Shown here piece by piece: positions 1-64,000 of a stretch of DNA of 64,000 nt. The notes beneath the pieces were generated by a model. It searched no databases. It saw nothing but the letters and a program-made list of their open reading frames with translations, and was not told where the DNA came from. This stretch comes from Marilutibacter penaei. Lineage in GTDB: Bacteria > Pseudomonadota > Gammaproteobacteria > Xanthomonadales > Xanthomonadaceae. The position numbers and the translations under genes were made by a program. The stretch is from contig NZ_JACHTE010000005.1 of the NCBI RefSeq assembly GCF_014145395.1, positions 248,001 through 312,000 on the forward strand. Reading direction: 5' to 3'. The stretch's first letter is position 1; each line of letters begins with the position of its first letter.

Positions 1-328
1 CGATGCCGCGGCCGGGCTCGTAGTCGCCGGCGAGATCGATGTCGGTAATGTGGATGGCGACGCGCTGGCCCTCGGGGAGAACGCGCCCGACCCGCTCGGC
101 GAGGTATTCGGCCAGGTCGTTTACCCAGTCGCCCTGCTCGGCCTCCCAGCGGTTGCCGCTGCCGCGCAGTTCGCTGAAGCTCGAGGGGTCTTCCCAACTG
201 ACCTGCACCGGTCCGGTCGTCTCGAGCTCGCGAGGCAGGTCGGGGTCGGTCACGGTACGCACGGCCCCGGCGGGACCTGCGACGAGCAGTGCCAGCATCG
301 CGCCAGCAAGGACGGTTCGAATCTTCAT
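1..328 (-). CDS. DUF3016 family secreted protein, 3' end outside the window
   Basis: Reading leftward from ATG at 328, 109 residues are visible before the window edge. The N-terminus is a clear Sec signal peptide: MKIR, then a hydrophobic stretch LAGAMLALLVAGPAGA, with cleavage probably after AGA near residue 20. The mature part has the patterns VSWEDPSSFSE, GNRWEAEQGDWV and ITDIDLAGDYEPG, which I recognise as DUF3016, a family of periplasmic or secreted proteins of unknown function common in Xanthomonadaceae. GGAGG lies 6 nt before the start. It follows aspS on the same strand after about 170 bp with nothing else recognisable in between. No function can be assigned beyond the family name. 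Confidence 0.8.
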   Translation of the reverse strand, partial: MKIRTVLAGAMLALLVAGPAGAVRTVTDPDLPRELETTGPVQVSWEDPSSFSELRGSGNRWEAEQGDWVNDLAEYLAERVGRVLPEGQRVAIHITDIDLAGDYEPGRGI

Positions 329-498
329 GGACGGCCTCCGGTCGAGGGGCGGGCGACAACGCCCTGCCTTCATTCTCCCACTACGTTCGACCCGGGGCGA
401 TCCGTCGCACCCTGCGCACGGCATGCGCGATCCGTTCAGGCTCGTGACGTGCGCGCACCCCCATCAGGGACCGGACAAACCCGGCCCCGATCCGGCGA

Positions 499-2265
<1,767 letters not shown>

Positions 2266-2398
2266 GGAAACTCCGGACGGTGGCCGCGGGTGGGCGCGGA
2301 AAGCCGTCTAGTTTAACGGGTCGAGGGGCCCTGGGTCGGGTTGGCCGCCTTGGGGCGGGCGGCGGGTGAATCGGGGGCGATCCGTCCAGGCTCAGGGT

Positions 2399-2560
2399 GG
2401 GAGCGGCGCTTGGGGGCGGTGTCGGGTCGAGACTTCGGGAGAGGGCGGCGCGCGAAGCGGGCATTGCGTACAGGCGGACAGGACGTCCGCCGGCGGCGAG
2501 TCGGGCCATGGATGGATACGACCGAGCCGGGGAGCAATGCCCGGACAGGGCGCCGCTCCC
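2399..2560. repeat. Palindromic intergenic element (type II, copy 1)
   Basis: Perfect 11-bp outer arms GGGAGCGGCGC (2399-2409) and GCGCCGCTCCC (2550-2560) enclose a hairpin GGCGGAC-AGGAC-GTCCGCC (2473-2491), the string AGTCGGG and CCATGGATGG (about 2506-2515). The same ordered motifs (ACAGGACGT hairpin, AGTCGGG, CATGGATG hairpin) recur inverted at 38410-38502, so this is a dispersed repeat. It fills most of the 354-bp gap between fmdB and aspS, in which I see no gene. Confidence 0.6.
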
Positions 2561-2619
2561 TCCGAAGACAACGAAAACGTCCGCCCGGGACAATGCGTTA
2601 CGCCGTCCGAAGCCCGCAA

Positions 2620-2937
2620 CTATCCCGACTTCGTATCCGTCTTGGCTGCCGCGGGCTTCGCGTCGGACTTCGCCGGGGCATCGGCCTTCTTCGTCTCGGC
2701 GCCCTTGTCGCCACCGCCACCGGCATCGCCGGCCAGGTTGCGTTTCTTGTCGCCGTCCTTCTTGAAATCGGTTTCGTACCAGCCACCGCCGGCCAGACGA
2801 AACTGCGGTGCAGTCAGCTTGCGTCCCACCGCCGACGCGCCACAGGCCGGGCACTCGGTCGGGTCGGCGTCGGACAGCTTCTGCAGGCGGTCGAAGGCAT
2901 GGCCGCAGGCGGCGCATTCGAAGGCATAGATCGGCAT
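2620..2937 (-). CDS. FmdB-family zinc-ribbon protein
   Basis: A 105-residue protein. The first 45 residues form an FmdB-type zinc ribbon: MPIYAFECAACGHAF followed by ECPACGA, giving two CxxC pairs that would bind one zinc ion. A stretch LTAPQFRLAGGGWYETDFKK follows, then a low-complexity Lys/Ala/Asp-rich tail (about residues 70-105) that is likely disordered. FmdB proteins are called putative regulators from the methylotroph gene, but no activity is established for the bacterial family. It lies upstream of aspS on the same strand, as in related genomes. No strong Shine-Dalgarno sequence is visible. Confidence 0.85.
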   Translation of the reverse strand: MPIYAFECAACGHAFDRLQKLSDADPTECPACGASAVGRKLTAPQFRLAGGGWYETDFKKDGDKKRNLAGDAGGGGDKGAETKKADAPAKSDAKPAAAKTDTKSG

Positions 2938-3137
2938 GGCGCAGGCTCTGGAACTTGCGGTGTGGCTGGGCCTGCCAGTGTGGGGACACCCGACCCGGAA
3001 TCAAGCGCGCAGGCCCTCCCTGCAACGCCGGACGGGACGCGTTACCCTGTGATGCAATGCAGCATGGACGCGCATTTCACGAAGATGACGCCAGAATCGC
3101 CGCACGTAGCAGGAATTAAGCCCCACCCGACTTTTCG

Positions 3138-4418
3138 ATGATTGCCTCGGTCCGCCCCCTCGCCGCCCTGCTGGCCGGTGTTGCCCTGCTGCTGATGGGC
3201 AGCGGCCTGCTCGGCACGCTCCTGGCGGTGCGAGGCCGGCTCGAAGGCTTCGACGACCAGACCCTCGGCCTGGTGATGTCCTGCTATTTCGGCGGCTTCT
3301 TCTTCGGCACCTTCTTGGCGCCCAGGTTGATCCAGCGCATCGGTCACATCCGGGCATTCGCGTTCTTCGCGGCGCTATGCGCCGCCACGGTGGCACTGCA
3401 CGCGGTGTTCGTGACCCCCTGGGCATGGGCCGGCCTGCGCCTGGTCACCGGGATCGCCCTGGTCGGCCTGTACACGGTCATCGAGAGCTGGCTGAACGTC
3501 CAGGCGCCGCCCGAACAGCGCAGCCAGGTGTTCGCCACCTACATGGCGGTGAACCTGGCGGCGCTGGCGGCGGGCCAATGGCTGATCGGCCTCGCGCCCG
3601 CGGCGTCTTTCGAACTGTTCACCGTGGTGACCGTCCTGATCTGCCTGGCCGCGCTGCCGGTCACGGCCAGCCGCATGATCCAGCCGGAGCTGCCCGCCGT
3701 GCCGCGCCTCGCGCTGGTGGCGCTGTACCGCGCCGCGCCCGCCTCTGCCCTCGGTGCCCTGCTGGCGGGACTCGCGATGGGCGGGTTCTGGGGCCTGGGC
3801 GCGGTCTATGCCACCCGGATCGGGCTCGACGTGACCGGCGTGGCTGCGCTGATGAGTGCCACCATCGTGGGCGGCGCGCTGTTGCAGTGGCCGATCGGCC
3901 GCCTCTCCGATGGCGGCGACCGGCGTACGACGCTGGCGCTGGTGGCGGCGGCCGCGGCCGTCGTGGCCGGCGTGCTGCTCTGGCCCGCCATGCGGTCCGG
4001 GCCGGCGCTGTACGTACTGTTCTTCGTATTCGGCGGGTTGTCATTCGCCCTGTACCCGATCTGCATCGCCCACCTGCTCGACCACCTGCCACCGGAGGAC
4101 ACCCTGTCGGCCGGAAGCAGCCTGCTGCTGCTCAACGGCGTCGGTTCGGCGCTCGGGCCCGCCCTGGCAGGCATGGCGATGGCGGCCGTCGGACCGGAGG
4201 CGTTGCCGGCGTTCTTCGCCACCACGCTGGGCCTGCTGGCGCTGATCGCCGGAGGCCGCCGCCTGCTGCGTCGTCGCTCGCTCGACAACGCCGGGCAGTT
4301 CCATCCGATGCTGCGCACCACGCCCGCCGCACTGGAGCTGCTGCCCGAAGTCGACGGCGATACCGACCCCACGACCCCGCCCTCTGCCACCCAGGACGCA
4401 CGACACCCCGGACGATGA
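3138..4418 (+). CDS. ycaD: YcaD-like major facilitator superfamily transporter
   Basis: A 426-residue polytopic inner-membrane protein with about 12 hydrophobic segments and an MFS-type cytoplasmic loop in the middle. The family resemblance is to YcaD/UMF1-like carriers (GLVMSCYFGGFFFGTFLAPRL, then YTVIESWLNVQAPPEQR). The C-terminal 50 residues are hydrophilic. Its stop overlaps the start of the glucosylglycerol synthase gene (ATGA), so the two are surely co-translated. A ycaD-ggpS pairing has been noted in Stenotrophomonas rhizophila in connection with salt tolerance. A role in moving an osmolyte or precursor is an inference from that pairing, since the substrate of YcaD is not established. 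No clear Shine-Dalgarno precedes the ATG. Confidence 0.8.
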   Translation: MIASVRPLAALLAGVALLLMGSGLLGTLLAVRGRLEGFDDQTLGLVMSCYFGGFFFGTFLAPRLIQRIGHIRAFAFFAALCAATVALHAVFVTPWAWAGLRLVTGIALVGLYTVIESWLNVQAPPEQRSQVFATYMAVNLAALAAGQWLIGLAPAASFELFTVVTVLICLAALPVTASRMIQPELPAVPRLALVALYRAAPASALGALLAGLAMGGFWGLGAVYATRIGLDVTGVAALMSATIVGGALLQWPIGRLSDGGDRRTTLALVAAAAAVVAGVLLWPAMRSGPALYVLFFVFGGLSFALYPICIAHLLDHLPPEDTLSAGSSLLLLNGVGSALGPALAGMAMAAVGPEALPAFFATTLGLLALIAGGRRLLRRRSLDNAGQFHPMLRTTPAALELLPEVDGDTDPTTPPSATQDARHPGR

Positions 4419-6724
4419 CCGATACCTCGCCCCTCGCCACCCCAAGACTCCTCCTCGCTACCGACCTCGACGGCACCTTCCTCGCCGGCAGCGCCGAACA
4501 TCGCCAGCACCTGTACCGGCTGGTCGACCGACACCCCGAGATCCAGCTCGTCTTCGTCACCGGCCGCGGCCTGGAGGCCGTCATGCCGCTGCTCTCGGAC
4601 CCCACGCTGCCACGACCGGACTACGTCATATGCGACGTGGGGGCGACCGTGGTCGATGGCCGTTCACTGCAGCCCGTGCACCCGCTGCAGGGCGAGATCG
4701 ATGCCCGCTGGCCGGGCGAACTCGCGGTCGCGGACCTGATAGACGACTTCGCGGGCCTGGTCCGGCAGGACGTGCCACAGGAGCGGCGATGCTCGTACTT
4801 CTGCGACCCGGAGACGCTGGCCGGCATCCGCACGGACATCGAGGCGGCGGCGGGCACCCTGGGATGCTCGGTGTTGTACTCCGCCGACCGCTACCTCGAC
4901 ATCCTGCCTCCGGACACTGACAAGGGACGCACGCTGGTCGCCCTCGCCGCGCACCTTGGCATCCCGCACGAACGCGTGCTGGTCGCGGGCGACACGCTCA
5001 ACGACCTGTCCATGTTCACCGCGGGCTTCCAGGGCGTGGTCGTCGGTGATTCGGAGAAAGCGCTCGCAAGCGCCACGCGTAGCCTGGCCAACGTGCTGCA
5101 TGCCCGTGACGCCGGATGCGGCGGCATCCTCCAGGCGATCCGCCATTTCAAGCTCCTGCCCGAGGAAGAACTCCGGCTGGCCACCCCGGCATCGCGCAAT
5201 TTCGGACCGTCGGAACTGGTGATGGTCTACCACCGGCTGCCATACGAGGAGTATCTCGAAGACGGTGAGCTGAAACGCCGCCAGCCGCGTTCACCGAACG
5301 GCATCATCCCTAGCCTGCTGGGCTTCTTCGCGGGGGGGCGCAAGGGTTCCTGGGTGGCGTGGAGCATCGACGACCCGAAACGGGGGCCCTTCGAGACCCA
5401 CACCACCGTCGACCCCGAACGCTACCCCCACCTGACCGCCGCGCGGGTGCCGCTGACCAAGGGGGAGGTCGATGCGTTCTACAAGCGTTTCTCGAAGGAA
5501 GCGTTCTGGCCGATGCTGCATACGTTCTGGGAGCGCGCCCGCTTCCGGGAGGCTGACTGGAAGACCTTCCTCAAGGTCAACCGGAAGTTCGCCGAAGCCA
5601 CCGCGTCCGAATCCGCGCACGGTGCCACGGTCTGGCTGCACGACTACAACCTGTGGATGGTGCCGGCCTTCCTGCGGGAACTCCGTCCGGACCTGAAGAT
5701 CGCCTTCTTCCACCACACCTATTTCCCTTCCGCCGACGTGTTCAACGTGGTGCCGTGGCGCCGCGAGATCCTCGGCAGCCTGCTCCAGTGCGACTACATC
5801 GGCTTTCACATCCCCCGGCAGGTCGAGAATTTCGTAGACGTGGTCCGGGGCGCGATGCCATTCGAAACGATATCGCGTGAAGGATGCGCGCCGCGCTTCC
5901 TTACCTACGGCTGCGCGGTCGGACTGGACCGCATGACCACCGCCATCCGGGTCGGCGATCGTCAGGTCGCCCTCGGGGCGCACCCGGTGGGCACCGACAT
6001 GCAGCGCATCCGCGGGATGCTCGCCCGCGGGGAAGTCCGCGATCGCATCGAACACATCCGCATGGAGTTCCATGGCCAGAAGCTCGTGCTCTCCATCGAG
6101 CGCCTGGACTACACCAAGGGCACGCTGGAGAAGCTCCTGGCGTTCGAGCGCCTGCTGGAACAGCGCCCCGAACTGCGGGGCAGCGTGACCCTGCTGATGG
6201 TCTGCGTGCCCGCGGCGGCCGAGATGACGATCTACCGGCAACTGCAGACCCAGATCGAACAGGCCGTCGGCCGCATCAATGGCCGCCACGCCCGCCTGAA
6301 CTGGACCCCCGTGCGCTTCTTCGCCCGTGGCCTGCCCTTCGACCAGGTCGTCGCGCACTACGCGGCCGCCGATGTCATGTGGATCACGCCCCTGCGCGAC
6401 GGCCTCAACCTGGTGTCCAAGGAGTTCATCGCCGCGCATGGCATCGAAGGCAGCGCGGGTGTCCTAGTCCTGTCCGAGTTCGCCGGTGCGGCGGCCGAGC
6501 TCAAGGGCGCGGTGCTGACCAACCCGCACGACACCGCGGACCTGATGATCGGCCTCGAGCAGGCCCTGGCGATGCCCGTGGAAGAAGCCGAGGCCCGGCA
6601 ACGCCAGCTGTTCGACATCGTGGAGCGCTACGATGTCGAACGCTGGGGACGCGACTTCCTGCAGGCCGTGGAAGCCACCGGCAGCGGCCTGCGCGGGCAT
6701 GTGTACGAACTGGAGCGGGACTGA
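4415..6724 (+). CDS. ggpPS: Bifunctional glucosylglycerol-phosphate phosphatase/synthase (HAD-GT20 fusion)
   Basis: A 769-residue fusion. Residues about 10-245 are a HAD-superfamily phosphatase: DLDGT with D17 and D19, T49 in VTGRG, K170, and GDTLND with D193 and D197. Residues about 265-755 are a GT20 glucosyltransferase: WLHDYN (407-412), SIERLDYTKG (560-569) and TPLRDGLNLVSKE (658-670). The same order occurs in GgpPS of salt-tolerant Pseudomonas and Stenotrophomonas, which makes glucosylglycerol from ADP-glucose and glycerol-3-phosphate and then dephosphorylates it. Trehalose-6-phosphate synthase is the main alternative, but the N-terminal phosphatase and the ycaD neighbour favour glucosylglycerol. 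ATG overlaps the ycaD stop by four bases. A palindromic repeat follows the gene. Confidence 0.82.
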   Translation: MTDTSPLATPRLLLATDLDGTFLAGSAEHRQHLYRLVDRHPEIQLVFVTGRGLEAVMPLLSDPTLPRPDYVICDVGATVVDGRSLQPVHPLQGEIDARWPGELAVADLIDDFAGLVRQDVPQERRCSYFCDPETLAGIRTDIEAAAGTLGCSVLYSADRYLDILPPDTDKGRTLVALAAHLGIPHERVLVAGDTLNDLSMFTAGFQGVVVGDSEKALASATRSLANVLHARDAGCGGILQAIRHFKLLPEEELRLATPASRNFGPSELVMVYHRLPYEEYLEDGELKRRQPRSPNGIIPSLLGFFAGGRKGSWVAWSIDDPKRGPFETHTTVDPERYPHLTAARVPLTKGEVDAFYKRFSKEAFWPMLHTFWERARFREADWKTFLKVNRKFAEATASESAHGATVWLHDYNLWMVPAFLRELRPDLKIAFFHHTYFPSADVFNVVPWRREILGSLLQCDYIGFHIPRQVENFVDVVRGAMPFETISREGCAPRFLTYGCAVGLDRMTTAIRVGDRQVALGAHPVGTDMQRIRGMLARGEVRDRIEHIRMEFHGQKLVLSIERLDYTKGTLEKLLAFERLLEQRPELRGSVTLLMVCVPAAAEMTIYRQLQTQIEQAVGRINGRHARLNWTPVRFFARGLPFDQVVAHYAAADVMWITPLRDGLNLVSKEFIAAHGIEGSAGVLVLSEFAGAAAELKGAVLTNPHDTADLMIGLEQALAMPVEEAEARQRQLFDIVERYDVERWGRDFLQAVEATGSGLRGHVYELERD

Positions 6725-6742
6725 CGCGAACGTGAGTGCGGG

Positions 6743-6846
6743 AGCCGGTGGCCGTGGAGGCGCGGGATCGTACGCGGTATGGATGCCGCGTCCGAGCCTA
6801 CATGGATGTATTCATGGCGTGTCCCGCGATTCCACGGCCACCGGCT
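6743..6846. repeat. Palindromic intergenic element (type I, copy 1)
   Basis: Perfect 16-bp outer arms AGCCGGTGGCCGTGGA (6743-6758) and TCCACGGCCACCGGCT (6831-6846) are followed inward by CGCGGGA/TCCCGCG (6761-6767 and 6822-6828) and a central hairpin around CGCGGTATGGATGCCGCG (6773-6790). The interior matches the inverted copy at 38241-38326 over nearly its whole length, including CCGAGCC and GGCGTG. It lies between the convergent ggpPS and symporter genes and could also act as a transcription stop. Confidence 0.7.
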
Positions 6847-6894
6847 GCCCTGCAACGGAGTGCACGCGAAACAGGTAGCCCTGGGACCGGAGTG

Positions 6895-8442
6895 CTACCA
6901 GAACACGACGACGACGACCGCTGTCAGCGCCGCGACCAGCGCGGCGCCCAGGCGGATTCCCCGCGAGGCCCCGCGCCTGGCAGCGGCATCGACAGTGTCC
7001 AGTTGCGCCCCTGAAGGCCGGATCCTCATCGCCGCTTGCCACAGGGCCGCGGCCAGCAGCGTCACTGCGAACAGCGCGCCGGCGACGATGGTGAAATGGA
7101 CGGCGAGCAGGCCTGCCTGCGTTGCGACGAACCACGCCGCGCTCACGGCATGGCCGGTCACCAGCGCGCGCAGGGCCGGTCCCGCCGCCAGGCGCTTCCA
7201 CCACAAGCCGAGCACGAACACCGCGACCAGCGGTGGCGTGACGTAGGCAAAGGTCTGCTGCAGGTAGGCGAACAGGCCGGGGAAGCGGTCGATCATCGGT
7301 GCCCAGGTCGCCGCGACGGTCACCAGCAGGAGCGTGGTCACGCGGCCGATGCGGGCGAGCAGGCGTGCATCCAGGTGGGGGCGCCGCGGCTGGATGAAGT
7401 CCAGCGTGATCAGGGTGGACGCGGAGTTCAATGCCGAGTCCACGCTCGACATGATGGCGGCGAGCAGTCCGGCCAACACCAGTCCGGCAATCCCGACCGG
7501 CGCGTACTCCAGCAGCAGCCGTGCGAAGACCTCGTCGCCGCGCTCGAGGTCCGGAAGCAGCGCCACCGCCATCGCACCCGGCAACACCATCAGGAACAGC
7601 GGCAGCAGCTTCAGCACGGCGGCAAGGAGCGCGCCCCTGCCCGCCGCCTCCACGCTGCGCGCACCGAGCAGCCGCTGGCTGACGTACTGGTTCATCGTCC
7701 AGTAGTAAAAGCCCAGGATGGGCAGGCCGATGAGCGTCCCGAGCCAGGGCAGGTCGGGGTCGTCGAGCGGGCGGACCAGCGAGAGGTGGTCGGCCGGTAC
7801 CGCCGCCACCACCTGCTCCCATGAGAAATCGAACTGCGCGAACACCACGATCGCCAGCACCGAGGAGCCTGCCAGCAACACGATCGACTGCAATGCGTCG
7901 GTGTACACGACCGCGCGCAGGCCGCCCGCGGCGGTGTACAGGCCCGCGAACAACGCGATCGCGGCGATGGTGCCCGCCAGTGGCAACGCCGGGAAGAACA
8001 CCTTCAACACCACGGCGCCGGCATACAGGCTCCCCGCGGTATCGAGCACGATCGACAACAGCACGCTGACCGCGGACAGGTAGCGCCGCAGGCGTCCATC
8101 GAAGCGACGCTCAAGCAGCTCAGGCACCGTCCGGATGCGGTTCCCGAGGAACACCGGGACCACGAACAGCGCCGAGAACAGCAGCACCAGCGCGGCCATC
8201 CATTCGTAGTTGGCCACGGCGATCCCCGAGGACCACGCCGCACCCGGCAGGCCGATCAGGGTGGTCGAGGAGATGTTCGACGCGAACAGCGACAGGCCGA
8301 CCACCCCGGCGCCCAGGCTGCGCCCCGCGAGGAACAGCTCGTCGGCGTCCGGACTGCGGCGCGCCACCCGGGCGCAGACCACCACTACCAGTGCGAAATA
8401 GACAGCGAGGACCGCATAGTCCCACCCGTGGAGCGTGCCCAT
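6895..8442 (-). CDS. Sodium:solute symporter (SSS/SGLT family)
   Basis: A 515-residue integral membrane protein with about 14 hydrophobic segments. Family marks are the unwound TM1 region SLFASNISSTTLIGLPGAAW, the SSF signature GLRAVVYTDALQSIVLLAG and the sodium-site motif SSVDSALNSASTL. Length and pattern are closest to SGLT-like sugar symporters of the vSGLT group, but the substrate cannot be read from the sequence. It would import a sugar or other organic solute with Na+ across the inner membrane. It is transcribed toward ggpPS and separated from it by a palindromic element. The antiporter gene upstream is on the same strand, 91 bp away. Confidence 0.88.
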   Translation of the reverse strand: MGTLHGWDYAVLAVYFALVVVVCARVARRSPDADELFLAGRSLGAGVVGLSLFASNISSTTLIGLPGAAWSSGIAVANYEWMAALVLLFSALFVVPVFLGNRIRTVPELLERRFDGRLRRYLSAVSVLLSIVLDTAGSLYAGAVVLKVFFPALPLAGTIAAIALFAGLYTAAGGLRAVVYTDALQSIVLLAGSSVLAIVVFAQFDFSWEQVVAAVPADHLSLVRPLDDPDLPWLGTLIGLPILGFYYWTMNQYVSQRLLGARSVEAAGRGALLAAVLKLLPLFLMVLPGAMAVALLPDLERGDEVFARLLLEYAPVGIAGLVLAGLLAAIMSSVDSALNSASTLITLDFIQPRRPHLDARLLARIGRVTTLLLVTVAATWAPMIDRFPGLFAYLQQTFAYVTPPLVAVFVLGLWWKRLAAGPALRALVTGHAVSAAWFVATQAGLLAVHFTIVAGALFAVTLLAAALWQAAMRIRPSGAQLDTVDAAARRGASRGIRLGAALVAALTAVVVVVFW

Positions 8443-8533
8443 CCGGAAGCCGCCTCCTGCCGGTCACGAAGGGCGTCCAGCCCAACATGCCGGGCGGCGC
8501 GCGGTCAAACGCGCCCGCCGGCGGGTCCGGCAC

Positions 8534-9751
8534 TCAGTCCAGGGAAACGGTCCGTGGCGTGTTGCGCCCCGCGTCGTCGGCGATCGCATCCTCGGGATGC
8601 CGGGGGGCCTTGCGCGTATCCATCGGGTCGACGTCGAACGGCGACCGGAACACGAGCGACGGCAGGATGGTGTTGAGCGTCGCGTACAACAGCAGTGCAC
8701 CGAACAGCGTGTCGCTGAGCGCGAACCGGTCGCGCAGTATGCCGGCCAGCACGAGCGTGAAGATCAGCGTGGGCGCCAACGCGACCGAGACCCGGAGGCT
8801 GCTTCGATGGTCCTCTCCGAACATGAAGCGGCGCTGCAGCCAGATCGTGCCGATCCGGAACGGCAGCACCAGCGCGGTCAGTGCGAGCCCCATGAGCAGC
8901 GCCTCCCAGCTCACGGCCCCTTCCGGCACCTTGGTGCCCGCGTTGAAGAAGTAGAACGGCACGAAGAACGTCGCGAACAGCCGGACCGCGTGCAGGTTCT
9001 GGTCGGACGCGAGCCGCGGCATGCGGATCCTCAGCAGGCGTGCGACCAGGCCCGCGACGAACGCGCCGACGAGGTAGTACACGCCGAGCTTGGCCGTGGC
9101 GAAGGCCGCCACCAGCCCGACCATCACCAGCAGCGAGAACTCCGAGCCCGGCGCATGCGGCACCACCCAGCGTCCGAGCGCGATGAACACCAGCGGCAGT
9201 CCGAACAGCATCGCCACCAGCGCACCCGTCGAGAGCGCCAGGTGTCCCGGATCGTCGGCCAACAGCACGAAGAACAACGCAGCCAGGGCGAACAGTTCAC
9301 CGGCGATCGCCTTGCTGGTAACCCAGAAACGCTCCGCCTCATCCAGCCCCAGGCGCTCCAGCGTGTCAAGGATGAAACCGGTCGATGGCGTCAGCAACGC
9401 CAGGGCCAGCAGGACGGCGGGACGCCACTCAAGGGCCAGGTAGTGCCACGCCAGCCACGCGGTGCCGGCGAGCGTCAGGGTGCGGATGGCCAGGTGGGCG
9501 AGCAGCGGTTTCAGGCCCTTGCGCAGCTCGCGCGGATCGACCTCCAGCCCTGCGAACAGGAACAGCGACGAGATACCGAGCGTCGCCAGCCAGCCGACCA
9601 GGGGGTCATGCGATTCGTCGCCCCAGGCCAGCATCGCGACGGTGCCGAAGACCATGCAGGTCAAGGGCGCAGGGATCTTGAAGCGCTGGAGTGCCCGGGG
9701 CAGGACCAGCAGGCCAAAGATCAGCACGAGGTAGATCAGTTCGTTTCGCAT
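8534..9751 (-). CDS. CPA2-type cation:proton antiporter (membrane domain only)
   Basis: A 405-residue protein with about 12 membrane segments of the Na+/H+ exchanger (KefB-like) fold. Typical parts are IPAPLTCMVFGTVAMLAWG, LFLFAGLEVDPRELRKGLK and LLTPSTGFILDTLERLGL. It ends in a short hydrophilic tail without the TrkA-N domain seen in the neighbouring YbaL-like protein. The frame is open upstream to 9793, but the extra residues (MPWPSCGLART...) are not membrane-like, so I start at ATG 9751 (MRNELIYLVLIFGL). The transported cation is unknown. Confidence 0.82.
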   Translation of the reverse strand: MRNELIYLVLIFGLLVLPRALQRFKIPAPLTCMVFGTVAMLAWGDESHDPLVGWLATLGISSLFLFAGLEVDPRELRKGLKPLLAHLAIRTLTLAGTAWLAWHYLALEWRPAVLLALALLTPSTGFILDTLERLGLDEAERFWVTSKAIAGELFALAALFFVLLADDPGHLALSTGALVAMLFGLPLVFIALGRWVVPHAPGSEFSLLVMVGLVAAFATAKLGVYYLVGAFVAGLVARLLRIRMPRLASDQNLHAVRLFATFFVPFYFFNAGTKVPEGAVSWEALLMGLALTALVLPFRIGTIWLQRRFMFGEDHRSSLRVSVALAPTLIFTLVLAGILRDRFALSDTLFGALLLYATLNTILPSLVFRSPFDVDPMDTRKAPRHPEDAIADDAGRNTPRTVSLD

Positions 9752-9847
9752 CCAGCTTCCGGTGCGGGCCAGGCCGCAGGAGGGCCAAGGCAATCGGGCG
9801 GCCGGATGTCCGGCCTCGTGTGCGCGGCACTATACCGCCCGGGATGT

Positions 9848-11731
<1,884 letters not shown>

Positions 11732-11836
11732 GGCGCGCATTGTACGGGGCGCCCGGCCCCGCGCCCACGCGTTGACCCGACGTGGATGCCGGTTCCGGCA
11801 TGATGTTCAACTTCATGAATCGCCCCTGGAGGGCCG

Positions 11837-13531
11837 GTGCACCACACCTCCCTGATCGTGCTGCTGGTCGGCGCCTTCGTCGTAGCCTTCGCCTTTGGCG
11901 CGCTGGCCCACCGCCTGCGGATGTCGCCGCTGGTCGGCTACCTGCTGGCCGGCGTGGTCGTCGGGCCGTTCACGCCCGGCTTCGTCGCCGACCAGTCGCT
12001 GGCGCCGCAGCTGGCCGAGATCGGCGTGATCCTGCTGATGTTCGGCGTGGGCCTGCACTTTTCGCTGCGCGACCTGATGGAGGTCAAGGCGATCGCCGTC
12101 CCCGGCGCGCTGCTGCGCATCGTGTTCACGATGGCAATCGGCTGGGGGTTCGGGGAAGTCATGGACTGGCCCCGGGGCGCGGGCATCCTGTTCGGGCTCT
12201 CGCTGTCTGTCGCCAGTACCGTCGTGCTGCTGCGCTCGCTGGAGGACCGCCGGCTCATCGAGTCCGAGAAGGGGCGCATCGCCATCGGCTGGGTGATCGT
12301 CGAGGACGTCGCGATGGTGCTGGCGCTGGTGCTGATCCCGGCCTTCGCCGACGTCTTGCGCGGCACCGGCGGGGAGGACTCCCCCTCGGTCGTGTACGTG
12401 TTGACCCGCGTCGCGATCAAGATGGGTGCCTTCCTCGCTTTCATGTTCCTGATCGGGCGACGGGTGATCCCGTGGATCCTCGAGCGCGTGGCCGGCACCG
12501 GCTCGCGCGAGCTGTTCACCCTGTGCGTCCTCGCCATCGCGCTGGGCGTGGCCTATGGCTCGGCGGAGATGTTCGGCGTCTCCTTCGCGCTCGGGGCCTT
12601 CTTCGCCGGCATGCTGCTCAACGAATCGGAGTTCAGCCACAAGGCAGCCAGCGAAACACTGCCCCTGCGTGATGCGTTCGCGGTGCTGTTCTTCGTGTCC
12701 GTCGGCATGCTGTTCGACCCCTGGATCATCTTCGAGCGGCCAGGGCAGGTGCTGGCGACGGTGTTCATCATCATCGTCGTGAAGTCGGTGGCGGTGTATG
12801 CGATCGCGCGGGTGATGGGGAAGTCCAATGCGACCGCGCTGACCATTACCGCGAGCCTCGCGCAGATCGGTGAGTTCTCCTTCATCCTCGCCAGCCTGGG
12901 GCTTGAACTGGACTTGCTCACCGAAGACGGACAGGACCTGATCCTCGCCGGGGCCCTGATCTCGATCGTGCTCAATCCCCTGCTGTTCGGGTGGATGCAC
13001 CGCCGCGAACGCCGCCTGGCGGAGGAGGACGAGCGGCGGGTCACCCCGGAGGTGGAGCCTCCCATTCCGGAAGGACTGTCCGGCCACGTGATCCTGATCG
13101 GCTTCGGCCGCGTCGGCAGCGAACTCGGACGGCTGTTGACGGCCCAGGGGATTTCACTGGTGGTGATCGACCGTGACGAGGACCTCGTGCGCCACTCGAG
13201 GGATGCGGGCCTGCCCTCGATCCGGGGCAACGCGGCCAATGACGTCGTGCTCGAGGAAGCCCACCCCGAACGCGCCAACACCGTGATGCTGGCCATCCCC
13301 AACGTACTGGAGGCGGGCGAGATCATCGCCACCCTGCGCCGCCTGAATCCCTCCCTCACCATCGTTGCCCGTGCGCACAGCGACAATGAGGTCAAACACC
13401 TGCTGGCACATGGCGCCGACGGCGCGGTCATGGCCGAGCGCGAGCTGGCGCACAGTCTGGCGGAAATGGTGATGGCGACGCCGGCCTTCCGGGGCGGCCG
13501 GCACCTGCCGCCCGCCAGCGGCCCGGCCTGA
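11837..13531 (+). CDS. ybaL: YbaL/KefB-type cation:proton antiporter with RCK (TrkA-N) domain
   Basis: A 564-residue inner-membrane protein. Residues about 1-390 are the 12-helix CPA2 transporter domain (LVGYLLAGVVVGPFTPGFV, EIGVILLMFGVGLHFS). After a charged linker, residues about 415-550 form a TrkA-N NAD-binding domain (GHVILIGFGRVGSELGRLL, LVVIDRDEDLV). This layout matches YbaL/RosB/KefB proteins, which exchange K+ or Na+ for protons under nucleotide or thiol control. The GTG start at 11837 is set by GGAGGG a few bases upstream. It is divergent from the ABC-F gene, with 105 bp for both promoters, and convergent with cobS, with only 6 bp between the stops. Confidence 0.88.
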   Translation: MHHTSLIVLLVGAFVVAFAFGALAHRLRMSPLVGYLLAGVVVGPFTPGFVADQSLAPQLAEIGVILLMFGVGLHFSLRDLMEVKAIAVPGALLRIVFTMAIGWGFGEVMDWPRGAGILFGLSLSVASTVVLLRSLEDRRLIESEKGRIAIGWVIVEDVAMVLALVLIPAFADVLRGTGGEDSPSVVYVLTRVAIKMGAFLAFMFLIGRRVIPWILERVAGTGSRELFTLCVLAIALGVAYGSAEMFGVSFALGAFFAGMLLNESEFSHKAASETLPLRDAFAVLFFVSVGMLFDPWIIFERPGQVLATVFIIIVVKSVAVYAIARVMGKSNATALTITASLAQIGEFSFILASLGLELDLLTEDGQDLILAGALISIVLNPLLFGWMHRRERRLAEEDERRVTPEVEPPIPEGLSGHVILIGFGRVGSELGRLLTAQGISLVVIDRDEDLVRHSRDAGLPSIRGNAANDVVLEEAHPERANTVMLAIPNVLEAGEIIATLRRLNPSLTIVARAHSDNEVKHLLAHGADGAVMAERELAHSLAEMVMATPAFRGGRHLPPASGPA

Positions 13532-13537
13532 CCCGGC

Positions 13538-14311
13538 TCAGCCCGCGAGGCAGGCCAGCGCGAGCAGCACGGCGGCCTCCACCGCCTCTGTCTGGGCGCC
13601 GCAGGTATCGCCGGTGATGCCACCCAGGCGCCGGCGACACGCACGCCGCCAAGCCATGGCCACCACGACCGTCGCCAGCAGCGCGACCACGCCCGGCAAC
13701 AGGAGCGGCAGGCGCGGGGGCCAATGCAGCACACCCGGCACGATGCAGGCCGCCAGGGTGGCCACCAGGCTGGCATGGCAGGCGGCCCGCGACGCATCGG
13801 GCAGGCCCTGGCCAATGCCGTTGGCGCGCACGTAGGGCAGGTGCAGCAGCGCCTCGACCAGGCTGGCGCGCGCCAGCATCGGCGCAAGCAGCAGCGCGAG
13901 GACGGCGAGATCCGGGCGGAGCGCCAGCAGGCTTGCCAGCGACGCGAACTTCAGCAGCAGCACCAGCACCAACGCGACCACGCCCGCCGGTCCACTGCGG
14001 GGGTCCTTCATGATCGCCAGCGTGCGTGCGCGGTCGCCCAGACCGCCGACCCACGCATCGGCGCTGTCGGCCAGGCCGTCGAGGTGCAGGCCGCCGGTCA
14101 GCCAGGCCCATGCCGCGACCACGACGGCCGCCGTGAGCAGCGGTGCCTCTGACGGCAACAGCCACGCCAAGCCGGCGAGCACCGCGCCAAGCAAGGCGCC
14201 GACTGCCGGGTACCAGGGCAACGACCGGGCCTGGCCGTCGGCCAAGGCGAACACGGCCGTCGGCACCGGCATCCGCGTCAGGAAGCCCAGCGCGAACAGG
14301 AATCCGCGCAT
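13538..14311 (-). CDS. cobS: Adenosylcobinamide-GDP ribazoletransferase (cobalamin synthase)
   Basis: Joins adenosylcobinamide-GDP to alpha-ribazole or its phosphate, the last assembly step of cobalamin, in the inner membrane. The 257 residues are almost all hydrophobic, with about six membrane segments. The family signature lies in GGLHLDGLADSADAWVGG, and IMKDPRSGPAGV, YVRANGIGQGL and LGGITGDTCGAQTE follow. The open frame runs far upstream, but ATG at 14311 ([17 protein letters not shown]) is the family start and is preceded by GGGGAG. It shares one base with the cobC stop (TGATG), so translation is coupled. It is the last gene of the B12 operon. Confidence 0.93.
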   Translation of the reverse strand: MRGFLFALGFLTRMPVPTAVFALADGQARSLPWYPAVGALLGAVLAGLAWLLPSEAPLLTAAVVVAAWAWLTGGLHLDGLADSADAWVGGLGDRARTLAIMKDPRSGPAGVVALVLVLLLKFASLASLLALRPDLAVLALLLAPMLARASLVEALLHLPYVRANGIGQGLPDASRAACHASLVATLAACIVPGVLHWPPRLPLLLPGVVALLATVVVAMAWRRACRRRLGGITGDTCGAQTEAVEAAVLLALACLAG

Positions 14312-14880
14312 CAGGCCCCGCTCCCCGAGGCACAGGGCCAATCCAGCCGATGGAGCGACGCGTGAGGCACGTTGACCATCGCCATTTGCGACGCTGGCCG
14401 GCCCTCGGCCAGGCAACGCAGCAGTCGGATCGCTCCGCCGTGGGTCACCACCAGCACCGCTTCGCCTGCATGGGCCCGCGCGATGGCATCCAGCGCGGCC
14501 GTCAGGCGGGCGCGAAAGGCCGGCACGGTCTCGCCACCGGGGGGTGGATGCGTTTCCGGGTCGGCCCAGAAACGGCCAAGCGCATCGCCATGGGCAACAG
14601 CCAGGGCTTCCATCGACATCGATTGCCATTCACCGAAGTGGAACTCCATCAGCCGCGGATCGACGTGCAGCGGGACGCCGTCCAGGCCCGCCTTCCAGCG
14701 CGCGAACGCGACGCAACGCGCCAGCGGCGAGCTGACGATGGCATCCCAGCGCCGTCCTGCCACGGCCTCCCGCATCTGCTCCCGGCCCGCGTCGGTCAGC
14801 ACATCGTCCAGTTGCCCGCGGAACCCCGGGCAACCGGTGTCGCCGTGGCGCAACAGGTCGATGGCGACGACGTCGCTCAT
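14311..14880 (-). CDS. cobC: Histidine phosphatase, probable alpha-ribazole phosphatase
   Basis: A 189-residue member of the histidine (phosphoglycerate mutase-like) phosphatase superfamily. The catalytic motif is LLRHGDTG near residue 9, and the second active-site histidine lies in [11 protein letters not shown]. In a cobalamin operon, between cobT and cobS, the expected reaction is removal of phosphate from alpha-ribazole-5'-phosphate. The fold alone does not prove the substrate; the assignment rests on the position. Start and stop overlap cobT (ATGA) and cobS (TGATG). Confidence 0.85.
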
Positions 14881-15926
14881 CCGCTCGACACCCCCGCCTG
14901 CTCGAAGGTCGCCATGCCCGCATGCAAGGCACAGGCCAGCCGCAGCAGGGGCACGGTCGTGGCCGCGCCACTGCCCTCGCCCAGGCGCATGCCCAGGTCC
15001 AGGAGCGGGGACGCCTGCAGCACGTCGAGCAGCACCGCGTGGCCGCGCTCGTGCGAGCGGTGCGAGAACAGCAGCCAGTCGCGCACGCCGGGCTGGAGGT
15101 GTACGGCGGCAAGCGCGGCGGTGGTCGCGATGAAGCCGTCCACCAGGACAGGCAGTCCCGACTGCGCGCCCGCGATGCAGGCACCGGCCAGGGCCGCGAT
15201 CTCGAAGCCCCCGAGGCAGCGCAACTGTTCGAGCGGTGCGTCCGCACCGGCATGGCGCCGCAGCGCGCGGTCGACCACGTCGATCTTGCGCCGGACGCCC
15301 GCGGCATCCAGCCCCGTGCCGGCGCCGGCCAGCGCGGTCGGCGACGCGCCGAGCAGCGCACAGGCGAGCGCCGTGGCCGCCGTGGTGTTGCCGATGCCCA
15401 TCTCGCCGCCGATGAAGAGCTGGGCACCGGCGGCCCGCGCCAGGGCGACGGACTGCGCACCGGCATCAAGCGCAGCCTGCAGCTGGGCGGCGGTCATCGC
15501 GGCATCCGTGCAGAAGTTCGCGGTCGTCGCCGCGATGATCGCGCGACGCACGCCTTCGATGGGCCCGGGGTCGTTGACGGTTCCCAGGTGCACCACGTCC
15601 AGGCGCGCGCCCAGATGCCGTGCGAGCACGCTGATGGCGGCGCCGCCGCTGGCGAAGTTGCGCACCATCTCGCCGGTCACCGCCTGCGGGAAGGCCGACA
15701 CGCCCTCGTCGGCCACCCCGTGGTCCGCGGCGAACACGCTGATCCACGCCGCATCCAATGTCGGCAGCGGCGTGCCCTGCATGCCGGCCAGCGTGATCGC
15801 GGCCTCTTCCAGCCGTCCCAGCGAACCCGGTGGCTTCGTCAGCGTGGCCTGCCGCGCGCGCGCGGCCGCCATCGCGGCGGTGTCGATCGCCGCGCAGGGC
15901 GCATGGATGTCAAGGACGGGGTTCAT
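14877..15926 (-). CDS. cobT: Nicotinate-nucleotide--dimethylbenzimidazole phosphoribosyltransferase
   Basis: Makes alpha-ribazole-5'-phosphate from nicotinate mononucleotide and the lower-ligand base. The 349 residues match the family length. Recognisable stretches are [12 protein letters not shown] near the N-terminus, [17 protein letters not shown], the glycine-rich [15 protein letters not shown] and, near the C-terminus, [13 protein letters not shown], whose Glu corresponds to the catalytic base. It overlaps the next gene, cobC, by four bases (ATGA), and a short 16-bp gap separates it from cobU upstream. Confidence 0.95.
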
Positions 15927-15942
15927 CCGTTCTCCCTCGGTT

Positions 15943-16464
15943 TCAGTCGATTCGGCCCTTCAGGACCAGTGGCAATCCGGCGGCGACGAACACGACGCGA
16001 TCGCAGTGCTGCGCCAGCGCCTGGTGCAGGCGTCCGGCCTCGTCCACGAAACGGCGGGTCAGCGCCCCCATCGGCACGATGCCCAGGCCGACCTCGTTGC
16101 TGACGAACAGCACCTGCCCGGGCAGGCCCGGCAGCAGGGCGAGCAGTGCCTCACGTTCCCGTTCGAAGCGGCCGGTATCGGCATCGCCCAGCAGGTTGCC
16201 CAGCCACAGTGTCAGACAGTCGACCAGCAGGCAGCGGTCGGCGGCGGCATGCGCGCGTAGCGTCGCGGCCAGCGCAAGCGGTTCTTCGACGCAGTCCCAT
16301 CCCGGAGGACGACGCGCGCGGTGGTGGGCGATGCGCTCGGCCATCTCGCCGTCACCGGCCTGCCCCGTCGCCACGTAGGTCACCGCACGCCCCGACGCCT
16401 GCGCGAGCCGTTCCGCCAGCGCGCTTTTGCCCGAGCGCGCGCCGCCCAGGATCAGGCTGTGCAT
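15943..16464 (-). CDS. cobU: Bifunctional adenosylcobinamide kinase / cobinamide-phosphate guanylyltransferase
   Basis: Phosphorylates adenosylcobinamide and then adds GMP, activating it for nucleotide-loop assembly. The protein has 173 residues. The P-loop [12 protein letters not shown] starts at residue 7, and the GTP/guanylylation region includes [15 protein letters not shown] with the conserved His. [13 protein letters not shown] and [15 protein letters not shown] are family hallmarks. The frame is open upstream, but ATG at 16464 puts the P-loop at the normal distance and lies inside the 3' end of cobQ (13-base overlap), which implies coupled translation. Confidence 0.94.
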
Positions 16465-17921
16465 GGCAGCTCCAGCAGGGTCGACAGGAACCGGGTGTCG
16501 AGATGCGCCTCGACCGCATCCGCCAGGCGCTCGATCGCCTCCTCGCGCAACCCGGCCATGTCCAGGGCCTGGGCATCCCGCACGCCCGCCCATGCAAGCA
16601 GTGCGGCCAGGGCTTCGGGGGCATCGAACACACCGTGCAGGTAGGTGCCGAGCACCTGGCCGTCCGCGGACAGGGCGCCATCGACGCGGCCGTCGTCCAG
16701 CTCGGCGACCGGACGATCGAACGCGGGACCGTGGCTGGTGCCGCAGTGGATCTCGTAGCCACGCACCGCGGCACCGCCCAGGCACAGCCGGCCTGCCGTC
16801 GTGCGCAGTTGCTTGTCAGGCATAAGCGTCGTCTCGAAATCGAGCAGGCCCAGCCCTTCGCTGGACCCGGCGGGTCCTTCGATGCCCTCCGGGTCGTGCA
16901 CCGCATGCCCGAGCATCTGCAGGCCCCCGCAGATGCCGATGAGCTTGCCGCCGTAACGCAGGTGCCGCGCAATCGCCTCATCCCACCCCTGCGATCGAAG
17001 CCATGCCAGGTCGGCGCGCGTGGCCTTGCTGCCCGGCAGGACGACCAGGTCGCAGGGCGGCGGCGTCTCGCCGGGTCCCACGTAGCGCAGGTCCACGTGC
17101 GGATGCGCGCGCAGCGGGTCGAAATCGGTGTGGTTGCTGATCCGCGGCAGCACCGGCACCACCACCCGCAGGCGCACGCCGTCCTTCGCCACCGTGTCCC
17201 GCGGCAACGCGTCTTCGGCCTCGAGGTGGAGGCCGTGGAGATAGGGCAGCACGCCGATTACCGGCTTGCCGGTCTCCTGCTCCAGCCAGTCCAGGCCGGG
17301 CTGCAGCAGGGCGATATCGCCCCGGAACCGGTTGATGACGAAACCCGCGACCCGCACCCGCTCGCTCTCCGACAGCAGTGCGAGCGTCCCGACCAGGTGG
17401 GCGAACACGCCGCCACGGTCGATGTCGGCGACCAGCAGCACCGGACAGTCGACGGCCTCGGCGTAACCCATGTTGGCGATGTCATTGGCGCGCAGGTTGA
17501 TCTCGGCGGGAGACCCTGCCCCTTCCACCACGACCGCGTCGTAGGCGTCCACAAGCCGGCGGTGCGAGGCCATCACCGCGTCGAAGGCGACGCGCTTGTA
17601 GTCGTGGTAGCCGACCGCGTCCATCTGGCCGACGGCGCGCCCGTGCAGGATGACCTGCGCGCCCTTGTCGCTGCTCGGCTTCAGCAGGACCGGATTGAAG
17701 TCGGTATGCGGCGCGAGCCCGCAGGCCTGTGCCTGCACCGCCTGCGCGCGGCCGATCTCGCCGCCATCAACGGTGACCGCCGCATTGAGCGCCATGTTCT
17801 GCGGCTTGAAGGGCGCGACGCGGACATCGCGACGCCGCAGCCAGCGGCACAGCGCCGCCACCAGCGTGCTCTTGCCGGCATCGGACGTGCAGCCCTGCAC
17901 CATCAGCACGCGTGCAGTCAT
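16452..17921 (-). CDS. cobQ: Cobyric acid synthase (glutamine-hydrolysing)
   Basis: Amidates the b, d, e and g side chains of adenosyl-cobyrinic acid a,c-diamide. The 489 residues match the family. The N-terminal dethiobiotin-synthase-like ATP domain has the P-loop [18 protein letters not shown] and [13 protein letters not shown]. The C-terminal class I glutamine amidotransferase has the catalytic cysteine in [12 protein letters not shown] and a histidine in GTYLHGVFD. It overlaps cobD upstream by four bases and cobU downstream by 13. Confidence 0.95.
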
Positions 17922-18925
17922 GGGGCGACCTCGCGCATCGCGGCAGCGAGTGCCATGTCGAGGCGTTCGAAGCCGGCCTCATCGGAGGGAAGGCCGAACC
18001 TCAGGCTGGCGACGCCCGCTTCCGCCTCGCCGAACACGCGGGTCAGCACGCCACGGCGCGCGAGGGCCGCGTGCAGGCGCTCGGCACGCGGATCGCGACG
18101 CCACTGGAAGAACCCGGTGCCACCGCCATCCGAGAGGCCCCGCGCATCCAGCAATGATGCGAGCCGGCTGCTGCCGGCGGCCAACCATGCACGTGCCCGC
18201 GCCTGCCAGTCGCGGTCGGCCAGCGCGAGCCGCAGCACGTGGCGCGTCGGCCCGGTCAAGGTCCATGGCCCAAGGCGTTCGCGGAGTCCATCGAGCAGCG
18301 CCGGCGCGGCGCAGGCGAACCCGGCGCGTGCCCCGGCCAGGCCGAAGAACTTGCCCGCCGAGCGCAGGACCACCAGGCCTTCGCGTGCGCTGTCCGCGCA
18401 CAGGCTGTCGCTGGGCGTGGCGTCCATGAAGGCCTCGTCGACCACCAGCCAGCCCCCGCGTGCCGCCAGCCCGGCGTGCAGGCGCAGCAGGGCATCGCGG
18501 TCGAAGCGGCCGCCGCCCGGATTGTTCGGATGGATCAGGACGACCACGTCGAAGCGCCCCGCTTCATCCAACAGCCGCGCGCCCGCGAGGCGCTCGACGG
18601 CATGGCCGGCCTGCTGCCACGCATGCGCGTGTTCGGCATAGCCCGGCAGGATCACACCGACCCGCGACCGTTCGCGCAGCCCCGGCAGGGCCTGGATCGC
18701 GGCCTGCGACCCGGCGACCGGCAGCAGGTGGGGCGCGCCGTAGTAGGCGCGAGCCGCATCGGCGAGTCCGTCGTCGTCTTCGGGCAGGCGCTGCCAGGCG
18801 GATGCTGGCAACGCCGGGACGGGCCAGGCGAACGGGCTGATCCCGGTCGACAGGTCCAGCCAGTCCCCGGCCGGGATGCCGTGCTCGCGCGACGCGCGCA
18901 ACAGCCGTCCGCCGTGCTCAAGCAT
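17918..18925 (-). CDS. cobD: Threonine-phosphate decarboxylase (PLP-dependent, CobD/CobC type)
   Basis: A 335-residue class I/II aminotransferase-fold enzyme. It begins [12 protein letters not shown] and continues [15 protein letters not shown], the typical start of this family. The cofactor region has [16 protein letters not shown] and VVDEAFMD, with the PLP lysine in [15 protein letters not shown]. It should decarboxylate threonine phosphate to (R)-1-aminopropan-2-ol phosphate, the linker of the nucleotide loop. I use the Salmonella name cobD; Pseudomonas literature calls it cobC. It lies directly after cbiB (3-bp gap), which uses its product. Confidence 0.9.
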
Positions 18926-18928
18926 GCG

Positions 18929-19867
18929 TCACGCCCTCCCCAGCAGGAGGGCACAGGCGGCCGCCAGCCCCGCTACCGACAGCCACAGAACCGTCGCTCG
19001 CCTGACCAGGCGCAGCGCGCCCGTGATGGCCGCGGCGTCCGGCGCGCGCCCCTCGCCGAGGCACGGCCGTTCCACCCACGCGCCGTGGTAGGGCGCGGGC
19101 CCGCCCAGGCGCACCTGCAGGGCACCGGCACCGGCCGCCATCACCGGGCCCGCGTTCGGGCTCTTCCAGGCCGGCGCCTGCATCCGCCAGCAGCGCACGG
19201 CTGTGCGGGTCCGGCCCACCAGCGCATACGCCAGCGCGGTCAGCCGCGCGGGGACCCAGTTCAGCACATCGTCGATGCGCGCCGCCGCCCAGCCGAAGCG
19301 CAGGTAGCGCGGCGTGCGGTAACCCCACATCGCGTCGAGCGTGTTCGCCAGGCGGTACAGCACCGCACCCGGCGCACCGAGCAGGAAGAACCAGAACAGC
19401 GCGCCGAACACCGCGTCATTGCCGTTCTCCAGCACCGACTCGGTCGCGGCGCCAGCGACCTGCGACGCATCGAGCGCGGCGGCATCGCGGCTGACCATGC
19501 GCCCGACGGCAACGCGTGCGGTATCGAGGTCATCTGCCTCGAGTGCAAGGGCCACGGGCCGTGCGTGCTCGCCCAGGCTTCGCAGGCCGAGCGCCAGGTA
19601 GAGGACCACGACCTCCACGGCCGCCAGCACCCAAGAGGACAGCCACCCCGCGACGACGGTCAACAGCGTCACCGCCGTGAACGCAGGCAGCACCGCGAGC
19701 AGCCAGGCCACCACGCCACGCCTGCGAGTGTCGGCATGCAGGGCACGTTCCGCGTGCCGCGTCCATCGTCCGAACGCGACCAGCGGGTGACCCCGCTTGG
19801 GCTCGCCCAACAACGCATCCGCCACCACCGCGGTGCATGCCACGGCCACTGGCCACCAGGCGCTCAT
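18929..19867 (-). CDS. cbiB: Adenosylcobinamide-phosphate synthase
   Basis: Attaches aminopropanol phosphate to adenosylcobyric acid, forming cobinamide phosphate at the membrane. The 312 residues contain several hydrophobic segments. Family motifs are [19 protein letters not shown] near the N-terminus, [38 protein letters not shown] and [18 protein letters not shown]. It is the Salmonella CbiB equivalent, called CobD in Pseudomonas. It sits 10 bp after cobB and 3 bp before cobD. Confidence 0.94.
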
Positions 19868-19877
19868 GGCCGGAGGC

Positions 19878-21176
19878 TCATGGCAGGAACAGCGCTACAG
19901 CCGCATCCGGGTTGGACGCGAAGTAAAAGTGGACGAACGATGCCGTCAGGCCACCGTCCCGATAGACGGCTTCCGCCGTCGGGCCGCGGTTCGGATTCGT
20001 CGCGGCCAGGGTCGAAGGCGCATCGATCGTCGCGCGCGCGTAATGGAAGCTGTGACCCCGCAGTTGCCCCGCCGGAAAGCGCACCGCCTGCATGCCAAGC
20101 GCGGCGAAGCGCTTTTGCATCTCCGCTTCACCCTTGAGTAGACCCGCCATCGGCGCGCGGTTGCCCTCGCGGTCGGTCAGGCCATCGAGCAGCGCCAGCA
20201 GCCCCCCGCACTCCGCGAGGATCGGCCGACCCGCGGCGTGATGCGTCTGCAGCGCCGAATGCAGTCGACGATTTGCCGACAGCGCCTGCAGGTGCAGCTC
20301 GGGATACCCGCCCGGCAGCCACACCGCATCGCAATCGGGCAGCGACTCGCCGGCCACCGGCGAGAAGAAGCACAACGCGACGCCGGCTGCCTGCAACAGC
20401 TCGAGATTCGCCGGGTACAGGAAACAGAACGCCGCATCGCGTGCGATCGCGATGCGCCGCCCCTCGAGCGTGCGCGGCACCGGCAGGCGATCGGCGGGCT
20501 CGAATCGCACCGGCGGCGGCAGCGCGGTGGCGGCATGCGTCGCCCAGGCATCGGCCAGCGCGTCCAGGCGCGCGTCGAGGTCGCCCAGCTCGGCCGCGGC
20601 GACCAGTCCCAGGTGCCGCTCGGGCAGGGCAAGTGGAGGATCGCGTGGCAGTGCCCCCAGCCAGGCCAGCCCGTCGCGCAGGCTGTCGCGCAGCAGGGTC
20701 GCGTGGTGGGCGCTGCCGATACGGTTCGCCGCCACGCCATGCACCTGCAGCCCAGGACGGTAGGCCGCGAGCCCGGTCGCCAGTGCGCCGAAGGTCTGCG
20801 CCATCGCCGAGCCGTCGATCACCGCCAGCACAGGCAGGCCCAGCGCCGTCGCGAGGTCGGCGCTCGACGGGTCGCCATCGAACAGGCCCATCACGCCCTC
20901 GACCAGGATCAGGTCGGCCTCGCCGGCGGCCTCGTACAGGCGCGCGCGCACGTCGGCCTCGCCGCACATCCACAGGTCGAGCTGCTGGACCGGTGCGCCG
21001 CAGGCACGCTCGAGGACCATCGGGTCGAGGAAATCCGGGCCCGTCTTGAACACCCGGACGCGCCGCCCCTGCCGCGAATGCCAGCGGGCCAGCGCGGCGG
21101 TGACGCTGGTCTTGCCCTGCCCCGACGCCGGTGCGGACACCAGCAGCGCGGGACAGTCGCGGCTGTCGCTGCTCAC
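19878..21176 (-). CDS. cobB: Cobyrinic acid a,c-diamide synthase
   Basis: Uses ATP and glutamine to amidate the a and c side chains of cobyrinic or hydrogenobyrinic acid. The 432 residues include an N-terminal P-loop domain ([32 protein letters not shown]) and a C-terminal glutamine amidotransferase with its cysteine in [15 protein letters not shown] and histidine in RGHSFHYA. The frame is open upstream through cobO. The start is the GTG at 21176 (V/M-SSDSRD), which overlaps the cobO stop as GTGA. Having this early amidase without corrin-ring genes nearby suggests salvage of incomplete corrinoids or a second locus. Confidence 0.93.
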
Positions 21177-21811
21177 AGCTCGATGCCGTGCTGGGCCTTG
21201 ATGCCGGCCTTGAACGCATGCTTGACCAGGCGCATCTCGGTCACCGTGTCTGCCACTTCGACCAGCGCATCCGGCGCGCCACGGCCCGTGATGCACACAT
21301 GCTGGCGTTCCGGTCGTGCCGCGAGCGCCGCGAGCACGCGGTCCAGCGGCACGTAGTCCTTGTTGAGCGCAATGTTCAACTCGTCCAACAGCACGTAGTC
21401 GAACGCCGGGTCGGACAGCATCCGCTCGGCGACGGCCCACGCGGCCATCGCCGCGGCGATGTCGCGTTGGCGGTCCTGGGTCTCCCAGGTGAAGCCCTCG
21501 CCCATCACGTGGTACTCCAGCCGGTCGGCGAAGGCCTCGCCCATCTGCCGGAAGAAGCGGTCCTCGCCGGTCGAGAAGCTGCCCTTGATGAACTGCACCA
21601 CGCCGCAGTTGAAGCCATGCCCCAGCGAGCGCGCGAGCATGCCGAAGCCGGAACTGCTCTTGCCCTTGCCGTTGCCGGTGTTCACCACCAGCACGCCACA
21701 GTCGATCGTGGCGCGGGCGATGCGGCGGTCGACGAGCGCCTTCTTGCGCTGCGCACGCTCCCGGTAATGCTCGTCCTCGGTCCGCCCCAGGCGGTCCGAG
21801 CCGCGGCTCAC
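21173..21811 (-). CDS. cobO: Cob(I)yrinic acid a,c-diamide adenosyltransferase (CobO/BtuR type)
   Basis: Transfers the 5'-deoxyadenosyl group from ATP to reduced cobalt. The 212-residue protein has the P-loop VVNTGNGKGKSSSGFG, then FIKGSFSTGEDRFF, LLDELNIALNKDYV and the C-terminal [17 protein letters not shown], all typical of CobO. The start is GTG at 21811 (V/M-SRGSDRLGRTEDEHY), which overlaps the stop of the membrane gene upstream (GTGA); the longer open frame would read into that gene. It overlaps cobB by four bases. Confidence 0.94.
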   Translation of the reverse strand: MSRGSDRLGRTEDEHYRERAQRKKALVDRRIARATIDCGVLVVNTGNGKGKSSSGFGMLARSLGHGFNCGVVQFIKGSFSTGEDRFFRQMGEAFADRLEYHVMGEGFTWETQDRQRDIAAAMAAWAVAERMLSDPAFDYVLLDELNIALNKDYVPLDRVLAALAARPERQHVCITGRGAPDALVEVADTVTEMRLVKHAFKAGIKAQHGIEL

Positions 21812-22416
21812 GACCGGGCCTCGCCCAACTGGCCCCGGAGCCGCCCGACGATGCCGCGCCACACCGCACGCAGGATGAAGACCGCCCCGACGTAGCCGGC
21901 GAGCGTGCCGATCGCACGCGGGTAATAGCGCGGGATCCGTTCGACGAAACCCGCCAGCGTCGGATCGGTGTAACGGCCGGAGAAGAACCAGTAACCGCCC
22001 TTGGACAGCAGGTAGGCCAGGCTGCCGGCCGCCAGCAGGGTCAGCACCAGTCGCGGCACCGTGCGCCAATGGTCGATGTGCAGCCGGCGGTAGTAGTGGC
22101 CACCCAGCCACAGCGATGCATAGGCGAACGCCAGCGCCCAGTAGGCCGGTGACAGGCACCAGTCGGTGATCGTGCCCATGGCGAAGCTGCCAAGGTCAAG
22201 CGCCGTCGCGAGCACGAAGAACGCCGGCAGCGCCCACATCGGCCGCAGCAGTGCCCCGGCGAGGAAGAACACCGCCCAGGACGCACTCGGCAGGGCATCG
22301 ACGCTGGCGAAATGCTGGCCACGGGTGGCGATCATCAGCGCGGCCAGGCCCAACCCCACCGCCCACTGGTCGCGGACGGATGCCAGGGGCAAGGTGCTTT
22401 CACGGACGGTATTCAT
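21808..22416 (-). CDS. btuM: BtuM-like integral membrane protein, probable cobalamin or cobinamide transporter (second of a tandem pair)
   Basis: A 202-residue protein with about six membrane segments. It is a clear paralogue of the gene at 22427-23008. Shared positions include ATRxxHF in helix 1, LPxAS followed by an [F/L]xxG segment, DWCLSPAY (C87) against DFCVTPAY, and SGRYTDP against GGRYADP. The single Cys before [ST]PAY matches the invariant cobalt-coordinating cysteine reported for BtuM, a solitary ECF S-component-like B12 transporter of Gram-negative bacteria. The riboswitch and btuB upstream support this. ATG at 22416 is set by GAGGAG; an upstream ATG at 22461 lies inside the previous gene. 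It overlaps cobO by four bases. Alternatives are a cobalt transporter or a subunit with its paralogue. Confidence 0.68.
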   Translation of the reverse strand: MNTVRESTLPLASVRDQWAVGLGLAALMIATRGQHFASVDALPSASWAVFFLAGALLRPMWALPAFFVLATALDLGSFAMGTITDWCLSPAYWALAFAYASLWLGGHYYRRLHIDHWRTVPRLVLTLLAAGSLAYLLSKGGYWFFSGRYTDPTLAGFVERIPRYYPRAIGTLAGYVGAVFILRAVWRGIVGRLRGQLGEARS

Positions 22417-22426
22417 GTCGATCTCC

Positions 22427-23008
22427 TCAGGACCGGCCGGCGTCGGCCAGGTGGCGGCCACGGCTGGCGTACGCGACGAGTGCGTGCACGACCAGGGCCA
22501 CCGCGACGTAGGTCATCGTCGTGCGCACGAACAGCGGCCCCCACTGCCACAGGCGGGCGACGTACTCGGCGAAGTGCGGATCTGCATAACGTCCCCCCAG
22601 CCAGTAGAAGGCGCCGTTCGAGATCAGGAAGGACAGGCTGGCCGCGAGCAGCGCCACGCCAAAGCCGCCGAGCATCGACAGCCAGCCCACCTGCAGGCGC
22701 GGAGCGTACAGGCGTCCGGCATACCAGAGCACCGCATAGGCGGGCAGCAGGAAGGAGTACGCGGGCGTCACGCAGAAGTCGCTGGCGCCGGCCAGCTCGA
22801 TCGCCGCCCAGTCGACCACCACCGCGAGCCCGATGAACGCCGCGAACTGCCAGTGCTGGCGCAGGTACAGGCCGCCCAGGAGGAAGATCGCCATGGACGC
22901 ATCCGGCAGGTGCAGGGCGTCACCGAAGTGATGGAAGCGGGTCGCGACCATGAAGGCCGCGAACGCAGCGAACAGGCCGAGGTTGGCGGGCTTGGAAAGA
23001 GGCGGCAT
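22427..23008 (-). CDS. btuM: BtuM-like integral membrane protein, probable cobalamin transporter (first of a tandem pair)
   Basis: A 193-residue, roughly six-helix membrane protein. SDFCVTPAYSFLLPAYAVLW places a single cysteine at residue 79, close to Cys80 of the characterised Thiobacillus BtuM, which binds the cobalt of B12. The protein starts at ATG 23008 (MPPLSKPANLGLFAAF), preceded by AGGAAG; the frame extends to 23044 but those residues are hydrophilic and poorly placed. It follows btuB by 57 bp. Together with the outer-membrane receptor it would form a route into the cytosol without a BtuCDF ABC transporter, none of which is encoded in this window. The identification rests on remembered family features and the gene context. 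Confidence 0.7.
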   Translation of the reverse strand: MPPLSKPANLGLFAAFAAFMVATRFHHFGDALHLPDASMAIFLLGGLYLRQHWQFAAFIGLAVVVDWAAIELAGASDFCVTPAYSFLLPAYAVLWYAGRLYAPRLQVGWLSMLGGFGVALLAASLSFLISNGAFYWLGGRYADPHFAEYVARLWQWGPLFVRTTMTYVAVALVVHALVAYASRGRHLADAGRS

Positions 23009-23064
23009 GGCGGCTTCCTGGGACGGGTGGCGGGGCCTCGTCACGACAGCCCCGCGGGTCGGGG

Positions 23065-24921
23065 TTAACGGACGGGGCGGTAACCGATGCTCAACAGCCA
23101 GGTGCGACCGGGCTGATTATAGAGCGCGGCGGTTTCGTACGGCTTGTCGAATACATTGTCGACGCTCAGGCGCAGCTGCCAGGCCTCGCCGAGCGCATAG
23201 CCGACGCGCAGGTCGGTGAGCCCGTAGCCGCCCAGCCGCACGGTGTTGGCGACGTTGTCGTACCGCTCGCCGACGCCGGTCACCGACGCGCCGGCACTGA
23301 ACGCGCCGAAGCTGCGGTCGAGGTCGATGCGGGCGCTCTGCTTCGCGCGACGCGGCAGCACGTTGCCGGCATTGCCCGCGTCGTTCTCCGGCTCGATCAG
23401 GGTCACGCTGCCGGACATGTCCCAGCCCCACACGTTCGCACCCACGACCGCCTCGACGCCCCGGATGCGCGCCTTGTCGATGTTGTTGGGCCCACCGAAC
23501 GGACCGAAATTCGCGTCGTAGACGATCAGGTCGTCCACCACGGTCTGGTAGCCATTGAGGGTCCAGTAGCCCCAGCCGTGCTCGCCGCGCAGGCCGAGCT
23601 CCACGCTTTCCGAATTCTCCGGCCCCAGCGCCGGATTGCCGTAGCCGGGGAAGTACAGCTCGTTGAAGGTCGGCGCCTTGAAACCGGTGCCGTAGCTCGC
23701 CGTCAGCCGCAGCGCGTCGGTGAAGTCCCAGCCCCACAGCAGCGCGCCGGTGGTCTCGCCGCCGAACTGGCTGTCGTCGTCGCGACGCACGCTGGCCTGC
23801 AGCGAGTGCGCGCCGAACGTCTGCTGCCATTGCGCGAACAGGCCGCGGTTGATCCGGCTGTCGACGTTGTATGCCGTGGTGCTGTCGACCTCGTCGCGCT
23901 GCCAGTCGAAGCCGACCGTCAACAGGCCATCGCCCAGGCCGAGGTCGGCCTGCACGCCGCCAAGCTCGCGCCGGGTGTTGAACGACGACGAGAACACGCC
24001 GTTGAAGAAGTTGTCGCTCAGGTCCGAGCTCCTGCCCAGGTTGAGCGACAGGGCGACCGCGTCGGTCGGCCGGTAGCGGAGCTTGCCTCCGACCACCTGC
24101 TGCACGGTCTCGGCCTCGCTGGCCGGGCCACCGTCGTATTCGTTCTCGCCCTCGGTCCGGAACACGTTCAGCTCGGTATCCCAGCGCGGGTTGAAGCGGT
24201 AACCGCCACGCGCGCTGATCGAGTCGTTGCGGTAGCCGTCCAGGTCCGGATCGAAGTTGCGGGTGCCGCGGTAGGCGTTGATGCCCTCGGTCTGCTCGTG
24301 CGCCAGCTGCAGCGCGTACCAGCCGCCGCGCTCGTCGTTGCCACCGCGCCCGGCCAGGCCGGCATTGGCACGCAGGGTCTCGTTGCTGCCGACGGCGACG
24401 CGCGCATTCGGCTCGAACGGGCCCTGCGGCCGGCGCGTGAAGATCTGCACGACACCACCGATCGCCTCCGACCCGTACAGGCTGGAGAACGGCCCGCGCA
24501 CGATCTCGATCCGCTCGATCTGTTCGACCGGGATGTCCTGCAGCGCGGCCCCGCCACTGGTCGCCGAGCCGACCTTGACGCCGTCGATGAGCACCAGCAC
24601 GTGGTCCGACTCGGTGCCGCGCAGGTACAGGGACGACGCCTTGCCCGGGCCGCCATTGTTGGTCAGCGAGATGCCCGCGCGGCCGCGCAGCAGGTCGGGC
24701 AGCGTCGGCGGCTGCAGGCGGTCGATCTCCTCGCGGTCGATCACCGTGACCGATGCCAGGGTCTCGTCCTGGGTCTGGGCGGTGCGGGTGGCGGTGACGA
24801 CGACCTTGTCCAGCGACATGGCCTCTTCGTCCGGCTGCTGGGCCACGGCGGCCGGCGACAGGACGAGGGAAAGGGACGCGGCCAGTACGGCACGGCGGAA
24901 CGGAACGGGACTGCGCTGCAC
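23065..24921 (-). CDS. btuB: TonB-dependent vitamin B12 outer-membrane receptor
   Basis: A 618-residue beta-barrel receptor. The signal peptide (RRAVLAASLSLVLSPAAVAQ) is followed by a TonB box region DKVVVTATRT and a plug domain (SVTVIDREEIDRLQPPTLPD, LYLRGTESDHVLVLIDGVKV, RIEIVRGPFSSLYGSEAIGG). The barrel ends in LSIGYRPVR. The GTG at 24921 is the better start because TAGGAG stands 7 bases before it; an ATG at 24945 lies upstream of that site. The receptor is the first gene of the operon behind a cobalamin riboswitch, so its synthesis, and probably that of the whole cluster, falls when cobalamin is plentiful. Confidence 0.92.
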   Translation of the reverse strand: MQRSPVPFRRAVLAASLSLVLSPAAVAQQPDEEAMSLDKVVVTATRTAQTQDETLASVTVIDREEIDRLQPPTLPDLLRGRAGISLTNNGGPGKASSLYLRGTESDHVLVLIDGVKVGSATSGGAALQDIPVEQIERIEIVRGPFSSLYGSEAIGGVVQIFTRRPQGPFEPNARVAVGSNETLRANAGLAGRGGNDERGGWYALQLAHEQTEGINAYRGTRNFDPDLDGYRNDSISARGGYRFNPRWDTELNVFRTEGENEYDGGPASEAETVQQVVGGKLRYRPTDAVALSLNLGRSSDLSDNFFNGVFSSSFNTRRELGGVQADLGLGDGLLTVGFDWQRDEVDSTTAYNVDSRINRGLFAQWQQTFGAHSLQASVRRDDDSQFGGETTGALLWGWDFTDALRLTASYGTGFKAPTFNELYFPGYGNPALGPENSESVELGLRGEHGWGYWTLNGYQTVVDDLIVYDANFGPFGGPNNIDKARIRGVEAVVGANVWGWDMSGSVTLIEPENDAGNAGNVLPRRAKQSARIDLDRSFGAFSAGASVTGVGERYDNVANTVRLGGYGLTDLRVGYALGEAWQLRLSVDNVFDKPYETAALYNQPGRTWLLSIGYRPVR

Positions 24922-25034
24922 GGAATGACTCCTATCACCGCGCACGCCCGCGCGGCTGTGGTTTCAGGAGGCAGGCGGAGGCAGGCATCGGAACGGCGCG
25001 CAGGGCGCGGCCCGTGGCATGTCCCTCCGCATGC

Positions 25035-25240
25035 CGGGTCGTGCCTGGGGCCGGTCTCCGGGCTCGCGAGAAGGACGATGGATCGTCCGGGGTCCGCGCC
25101 TTCCCATGCATCAAGCACAGTGGCCGTGTACGGACCTTGTCTCGCCTACCGTTGCGGGGGCAGCTCCGGAATTGCCGGTTCGCGCGTCCACCTGCATGGA
25201 CGCGCGACCCGGCGCACCGGATTCCCGTTTCAACCACCGC
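25035..25240 (-). promoter_or_regulatory. Cobalamin (adenosylcobalamin) riboswitch upstream of btuB
   Basis: On the minus strand the leader reads ACGGGAATCCGGTGCG, then GAGCTGCCCCCGCAACGG with TAGGCGAG, then CACTG and GCATGGGAAGGC, and ends with the B12 box GAGCCCGGAGACCGGCC (25049-25065). These are the conserved blocks of the class I cobalamin riboswitch, in the right order. It ends about 115 nt before the btuB start and so can control the whole B12 operon. Boundaries are approximate because the closing P1 stem was not folded. Confidence 0.93.
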
Positions 25241-25316
25241 CCCGGTCGGGGCGGCGGTCACCTCAGGCGGCGGGGATTCTAGCAGGGCCGCGGCGCCCCC
25301 GGGGCAACCGGACACG

Positions 25317-25350
25317 AAAAGGCCCCGGACACTCTCGGCGCCCGGGGCCC
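25317..25350 (-). terminator. Rho-independent terminator of clpB
   Basis: On the minus strand a GC-rich stem GGCCCCGGGC...GTCCGGGGCC is followed by TTTT, starting 15 bp after the clpB stop. It separates clpB from the cobalamin riboswitch transcript. Confidence 0.75.
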
Positions 25351-25364
25351 GTCATCGACCGCAC

Positions 25365-27950
<2,586 letters not shown>

Positions 27951-27999
27951 GTTGGAACCTCATGGAATCAGGAGCGGCCGCAATGCCGCGATGGCACTG

Positions 28000-28029
28000 A
28001 AATGCGGTCCGCGCAGCGACGATTCAAGC
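28000..28029 (-). promoter_or_regulatory. Candidate sigma-32 heat-shock promoter of clpB
   Basis: On the minus strand CTTGAA (28028-28023) and CCGCATTT (28007-28000) are 15 nt apart, against the sigma-32 consensus CTTGAAA and CCCCATNT. Seven of eight bases of the -10 element match. The site is about 50 bp before the clpB start, and heat-shock control of clpB is established in relatives. Confidence 0.65.
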
Positions 28030-28056
28030 GAGGTTCAAGGATGGCGGCCCGGCCGT

Positions 28057-28833
28057 TCAGCCCGCGTGGAGGGGCCCGGGTTCGATCCAGACCAGCGAGG
28101 CCATGCGCCCGGTGCGTGCGTCGCGGCGATGCGAGAAGAAACGGTCGGCATCGCTGATCGTGCACAGGCCACCGCCGTGGATCCGCCCGGGCGCGATCCC
28201 GGCCGCCTGCAGGCGGCGTCGCGCCAGGGCGTACAGGTCGACGTGCCAGTGATGCTCACGGGTGCTGGTGAAGGCGCTGCCGCAGGCCCAGTCGCGGGAG
28301 ACGAAGGCATCGTAGACCTCGACACCGACCTCGTAGGCCGCCGGCCCTGCCGCTGGACCCAGCCAGGCCATGACCTGGTCGGCCGGCGTACGCATGGCCC
28401 CCACCGTGGCCTCGAGCACGCCGCCCGCGAGCCCGCGCCAGCCCGCGTGCGCGCCCGCGACTTCGCTCCCGTCCAGCGCGCAGAACAGGACCGGCAGGCA
28501 GTCGGCGGTCTGGATCGCCAGGACCACGCCCGGCACCCCGGTGACGGCCGCGTCGGCGCTCGGCTCGTCCGCACCTGGCGGGACATCGAATCGATGCACA
28601 TGTACGCCATGCACCTGCCTCAACCAGCCCGGTTCGCCCGGCAGCGCGGCCCGCTCCTTCAGCGTGCGCCGGTTGGTCAGCGCATTTGCAGGGTCGTCGC
28701 CGCAGCGCGTGCCGAGGTTGAAGTCGTCGAAGGGCGCGGGCGACGCGCCACCACCATGGCGGACGGTGGACAACGCGCGGACGCCCGCAGGCGCGGGCCA
28801 GTCGGCTTCGATCCAGGGCCGGGGCGCGTCCAC
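28057..28833 (-). CDS. pgeF: Peptidoglycan editing factor PgeF (YfiH, multicopper-oxidase-like fold)
   Basis: A 258-residue cytosolic protein of the YfiH/DUF152 family, which removes wrongly incorporated L-serine from peptidoglycan precursors; older annotation calls it polyphenol oxidase or laccase. Metal/active-site residues are in [21 protein letters not shown] and [16 protein letters not shown] (His, Cys and His). [19 protein letters not shown] near the end is another family signature. It lies 1 bp after rluD and upstream of clpB, the standard rluD-pgeF-clpB order. Confidence 0.93.
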
Positions 28834-28834
28834 C

Positions 28835-29809
28835 TCAGCGCGCGGCCGCGTCCGCCGCCCGGCTGTCGTCCTGAAGGGCCGCCACCAGCGCCTGCATGTC
28901 GGCAGGGATCGGCGCGCTGCAGCGCACCGGCTCGCCGCTCACCGGATGGCGGAATTCCAGCACCTCGGCGTGCAGCGCCTGCCGGCGGAAGCCGCGCAGC
29001 GCGTCGACCAGTTCCGGCGTCGCCCCCTTCGGCAGCTTCAGCGGTCCGCCATACATGGGGTCGCCGACGATGGGGTACTTGGCATGGGCCATGTGCACGC
29101 GGATCTGGTGGGTGCGGCCCGTCTCCAGCCGGCACTCCACCAGGGTGTGGGCGCGGAAGCGCTCGCGCAGGCGGTAGTGGGTCACCGCCTCGCGGCCGTC
29201 ATCGCGCACCGCCATGCGGATGCGGTCGCGCGGGTGGCGGTCGATGGGCGCGTCCACCGTGCCTCCCGCCACCATCGCCCCCACCACGACGGCCAGGTAC
29301 TGGCGGTGGACCTCGCGCGAGGACAGCTGCTCGATCAGCGCGGTGTGCGCGACCAGCGTGCGCGCCACCACCATCACCCCCGAGGTGTCCTTGTCGAGGC
29401 GATGGACGATGCCGGCACGCGGGAGCTTGTCCAGTGCCGGGTCGCGGTGCAGGAGCGCGTTCACCAGGGTCCCTCCCGGGTTGCCCGCGCCCGGGTGCAC
29501 CACCAGGCCGGCCGGCTTGTTGATGACGAAGACATGTGCGTCCTCGTACAGGACCTCCAGCGGTATGGCCTCGGGTGCCGAATGGGTCTGGACCTCCTCC
29601 ACCACGGACAGGGTCACGGCTTCGCCGCCCCGGACCGGATCGCGCGGGCGAACCTCGCGTCCGTCCAGGCGCGCATCCCCGGACTTGATCCAGCCGGCCA
29701 GGCGCGAGCGCGAGTAGTCCGGGAACAGCTCGGCCAGCACCGCGTCGAAGCGGCGGCCGGCGGCGTTGTCGGGGACGGTTGCGGTCAGCAGATTGTCGGA
29801 TGGCGGCAT
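28835..29809 (-). CDS. rluD: 23S rRNA pseudouridine synthase RluD
   Basis: Converts uridines in helix 69 of 23S rRNA to pseudouridine. The 324 residues include an S4-like RNA-binding domain (about 15-75, [20 protein letters not shown]) and the RluA-family catalytic domain with [14 protein letters not shown], whose Asp is the nucleophile. [20 protein letters not shown] is another hallmark. An open frame reaches 29860, but ATG at 29809 is preceded by AGGAGG and begins a normal RluD, so I take that start. It is divergent from bamD, a conserved neighbourhood. Confidence 0.94.
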
Positions 29810-29908
29810 GTCGGGGCCCTCCTGGGGCAGCAGCGGGGGCGATTCAGGCCCGGGGGGCACGGACTGCTATTATCGACACTTCGTGCCCCAGGCGCCGCAG
29901 ACCGACCC

Positions 29909-30772
29909 ATGACCGCAAGTTTCCGCCCCGCCCGCCCCCTGCCCCGGCTGACCGCCCTGCTGCTGGTCGCCGTGTTCGTCGCCACCGGCTGCTCCCGCTT
30001 CAAGGACAAGGACAGCGACGAGGGCCAGCCCGTGGAGGCGCTGTACGAAAAGGCGCACCAGTCGATGCAGAACGGCAACTGGTCCGGCGCCGAGGAAACC
30101 TTCCGCCGGCTGGTCGCCCAGTACCCGTACGGGCGCTACACCGAGCAGGCGTTGATGGAAACCGCCTACGCGCAATACAAGGCGGGCAAGCACGACGACG
30201 CCGTGAGCAGCGTCGACCGCTTCCTGCGCACCTACCCGACCCATCGCAACGCCCCCTACATGTACTACCTGCGCGGGCTCGCCAATTCGAGCCGGGATGC
30301 GGTGTTCCTGCAGCGCGTCTGGCGTCTGGATGCCAGCCGTCGCGACCTGGCGGCGCCGAGGCAGGCCTACAACGACTTCCAACTGGTCGCCGAACGCTAC
30401 CCGAACAGCCCCTACGCGGCGGCGGCCCAGGAAAAGATGGCGGAACTGCGCGATACCTTCGCCCGGCACGAGATGGACGTCGCGCTGTATTACCTGCGCC
30501 GCACCGCCTACGTCGCCGCCGCCAATCGCGCGAGCTACCTGCTGGAGACCTATCCGAACAGCATCTACCACGACGACGCCATCGCCACCCTGGCACTCGC
30601 GTACGACCGGATGGGCAATGACGCACTCGCCGCGAGCGCCCGCACGCAACTTGAGCAGGCGGCGCCCGGGCACCCCTACCTGACCGACCGCAGCTGGCCG
30701 GACTACCCCAGCAACTGGCGCAAACTGAACCCGTTCGCAGGCGAGAAATCCGCGCTGGACAACATGGACTGA
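29909..30772 (+). CDS. bamD: Outer-membrane assembly lipoprotein BamD
   Basis: An essential lipoprotein of the BAM complex, which folds beta-barrel proteins into the outer membrane. The 287 residues start with a lipoprotein signal peptide ending VATGC, with the lipidated cysteine at residue 28. Five TPR-like helical repeats follow, including EKAHQSMQNGNWSGAEETFR and FLRTYPTHRNAPYMYYLRGL. The open frame extends far upstream antisense to rluD, but only ATG at 29909 gives the lipoprotein N-terminus. A TATTAT at 29868-29873 may be its -10 element. A bidirectional terminator follows. Confidence 0.95.
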   Translation: MTASFRPARPLPRLTALLLVAVFVATGCSRFKDKDSDEGQPVEALYEKAHQSMQNGNWSGAEETFRRLVAQYPYGRYTEQALMETAYAQYKAGKHDDAVSSVDRFLRTYPTHRNAPYMYYLRGLANSSRDAVFLQRVWRLDASRRDLAAPRQAYNDFQLVAERYPNSPYAAAAQEKMAELRDTFARHEMDVALYYLRRTAYVAAANRASYLLETYPNSIYHDDAIATLALAYDRMGNDALAASARTQLEQAAPGHPYLTDRSWPDYPSNWRKLNPFAGEKSALDNMD

Positions 30773-30796
30773 GGCCGCGACGACCGGGTCCTGGAC

Positions 30797-30826
30797 AAAA
30801 AGCCGGGGGTCACCCCGGCTTTTTTC
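30797..30826. terminator. Bidirectional terminator between convergent bamD and nadE
   Basis: An 8-bp stem AGCCGGGG/CCCCGGCT with loop GTCA is preceded by AAAAA and followed by TTTTTT, so it can stop transcription from both sides. Confidence 0.88.
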
Positions 30827-30862
30827 TTGCCCGTACTCCCGGCCCGGCGGGAGCCGGCGGCC

Positions 30863-32536
30863 TCAGCGCCCGTACCCGTTGGTAATGGGATAGCGACGCT
30901 CGCGGCTGAAGGCCCGGCGCGAGATCTTGGGTCCCGGGGCCGACTGGTGCCGTTTCCACTCGCTGATCCGCACCAGCCGCAGCACCTTGTCGACCGTGGC
31001 GGCGTCGTAGCCGGCGGACACGATGTCGTCGCGTGACTGCTCCTGGTCCACGTAGCGCAGCAGGATCGCGTCGAGCACGTCGTAGGGCGGCAGCGAGTCC
31101 TGGTCCTTCTGGTCGGCGCGCAGCTCCGCCGATGGCGGCCGGTCGATCACTTCCTGCGGGATCACCATGCCCCCGTGGGGGGCGCTTCCGCCCACGGTGT
31201 TCCGCCAGCGCGAGAGCGCGTAGACCTCGGTCTTGTACAGGTCCTTGATCGGCGCGTAGCCGCCACACATGTCGCCGTAGATCGTCGCGTAGCCGACCGC
31301 ATACTCGCTCTTGTTGCCGGTGGTCAGCAGCAGCCCGCCGAACTTGTTCGACAACGCCATCAGCAATGCGCCCCGGGTGCGGGATTGCAGGTTCTCCTCC
31401 GTGGTATCGACCGGCTGGCCCTCGAAGCGCTCCGCCAGGGCGTCCAGGAACCCCTGGAACGGCTTCTCGATCGGCAGGGTCAGCAACTCGACGCCCAGCG
31501 AACGGCATTGCACCTCGGCCAGGTCGTTCGACAGGTCGGCGGTATAGCGCGAGGGCATGCGCACCGCGGTCACGTTGTCCGCGCCCAGCGCATCCACCGC
31601 GAGCGCCAGCACGACCGAGGAATCGATGCCGCCCGACAGGCCCAGCCAGACCTGGGTGAATCCGTTCTTACCGCAGTAGTCCTGCACGCCGCGGACGATC
31701 GCGCGCCAGGCCAGCGCGTCGCGGCTTTCGTCGCCGTCGTCCATCCACAGCACCGGCAGGAAGCTCCGGGTCTCGCGATTGAAGTCGACCACCAGCCACT
31801 GGTCGGTGAACGCAGCGGCGGCGGGGTGGACGCTGCCGTTGGCGTCCGCCACCACCGACGCACCGTCGAACATCAGCGCATCCTGGCCGCCGACCACGTT
31901 CAGGTACGCCAGTGCGACGCCGGGGCCGTGGCCGCTTTCGCGGCTCTCACGGATACGACGACCGATCATCGCGTCGCGGTCGGCGTGCTTGTCGCGCTCG
32001 AACGGCGAGGCGTTGGGCACGAGCATCAGCTCGGCTCCCGCGGCCACCGCCTCGGCCATGGGCTCGGCGAACCACAGGTCCTCGCAGATCACCAGGCCGA
32101 TGCGCACGCCGTCCACTTCGAACACGCAGGTTTCGCCGTCCGGATCGACGGTGAAGTACCGGCGCTCGTCGAAGACCGCGTAATTGGGCAGTTCGCGCTT
32201 GCGGTAGGTATGGGTGATGCGCCCATCGCGCAACACGCTGGCCGCGTTGTACACCACGCTGCCCGCCGCCTGCGGCCAGCCGACCACGGCGGTGATGCCG
32301 GCGACGCGCGTGGCCAGCTTCTCCAGCTCGAGGTGGCAGTCGGTCAGGAAGCCGGGACGCATCAACAGGTCCTCGGGCGGGTATCCGCTGAGGGCGAGCT
32401 CCGGGAACAGCACCACGTGGGCACCGTACTCGTCGCGCGCCTCGTTGATCATGGCGAGGATGCGTTCGGCGTTGGCGTTGACCGCACCGACCGGGAAATC
32501 GAACTGGGCCAGGGCGATTCGAAGCGTCTGGGGCAT
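30863..32536 (-). CDS. nadE: Glutamine-dependent NAD+ synthetase
   Basis: Amidates nicotinate adenine dinucleotide to NAD+ with glutamine as nitrogen donor. The 557 residues have an N-terminal nitrilase-like glutaminase domain with the Glu-Lys-Cys triad (E46 in VLFPELALSGYPPEDLL, Lys in RKRELPNYAVFDERRYF, Cys in IGLVICEDLWF). The C-terminal synthetase has the PP-loop WLGLSGGIDSSVVLALAVDA. The open frame runs upstream into the GntR gene, but ATG at 32536 (MPQTLRIALAQFDF) is the family start. It is convergent with bamD and 97 bp after the GntR regulator, so it may be read separately. Confidence 0.95.
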   Translation of the reverse strand: MPQTLRIALAQFDFPVGAVNANAERILAMINEARDEYGAHVVLFPELALSGYPPEDLLMRPGFLTDCHLELEKLATRVAGITAVVGWPQAAGSVVYNAASVLRDGRITHTYRKRELPNYAVFDERRYFTVDPDGETCVFEVDGVRIGLVICEDLWFAEPMAEAVAAGAELMLVPNASPFERDKHADRDAMIGRRIRESRESGHGPGVALAYLNVVGGQDALMFDGASVVADANGSVHPAAAAFTDQWLVVDFNRETRSFLPVLWMDDGDESRDALAWRAIVRGVQDYCGKNGFTQVWLGLSGGIDSSVVLALAVDALGADNVTAVRMPSRYTADLSNDLAEVQCRSLGVELLTLPIEKPFQGFLDALAERFEGQPVDTTEENLQSRTRGALLMALSNKFGGLLLTTGNKSEYAVGYATIYGDMCGGYAPIKDLYKTEVYALSRWRNTVGGSAPHGGMVIPQEVIDRPPSAELRADQKDQDSLPPYDVLDAILLRYVDQEQSRDDIVSAGYDAATVDKVLRLVRISEWKRHQSAPGPKISRRAFSRERRYPITNGYGR

Positions 32537-32633
32537 GGGGGACCATCGCTGGGGCGACCCGCCGCCGAGTGACACGGGCCACAGTGGGGATGCGCCATTG
32601 TTCCAGATGTGGCCCGACCCGGACCAGTCGGCC

Positions 32634-33287
32634 TCAGGGCGCCGTAGAGGCGAGCTGCAGGCGGAGGTCGTCGAGCGTGAGTTGCAGATGGGCGGCCAGA
32701 AGCGCGCGGACGAGCGCCGGGTCCCGTGCCAGCCAGGCGTCGAGCAGGCGCTGGTGCTCGTCGTCGGCGCGCCGGTAGCGGCCTTCCGGTTCCAGGTGCT
32801 TGTGGACATAGCGGTCCGCAAGCAGGTGAAGGCGCTCGACCAGTTGCGCGGTGACCTGGTGCCGCGTCGATTGCACCAGCAGCAGATGGAAGCCGCGGTT
32901 GCACGTCGCCAGGGCCGCCTTGTCACCCCCGTCGACGGCTTCCAGTGCGGCCAGGGCGGCCCGTGCAGCGGCGTGCTGCGCATCGTCGGCTTCGAGGCAG
33001 GCATCCGCGGCCGCGTCAGGCTCCAGCTTCAGGCGGAGCGCGAACACCTCCTCGGCCTCCAGCGCGCTTAGCGCGGGCACGAAGAAGCCCCGGTTGGGCA
33101 GCGACCGCAGCAGGCCGCTCTGCTCGAGCCGCGTCAACGCCTCGCGCAACGGGATCTTGCTGATGCCCAGGTCCTCGGCCAGCGCTTCCTGCCGGATCGG
33201 CGCGAGGGCCGGGATCTCGCCGGACAGGATCCGCTCCCGGATCACCTCGAAGGCCTGATCGGAAAGGCTGCGACTGACGATGCTCAT
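32634..33287 (-). CDS. GntR-family regulator with FCD domain
   Basis: A 217-residue DNA-binding protein. The winged helix-turn-helix covers about residues 8-75 (LSGEIPALAPIRQEALAEDL, SKIPLREALTRLEQSGLL). The rest is an all-helical FCD effector domain that usually binds a carboxylate with a metal ion; FHLLLVQSTRH and the later DDEHQRLLDAWLARD supply typical ligands. It is divergent from the M24 peptidase gene over a 218-bp AT-rich intergenic region with a TGTATAC-type operator, so regulation of that gene and of itself is likely. The effector is unknown. Confidence 0.87.
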   Translation of the reverse strand: MSIVSRSLSDQAFEVIRERILSGEIPALAPIRQEALAEDLGISKIPLREALTRLEQSGLLRSLPNRGFFVPALSALEAEEVFALRLKLEPDAAADACLEADDAQHAAARAALAALEAVDGGDKAALATCNRGFHLLLVQSTRHQVTAQLVERLHLLADRYVHKHLEPEGRYRRADDEHQRLLDAWLARDPALVRALLAAHLQLTLDDLRLQLASTAP

Positions 33288-33423
33288 CCGGCCAGTCTAC
33301 CGGCCGCGCGCGCCTCGCACCCCCTGCCGAAGCGTCGTGCGCGGGCGCCGAGCATCGCGCATTGACACGCCGCCCCGCCGCTCGACGGCCGTGAGCTGCC
33401 GGAAAAGCGACGCCCCTCTCAAA

Positions 33424-33446
33424 TTGTATACTGTATCTTTTATAAA
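33424..33446. promoter_or_regulatory. Candidate GntR operator and promoter between the regulator and the M24 peptidase
   Basis: TTGTATACTGTA (33424-33435) is a near-palindrome of the TGTATACA kind bound by FCD-type GntR proteins. It is followed by TATAAA (33441-33446). This AT-rich island stands out from the surrounding GC-rich DNA and lies about 60-80 bp before the M24 gene. No good -35 partner was found, so the promoter itself is uncertain. Confidence 0.45.
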
Positions 33447-33505
33447 TTACCCGTGTTTCCACTGTATGACGGCCGCCGAGGCCGCCTCTCCGCCGGACCG
33501 CTGCC

Positions 33506-34720
33506 ATGCCTGACCTGCCTCCCGCCCCCCTCCACGCGCGCCCCCATCGGGGACCCGATGCCGTACCCCGGAGCGGGATCCTCGGCCCCGCGCCCATCGC
33601 CCGCCCCGAATACCTGCAACGCATCGCGCACGCACGGATGCTCATGCAGCAGAACGGCATGGACGCCTGCGTGATCCACGCCGGCGCCAACCTGCGCTAC
33701 TTCAGCGGGGTGTCCTGGGGAGGGACCGAGCGCATGGTGGCGTTGCTGCTGTTCCCCCGCGGCGAGCCGGTGCTGGTGTGCCCCGAGTTCGAAGTGGGTT
33801 CGCTGCAGGGCGTGCTGCAGATCGAAACGGCGCTGTGCACGTGGCAGGAACACGAACCTCCCGCGCAGGCCGTGGCCACGCTGCTGCGCGACAACGGATG
33901 CCGTCTCGTGGCGGTCGATCCGCTGGCCCCCTGGTTCATGGTGGAGGCCCTGCAGCGTGCGATGGGCGCGGTTCCGCTGTGCAGCGCCGCGCCCGTCACC
34001 GACATCTGCCGGATGCAAAAGTCGCCGGCCGAGCTGGCCCTGATCCAGCAGGCCATGTCGATCACGATCGAAGTGCAGCAACAGGCCTTCGAATCCCTGC
34101 GCCCCGGCATGACCACCCGTCAGGTCCGGGCCTTCATCGACGAAACCCATCGCGCGCTTGGCGCCGACGGCGGAAGCACCTTCTGCGCGGTCCAGTTCGG
34201 CGAGGCGACCGCCTATCCGCACGGCATCGCCGGCGACCAGCAACTCCAGCGGAACGACCTGGTGCTGGTCGACACCGGGTGCCAGGTCGAGGGCTACCAC
34301 TCCGACATCACGCGCACCTATGCCTTCGGCACGCCCAGTGACGAACACCGCCGACTCTGGGACCTCGAACGCGATGCGCAGCAGGCGGCGTTCGATGCGG
34401 TCCGGGTCGGCGTGACCTGCGAAAGCATCGACAACGCCGCGCGCTCGCTGCTGACCCGCGCCGGCCTGGGGCCGGACTACCGCCTGCCCGGCCTGCCCCA
34501 TCGCACGGGCCACGGCATTGGCCTGGCCATCCACGAACCGCCTTACCTGGTGCGCGGCGACCGCACGCCCTTGCAGGCGGGCATGTGCTTCAGCAACGAG
34601 CCGATGATCGTCGTCCCGCGCCGCTTCGGCATCCGCCTCGAGGACCACTTCCACGTGACCGACACGGGCGCGCGGTGGTTCACGCCGCCGGCCGAATCGA
34701 TCGCGCGGCCCTTCGGTTGA
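33506..34720 (+). CDS. M24-family metallopeptidase (Xaa-Pro dipeptidase/creatinase fold)
   Basis: A 404-residue cytosolic protein with no signal peptide. The N-terminal creatinase-like domain covers about 35-165. The C-terminal pita-bread domain keeps all five metal ligands: D256 (VLVDTG), D267 (HSDITRTYAF), H336 (RTGHGIGLAIHE), E365 (SNEPMIV) and E379 (RLEDHFHVT). An Xaa-Pro dipeptidase or aminopeptidase P-like activity is expected, though creatinase-type hydrolases share the fold. The FCD regulator next door suggests controlled use of a peptide or amino acid. The first 30 residues are rich in Pro and Arg, so the true start could be a little later; no strong ribosome binding site decides it. 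Confidence 0.85.
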   Translation: MPDLPPAPLHARPHRGPDAVPRSGILGPAPIARPEYLQRIAHARMLMQQNGMDACVIHAGANLRYFSGVSWGGTERMVALLLFPRGEPVLVCPEFEVGSLQGVLQIETALCTWQEHEPPAQAVATLLRDNGCRLVAVDPLAPWFMVEALQRAMGAVPLCSAAPVTDICRMQKSPAELALIQQAMSITIEVQQQAFESLRPGMTTRQVRAFIDETHRALGADGGSTFCAVQFGEATAYPHGIAGDQQLQRNDLVLVDTGCQVEGYHSDITRTYAFGTPSDEHRRLWDLERDAQQAAFDAVRVGVTCESIDNAARSLLTRAGLGPDYRLPGLPHRTGHGIGLAIHEPPYLVRGDRTPLQAGMCFSNEPMIVVPRRFGIRLEDHFHVTDTGARWFTPPAESIARPFG

Positions 34721-34815
34721 GCACCGCGCAGCCACGCAGATGACCGGGCCGGCGGGAGCGGCGCCGGCCTTCGAAAGACCACGCCAGCGATGCGGCACCG
34801 GGCCGCCACGCGGGC

Positions 34816-34834
34816 CCGGGGGACCGTCCCCCGG
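34816..34834. terminator. GC hairpin after the M24 peptidase gene
   Basis: CCGGGGGAC-C-GTCCCCCGG is a perfect 9-bp inverted repeat about 95 bp past the stop. It has no T-run, so it may be a weak stop or an mRNA 3' end stabiliser only. Confidence 0.35.
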
Positions 34835-34955
34835 CTGCAGGACCCCGGACCCGGACGGACAGGCAGTACGGGACCGGCCATCCATCGACATTGCGCAAGG
34901 GGGGCGTTGTCGGCGGCGGATACATCCGCCTCACTCATCCAAGGGAGACACCGCA

Positions 34956-37655
34956 ATGCAAGCACCACGTACCCGCCGGGCCCGTCGCCTGGCCGCGATC
35001 GCCAGCATCGCCGCGATCGCTTCGTTCATCAGCTATGCCAGCCAGAACGGGCTGCCCGCGTTCGTGACCGGCCCCATGCCGGACAAGGCGGCCCCCAATG
35101 CCACGCCGGCACCTGCCGCGCGGCAGGTCGCCCAGGGCCGCACGCAACCCCGCAGCGCAAGCTTGCGCGCCGCCGATCCGTCGGCCCGCAGGATCAGCCG
35201 CCTGCGCGCAGTGGAAAAGTCGCCGCAGACCGAACGCCAGGTGTTCGGCCAGCACGTCCAGTCCGAGCGCCTGCCGCCTTCCCGCCGCATGCCCACGCAG
35301 AGCCCGTTGAGCCAATGGGTGGATACCGCCTACGACCACGGCGACGCGCGGGCCAACATCCTCCAGCGGCCGTCGCTGGAATCGCAGGGGACGATGCGTG
35401 CCGCCGCGACGACGGCCGACTGCACCAGCACCCAGTTCGCCTCGCTCAGCGGTGCGTCGCTGGTCGCGGCCGTCAAGGGCGCCACCACGAGCTGCATCAA
35501 TGGACTGTTCTCGCTCACCGGGACCACCGCGCGCGACACGTTCAACGAGTCCAAGATGGTCACGATCGCCAACGCACTGGCGACTTCGTCCGGCCGCTAT
35601 GACGGCACCAACCAGGACAGCACGCTGCAACTCGTGCTGTTCCTGCGTGCCGGCTACTACGTGCAGTACTACGACCCCGCCGTGGGCGACTACGGCGCGG
35701 CCTTGCGGAACGCCATCCGACCCGCGCTGGACGCCTTCGCATCCAACGCCAACTTCGGGCGGGTCGACGACGTCCACGGCGAAACGCTCGCCGAGTACGT
35801 GACCCTGATCGACAGCGCCACCGAGAACGCGCGCTACCTGTACGTGGTCAAGCGCCTGCTGAATGCCTACGACAACCGCTACGACGCGTACTACTGGATG
35901 CGCGCCGCGACCAACAATGCCTACCTCGTGCTGTTCCGGGGACACCAGAACACCGACTTCCAGCAACTCGTGCAGGCCGACATGTCGATCGTCGACACCC
36001 TGTACGACTTCGCCAACAGGCATTTCAGCCTGATGGGGAGCGAGAACGACTATCTGGTCTCCAACGCCGGGCGCGAACTCGGCCGGTTCCTGCAGTACGG
36101 TGGCGCGCTCAAGTCACTGGCCCGGTCCCGTGCGAAGGCGCTGCTGGACCGCTCGTCGGTCACCGGCGTCACCGCACCCTTGTGGGTGGGCGTCGGCGAG
36201 ATGGTCGATTACTACGACAAGGCCAACTGCAGCTACTACGGCCTGTGCGACTTCAGGGAGCGTGTCGAAGCGGCCGCGCTTCCCATCCGGCACACCTGCA
36301 GCGCCACGCTGAAGATCCGCGCCCAGGCGATGAGCAGCAGCGAGCTGGCGGAAACCTGCCAGATCGTCGGCGGCCAGGAGGCCTACTTCCACGACCGCCT
36401 CGGCACCGCCGGCCGGCCAGTTGCCGACGACAACAACGCGGCGCTGGAGATGGTGGTGTTCAACAGCAGCACCGACTACGGCACGTACGCCGGCGCGATC
36501 TACGGCATCGACACCAACAACGGCGGCATGTACCTGGAAGGAGACCCGTCGGCGAGCGGCAACCAGGCGCGTTTCATCGCCTATGAGGCGGAATGGCTGC
36601 AACCGGAGACGTTCGAGATCTGGAACCTCACCCACGAGTACGTCCACTACCTCGACGGCCGGTTCAACATGCATGGCGACTTCGGGGACGCGATCTCCCA
36701 GGACACCATCTGGTGGATCGAAGGCCTCGCCGAATACATGTCCTATTCCTACCGCGGCATCCCCTACGCCGCGGCGGAACGCGAGGCGGCCAAGGCCACC
36801 TACGACATCAGCACCATCTACGGCAACGACTACGGCAGCGGCCAGACCCGGGTCTACAACTGGGGCTACCTGGCGGTGCGCTACATGTTCGAGGAGCGTC
36901 CCGGCCAGGTGGATTCGATCCTCGCCCGCCTGCGTATCGGCGACTACACCGGCTACGCCAGCTTCATGGCCAGCCTGGGCACCAGCAACAATGCGGGCTT
37001 CCGGAGCTGGCTGCCCTGCGTCGCGACGCCCGACGCGCCCATCTGCGGCGGGTCCGGCAACACCCCGCCGGTCGCGGCGTTCGGCGTGACGACGAATGGC
37101 CTGACCGCGCAGTTCTCCGACACCTCGAGCGACTCGGACGGCCGCATCGTCTCGCGGGCCTGGAACTTCGGCGACGGCACGTCCTCCACGTCCACCCACC
37201 CCAGCCATGCCTATGCGAGCCCCGGCACCTATACGGTCAGCCTGACCGTCACCGACGACGCGGGCGCGTCCCACACCCGCCAGCAGAACGTGACCGTCAG
37301 TAGCGGCGACGGCGGCGGCGGCTTGCCGGAATGCAGCGGGGGCAGCCAGGTGCTGGGCAAGGACTGCGCGCGCCGCAACGTATCCGTGGCCGCCGGGGAC
37401 CATGCCTATCTGTACCTGTATGTCCCCCAGGGCACGCGATCGCTGCACATCAGCACCGCCGGCGGCAGCGGCAACGCCGACCTGTACGTGAACACGCTGG
37501 GCAGCTGGGCCACGCGTAGCTTTCATAACTACCGCTCGACCCAGGCCGGCAACAGCGAAACCGTCGTGGTGGACTATCCGCCCGCCGGCTATGTCTACGT
37601 CAGCCTGTACGGCCGGACGGCGGCGTCGGGCGTGACCGTCAGTACCCGCTACTGA
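34956..37655 (+). CDS. Secreted M9-family collagenase with PKD and PPC domains
   Basis: An 899-residue secreted zinc protease that should cut collagen or gelatin. Order: a signal segment (about 8-30), a propeptide-like region, the M9 activator and catalytic domains (about 150-690), a linker, a PKD domain (about 702-783: NTPPVAAFGV, WNFGDGTSSTSTHPSHAYA) and a C-terminal PPC domain (about 805-890, ADLYVNTLGSWATR). The zinc site is HEYVH (560-564), with E589 in WWIEGLAEYMSY 25 residues later, exactly the M9 spacing. ATG at 34956 has GGGAGA upstream; the frame stays open further upstream but encodes no signal peptide there. A strong terminator follows. Confidence 0.93.
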   Translation: MQAPRTRRARRLAAIASIAAIASFISYASQNGLPAFVTGPMPDKAAPNATPAPAARQVAQGRTQPRSASLRAADPSARRISRLRAVEKSPQTERQVFGQHVQSERLPPSRRMPTQSPLSQWVDTAYDHGDARANILQRPSLESQGTMRAAATTADCTSTQFASLSGASLVAAVKGATTSCINGLFSLTGTTARDTFNESKMVTIANALATSSGRYDGTNQDSTLQLVLFLRAGYYVQYYDPAVGDYGAALRNAIRPALDAFASNANFGRVDDVHGETLAEYVTLIDSATENARYLYVVKRLLNAYDNRYDAYYWMRAATNNAYLVLFRGHQNTDFQQLVQADMSIVDTLYDFANRHFSLMGSENDYLVSNAGRELGRFLQYGGALKSLARSRAKALLDRSSVTGVTAPLWVGVGEMVDYYDKANCSYYGLCDFRERVEAAALPIRHTCSATLKIRAQAMSSSELAETCQIVGGQEAYFHDRLGTAGRPVADDNNAALEMVVFNSSTDYGTYAGAIYGIDTNNGGMYLEGDPSASGNQARFIAYEAEWLQPETFEIWNLTHEYVHYLDGRFNMHGDFGDAISQDTIWWIEGLAEYMSYSYRGIPYAAAEREAAKATYDISTIYGNDYGSGQTRVYNWGYLAVRYMFEERPGQVDSILARLRIGDYTGYASFMASLGTSNNAGFRSWLPCVATPDAPICGGSGNTPPVAAFGVTTNGLTAQFSDTSSDSDGRIVSRAWNFGDGTSSTSTHPSHAYASPGTYTVSLTVTDDAGASHTRQQNVTVSSGDGGGGLPECSGGSQVLGKDCARRNVSVAAGDHAYLYLYVPQGTRSLHISTAGGSGNADLYVNTLGSWATRSFHNYRSTQAGNSETVVVDYPPAGYVYVSLYGRTAASGVTVSTRY

Positions 37656-37696
37656 GCTGCAGCCAGTGGTTTGGCGCCCGTCCAGATGGCGGGCGG

Positions 37697-37735
37697 GCCG
37701 GGGTGGAGGCCATGCCCTCCCCCCGGCGTTTTTTT
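37697..37735 (+). terminator. Rho-independent terminator of the collagenase gene
   Basis: Stem GCCGGGG-t-GGAGG / CCTCC-c-CCCCGGC (37697-37727) is followed by TTTTTTT (37729-37735). It begins 41 bp after the stop codon and stands before the tautomerase start. Confidence 0.85.
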
Positions 37736-37787
37736 GTTGCTACCCTTCCGCACGCCTCCGCCCTCGCCAACCCCGCAGCCCGGCGCC

Positions 37788-38177
37788 ATGTCCCGCATCA
37801 AGATCTACGGCCTCAAATCGCACCTCGATCCCATCCGTGGCGCGCTTTCGGACACCATCCACGGCTGCATGATGGAAGCCTTCAAGCTCCCGGCCCATCA
37901 CCGCTACCAGCGTTTCATCGGCCTGCAGGCGGATGAGTTCTACTTCGGCGACGGCCACTCCGACCGCTTCCTGGCGCTGGAGATCGCCTGCTTCGAAGGA
38001 CGTTCGATGTCGGCGAAGAAAACCCTGATCCGGCTGCTGCAGGAACGCCTCGAGGCCCAGCACGGCATCCCGCGCAACGACATCGAGATCTCGATCACCG
38101 ACACGCCTCGCTGGAACTGGGGCCTGTACGGCAAGGCCGGCGACGAAGTGATGGTGGACTACCCCGTCGGGGTCTGA
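37788..38177 (+). CDS. Tautomerase-superfamily protein
   Basis: A 129-residue protein resembling the Tautomerase_2 branch of the 4-oxalocrotonate tautomerase fold (MSRIKIYGLKSHLDPIRGAL, then SMSAKKTLIRLLQERLEAQ and DIEISITDTPRWNWGLYGKA). The usual catalytic Pro1 is not present after Met: position 2 is Ser, so it may not be a classical tautomerase, or the start may differ. The frame is open upstream, but ATG at 37788 begins the recognisable domain. The collagenase terminator lies just before it, so it must have its own promoter in a short gap. The substrate is unknown. Confidence 0.75.
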   Translation: MSRIKIYGLKSHLDPIRGALSDTIHGCMMEAFKLPAHHRYQRFIGLQADEFYFGDGHSDRFLALEIACFEGRSMSAKKTLIRLLQERLEAQHGIPRNDIEISITDTPRWNWGLYGKAGDEVMVDYPVGV

Positions 38178-38240
38178 TTGCCCCACGGGACGTGGTCCTT
38201 CACCCGGTTGCGGGGAGGCGTCAAGAAGTAAGCCGGTGAC

Positions 38241-38326
38241 CCTGGGGTTCGCGTGACACGCCGTAAACCCATCCCTGGGGGCTCGGGCGCGGCATCCATG
38301 CCGCGCACGGTCACGCGAACCCCAGG
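38241..38326. repeat. Palindromic intergenic element (type I, copy 2)
   Basis: Perfect 16-bp outer arms CCTGGGGTTCGCGTGA (38241-38256) and TCACGCGAACCCCAGG (38311-38326) enclose a second perfect hairpin GCGCGGCATCCATGCCGCGC (38287-38306). Read on the minus strand, the interior aligns with 6743-6846 (CGCGGCATGGATGCCGCG, CCGAGCC, GGCGTG). Confidence 0.75.
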
Positions 38327-38409
38327 CCCACCGACTTCTGGACAGTAGCCTGGCGCTTTCGAAAGCAACCGAAGCCCTGAGCTGCACGATCGCGGTAGGC
38401 GCCGGTCGA

Positions 38410-38502
38410 CGGGGTGGGGGTTGCGGAGAGCAGACCATGGATGGTCTGCGACCCGACTTCACGACAGGACGTCGTCAGGAGGGCGGAGCAACCCCCACCC
38501 CG
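38410..38502. repeat. Palindromic intergenic element (type II, copy 2)
   Basis: Fifteen-base perfect outer arms CGGGGTGGGGGTTGC (38410-38424) and GCAACCCCCACCCCG (38488-38502) enclose GCAGACCATGGATGGTCTGC (38430-38449), CCCGACTTC and ACGACAGGACGTCGT (38461-38475). On the minus strand the order of motifs equals that at 2399-2560. With the neighbouring type I element it fills the 425-bp gap between the tautomerase gene and sucD, where I see no gene. Confidence 0.75.
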
Positions 38503-38552
38503 GCGGGCGGCGACTCCTTCCGAAGTTGCCCCCACCCAGGAAAAGACCCACG

Positions 38553-38579
38553 AAAAAGGCCACCCGGAGGTGGCCTTTT
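38553..38579 (-). terminator. Rho-independent terminator of sucCD
   Basis: AAGGCCACC-CGGA-GGTGGCCTT with flanking A and T runs lies 24 bp past the sucD stop. On the minus strand it ends in TTTTT; the reverse side ends in TTTT, so it may work in both directions. Confidence 0.85.
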
Positions 38580-38602
38580 CCTTGTCACGCTGGCGGAACC
38601 GC

Positions 38603-39478
38603 TCAGCCCGCGAGGCGCTTGGCGATCGCCGCGCCCAGGTCGCCCGGCGACTTCACGGTGGTCACGCCCGCCTTCTCCATCGCGGCGAACTTGCCCTCGG
38701 CCGTGCCCGAGCCGCCCGACGCGATCGCGCCGGCATGGCCCATTCGCTTGCCCTTCGGGGCCGACGCGCCGGCGATGAAGCCGACGACCGGCTTGGTGAC
38801 GTGCTTGGCGATGTACTCCGCCGCCTGCTCCTCGGCCGAACCGCCGATCTCGCCGACCATGATGATGCCCTCGGTCTGCGGGTCTTCCTGGAACAGCTTC
38901 AGCGCGTCGATGAAGTTGGTGCCATTGATCGGGTCGCCGCCGATGCCAATGCAGGTCGACTGGCCCAGGCCCACGTCGGTGGTCTGCTTGACTGCTTCAT
39001 AGGTCAGCGTGCCGGAACGCGACACGATGCCGATCTTGCCCGGCTTGTGGATGTGGCCCGGCATGATGCCGATCTTGCACTCGCCCGGGGTGATCACGCC
39101 GGGACAGTTCGGGCCGACCAGCACCACGTCCTCGAAGCCCTTCAGCACGTTCTTGACGCGCAGCATGTCCAGCACCGGGATGCCCTCGGTGATGCACACG
39201 ATCACCTTGATGCCGGCGGACGCCGCCTCGAGGATCGCGTCGGCCGCGAACGGCGGCGGCACGTAGATCACCGAAGCGTCGGCGCCGGTGGCCCGGACGG
39301 CCTCGGCGACGGTGTTGAAGACCGGCAGGCCGAGGTGCTCGGTGCCGCCCTTGCCCGGGGTCACGCCACCCACGACCTGGGTGCCGTACTCGAGCATCTG
39401 CTCGGCGTGGAAGGTGCCCTGCGAGCCGGTGAAGCCCTGGACGATGACCTTGGTGTTCCTGTTGATCAAAACGCTCAT
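38603..39478 (-). CDS. sucD: Succinate--CoA ligase, ADP-forming, alpha subunit
   Basis: The alpha subunit of succinyl-CoA synthetase in the citric acid cycle. The 291 residues have the CoA-binding Rossmann domain ([40 protein letters not shown]) and the ligase domain, with the phosphorylated histidine in [17 protein letters not shown] near residue 245. It lies 12 bp after sucC on the same strand, with a terminator directly behind. Confidence 0.97.
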
Positions 39479-39490
39479 GTCAGTCCTGCC

Positions 39491-40657
<1,167 letters not shown>

Positions 40658-40864
40658 GCGTCACCGAGGGGAGTTGGACGAACGCCCCGCGCAGGCCCGG
40701 CCCTGAGGCCGGCAAAGACGCGAGGCGGCCCGCCATTGTCGCCGATCCCACGGCCCCGGGCAAAACCGCCCTTGGCCGGAGGCAGGGCGGAGACCGGGGG
40801 CCACTCGCAAATCCTTGATCCACGTCCCTATACTGCAGCGGAAACCGCCGCGGGAGTGACGCGC

Positions 40865-42472
40865 TTGCCGTTCAGAATCGCGCCATTGCAAGTCGCCGAC
40901 GCCGACAAGGCGCTGCGACGCGAACTCCATTTCTACACCCTGTACCGTCTCCTCGAAGCGGCCATGCTGCTGCTGGTCCTGTTCGGCCCCTTCGCCGAGC
41001 AGTTGCCCGATCCGCGCCACCTCCCCTTCGCGATGGCGATCGCGATCGCCTATGCCTTCGTGGCCGTGCTGCTGTTCGTTTTCGGCCGCAAGGGCAACTT
41101 GCGCATCTGCACCCTGGCCGGCATCTCCGCCGACCTGTTCTTCGGCATCCTCGCCATCCATGCGATCCCGGCCGCCGGCACCGGCATCGCGCTGATGTTG
41201 ATCTTCAACATCGGCGCCGCTGCGTTGCTGCTGCCCACCCGCTACGGCATCGGCTTCGCCCTGGCCGCGGTGGGCGGCCTGATCGCCGAGCACCTGTGGT
41301 CGAGCATGATCGACGAGCTGCCCGGCGTCTCCCTGGTCCAGCCGCTGATGTTTTCCGTCGGCTACATGGCGATGGCCACCCTCACCAGCCTGCTGGGCCG
41401 CCAGATGCGTGCCAGCCACGCCCTGGCCGAAGAGCGGGGGGAGCAGACCGCGCACCTGGTCGAAGTCAACGAGCTGATCATCCGGCGGCTTCGTACCGGG
41501 GTCCTGCTGGTGGACGGCCACAACCGCATCACCCTCGCGAACGAAGCGGCGATCGTCCTGCTGGGCGGCGCGAAGGAAGAGGACTGGCAGCTCGATGCAG
41601 TCCTGCCGGAGCTGGCCCGGCGCCTGACCGCCTGGCGGAACGGCGCCAAGCCGGACGAAACGCCGTTCCAGCCCAGCCCCGAGTTCTCCGAGGTAGTCCC
41701 CCGCTTCACCCGGCTGCTGGCGGGCAGCGACCAGACCTTGATCTTCCTGGACGACACGTCCCTGGTGTCCAAGCGGGCGGAGTCCATCACCCTGTCCACG
41801 CTCGGCCGCTTCTCGGCCAGCCTCGCCCACGAGATCCGCAATCCGCTGGCCGCGATCAATTACGCCGTCCAGCTGCTGGAAGAGTCCGACGACATCCGCC
41901 CGGCCGATCGTCGCCTGCTGGAGATCATCCGCCAGCAGGGTGGCCGGATGAACGGCATCGTGGACAACGTCCTGGGCCTGGCCCGGCGCGAGCCGGCCAA
42001 GCCGGAACATGTCGACCTGGTCCTGCTCACCCGGCAGTTCATCAACGAGTACCAGGCCGGCCATCCGCTGGAGGACGACAGCCTGACCAGTACCTCCACC
42101 CGGCCCGCGCTGCCGGCCATGGTCGACCCCCGCCAACTGCACCAGGTGCTCACCGTCCTGGTCCACAACGCCCTGCTCTACGGTCGAAAGCCCGGCGAGG
42201 CGGCCCGGATCACCCTCCATGTCGCCACGGAGAGCAATGGCGGCGTCCGAATCGACGTGCTCGACCGCGGCCCCGGGATCCCCGAGCGCCAGGCCACCCA
42301 GCTGTTCAAGCCCTTCTTCACTACCTCCCCGCACGGGACGGGGCTGGGCCTCTATATCGCCCGTGAATTGTGCCGCGCCAACCAGGCCACGCTCGAGTAC
42401 GTGCCCACCCCGGGCGTGGGCAGCTGTTTCCGCATCCGCTTCCCGGCCAGTGCCGCCCGAGCGGCCGCATGA
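40865..42472 (+). CDS. pilS: Type IV pilus sensor histidine kinase PilS
   Basis: Inner-membrane sensor of the PilS-PilR system, which senses pilin in the membrane and controls pilA. The 535 residues start with about six membrane helices (25-180), then a PAS-like linker. The kinase core has the H-box SLAHEIRNPLAAINYA, N-box HNALLYG, G1 DRGPGIPE and G2 GTGLGLYIAREL. No ATG fits the N-terminus. TTG at 40865 has GGGAG 8 nt upstream and is my choice; GTG at 40856 in the same frame would overlap that site. The frame stays open far upstream across sucCD, which is chance. Confidence 0.9.
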   Translation: MPFRIAPLQVADADKALRRELHFYTLYRLLEAAMLLLVLFGPFAEQLPDPRHLPFAMAIAIAYAFVAVLLFVFGRKGNLRICTLAGISADLFFGILAIHAIPAAGTGIALMLIFNIGAAALLLPTRYGIGFALAAVGGLIAEHLWSSMIDELPGVSLVQPLMFSVGYMAMATLTSLLGRQMRASHALAEERGEQTAHLVEVNELIIRRLRTGVLLVDGHNRITLANEAAIVLLGGAKEEDWQLDAVLPELARRLTAWRNGAKPDETPFQPSPEFSEVVPRFTRLLAGSDQTLIFLDDTSLVSKRAESITLSTLGRFSASLAHEIRNPLAAINYAVQLLEESDDIRPADRRLLEIIRQQGGRMNGIVDNVLGLARREPAKPEHVDLVLLTRQFINEYQAGHPLEDDSLTSTSTRPALPAMVDPRQLHQVLTVLVHNALLYGRKPGEAARITLHVATESNGGVRIDVLDRGPGIPERQATQLFKPFFTTSPHGTGLGLYIARELCRANQATLEYVPTPGVGSCFRIRFPASAARAAA

Positions 42473-42553
42473 TGGCCGCGGAACCGGCATGAATGATGTC
42501 TGACCGCTTGGCCGTGCGGGGGCCATCGGCTATCTTGGCGGGCGGAGGACTCG

Positions 42554-43951
<1,398 letters not shown>

Positions 43952-44145
43952 GCGCCCCGGGCCGGCCACGGCCCGAGACCCATCCATACCCACTCCCCTT
44001 CCGTGGCGGGAGCCGCCTAACTCCGTCTTTCCGCTGGCGTGCCCGCACGCCTGGCGGCACACCCCTGCATGCGCCTCCTGCGCATCGATTCCATGCATCC
44101 CCGCATGCCCGACAGGCGCCTCAGGGAACGTAATCGAGCGACCCC

Positions 44146-44236
44146 GTCACATGACGCGCCCACAGAATCTGACGCTATGCGTCACTTTCTCACCCGCCTG
44201 TGACGCGACACGTCACGGCAAATTTGACGACCGTCA
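44146..44236 (+). promoter_or_regulatory. Cluster of TGACG/CGTCA inverted repeats upstream of pilA, candidate PilR enhancer sites
   Basis: Four palindromes fall within 91 bp: GTCACATGAC (44146-44155), TGACGCTATGCGTCA (44170-44184), GTGACGCGACACGTCAC (44200-44216) and TGACGACCGTCA (44225-44236). They lie 55-145 bp before the -24 box, the range for an NtrC-type activator. The rest of the 450-bp pilR-pilA gap shows only a GGGCCG/CGGCCC hairpin right after pilR. Confidence 0.6.
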
Positions 44237-44289
44237 CGAATCCCGGCCATTCAGGCATTCCAAGCGTGATACAGCCCACGTTCATCGAC

Positions 44290-44306
44290 TTGGCACGGCC
44301 CTTGCG
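44290..44306 (+). promoter_or_regulatory. Sigma-54 promoter of pilA
   Basis: TTGGCACGGCCCTTGCG matches the RpoN consensus TGGCACG-N4-TTGC exactly. The GG of the -24 element is at 44292-44293 and the GC of the -12 element at 44304-44305. Transcription would start near 44317, leaving an 85-nt leader before the pilin ATG. Confidence 0.92.
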
Positions 44307-44402
44307 TCTATTCCCCTGCACGTGCAGCACGCACGGCAAGCCGATGGACCGGGGACCCGGGCCGGCAGGCACGTGATATCAACAACTCCTAGGGGATACA
44401 CC

Positions 44403-44831
44403 ATGAAGAAGCAGCAAGGCTTTACCCTGATCGAACTGATGATCGTCGTCGCGATCATCGCCATCCTGGCCGCCATCGCTCTGCCGGCTTACCAGGACTA
44501 CGTGGCCCGCTCGCAGGTCACCGCTGGTCTGGCCGACATCCGTGGCGGCGTGACCGCTGCCGAAGAAATCATCAACAAGGGCAGCCCGACCACGTTCAAC
44601 ACCGCTGCAGAAATCGGCCTTCAGGCCAACACCGCGCGCTGCAGCGCCATCACCGTGAACGGTAGCGCCACCACCGGCGTGGGTACCATCAACTGCAATC
44701 TGGAAGGCAACCCGAAGGTGGCTCCGTACGCCGTCCAGCTGACCCGCAACACGTCGGGCGCTTGGGAGTGTGAAGTCTCCGGCGGCATGGACGAAAAGTA
44801 CGTTCCGCAGGGTTGTGCGCGCACGCTGTAA
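44403..44831 (+). CDS. pilA: Type IV major pilin PilA
   Basis: The main pilus subunit, 142 residues. The leader MKKQQG is cut by PilD before [20 protein letters not shown], and Glu5 of the mature chain is present. The globular head contains [11 protein letters not shown] and a C-terminal disulfide loop (Cys in WECEVSG and in PQGCARTL), plus a second Cys pair (ARCSAI, INCNLEG). ATG at 44403 follows a GGGGA site; the upstream open frame is not part of the protein. A sigma-54 promoter and a terminator enclose it as a single-gene transcript. Confidence 0.95.
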
Positions 44832-44848
44832 TCGCTAGTGAACGGGAG

Positions 44849-44877
44849 AAAGGGCGGGCGGTAGCTCGCCCTTTTTT
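44849..44877 (+). terminator. Rho-independent terminator after the first pilin gene
   Basis: AAAGGGCG / CGCCCTTT with a 10-nt loop is followed by TTTT, 17 bp past the pilA stop. It should limit read-through into the second pilin gene. Confidence 0.85.
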
Positions 44878-44972
44878 CTGACGAAGACTTTAGCAACCCG
44901 GCTCGTTTCCGGACAAAACCGACTCAAGCCCAAGCAGGACATTCCGGGCAGACAGCCACAGGGGGAATGGAC

Positions 44973-45386
44973 ATGAAGCAAGCAAAGGGTTTCACCTTGA
45001 TCGAGCTGATGATCGTCGTGTCCATCATTTCGATCCTGGCGGCAATTGCGATACCCCTTTACCAGGACTACGTCGCCCGCTCGCAACTCAGCGCTGGTTT
45101 GAGCGACATCAGCGGCGGCCGCAGTCCTTTCGAGTCCCAGGTCGTCGCTCAGAACAAGACGACCTTCACTCTGGATGAGATCGGGCTCAAGTCCCCGACG
45201 CCCCGCTGCAATCCATTGACGTCGCAAGTGAACGGTGACGGGAGTGGCTACATTCGTTGCGTGGTCGTCGGCACACCCAAAGTGGCCGGCGAGACCATTC
45301 AACTGACACGCAACACGAGCGGCGCGTGGACATGCGACGTATCGGCTGCCATCGAGAACAAACACAAGCCCACAGGGTGCCAATGA
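44973..45386 (+). CDS. Second type IV pilin, PilA paralogue
   Basis: A 137-residue pilin with the same leader form (MKQAKG before [18 protein letters not shown]) and Glu5. Helix and early head match pilA closely ([20 protein letters not shown]), while the rest of the head diverges. It keeps the C-terminal disulfide pair ([13 protein letters not shown]) and another pair (TPRCNPL, IRCVVVG). ATG at 44973 is best, since GGGGGA lies 8 nt upstream; an in-frame ATG two codons earlier is too close to that site. No sigma-54 box is visible before it, so it depends on read-through or another promoter. It may be an alternative major pilin. Confidence 0.9.
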
Positions 45387-45483
45387 CCGCTCCCGGCAGC
45401 TTCATGCATCAGGCAGGCACTCCACCTCTCCCGTGTAAGGTGGTAGAAGCCGGTATTCGGCTCGACCAGTAGGAATTATCAAT

Positions 45484-47334
45484 GTGAAGTGGAAAGCCTG
45501 GCAGGCATGGCCCGCTTGGGTAATGATGGTGCCCATTACGATGCTTGTCGCGGCAGCGTTTTGGCCGGGCTTGAGTGGGCGTTTCATCTTCGATGACTAC
45601 CCCACCATCGTCAGCAACCCCGGAATCCATATCGACTCGCTTTCCTGGGAAGCCATCCAGAGAGCGGCAGGCTCGTTCAGTCAGGGGTACTACGGCCGCC
45701 CACTCGCCACCATCTCCTTGGCATTGAACTATCTGGCGGATGGGACCGACCCTTGGGGGTACAAACTGACAGGACTGTGCATACATGTCCTGAATACCCT
45801 GATCGTCTGGATCCTCCTCAGGCAGTTGCTGGGTATCCGGTCCGAGGAAGGCGAGAACTGGCCGAAACAAGCGGCCGCCGTCATCGCTTTCATCTGGGCA
45901 GTACACCCCTTGCAGGTCTCTCCTGTGTTGTACGTCGTACAACGCATGGAAACGCTTTCACTGTTGTTCGTGCTGCTGGCGCTCGCTTGCTACGTCAAGG
46001 CCCGGCGCAATCAGCTTTCTGATAGACCCAGCGCTTTCTGGTTTGCTGCCTGCCTGCCTCTGATGCTGTTGGGGCTCGCTAGCAAGGAAAGTGCCGCACT
46101 GTTGCCGGCGTACACCCTTTCACTTGAGATCGCAATCTTCCGCTTCCGTGCGAGTTCCTCTGCAAGTGAACGTCTCCTCAAGCGAACCTATGCTGTCGCG
46201 GTCTCACTCGCGTTGGGCGTCTATCTCCTCGTTGTCCTGCCTCACTACCTGACTGGCGATAGCTACGCTCTTCGAGACTTCTCTGCCTCTGAGCGCCTCA
46301 TGACCCAGATGCGGGTGCTCCCCATGTACCTGGGCCAAGTCCTGTTCCCGCGCCCAGACCAGCTTACGTTTTACTACGACGACATTATTGTTTCCACGGG
46401 ACTGCTATCGCCGCCGAGCACGGCTCTGGGAGCCTGCCTGCTTCTCTCGCTTGCATTCGTTGCCTTTTTCGTTCGACGCAAGGCGCCGATCGTGTCACTC
46501 GGGGTGCTCTGGTTTTTCGCGGCGCATGCAATCACGAGCAACGTGTTCCCGCTCGAGCACGCATTTGAGCATCGCAACTATTTTGCTTTGCTGGGTGCTC
46601 TCCTTGCATTGGCCGACATCGTCCGGCGCATCCCCATGCGTGACGGGCCTGCGCTGAAGTACGTGGCCATTGGCGGCATCTGTACCTTCTTGTTCGCTTT
46701 GACGCTGGTACGTAGCGCTACGTGGGGAAACCCACTTAATCTTGCGATGGAGTTGGCCAACGCAAACCCTCGATCAGCGCGCGCCAGCGTCGACTTGGCA
46801 GAGAAGTACGAGATGCTCGCCGGCGGAGATCCAGAATCCCCGTTCTACAGTCTCGCAATGACCGAGTTCCATCGGGGAGCAGGCTTAGCGTCTGCGTCTT
46901 CCCTTCCCATCCAGGGCGCCATCATGCTTGCCGCAGGCCAAGGGCGACCCGTACCGGAGGCATGGTGGGCCACCCTCGAAAGTAAACTTTCCACTGGCAC
47001 CATCAGTCCGCAGGACCACTACGCCATGTCCGGGCTCCTCACAGCCCGTGCGCGGGGGATGGCATTGGACGATGAGCATCTGGCAGCGGCTTACGAGGCG
47101 ATGGCGAACCGGAGCCAGTTGCCCGCGGGCATGTATGCGATGTTTGCGAATCACGCGCTGACCCGGCTCGAAGATCACGACCTCGCCGCGCGCCTGTTTG
47201 CAAGTGCGGTCGAGGCGGAGAAAGACGACCGGCATTATGCAGAGCGACTCGCTTCTGCCCTCCGGGCTGACGGGCATAACCAGGAGGCCCAAGCCGTTGA
47301 GGCGAAAGCCGCGGCGCTGAGGCTGGCAGATTGA
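45484..47334 (+). CDS. GT-C glycosyltransferase with TPR-like C-terminus (TMTC/PMT-like), possible pilin glycosyltransferase
   Basis: A 616-residue membrane protein. The first loop has the acidic pair of GT-C enzymes, GRFIFDDYPTIVSNPGI (D37, D38). About 10-11 membrane helices run to residue 420, and the last 190 residues are soluble, helical and TPR-like (HYAMSGLLTARARGMALDDE, DHDLAARLFASAVEAEKDD). This combination resembles TMTC and related protein O-mannosyltransferase-like families. Its place directly after the pilin genes suggests it moves a lipid-linked sugar onto pilin in the periplasm, but the acceptor is not shown. GTG start at 45484 with TAGGA upstream. Base composition is lower in GC than the pilus genes, suggesting transfer. 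Confidence 0.72.
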   Translation: MKWKAWQAWPAWVMMVPITMLVAAAFWPGLSGRFIFDDYPTIVSNPGIHIDSLSWEAIQRAAGSFSQGYYGRPLATISLALNYLADGTDPWGYKLTGLCIHVLNTLIVWILLRQLLGIRSEEGENWPKQAAAVIAFIWAVHPLQVSPVLYVVQRMETLSLLFVLLALACYVKARRNQLSDRPSAFWFAACLPLMLLGLASKESAALLPAYTLSLEIAIFRFRASSSASERLLKRTYAVAVSLALGVYLLVVLPHYLTGDSYALRDFSASERLMTQMRVLPMYLGQVLFPRPDQLTFYYDDIIVSTGLLSPPSTALGACLLLSLAFVAFFVRRKAPIVSLGVLWFFAAHAITSNVFPLEHAFEHRNYFALLGALLALADIVRRIPMRDGPALKYVAIGGICTFLFALTLVRSATWGNPLNLAMELANANPRSARASVDLAEKYEMLAGGDPESPFYSLAMTEFHRGAGLASASSLPIQGAIMLAAGQGRPVPEAWWATLESKLSTGTISPQDHYAMSGLLTARARGMALDDEHLAAAYEAMANRSQLPAGMYAMFANHALTRLEDHDLAARLFASAVEAEKDDRHYAERLASALRADGHNQEAQAVEAKAAALRLAD

Positions 47335-47362
47335 TCCGAACCTCACTAACAGGCCAGAAGCC

Positions 47363-48526
47363 GTGATCAACTCCCCCTATATCGTGTTCGCCGCACCTGA
47401 TATACACGACGAAGAGATCAACGAAGTCAGCGCATGCCTTCGTTCGGGATGGCTAGGGACCGGGCCGCGGGTGGCAAGGTTCGAAGCTGCCTTCGCGGGG
47501 TACAAGGGCGTCGACGCTTCGCAGGTCGCCGGCCTCAACTCCTGTACCGCGGCTCTGCATATCGCCATGTTGGCACTCGAACTGGAGCCCGGCAGCGAGG
47601 TCATTACCACGCCACTGACGTTCTGCGCCACCGCCAATGCCATCATCCACGCAGGTCTCGTGCCGGTGCTGGCGGACGTCGATCCCGTCACCCAGAACAT
47701 CGACCCGGCGGCGATCGAAGCCGCCATAACGCCACGCACCAGCGCAATCCTGCCGGTGCACTTCGCGGGTCGCCCTTGCGAGATGGATCGCATCACGGCC
47801 ATCGCGGAGCGACATGGACTTGCCCTGATTGAAGACTGCGCGCACGCCATTGAAACGGAGTACAAGGGACGGAAGGCGGGCACGTTCGGCGATTTTGGAT
47901 GCTTCAGCTTCTATGTCACCAAGAACGTCGCCACCGGCGAAGGCGGCATGGTCCTTGGACGCGACGCATCCCGCATCGCACGAGCCAAAGTGCTTTCACT
48001 CCATGGCATGAGCAAGGATGCGTGGCATCGTTTCAGCGACTCGGGCTACAAGCATTACCAAGTCGTTGAGAGCGGCTTCAAGTACAACATGATGGACCTC
48101 CAGGCGGCGATCGGGATCCATCAGCTCGCGCGCGTCGAGGCGAGCTGGCAGCGGAGGCAAGCGATCTGGTCCGTGTACGAGACCGCGCTGGCGCACCTCC
48201 CGGTGACCCTACCCGCGCCTGCCGCACCTGAGACGAAACACGCCCGCCACCTGTTCAATCTCCTGATTGACCCGGAAGCGAGCGGTATCACGCGTGACCG
48301 TTTCCTTGAGGCCATGCATGAAGCCGGCATCGGGACAGGTGTTCATTACCTATCGTTGGCGGAGCATCCCGTCTACCAGGAGCGATTCGGCTGGAGGCCC
48401 GAGCAATGGCCCCATGCTATGCGGCTGGGACGTACGACGGCCAGCCTCCCCTTGTCCCCCAAGTTGACGGAACACGACATAGCACGTGTTTGCAGAGCCA
48501 CGGAAAATTGCTTGACTGGCGGATAG
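47363..48526 (+). CDS. DegT/DnrJ/EryC1/StrS-family PLP aminotransferase (nucleotide-sugar type)
   Basis: A 387-residue PLP enzyme of the ArnB/PglE/WecE group, which puts an amino group on a keto sugar nucleotide. The PLP Lys is K187 in SFYVTKNVATGEGGM, with D158 and H161 in IEDCAHAIETE and the N-terminal GTGPRVARFEAAFA. GTG start at 47363, 28 bp after the glycosyltransferase. No dehydratase or other sugar-nucleotide gene is nearby, so the keto-sugar must come from elsewhere. It ends 13 bp before the stop of the convergent ATP-grasp gene. Confidence 0.88.
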   Translation: MINSPYIVFAAPDIHDEEINEVSACLRSGWLGTGPRVARFEAAFAGYKGVDASQVAGLNSCTAALHIAMLALELEPGSEVITTPLTFCATANAIIHAGLVPVLADVDPVTQNIDPAAIEAAITPRTSAILPVHFAGRPCEMDRITAIAERHGLALIEDCAHAIETEYKGRKAGTFGDFGCFSFYVTKNVATGEGGMVLGRDASRIARAKVLSLHGMSKDAWHRFSDSGYKHYQVVESGFKYNMMDLQAAIGIHQLARVEASWQRRQAIWSVYETALAHLPVTLPAPAAPETKHARHLFNLLIDPEASGITRDRFLEAMHEAGIGTGVHYLSLAEHPVYQERFGWRPEQWPHAMRLGRTTASLPLSPKLTEHDIARVCRATENCLTGG

Positions 48527-48539
48527 TTCCACGCGCTGT

Positions 48540-49715
48540 TCAGGAGACAAACCTCGCTACGCACCGCCTGAGCCATCGCGCCCGGACCCCGGGAAGCGAG
48601 CACGACCACACCGACACCATGGGCTTCTTTCGGACGGCGAGCGCAAGCGCCTTCAGCGTCTCTCGCCTGGGCACTCCGTCTCCTTTGAGAAGCTTCAGGA
48701 GGAACCGCTCCAGACTGATCCAGGAATGGACGGCGACATCAGTGTCCGCCCCCTGCAGCGCGCCTCCCAAGACCACTGCCCGCATGTCCGACAGCACGTC
48801 GAAGCCGGAGGCCTGCAATAGTTCGATCTGAAGCCATGGGCGCGGGTTCAGTTCGAGGAGCTTCGGGTTTCCGTCTGCATCTGCGAGAAAGGAAAGCTCA
48901 GCCACCCCGACCAGATCCAACGCGCCGACGATCGATTCGGTAGCCTCCCTGAGCACTTCGGACCCCGGGCACGTCTCCACCCAGCACGCACTCCCTCCCT
49001 TCCCAGGGAACTTCATCCGCTCTATCACCTCCGCGTAACGATACTGTCCGCTCGCGTCGCGAACGACACAGGCACTTCGCTCGCCTCCGCTAATGGGTTG
49101 CAGGAGAGGCTGCGCGACCCAAGTCTGGCCACGTTCGAACTCGGTTCGCAGCAGCTGTCGGACCCGGGCGAGTTGAAGATCGTGTTCGCGAAACAGCTTC
49201 ACACCGCCGGGTAGCGTGTCGCCCCATGGCTTGTGAACGGGCTTCAGCACAAACCGCGGGCCAAGAGTGTCAGCCACCCTCTCAAGATCGTCGAGACATC
49301 TAACTTCCTGCGTCACGGCAAGAAAGCGACCAAGCTCTTCGCGCTGCAGGAACTGGAATACCTCTGCCTTGTCCAGCCCGCCCTTGGACAGCGCTCTGCA
49401 ACGGGAGAGCCGGAGGTCCTGCCCTCGTGCTTCCATCGCATCGACGAGAATGCCCAAAGAGTCGTCTTCCGTTGCGATAGCCAGTACACCGGAAGTGCCG
49501 AAGCGCGAACGTAGCAGGCCTTCGAGATCCTCGAGTACAGCTTCGCGCGGCCCCGCAGGCGCAAAGTGCACTTCGCACCGCGGCACTCCCGCCAGCAAGG
49601 AGCTCGAACCCAGCGCGTAGACGAAGGCATACCCGTCCAGGGACACGCATCGCTCGACGACGGCCAACGATACCGCCTCCGCACCACCGGACACGATCAC
49701 GGTGGGCGTGCTCAT
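48540..49715 (-). CDS. ATP-grasp domain protein, carboxylate-amine ligase type
   Basis: A 391-residue soluble protein. It has an N-terminal pre-ATP-grasp domain (TVIVSGGAEAVSLAVVERCV), a central fold with FVLKPVHKPWGDTLPGG, and a metal-binding end AELSFLADADGNPKLLELNP with PRPWLQ. This pattern is shared by many enzymes that join a carboxylate to an amine using ATP. In this position it could attach an amino or carboxylic acid to an aminosugar made with the DegT enzyme, which is inference. ATG at 49715 overlaps the stop of the methyltransferase upstream (ATGA), so the longer open frame is rejected. It is the last gene of a six-gene operon. Confidence 0.75.
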   Translation of the reverse strand: MSTPTVIVSGGAEAVSLAVVERCVSLDGYAFVYALGSSSLLAGVPRCEVHFAPAGPREAVLEDLEGLLRSRFGTSGVLAIATEDDSLGILVDAMEARGQDLRLSRCRALSKGGLDKAEVFQFLQREELGRFLAVTQEVRCLDDLERVADTLGPRFVLKPVHKPWGDTLPGGVKLFREHDLQLARVRQLLRTEFERGQTWVAQPLLQPISGGERSACVVRDASGQYRYAEVIERMKFPGKGGSACWVETCPGSEVLREATESIVGALDLVGVAELSFLADADGNPKLLELNPRPWLQIELLQASGFDVLSDMRAVVLGGALQGADTDVAVHSWISLERFLLKLLKGDGVPRRETLKALALAVRKKPMVSVWSCSLPGVRARWLRRCVARFVS

Positions 49716-50410
49716 GAGCGTTTGGTGAAAACCCAAAGATAATTGGCGTATTGCCATGAGAAGGGTCCGGCGAACCGCTCCATCAGCCGTCGCTCCAACC
49801 TGGACAGCATGGGAAAGGCGCTTGTCGGAATGAGGCCGTAGCGGACCAGATAGATCCAGGGCCAGCGCGCGCCTCGTATCGCCCGCCTGCTCGCCAGCTC
49901 AAGTCCGCCTCGCGCGAATATCCCCGTCAAGTCTTCTTCGCGCATGTAGCGAGCGTCGCCACGCCTCAGGTTATCGATGACGACCACGTGCCCCCCCGGC
50001 TCAACATATCTGGCGACGGACTCGGCTATGCCTGCCACCCCCATCAGATGTAGCGAACGCATGACGTTCAGCAGGAAAGCGCAGGAAACCGAGCCATGCT
50101 CCAACGGCAGGTCGGGCAACGCCCCCACGCGGAAATCAGGCGTCGGGAAAAGCGCCCGGGCGGCTTCGATGACCCGCTGGGACGGATCGATGCCTACTAG
50201 GGAGTCGAATCCCAGCTCTGCGAGGCGGGCGGTCATCCTGCCATAGCCGCACCCGACATCCACCGCGACCCCGCCCGTCCGACCGAGCACCGACCGGATC
50301 GCATCCAACTGCAGGAGGCTGATGTACGCAGTCTTTCGACCCGCGCTGTCATGTGGGTCGAAGATATTGATCCCGGCATCGTCGAATACCGGCACGCTCC
50401 CCTTATCCAT
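49712..50410 (-). CDS. Class I SAM-dependent methyltransferase
   Basis: A 232-residue Rossmann-fold methyltransferase. Motif I is VAVDVGCGYGRMTARLAELG, followed by SLVGIDPSQRVIEAARALF and a later HVVVIDNLRRGD. The N-terminal residues (FDDAGINIFDPHDSAGRK) are unusual. ATG at 50410 lies inside the end of the flippase-like gene and overlaps the ATP-grasp gene downstream, so all are coupled. The substrate is unknown; sugar O- or N-methylation is plausible from the context. Confidence 0.8.
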   Translation of the reverse strand: MDKGSVPVFDDAGINIFDPHDSAGRKTAYISLLQLDAIRSVLGRTGGVAVDVGCGYGRMTARLAELGFDSLVGIDPSQRVIEAARALFPTPDFRVGALPDLPLEHGSVSCAFLLNVMRSLHLMGVAGIAESVARYVEPGGHVVVIDNLRRGDARYMREEDLTGIFARGGLELASRRAIRGARWPWIYLVRYGLIPTSAFPMLSRLERRLMERFAGPFSWQYANYLWVFTKRS

Positions 50411-51380
50411 TCCGCACCCCTGGCAGGAACAAAACGCCCAACAAAAGGTCCCCGGCAAGCATGGCGGCGCGAACCAGAACGGCGATACCCGCGACCACCG
50501 GATCCGGAAAGCCGGTGGCAAAGGCCGCGAACGTGAGTTCCCGGACACCCAGCCCGGAGGGCGTCACCAGCGCAACGAAGCCGACGACCCAGGAGATCGA
50601 GTAGAAGGCACACAATCTCAACGCGCCTTCCGTCGATACGTCGTCGCTCGCGAGCGAGAAAGCCAACCACGCGCTGACGTACACCGCCCAGGAGGTCGCC
50701 ATGTACAGGATCGCCTTCCAAAACCTTGGACTGCGCGTCGTGCGATGGAGATGGTTCACCCACCCAGCCATCCCTTTCCGCCGCAGGCGCGCCAGCAGCA
50801 GGTACGCGGGTCCGGGGCCAAGCAACAGCAACAGCAAGGCCGATTGCACCACCATCGGACGGTCCGGGCCGACGCCCAGGATAAGGATGACGGCCACGAG
50901 CAACGACATCCAGATGGTCAGCCCCATGAACGCGAGGTTCGCCGCGACCCACTGGCCAGGCGAGGCCAGATGTGCGGCATTGGTGGCCTGATAGGCCACG
51001 CCCAGGAAGCGCCCGGGTATGTGCTTCATCAGTTGACCCGCGAAGTGGAACCCGCCCAGAGCGTAGAATCCAAGGGAGCGGCCCGAAGCGCTCTCCATGA
51101 TCTCACGGAAAGCCGCGAAGGAAAGCAGCAAGCTCAAGAGCAGGAGTAAGAAGCTCCCGAGCCCGTATCCAGGCTGGATACTCCAGACGAAGCCCGCGAT
51201 TCGTCCCCACGCGCCGTTCAACAGCCACGCTGCCCACAGCAGCGTCACGATGACCAGGCACAGCGAGACGATCCGCAGCCACAAGGGCCTTGGCCGTCTC
51301 GTGGGGGAGCCCCGGCGACCTCGATCCTGCCCGATCATGTCCTTGAGGCGAACCTGCGGGGTGCTTTGATCATTGCTCAT
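50403..51380 (-). CDS. Lysylphosphatidylglycerol-synthase-like transmembrane protein (UPF0104/AglD type)
   Basis: A 325-residue inner-membrane protein with about eight hydrophobic helices. Typical of the flippase-like UPF0104 domain are HFAGQLMKHIPGRFLGVAYQ and FVALVTPSGLGVRELTF with their conserved Pro-Gly and Gly-Arg-Glu residues. Members accompany glycolipid and cell-envelope gene sets and may move or hold lipid-linked sugars; the activity is not established. It starts within the stop of GT4 (ATGA) and overlaps the methyltransferase. Confidence 0.82.
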   Translation of the reverse strand: MSNDQSTPQVRLKDMIGQDRGRRGSPTRRPRPLWLRIVSLCLVIVTLLWAAWLLNGAWGRIAGFVWSIQPGYGLGSFLLLLLSLLLSFAAFREIMESASGRSLGFYALGGFHFAGQLMKHIPGRFLGVAYQATNAAHLASPGQWVAANLAFMGLTIWMSLLVAVILILGVGPDRPMVVQSALLLLLLGPGPAYLLLARLRRKGMAGWVNHLHRTTRSPRFWKAILYMATSWAVYVSAWLAFSLASDDVSTEGALRLCAFYSISWVVGFVALVTPSGLGVRELTFAAFATGFPDPVVAGIAVLVRAAMLAGDLLLGVLFLPGVRNG

Positions 51381-52516
51381 CCGAGCAGCTTCCCAAGGAG
51401 ACTGCGAGCCGCGACGTCGACGTCAAAACGCGCCGCCATACACTCCATGGCAGGCTGGAACGAGACGGGGTTCCTTCTAAGGATTCTGGAGATGGCGTCC
51501 GAGAATGCCCGCGCTGTTACGTCCACCGCCAGTTCGCCGACACCCTGGCCCACCAGCGCAGGCAAGTCGCCGACCGGCATTGCGACCACGGGGCAACGAA
51601 GCTTCATTGCATCGGAAAACACCAGGGGAATGCTCTCGATGCGGGAAGGAATGAGCAAATAGTCCGCGTCGTTGATCGACGCCTCTGCAGCCTGCTTGTC
51701 GAGGAACCCTCCTGCATGTACCGGCCTCCCCGCACCCTGAAGGTCGGAAACCCTTCGGCGCACGGTCGCCTCCATCGGGCCACCTCCATTGATGCGAACC
51801 GACTCGATGCGATTCCAGTCCTCATCGGACAACAAGCCCAAGGCCTCAAGAAGAATGTCGACGCCCTTGTTGGCGTGCCAACGCCCCAGGAACGTCAGCA
51901 CGAAAGGGGCGCCGCCGGTACGGGATGCCGGTTGGCTGAGGATCCGCCGGGTGCTGGGGAGGAAAATCACCTCGCGATCTGCCAGCTTCTGCGTTTCCTG
52001 CGCCAACCCAAGCCCGTCAGAGAAGCAGTAGCGTCCCTGCCTGAGGACGAGCCTGAGAAACCACCGGACTACCGGCACGCGTCCCAGCGACCAGATGTCG
52101 CTTCCGAGAGTCCAGGTCGAGTACGGAACCGCGTGCTTCCCAGAGCAGCGCTTGGCCCAATAGCCGCACGGCAGGGCCCAAAGGGCCAGCACATGAGCCG
52201 TCGGACCGGAAGTCACCGCCCGCTCGGTCACCCGTGACCCGGAACGCATGACCCGGAAGGCCGCCACCAGATCCCTGAAGGACATGAAACTCAGCGTGGA
52301 AAGCGGCTTGTCCGGCGCGCGAAAGCGGAATACCTCGACACCCGGAGACCAGGTTTCGATGCATTCTCTTTCGCCCGGAGCCACGACCTTCACGCTGACC
52401 CGCTCCCCCAGGAGCTCGGCGAGATCCGATACGAAAGAGCCCGCGGCCTCGCGCCCGTCCCCCCGGATGGGAAACGACGTGGTCACCAGGACAATTGCAC
52501 CCGGACCGAGGGTCAT
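51377..52516 (-). CDS. Glycosyltransferase family 4 (GT-B fold)
   Basis: A 379-residue GT-B glycosyltransferase. The N-terminal domain starts IVLVTTSFPIRGDGREAAGS. The C-terminal donor domain has FVLTFLGRWHANKGVDILLE, a GGGPMEATVRRRV nucleotide-binding loop and LLIPSRIESIPLVFSDAMKL with the EX7E-like acidic pair. No membrane segments, so it acts at the cytosolic face on a lipid-linked or free acceptor. ATG at 52516 overlaps the upstream methyltransferase stop. The sugar is unknown. Confidence 0.87.
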   Translation of the reverse strand: MTLGPGAIVLVTTSFPIRGDGREAAGSFVSDLAELLGERVSVKVVAPGERECIETWSPGVEVFRFRAPDKPLSTLSFMSFRDLVAAFRVMRSGSRVTERAVTSGPTAHVLALWALPCGYWAKRCSGKHAVPYSTWTLGSDIWSLGRVPVVRWFLRLVLRQGRYCFSDGLGLAQETQKLADREVIFLPSTRRILSQPASRTGGAPFVLTFLGRWHANKGVDILLEALGLLSDEDWNRIESVRINGGGPMEATVRRRVSDLQGAGRPVHAGGFLDKQAAEASINDADYLLIPSRIESIPLVFSDAMKLRCPVVAMPVGDLPALVGQGVGELAVDVTARAFSDAISRILRRNPVSFQPAMECMAARFDVDVAARSLLGKLLG

Positions 52517-53232
52517 CCGCGACTCGCCAACACGGTGTAGCCACTGGTCATCGCGTCCCAGTCCGGGCAGCATTTCCCTCCGATCCAGGCAAGCAGGTTC
52601 ACCACCGGCACCGCACAGACAAGGAGCGGCAACAGCAGGACGGCGGGAGACCGGCGCCTCAACGCCTCACGCGCGACCCCTCCCAGCGACAAAGAGGCAA
52701 GAAGGCCTGCCGTCTCCAGCGCACCCAGGCCCGGCGTGGTCGCCTTGAGGATGAACCCCGCCGCCCGGAGTTCACGTTCCAGCCCATGCCGGGTGTAGCG
52801 TTGATAGTCGTGGGGTGCATCATGGATCGGGTAAAGGAAAGGCATGCTCAAAAGCAGAATGCCACCAGGACGCAGCACGCGTGCCGCCTCAGCACATGAC
52901 TCCCGAGGACATCGCAGATGCTCGAGGACCTCCAACATCACCACGGAGTCCACGCTCGCGTCGGCAATGGGCAGTCTCGAAGCATCCGCATACAGTGTCG
53001 GACGTGCCCCGTACAGTTCTCTTCCCGTCGCGGGGTAGTCCAGTCCCAAGTACGTGCAGTCGCGCGGCAAACACCGCTCTACCCAGCGATCCGCGCACCC
53101 AATGTCCAGTACGCGGCCAGGTGGCAGTGTAGCCAGCAATCCCCGGAGTTCTTCGGTACCACGGAGCAACCATTGCGGATGCAGTGGGGTCGCCTTCAGG
53201 CGCCGCACCCAACGGTTCAAGCGGGAAGCCAC
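52513..53232 (-). CDS. Class I SAM-dependent methyltransferase
   Basis: A 239-residue methyltransferase with motif I GRVLDIGCADRWVERCLP, the later VDSVVMLEVLEHLRCP and VLRPGGILLLSMPFLYPIHD. A hydrophobic C-terminal part (LLLPLLVCAVPVVNLLAWIG) may bind the membrane, which fits a lipid-linked acceptor. It starts 1 bp after the GT2 stop and overlaps GT4, so the whole set from GT2 to the ATP-grasp gene is one transcription unit. The substrate is unknown. Confidence 0.82.
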   Translation of the reverse strand: MASRLNRWVRRLKATPLHPQWLLRGTEELRGLLATLPPGRVLDIGCADRWVERCLPRDCTYLGLDYPATGRELYGARPTLYADASRLPIADASVDSVVMLEVLEHLRCPRESCAEAARVLRPGGILLLSMPFLYPIHDAPHDYQRYTRHGLERELRAAGFILKATTPGLGALETAGLLASLSLGGVAREALRRRSPAVLLLPLLVCAVPVVNLLAWIGGKCCPDWDAMTSGYTVLASRG

Positions 53233-53233
53233 C

Positions 53234-54100
53234 TCACTCCTCGTCCCGGCGTGCCGCCAGGTAGGTCAATCCGGTGATCTGCTCGCTTACGAGCCCGATC
53301 AGGAAGATGATCACCGCAGCGCTGAACAGCAGGGCGCTCATGTTGGTGAACCGCCCCATCGTCGCAAACGTCCAGGCGTAGTAACCCGCGCCCAGCAGGA
53401 AAAACGCCGCCGCCGCAGGGGCGAACAGTTTCAAGGGTGAGTACAGCGTCGCGATCCGGAAGATGATCAGCAGGAAACGCACCCCGTCGCGAAGCGGGCG
53501 TATGTGACTGCCGGTGCCGACCCGCTTGGCAACGGGAATGGGTACGTACGTCACTGGGTAGGCACTGCGGAAGAACGCCATCGTGCTGGTCGTGGGGTAG
53601 CTGAAGCCGTTCGGGAGCAGGTGTAGGAACTCCCGGAAGCGATCCGCGCGCACCGCGCGGAAGCCCGACGTGAGGTCCATGACCTTGTGCCCGGTCATCC
53701 AGCTGGCGAGCGTGTTGTAGAACCGGTTCGCCAGTCCCCGGTGCAGGTTCGCCTGGCCACTGCCGTCCCGCGCGCCCACGACCAGGTCGTAGCCTGCCTC
53801 GATCTGCTCCAGCAGCAGCGGGATATGCGCCGGATCGTGCTGGCCATCGCCGTCCATGAAGACGATGACGTCGCCCCCGGCCGCACGCGCTCCCCGCTTG
53901 ATCGCCGCGCCGTTGCCCATCGAATAGGGGGATGACAGCACCCTCGCGCCCAGGCGCGTGGCCACCTCGGCCGTATCATCGGTGGATCCGTCATCAACCA
54001 CGATGACCTCCGCCCCCGGCACGGTGGCGGCCAGCCCGGGCAGGGTCCGGGCCAGGCCGGCGGATTCGTTCTTTGCGGGCAAGACCACGGTAACGCGCAT
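53234..54100 (-). CDS. Glycosyltransferase family 2, polyprenyl-phosphate glycosyltransferase-like
   Basis: A 288-residue enzyme. The GT2 domain (1-210) has VVLPAKNESAGLARTLPGLA, VIVVDDGSTDDTAEVA and the metal-binding VIVFMDGDGQHDP. Two C-terminal membrane helices follow (APAAAAFFLLGAGYYAW, LLFSAAVIIFLIGLV). This is the layout of DPM/GtrB-type enzymes that make polyprenyl-phosphate sugars, which would feed the nearby GT-C enzyme. ATG at 54100 with AGGGGG upstream. It is the first gene of its operon and divergent from pilB over 123 bp. Confidence 0.85.
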   Translation of the reverse strand: MRVTVVLPAKNESAGLARTLPGLAATVPGAEVIVVDDGSTDDTAEVATRLGARVLSSPYSMGNGAAIKRGARAAGGDVIVFMDGDGQHDPAHIPLLLEQIEAGYDLVVGARDGSGQANLHRGLANRFYNTLASWMTGHKVMDLTSGFRAVRADRFREFLHLLPNGFSYPTTSTMAFFRSAYPVTYVPIPVAKRVGTGSHIRPLRDGVRFLLIIFRIATLYSPLKLFAPAAAAFFLLGAGYYAWTFATMGRFTNMSALLFSAAVIIFLIGLVSEQITGLTYLAARRDEE

Positions 54101-54223
54101 GCATCCCCCTTTCATCGAGCGAAAGAGTACCCTGAAACGGCGTTCCGGAAAGGTGCGCTGCGTCCGTTCGCCAAATGCCGGGATTGCGGTAAAGTCGTCC
54201 CGGGGAGAGTGCCTGGGGGCCAG

Positions 54224-55939
54224 ATGAATACGGTTTCGACCGCCAACCTGGTGGGAATCACGGGTATTGCCCGTCGGCTCGTCATGGACGGGGCCCTGGA
54301 CGAGGCCGCCGCCCGCGAAGCCATGGCCGCATCCACGGCGGACAACCGGCCCTTGTCCCTGTACCTGGTCGAGAAACGGCTGGTCAGCCAGCAGGCGCTG
54401 GCCGCCGCGAACTCGATGGAGTTCGGCATGCCCCTGCTGGACCCTGGCGCGCTGGACCCGGCGCAGACGGCCATCGGGACCGTGCCCGAAGAGATGCTCC
54501 GCAAGCACAACGTGCTGCCGCTGTACAAACGCGGCGGGCGGCTGTTCCTCGGCATCGCGGACCCCACCAACATCCATGCCCTCGATGAGATCAAGTTCAG
54601 GACGAACCTGGCCGTCGACGCCGTCCTGATCGACGACGAGTCCATTCGCCGGAACCTCGACCGCTGGCTGGACAACGCGGACGTCATGGAGGGGGCCAAT
54701 GACGAAGGGCTGGAGAACCTCGAGGTCGGTGGCAGTGACGATGAAATCGGCGACAGCGGTGTCGACGCCAAGGGCGACGACACCCCGGTGGTCAAGTTCG
54801 TCAACAAGGTGCTTGTGGATGCGATCCGCCGCGGCGCCTCTGACATCCACTTCGAACCCTATGAAACCGAGTACCGGGTTCGCCAGCGCATCGACGGCCT
54901 GCTGAAACAGGCGGCGAAGGTGCCGGTGAAGCTGCAGGCCCGCATCGCGGCGCGCCTGAAGGTCATGTCCCAGCTGGACATCGCCGAGAAGCGCGTGCCG
55001 CAGGACGGCCGCATCAAGCTGAACCTGTCCAAGACCAAACAGATCGACTTCCGCGTCAGCACCCTGCCCACGCTGTTCGGCGAGAAGATCGTGCTGCGTA
55101 TCCTCGACGGCAGCGCCGCGAAGCTCGGCATCGACAAGCTGGGGTACGAGGACGACCAGAAGGATCTGTACCTGAGCGCCATCGCCAAGCCCTACGGCAT
55201 GGTGCTGGTGACCGGCCCGACCGGTTCCGGCAAGACGGTGTCGCTGTACACCGCGCTGAACATCCTCAACGACGAAACGCGCAACATCTCCACCGTCGAG
55301 GACCCGGTCGAAATCCGCGTGCCCGGCATCAACCAGGTGCAGATGAACGTCAAGCGCGGCATGACCTTCGCGGCCGCGTTGCGCAGCTTCCTGCGTCAGG
55401 ATCCGGACGTGATCATGGTCGGCGAAATCCGCGACCTGGAAACCGCCGAGATCGGCATCAAGGCGGCCCAGACCGGCCACATGGTGCTCTCCACCCTGCA
55501 TACCAACGACGCCCCGCAGACCATCGCCCGCCTGATGAACATGGGCGTCGCGCCCTTCAACATCACCTCTTCGGTGACGCTGGTGATTGCCCAGCGACTG
55601 GCGCGCCGGCTGCACGATTGCAAGCGCCCGGTGGACCTGCCCGACCACGCGCTACTCGCGGAGGGGTTCTCGCAAGAAGAGATCGATGCAGGCCTGAAGA
55701 TCTACGAGGCCGTCGGCTGCCCCGACTGCACCGAGGGCTACAAGGGCCGGACCGGCATCTACCAGGTGATGCCGATGAGCGAAGAAATCCAGACGATCGT
55801 CTTGGCGGGCGGCAACGCACTGCAGATCGCGGAGGCAGCGCAGAGGTCGGGCATCCGCGACCTTCGCCAGTCCGCGCTGCTGAAGGTCAAGAACGGCGTT
55901 ACCAGTCTTTCCGAAATCAACCGCGTGACCAAGGACTAA
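54224..55939 (+). CDS. pilB: Type IV pilus extension ATPase PilB
   Basis: Hexameric ATPase that powers pilus assembly at the cytoplasmic face. The 571 residues have an N-terminal MshEN-type domain (about 15-160) and the GspE core with Walker A TGPTGSGKTVSLY, the Asp box SDIHFEPYE and the Walker B stretch DPDVIMVGEIRDLETAEIG. The zinc-binding loop is CPDCTEGYKGRTGI. ATG at 54224 (MNTVSTANLVGITG) is preferred over the in-frame GTG five codons earlier. It begins the pilBCD operon, 3 bp before pilC, and is divergent from the glycan operon. Confidence 0.95.
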   Translation: MNTVSTANLVGITGIARRLVMDGALDEAAAREAMAASTADNRPLSLYLVEKRLVSQQALAAANSMEFGMPLLDPGALDPAQTAIGTVPEEMLRKHNVLPLYKRGGRLFLGIADPTNIHALDEIKFRTNLAVDAVLIDDESIRRNLDRWLDNADVMEGANDEGLENLEVGGSDDEIGDSGVDAKGDDTPVVKFVNKVLVDAIRRGASDIHFEPYETEYRVRQRIDGLLKQAAKVPVKLQARIAARLKVMSQLDIAEKRVPQDGRIKLNLSKTKQIDFRVSTLPTLFGEKIVLRILDGSAAKLGIDKLGYEDDQKDLYLSAIAKPYGMVLVTGPTGSGKTVSLYTALNILNDETRNISTVEDPVEIRVPGINQVQMNVKRGMTFAAALRSFLRQDPDVIMVGEIRDLETAEIGIKAAQTGHMVLSTLHTNDAPQTIARLMNMGVAPFNITSSVTLVIAQRLARRLHDCKRPVDLPDHALLAEGFSQEEIDAGLKIYEAVGCPDCTEGYKGRTGIYQVMPMSEEIQTIVLAGGNALQIAEAAQRSGIRDLRQSALLKVKNGVTSLSEINRVTKD

Positions 55940-55942
55940 ACC

Positions 55943-57199
55943 ATGTCCGCAACCCGAACCGCAACGACCAACCAGACCGTCCGCCGCGCCAACCCGCTGG
56001 AGCTTTTCGTATGGGAAGGCACCGACAAGCGCGGCGTGGTGATGAAGGGGGAGCAGCCGGCCAAGAGTGCCAACATGCTACGGGCTGAACTGCGCAGGCA
56101 GGGCATCACTCCGAAGGTGGTCAAGGCCAAGCCCAAGCCGCTGTTCGGCGCCGCGGGCAGTCGCATCACCCCCAAGGACATTGCGGTCTTCAGCAGGCAG
56201 ATCGCGACGATGATGAAGTCCGGCGTCCCGATCGTGACCGCCATGGAGATAATCGCGCAGGGGCAGAAGAACGTCCGGATGAAGAACCTGGTCAACACGG
56301 TCAGGAGCGACATCGAAAGCGGCTCTTCCCTGTACGAGGCCATCAGCAAGCACCCCGTACAGTTCGACGAGCTCTACCGGAATCTGGTCCGCGCCGGCGA
56401 GAGCGCCGGTGTACTGGAGACCGTCCTGGACACCGTGGCGACGTACAAGGAGAACGTCGAAAGCCTGAAAGGCAAGATCAAGAAGGCCCTGTTCTATCCC
56501 GCGATGGTGATCGCGGTGGCCCTCGTCGTCAGCTCCATCCTCTTGATCTTCGTGGTGCCGCAGTTCGAGGAAGTCTTCCAGGGCTTTGGTGCCGACCTGC
56601 CGGCGTTTACCAAGCTGATCATCAAGTTCAGCGACTTCATGGTGAGCTGGTGGTGGCTGATCCTGCTTTCGGTGGTGGGCGCCGGCGTGGCATTCGTCAT
56701 GCTGATGAAACGGTCCACGGCCTTCGCCCGTTTCGTGGACAGGATGCTGCTCAAGGTGCCGGTGGTCGGCCAGATCATGCATAACGCGGCGATCGCCCGT
56801 TTCGCCCGCACCCTTGCCGTGACATTCGCCGCGGGTGTGCCGCTCGTTGAAGCTCTGGGTACGGTGGCGGGCGCAACCGGCAACAGCGTGTACGAGAGTG
56901 CCGTCCTGCGCATGCGCGATGACGTGGCGGTGGGTTACACGGTCAACATGTCCATGAAGCAGACGAACGTGTTCCCCCACATGGTCACCCAGATGGTCGC
57001 GATCGGCGAGGAAGCCGGTGCGCTGGATGCGATGCTGTTCAAGGTGGCCGAGTTCTACGAAGAAGAGGTCAACAATGCGGTGGATGCGCTGAGCAGCCTG
57101 CTGGAGCCGCTGATCATGGTCATCCTGGGTGTGCTGGTGGGCGGCATGGTCATCGCGATGTACCTGCCGATCTTCAAGCTGGCAGCAGCCGTCGGCTGA
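55943..57199 (+). CDS. pilC: Type IV pilus inner-membrane platform protein PilC
   Basis: The inner-membrane platform on which pilin is assembled. The 418 residues have two T2SSF domains (about 85-207 and 285-410), each with an ARFARTL-like or VFSRQIATMMKSGVP start, and three membrane helices. ITPKDIAVFSRQIATMM and NAAIARFARTLAVTFAAGVP mark the domain beginnings. It follows pilB by 3 bp and precedes pilD by 3 bp. Confidence 0.95.
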   Translation: MSATRTATTNQTVRRANPLELFVWEGTDKRGVVMKGEQPAKSANMLRAELRRQGITPKVVKAKPKPLFGAAGSRITPKDIAVFSRQIATMMKSGVPIVTAMEIIAQGQKNVRMKNLVNTVRSDIESGSSLYEAISKHPVQFDELYRNLVRAGESAGVLETVLDTVATYKENVESLKGKIKKALFYPAMVIAVALVVSSILLIFVVPQFEEVFQGFGADLPAFTKLIIKFSDFMVSWWWLILLSVVGAGVAFVMLMKRSTAFARFVDRMLLKVPVVGQIMHNAAIARFARTLAVTFAAGVPLVEALGTVAGATGNSVYESAVLRMRDDVAVGYTVNMSMKQTNVFPHMVTQMVAIGEEAGALDAMLFKVAEFYEEEVNNAVDALSSLLEPLIMVILGVLVGGMVIAMYLPIFKLAAAVG

Positions 57200-57202
57200 C
57201 AC

Positions 57203-58066
57203 ATGGCATTCCTCGACCAGAACCCGGCCATCGGGTATCCGCTGGTGGCCGGACTGGGGCTGCTGGTGGGCAGCTTCCTGAACGTGGTGATCCTCCGCCT
57301 GCCCAAGCGGCTGGAGTGGGAATGGAAGCGGGACAGCCGCGAGATCCTGGGCGAGCCCGAGGATTACGACCCGCCACCGCCCGGCATCGTGGTGGAGCGC
57401 TCCCACTGCCCGAAGTGCAAGCGCCAGCTCCGATGGTACGAGAACGTCCCGGTCGTGAGCTGGGCCATCCAGGGCGGCAAGTGCCGGGGCTGCGGCGAGA
57501 AAATCTCCATCCAGTACCCGCTGGTGGAGCTGGTGACCATGCTGCTCGTGGTCGCCAGCGTGTGGCAGTTCGGGTTCGGCTGGCAGGGTTTTGGCGCGGC
57601 GCTGTTCAGCTGTTTCCTGGTGGCGCTGTCGGGCATCGATTTCCGCACCCAGCTGCTGCCCGACCAGCTCACCCTGCCCCTGATGTGGCTCGGCCTGATC
57701 GCCAGCGCGGACAGCCTGTACATGCCGACCAAGCCCGCCCTGCTGGGGGCCGTGGGCGGCTACCTCAGCCTGTGGACGGTGTGGTGGATCTTCAAGCAAC
57801 TGACCGGCAAGGAAGGCATGGGCCATGGCGATTTCAAGCTGCTCGCCGCCATCGGCGCATGGGTGGGCTTGAAGGGCATCCTGCCCACGATCCTGATCTC
57901 CTCCCTGGTCGGCGCCATCATCGGTTCGGTCTGGCTGGCCATGAAGGGCCGGGATCGGGCGACGCCGATCCCCTTCGGTCCCTACCTGGCGATCGCCGGC
58001 TGGATCGTGTTCTTCTGGGGCGAACCCATCGTAGGCGGCTACCTGCGCTATTCCGGGCTGGGCTGA
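57203..58066 (+). CDS. pilD: Prepilin peptidase / N-methyltransferase PilD
   Basis: Cuts the leader of prepilins before Phe and methylates the new N-terminus. The 287 residues have GSFLNVVILRLP in helix 1, the zinc-binding CPKC and CRGC pairs (about 71-95), and the two catalytic aspartates in GIDFRTQLLPD and GMGHGDFKLLA. About eight membrane helices. It processes both pilins in this window. It is followed by coaE after 31 bp, a common arrangement. Confidence 0.96.
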   Translation: MAFLDQNPAIGYPLVAGLGLLVGSFLNVVILRLPKRLEWEWKRDSREILGEPEDYDPPPPGIVVERSHCPKCKRQLRWYENVPVVSWAIQGGKCRGCGEKISIQYPLVELVTMLLVVASVWQFGFGWQGFGAALFSCFLVALSGIDFRTQLLPDQLTLPLMWLGLIASADSLYMPTKPALLGAVGGYLSLWTVWWIFKQLTGKEGMGHGDFKLLAAIGAWVGLKGILPTILISSLVGAIIGSVWLAMKGRDRATPIPFGPYLAIAGWIVFFWGEPIVGGYLRYSGLG

Positions 58067-58097
58067 CCGTCACGCGGGATCGCGCGACAATGCGCGC

Positions 58098-58709
58098 ATG
58101 AGCGACACCATCATCGGCGTCACCGGGGGCGTCGCCTCCGGCAAGAGCACGGTCACCCGCCTCTTCGAGGCGCTCGGCGTCGAGGTCGTTGACGCCGACG
58201 TCGCCGCGCGTGAAGTCGTTGCGCCAGGCAGCGATGGGCTGGCCGAAGTCGTGACGGCTTTCGGCGCCGGGGTTCTGGACGGCAGCGGGGCGTTGGACCG
58301 CGCGTCCATGCGCCAGCGCGTCTTCGCCGACGAGGACAGCCGCCATCGCCTTGAGGCCATCATCCACCCGCGGGTCCGCACCTGGATGCAGGAACGTTGC
58401 TTGGCAGCCACCGGTCCGTACGCGATCGCCGCGATCCCCCTGCTCGCGGAAGGCGGCGGACGTGCCACTTGGCCCTGGCTGGCACGCATCCTGGTGGTGG
58501 ACGTGCCGGAAGCCGTGCAACGCGAGCGCCTGATGGCGCGCGACGGCGTGGACGAGGCGCTGGCGCTGCGCATGATAGCGGCGCAGTCCGATCGTGCCGG
58601 GCGACTGGCGATCGCCGACGACGTGCTCGTCAACGACGGGCCGCTTGAAGCGCTGGATGCACACGTGGCGGCCCTGGACCGCCGCTACCGGGCGCTGGCC
58701 AGCGTCTGA
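58098..58709 (+). CDS. coaE: Dephospho-CoA kinase
   Basis: Last step of coenzyme A synthesis: phosphorylation of the 3'-hydroxyl of dephospho-CoA. The 203 residues have the P-loop GVTGGVASGKSTVTRLFEAL, then VVDADVAAREVV with the catalytic Asp, and IIHPRVRTWM and AIPLLAEGGG in the substrate and lid regions. It is the last plus-strand gene of the pilBCD-coaE run and convergent with the Nudix gene, with 25 bp between the stops. Confidence 0.95.
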   Translation: MSDTIIGVTGGVASGKSTVTRLFEALGVEVVDADVAAREVVAPGSDGLAEVVTAFGAGVLDGSGALDRASMRQRVFADEDSRHRLEAIIHPRVRTWMQERCLAATGPYAIAAIPLLAEGGGRATWPWLARILVVDVPEAVQRERLMARDGVDEALALRMIAAQSDRAGRLAIADDVLVNDGPLEALDAHVAALDRRYRALASV

Positions 58710-58734
58710 GCGGAGCGGGCGGACCGGGGCGGAT

Positions 58735-59685
58735 TCAGGCCGTCATCGGCCACAGGCTGCGGATCGCAGCGATGCCCTGGGCCCCGTGGCGACGCGCTTC
58801 ATCGAGATCGTCCAGCCCCAGGCCCCCGATCGCATAGATCGGCAGGCTGACCTGTTCGCGCAGCTGCGCAAAGCCTGCCCAGCCGATGCCGGCCACACCG
58901 GGATGGCTGGGCGTTTCCCGCACCGTCCCGAGCACGGCGAAATCGCAACCCAGGGCCTCTGCCTGGCGCAGCTCGGCAAGGTCATGGCACGAGGCGCCGA
59001 CCGGCACCGACCCGGGCAACGGGCGTTCGTCGAGCTCCCCCAGCTGGGCGGCAGTCAAGTGCACGCCGGTGCCGAGCAGCCGGGCCAGTGCGATGTCACC
59101 GTTGAGCAGGCACTCCACCCCGGCTTTGCGGCAGCGCCGTGCCACGGCCGACGCCAGTGCCCGGATCCGCTCGGGCGCCAGCCCCGGCACCCGCACCTGC
59201 ACGCGCTCGATGCCGGTCTTCAGCGCGGCATCCAGCCCCGCCAGCCAGCGACCGTCGTCTTCGCCGGGCAATGGCGTCACCAGGTAAAGCGGGGGCTGGC
59301 CCAGCGCGGCCACCACCGGCACGTCGGCCGGTGGCATGGTGTACCGGTCGAGCTTCTCCGGAGGCACCCAGACCAGCGCCTGCTGCTCGCGACCGCGCGG
59401 CGCCCCGTCCCAATCGTCGATCTCGCGGACTTCGAGGCGCAGGCGCTTGTCGGGATATTCCTGCGGCACGGTGATGACGTGCGCGCCCACGCGGGCCTCG
59501 ATCCCCAGCTCCTCGCGCAGTTCCCGGACCAGCGCCTCGTCGGGCGATTCACTGGCCTTGCGCTTCCCGCCGGGGAACTCCCAGCGACCGGCGAAATCAC
59601 GGCCCTCGGTACGCCGGGTCAACAGGACCCGACCTCGCGCGTCGCGGAGCACGCCGGCCACCACGTCCACGTGGCGCTTGCTCAT
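58735..59685 (-). CDS. Nudix hydrolase fused to a thiamine-phosphate-synthase-like domain
   Basis: A 316-residue fusion. Residues about 1-130 are a MutT-type Nudix domain that should hydrolyse oxidised nucleotides such as 8-oxo-dGTP, with the Nudix box GGKRKASESPDEALVRELRE followed by ELG. Residues about 135-310 form a ThiE/TenI-like TIM barrel (YLVTPLPGEDDGRWLAGLDA, VHLTAAQLGELDERPLPG, FAVLGTVRETPSHPGVAGIG, YAIGGLGLDDL). Such fusions occur widely in gammaproteobacteria; whether the barrel is active is not established. ATG at 59685 begins MSKRHVDVVAG, the usual start. A run of ten G residues lies 29-38 nt upstream on this strand. It follows secA after 94 bp. Confidence 0.9.
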   Translation of the reverse strand: MSKRHVDVVAGVLRDARGRVLLTRRTEGRDFAGRWEFPGGKRKASESPDEALVRELREELGIEARVGAHVITVPQEYPDKRLRLEVREIDDWDGAPRGREQQALVWVPPEKLDRYTMPPADVPVVAALGQPPLYLVTPLPGEDDGRWLAGLDAALKTGIERVQVRVPGLAPERIRALASAVARRCRKAGVECLLNGDIALARLLGTGVHLTAAQLGELDERPLPGSVPVGASCHDLAELRQAEALGCDFAVLGTVRETPSHPGVAGIGWAGFAQLREQVSLPIYAIGGLGLDDLDEARRHGAQGIAAIRSLWPMTA

Positions 59686-59779
59686 GCCATGCCGCATCCC
59701 TGCCGGTGCCACTCCCCCCCCCCTGCCCTCCGGCCCGGCCTTCATGGCCGTGGGCGGGCAGGGCCGACTGGACGCCGGG

Positions 59780-62524
<2,745 letters not shown>

Positions 62525-62572
62525 GGACGGACCGATGGTGTTCGTGGACGGAACCCGCAGGGCGGACGCCGG

Positions 62573-62600
62573 AAAAAAGAGGGGGGCGCAAGCGCCCCCC
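62573..62600 (-). terminator. Strong terminator or attenuator just upstream of secA
   Basis: On the minus strand GGGGGGCG-CTTG-CGCCCCCC is followed by TC and then TTTTTT. It lies downstream of the M23 gene and ends 48 nt before the secA start. It may end M23 transcripts or act as a secA attenuator. Confidence 0.8.
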
Positions 62601-62624
62601 GGCACTCCGATTGTAGCTGGGGGC

Positions 62625-62776
62625 GAGGAAGCCTGCTTGCAAGGCACTGCCTTGCAGGCGTCCGAGCGCCCGGAGCGGCTGTGACGCGCAGGGCCGGAAC
62701 GAGGAAGCCTGCTTGCAAGGCATGGCCTTGCGGGCTTCCGGGTGCCCGGAGCGACGGCGTGCCTGCGGGCGGCTCC
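62625..62776. repeat. 76-bp tandem duplication upstream of secA
   Basis: Two copies (62625-62700 and 62701-62776, approximate) each begin GAGGAAGCCTGCTTGCAAGG and contain a small hairpin GCAAGGCAxxGCCTTGC and GCCCGGAGCG. The copies differ at several positions in their second halves. Together with the terminator and a weak hairpin at about 62820-62842, they account for most of the 335-bp gap between the M23 gene and secA; I see no gene there. Confidence 0.65.
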
Positions 62777-62859
62777 CCGCGCGGATCGGCGCGCCTTCGG
62801 CCGCCCGGAATACAACGAAGGCCGCCCGGGGGCAGCCTTCATCGCATCGATACGGGATT

Positions 62860-63771
62860 TCAGCCCTGCAGCAGTGGCGACTGCTGGCTGAGGAAGTTGC
62901 GGGGGTTCACGACCTTGCCGTGTTCCCACACTTCGAAGTGCACGTGGGCGCCGGTCGAGCGACCGGTGGAGCCCGCCTTGGCGATCTCCTGGCCGGCGCG
63001 GACCAGCTCGCCAACCCGGCGGGACAGGCGCGAGTTGTGCGCGTACCGGGTCACGTAGCCATTGCCGTGGTCGACTTCCACCACCTTGCCGTAGCCGGAA
63101 CGGACACCCGAATAGCTGATGACGCCGTCCGCGACGGCGTAGACCGGGTCACCGGTGTTGGCGTCGAAGTCCAGGCCCTTGTGCAGCGCGCGACCGCCGC
63201 GGAAGGGATCGGCACGGTAGCCGAAACCCGAGGTGATGTAGCTGCGACCCACCGGTGAACGCGAGGGCACGGCGTTCAGGTCGAGCTGGCGGCTGAACAG
63301 CAGCGACTCCAGTACGGAGAGCTGCTCGCCCGAGGCCTTGAACTGCGCATCGAGCTGCTGCAGGCCTTCGTCGAGCTCGGGCTTGCTGATATCTTCCACC
63401 GGGCCTGCACCACCGACGCCGACGGGCTTCTCGAAGTCGAATTCGCCGTCCTGGAGCTGGCCGATGCGCGTCAGGCGCTCGCCCAGCGCGTTCAGGCGGT
63501 TCGCCTCGGCCTGGAGTTCGCCCAGGCGGGCAGCGAGCGCGTTGACCTCGCGCTGCGCCTCGCGCCGGGTATCCTCGATCTGCGCCTGTTGCGCCGCCAC
63601 CTCGCTCCGGAGCGAGGACGTGGACAACGCAGCGACGCCCAGGCCGATGCCGAGACCGGCCACCAGCAGCGCCGAAGCGTACACGCCGGGGCGGCTGGCG
63701 CCGAGGCGGTGGCCCCGGTCGAGCAGGCCGACGTTGCGAAGTCGCGGCGAAATGTATTTGTCGAAGGTCAT
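62860..63771 (-). CDS. M23-family (LytM) peptidase with coiled coil
   Basis: A 303-residue envelope protein. After a short cytoplasmic start, one membrane helix (about 32-52, [20 protein letters not shown]) anchors it. A coiled coil covers about 55-120 ([20 protein letters not shown]). The C-terminal LytM domain (about 180-290) has the zinc ligands in [20 protein letters not shown] and [16 protein letters not shown] and the HVHFEV motif, so it should cut peptidoglycan cross-links. Start ATG at 63771 is only 7 bp from the divergent DUF721 start. It precedes secA, the usual order in relatives. Confidence 0.9.
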
Positions 63772-63778
63772 GTGTCCG

Positions 63779-64000
63779 ATGTCTGATTCCAAAGCCAAGT
63801 CGCGAAGTGCCCGCCAATCGGCTCCGCAGGAAGCGCTGGACGCGCTGCTTGCCGAGCCTTCTGGCGATCCGATCCGCCGGGCCATATGGCTCGGCGAAGT
63901 CGACCGTCGCCTACATCCCCACCTGCCCCCTTCACTCGCCGAACATGCACGGCTTGCGAACATCAAGGGAAGCACGCTGGTTTTTGTCGTCGACGCTCCG
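63779..64000 (+). CDS. dciA: DUF721/DciA-family protein, 3' end outside the window
   Basis: The first 74 residues are visible: MSDSKAKSRSARQSAPQEAL, then a stretch with RRAIWLGEVDRRLHPHLPPS and LAEHARLANIKGSTLVFVVD. This pattern (basic start, then a helical DUF721 domain with an RL..HLP region and a LVF strand) matches DciA, the loader of the replicative helicase in most bacteria that lack DnaC. It is divergent from the M23 peptidase with only 7 bp between start codons. The rest of the gene runs out of the window, so the assignment is tentative. Confidence 0.72.
   Translation, partial: MSDSKAKSRSARQSAPQEALDALLAEPSGDPIRRAIWLGEVDRRLHPHLPPSLAEHARLANIKGSTLVFVVDAP

Follow-up and report, generated by a model that had tools for sequence, protein, structure and literature searches.

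Loci for O-antigen and capsule have fixed flanks and swapped interiors, and the haloarchaeal AglJ-type pathway starts on a lipid monophosphate. Among systems linked to pilins, excerpts of PMC11841053 describe a glycosyltransferase gene (TfpW or TfpO) in the pilin accessory cassette of Pseudomonas aeruginosa, the product of which glycosylates the pilin; the cassette differs between strains and a terminator lies 3' of the pilin gene, and TfpW is termed a GT-C enzyme in the title of a reference cited there. For O-oligosaccharyltransferases of the PglL/WaaL type, the transferase gene adjoins the pilin gene, the glycan is lipid-linked and the enzymes have a common Wzy_C motif, as excerpted from PMC3643930. 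Two glycosyltransferase genes beside the pilin, between pilB and pilC, were found in two of three strains of Xanthomonas vesicatoria, gene sets that the excerpt of PMC10333488 reports without a pathway or a family-wide comparison.

The stretch analysed here (the window) comprises 64,000 nucleotides of Marilutibacter penaei DNA. All eight genes that the preliminary description had placed between the second pilin and pilB are present as open reading frames (Table 1). The GT-C gene begins 98 bases past pilin 2, a placement repeated in relatives. The hairpin 3' of pilin 1 was one of 9 sites found, against 7.4 expected in shuffled sequence, and the terminator call is therefore suggestive only.

Table 1. 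Features of the pilin to pilB interval and its flanks in the window.
Feature	Position	Strand	Evidence
Pilin 1, type IV pilin, likely acceptor	44403..44831	+	Pilin and N_methyl Pfam matches; start (13 residues)
Intrinsic-terminator-like hairpin and T run, 3' of pilin 1	44856..44871	+	
Pilin 2, adjoins GT-C, likely acceptor	44967..45386	+	Pilin and N_methyl Pfam matches
GT-C membrane glycosyltransferase, C-terminal TPR; predicted pilin glycan transferase; left frame gene	45484..47334	+	
DegT/DnrJ sugar aminotransferase (ArnB/PseC-like)	47363..48526	+	PF01041 E 2.4e-123
ATP-grasp-like; predicted amide or amino-acid ligase	48540..49715	-	Weak ATPgrasp_Ter; ELN.R stretch
SAM methyltransferase MT1	49712..50410	-	Methyltransf_11; homologues in L056, L096
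PF03706/UPF0104-type membrane protein, predicted flippase	50403..51380	-	PF03706 E 2.3e-5, under Pfam cut-off
GT4 glycosyltransferase (GT4*)	51377..52516	-	PF13692; association with DegT* group
SAM methyltransferase MT2	52513..53232	-	Methyltransf_11
GT2 (AglJ/DPMS/ArnC-like), predicted polyprenyl-phosphate sugar synthase; right frame gene	53234..54100	-	
pilB, right flank	54209..55939	+	T2SSE match

With its glycosyltransferase gene beside the pilin, its terminator-like hairpin after a pilin and its variable cassette, the locus resembles the TfpW/TfpO systems in gene arrangement and is predicted to glycosylate pilin. It differs in that those systems use O-antigen units or D-arabinofuranose, and the frame of an AglJ-like GT2 with a variable interior is a trait of the window that does not figure in the excerpted descriptions of TfpW/TfpO (PMC11841053). 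No description of the GT-C/GT2 frame was recognised in the open-licence literature searched. Conserved ends, variable nucleotide-sugar, glycosyltransferase and flippase genes and a low GC content recall O-antigen and capsule loci, whereas the window locus lies in a pilus gene cluster and has a GT-C in place of Wzy/WaaL. The GT2 finds its best NCBIfam match in AglJ and the GT-C fold resembles AglB and OST, as in the haloarchaeal pathway; in contrast to that pathway, the window locus is bacterial and pilin-linked, its acceptor is presumably O-linked, and its GT2 scores 119.4 bits, below the equivalog cut-off of 325.

The distribution of the locus was determined from 120 loci taken from the PilB-positive genomes listed (184 PilB-positive of 198 family genomes searched), including all five PilB-positive relatives of the same genus. 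GT2 was present in 62 loci, 61 of which also possessed GT-C, and GT-C occurred without GT2 in seven. A hand count from the genome-wide match lists for the 198 genomes gave both frame genes in 87, GT2 only in two, GT-C only in eight and neither in 101. The strict empty arrangement, defined as a last pilin less than 1.4 kb from pilB with neither GT-C nor GT2, was found in 29 of the 120 loci. Pilin motif searches miss divergent pilins: they found none in 6 of the 61 loci that have the complete frame and in 7 of the 51 that have neither gene. Beyond the family, GT-C homologues are likewise associated with pilins, in Pseudomonas, Marinobacter, Gilvimarinus and Roseateles, where GT2 directly follows GT-C. 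An insertion unique to this M. penaei genome is thus ruled out, contrary to the preliminary description: its statement that pilA and pilB are normally close holds for the 29 empty loci but not for the 62 with GT2, and "atypical" fits the set of genes, not the presence of a cassette.

DNA homology with same-genus relatives extends to the pilin N-terminus (~44500-44520) and then breaks, returning for good within GT2 (~53250) in three of them (L009, L010 and L012) and just before pilB at an empty site (L011). PilB identity correlated with that of PilR (r 0.74) and less with that of GT2 (r 0.32) or GT-C (r 0.24). Thirty interior cluster representatives that were scanned comprised 10 glycosyltransferases, seven methyltransferases, six nucleotide-sugar enzymes, two Wzx proteins, four others and one with no match. 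PF02397 had no match within the intervals and PF00953 none among the matches listed, as judged by eye. These conserved ends and exchanged interiors constitute an O-antigen-like architecture, and the interval represents a single allele of a locus that is polymorphic across the family and lies beside the pilus-fibre genes.

The GC content of positions 45484-54100 is 62.7%, compared with 69.3% for positions 1-44000 plus 58001-64000, and four 60-base blocks inside the cassette, one at 46561, lie at 47-50%, in agreement with the lower values of about 50% reported earlier near 46,560. The figure of about 70% given there for the pilus genes was too high: pilB (64.8%), pilC (62.1%) and the two pilins (62.5% and 58.1%) fall below it and only the gene that we read as pilR approaches it (68.7%). 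Among the 51 loci in which the comparison could be made, 41 had a cassette poorer in GC than its own flanks; with GT2 in 62 of 120 loci and a variable interior, the genes are not a conserved core of average GC in all relatives.

The GT2 resembles DPMS and ArnC and appears by our reading to have C-terminal transmembrane segments; 129 of its positions are the same in 62 or all of 63 loci. DegT has ArnB as its closest solved relative and scores under the curated cut-offs of all NCBIfam equivalogs listed; a GT4* group was found together with a DegT* group, at identity thresholds (42% and 55% respectively) chosen after the matches were seen. The ATP-grasp Pfam match is weak (E 0.0016; 18.7 bits against a cut-off of 29.1). 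Weak ATPgrasp_Ter matches were nevertheless obtained for all three members, that of the window being below the cut-off, and three homologues share an ELN.R stretch which we take to be ATP-grasp-like. The gene occurs in four of the 198 family genomes, each time between GT-C and GT2, and its product is predicted to be an amide or amino-acid ligase; a structure model from one sequence (pLDDT 34) was discarded.

The GT-C protein has the membrane fold of the GT-C superfamily. Structure comparison placed it nearest to PMT and ArnT, folds missing from the result carrying no evidential weight. Foldseek alone gave no match at E 0.001 or better, nor did the viral structure library at E 0.001; single-sequence phmmer against the PDB returned no matches, Pfam none at E 0.1, and a profile search matched TPR parts. 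Wzy_C was absent from the 25 commonest of the 31 families matched by 55 GT-C homologues, and identity with a PglL-type oligosaccharyltransferase was rejected on this basis. With PilB controlled, GT-C divergence followed that of the adjacent pilin across 53 loci (partial r 0.30, p 0.001) and was unrelated to interior divergence (r about 0, p 0.57), the interior measure being coarse, since 965 of 1378 pairs have no common cluster. Within each of three GT-C subgroups the correlation with pilin was 0.50-0.65 without control for PilB. In the gtcB subgroup, four pairs with at least three common interior clusters had a median GT-C identity of 73% against 40%. Co-transfer of neighbouring genes could instead account for the correlation with pilin. 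A search for pilin acceptor sites, comparing cassette with other loci, gave no clear signature; the best Ser/Thr column (p 6e-5, uncorrected) is confounded by phylogeny.

Candidates for the flippase were mutually exclusive. In 63 frame loci, using profiles built from clusters of those same loci, 34 had Wzx, 25 UPF0104, two an ABC transporter and two no assignment, with no locus holding two candidates; leaving out each protein's own cluster gave 24 UPF0104, 22 Wzx, none with both and 17 unassigned. A further 87 loci, with near-duplicates kept and ABC matches weaker than E 1e-30 dropped, yielded 33 Wzx, 24 UPF0104, nine ABC, none with two and 21 with no candidate, many of the latter being truncated at 10 kb or where the contig stops. 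The window protein scored 24.5 bits for PF03706 against a cut-off of 33.4, whereas proteins in the same slot of L113, L098, L010 and L100 pass, so it is a divergent relative of PF03706 and not a formal member. At E 0.1, PF03706 matched eight of 11 UPF0104-assigned proteins (four over the cut-off; none in L064, L063 and L028) and Polysacc_synt types matched six of seven Wzx-assigned proteins (four over the cut-off, L071 and L012 below it; none in L110); the unassigned protein of L050 had one weak, unrelated Pfam match. This slot-swapping with Wzx or ABC suggests that the UPF0104-type protein is a flippase.

Taken together, these data make it probable that the interval is an allele of a polymorphic locus for the glycosylation of type IV pilins, in which a lipid-linked glycan is assembled, flipped and placed on pilins; the earlier proposal of a pilin-directed cassette with lipid-linked assembly, its genes not core in all relatives, remains the best reading. 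GT2 would transfer the first sugar to undecaprenyl phosphate and GT4 would add the 4-amino-deoxy sugar produced by the DegT aminotransferase. Acylation by the ATP-grasp-like protein, plausibly with an amino acid, and methylation by MT1 and MT2 would follow, though the amide and methyl details of the glycan are those we infer. The UPF0104-type protein would then flip the glycan, as slot-swapping suggests, and GT-C/TPR would move it to the adjacent pilins, consistent with its fold, its position and its divergence with pilin. The interiors enclosed by the homologous ends differ from species to species, as they do in loci for O-antigen or capsule.

DPMS and ArnC make products that are used by GT-C enzymes, PMT and ArnT among them. 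A rather unlikely alternative is that GT2 and GT-C add a single sugar from Und-P-sugar to pilin, the interior decorating or extending it through another carrier (Und-PP, with housekeeping WecA), for which the resemblance of GT2 to DPMS/ArnC, the nearness of the GT-C fold to PMT and ArnT, the direct GT-C/GT2 succession in the four genera named above and the PF00953 genes elsewhere in all 63 genomes would speak. However, five GT-C loci without GT2 (L019, L035, L068, L111 and L112) have no gene called from the last GT-C to pilB, and as they lack both GT2 and interior genes, GT2 goes with the interior, not with GT-C alone; in addition, 61 of the 63 frame loci contain a candidate flippase. Less likely still, UPF0104 may be a glycosyltransferase accessory, its exclusivity with Wzx reflecting two unrelated cassette lineages: the cassette past the last GT-C is shorter with UPF0104 (median 6.3 against 10.2 kb with Wzx, p 4e-6), but three unrelated translocator types show zero overlap in 150 loci (63 plus 87), and Wzx and UPF0104 are each paired with several GT-C subgroups. 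In addition, excerpts of PMC5898192 implicate an MprF domain related to UPF0104 in lysyl-PG translocation and predict a flippase role for COG0392. That the interior makes a surface polysaccharide or part of LPS, beside the pilins by location only, with a lipid or other protein as the GT-C substrate, is improbable: interior enzymes, Wzx included, resemble O-antigen genes, seven of 80 named GT-C loci lack an upstream same-strand pilin motif within ~4.3 kb by hand count (a script limited to 2.5 kb detected the motif in 48 of the 80) and six of 20 class-level loci have no recognised pilin, yet GT-C varies with pilin sequence, the pilin association is kept in the same four genera, and another contig of the genome has a PF02719 gene, which we read as WbpM-like, ~1.2 kb from a PF00953 gene, an arrangement that suggests a separate O-antigen locus.

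More tentatively, the pili of Proteobacteria may owe their coat to a modular pathway of archaeal style, with a monophosphate start by an AglJ-like GT2, decoration by an exchangeable interior (here an amino-acid amide by the ATP-grasp), turnover by whichever of three unrelated flippases is present (Wzx, UPF0104 or ABC) and attachment by a GT-C/TPR oligosaccharyltransferase that is matched to the pilin and relaxed in its choice of glycan. If so, UPF0104 would be added to the flippases of lipid-linked oligosaccharides as a third class of general scope. One odd cassette thereby becomes a family-wide natural swap experiment, and exchange with Wzx offers a direct test of whether members of the wide UPF0104/COG0392 family act as flippases. 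As candidate pilin transferases with a possibly broad range of glycan substrates, the GT-C proteins may be of use in glycoengineering. By the precedent of P. aeruginosa, a likely benefit would be defence against phages that bind the pilus, or a change in adhesion, and the locus indicates a variable pilus coat that phages and hosts would encounter.

In the 3.17 Mb source genome, pilin 2 and pilB are separated by eight genes, all of them open reading frames. The first two, encoding a GT-C/TPR protein and DegT, are oriented in the same direction as the pilins, and the remaining six (an ATP-grasp-like protein, methyltransferase MT1, a UPF0104-type membrane protein, GT4, methyltransferase MT2 and GT2) lie on the opposite strand, pointing towards them. 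A family, or for GT-C a predicted fold, was called with moderate to strong support for seven of the eight, the ATP-grasp-like gene being assigned weakly. The genes have G+C contents of 59.6-66.4%, and the interval falls below the window mean of 67.9%; the preliminary description's contrast with pilus genes at 70% was, however, overstated (pilB 64.8%, pilC 62.1%).

Coordinates of features in the window and in fetched loci
Feature	Locus	Coordinates	Strand
Terminator-like hairpin with six T, between the two pilins, after pilin 1	Window	44856-44871	
Eight-gene interval	Window	45484-54100	
Asp/Glu/hydantoin racemase gene (PF01177), sister cassette	L096	11018-11905	minus
ABC transporter at the flippase slot, family cassette	L031	10510-12255	
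ABC transporter at the flippase slot, family cassette (cluster 140)	L105		
Weak, distant ATP-grasp relative (E 5e-12), another family of the class	L229 (G394:C77)	8024-8572	

PilB was sought in 198 Xanthomonadaceae genomes and detected in 184; DNA upstream of pilB was fetched for 120 of these, and its genes were called and then clustered. A GT2 frame, defined as a minus-strand gene no more than 3 kb from pilB whose product is at least 65% identical to the window GT2, was present at 62 of the 120 loci, 61 of which also carried a GT-C/TPR relative, with a pilin recognised in 55 of the 61. Neither gene was found at 29 loci whose last pilin lay no more than 1.4 kb from pilB. Of the other 29, seven had GT-C but lacked the GT2 frame, and 22 lacked both genes, the last pilin being further away in 15 of these 22 and not found in seven. 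Whole-genome searches of all 198 returned both genes in 87, GT2 only in two (G014 and G024, both less than 84% complete), GT-C only in eight and neither in 101; at E 1e-90 GT2 gave a single match in each of 89 genomes. Across Gammaproteobacteria, GT-C relatives occurred in 84 of 274 genomes, and 20 loci fetched around such matches held a GT2 of the window type (54-64% identity) in 17 cases and a recognised pilin in 14. A contig labelled Rhizobium sp. MAG (L140), probably mis-binned, resembles the window locus, with pilin, GT-C (45%), UPF0104-like, GT2 (74%) and pilB (71%) genes.

The cassette between these flanks is exchanged. Median pairwise identity was 78% among PilB sequences and 77% among those of GT2, but just 36% among those of GT-C, and PilB divergence correlated with that of PilR at r 0.74, against 0.32 for GT2 and 0.24 for GT-C. 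Of five fetched relatives from the same genus, one had an empty site and four had other cassettes. DNA homology extended up to the pilin N-terminus, was lost, and resumed within GT2 or, at the empty site, just before pilB; in the four relatives whose left flank reached further, it also covered genes which we take to be sucCD and pilSR. The closest relative (L008) retained additional patches of homology in GT-C, DegT, GT4 and MT2. At 41 of 51 loci the interval had a lower G+C content than its flanks, the median difference being 3.9 points.

Thirty representatives of interior clusters were scanned, comprising glycosyltransferases (10), methyltransferases (7), nucleotide-sugar enzymes (6), Wzx (2), others (4) and one with no match. 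Using profiles built from translocator clusters, exactly one translocator was assigned at 61 of 63 frame loci: Wzx (MOP) at 34, UPF0104-type at 25 and ABC at two (L031 and L105). The two outside this assignment were truncated at a contig end (L119) or carried a membrane protein matching no profile (L050). No locus among the 63 had two translocators, the expected overlap of Wzx and UPF0104 being 13.5, and no such locus was seen among a further 87, left after removal of 13 that overlapped the first set, where the same profiles gave Wzx 33, UPF0104-type 24, ABC 9 (of the type seen in the first set) and none 21. The split was kept when each protein's own cluster was left out (24 UPF0104, 22 Wzx, 0 both, 17 matching none). 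UPF0104 cassettes were shorter. A flippase role for UPF0104 was predicted earlier from archaeal genomics and the MprF domain (PMC5898192), and for GpgF of P. aeruginosa without an assay (PMC12713373); interchange with two accepted flippase types at one locus was not found in the consulted passages of these papers. The direction of transport is one that we infer.

DegT is closest in type to ArnB and PseC. Close relatives of DegT and GT4, defined by identity thresholds of 55% and 42% set after the matches had been seen, co-occurred at all five loci carrying the former, the latter being present at 8 of 62 loci overall (Fisher p 9e-6). This co-occurrence suggests that DegT probably makes, and GT4 probably transfers, a single amino sugar, for which the product of a PF02719 dehydratase-type gene elsewhere in the genome (E 7e-105) could supply the keto-sugar. 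The decorating genes vary: the window, L056 and L096 have ATP-grasp and MT1, and L008, L028, L034 and L040 have a methyltransferase, an FAD oxidoreductase and a GNAT-type acyltransferase. The ATP-grasp family occurred in 4 of 198 family genomes, always in the stretch from GT-C to GT2. Among the 274 class genomes there were 2 matches, one in the source genome and the other weak. In L096 the racemase gene directly adjoins the ATP-grasp gene, a hint that the predicted ligase attaches an amino acid; the racemase may be a clue to which one.

GT2 groups with dolichol-phosphate-mannose synthase, ArnC and AglJ. Judged by eye, no match to the initiating phosphoglycosyltransferase family PF02397 fell within any of the 62 family intervals or within that of the window, nor did any to PF00953 among the matches listed. 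Five loci with pilin and GT-C but no GT2 (L019, L035, L068, L111 and L112) have no genes called from the last GT-C to pilB, so GT2 accompanies the interior; these five are possibly TfpO-like systems borrowing a glycan from elsewhere. GT-C is followed directly by GT2 in Pseudomonas chengduensis, Marinobacter, Gilvimarinus and Roseateles, and in P. chengduensis genes read from their translations as Wzx-like, methyltransferase-like and GT4-like come after GT2. Several loci, including L021, L036 and L127, have one pilin followed by two tandem GT-C paralogues from different subgroups.

The acceptor of the glycan would be pilin, GT-C being its predicted transferase, and the exchanged cassettes may play a role against phages, for which PMC11841053 provides a precedent.
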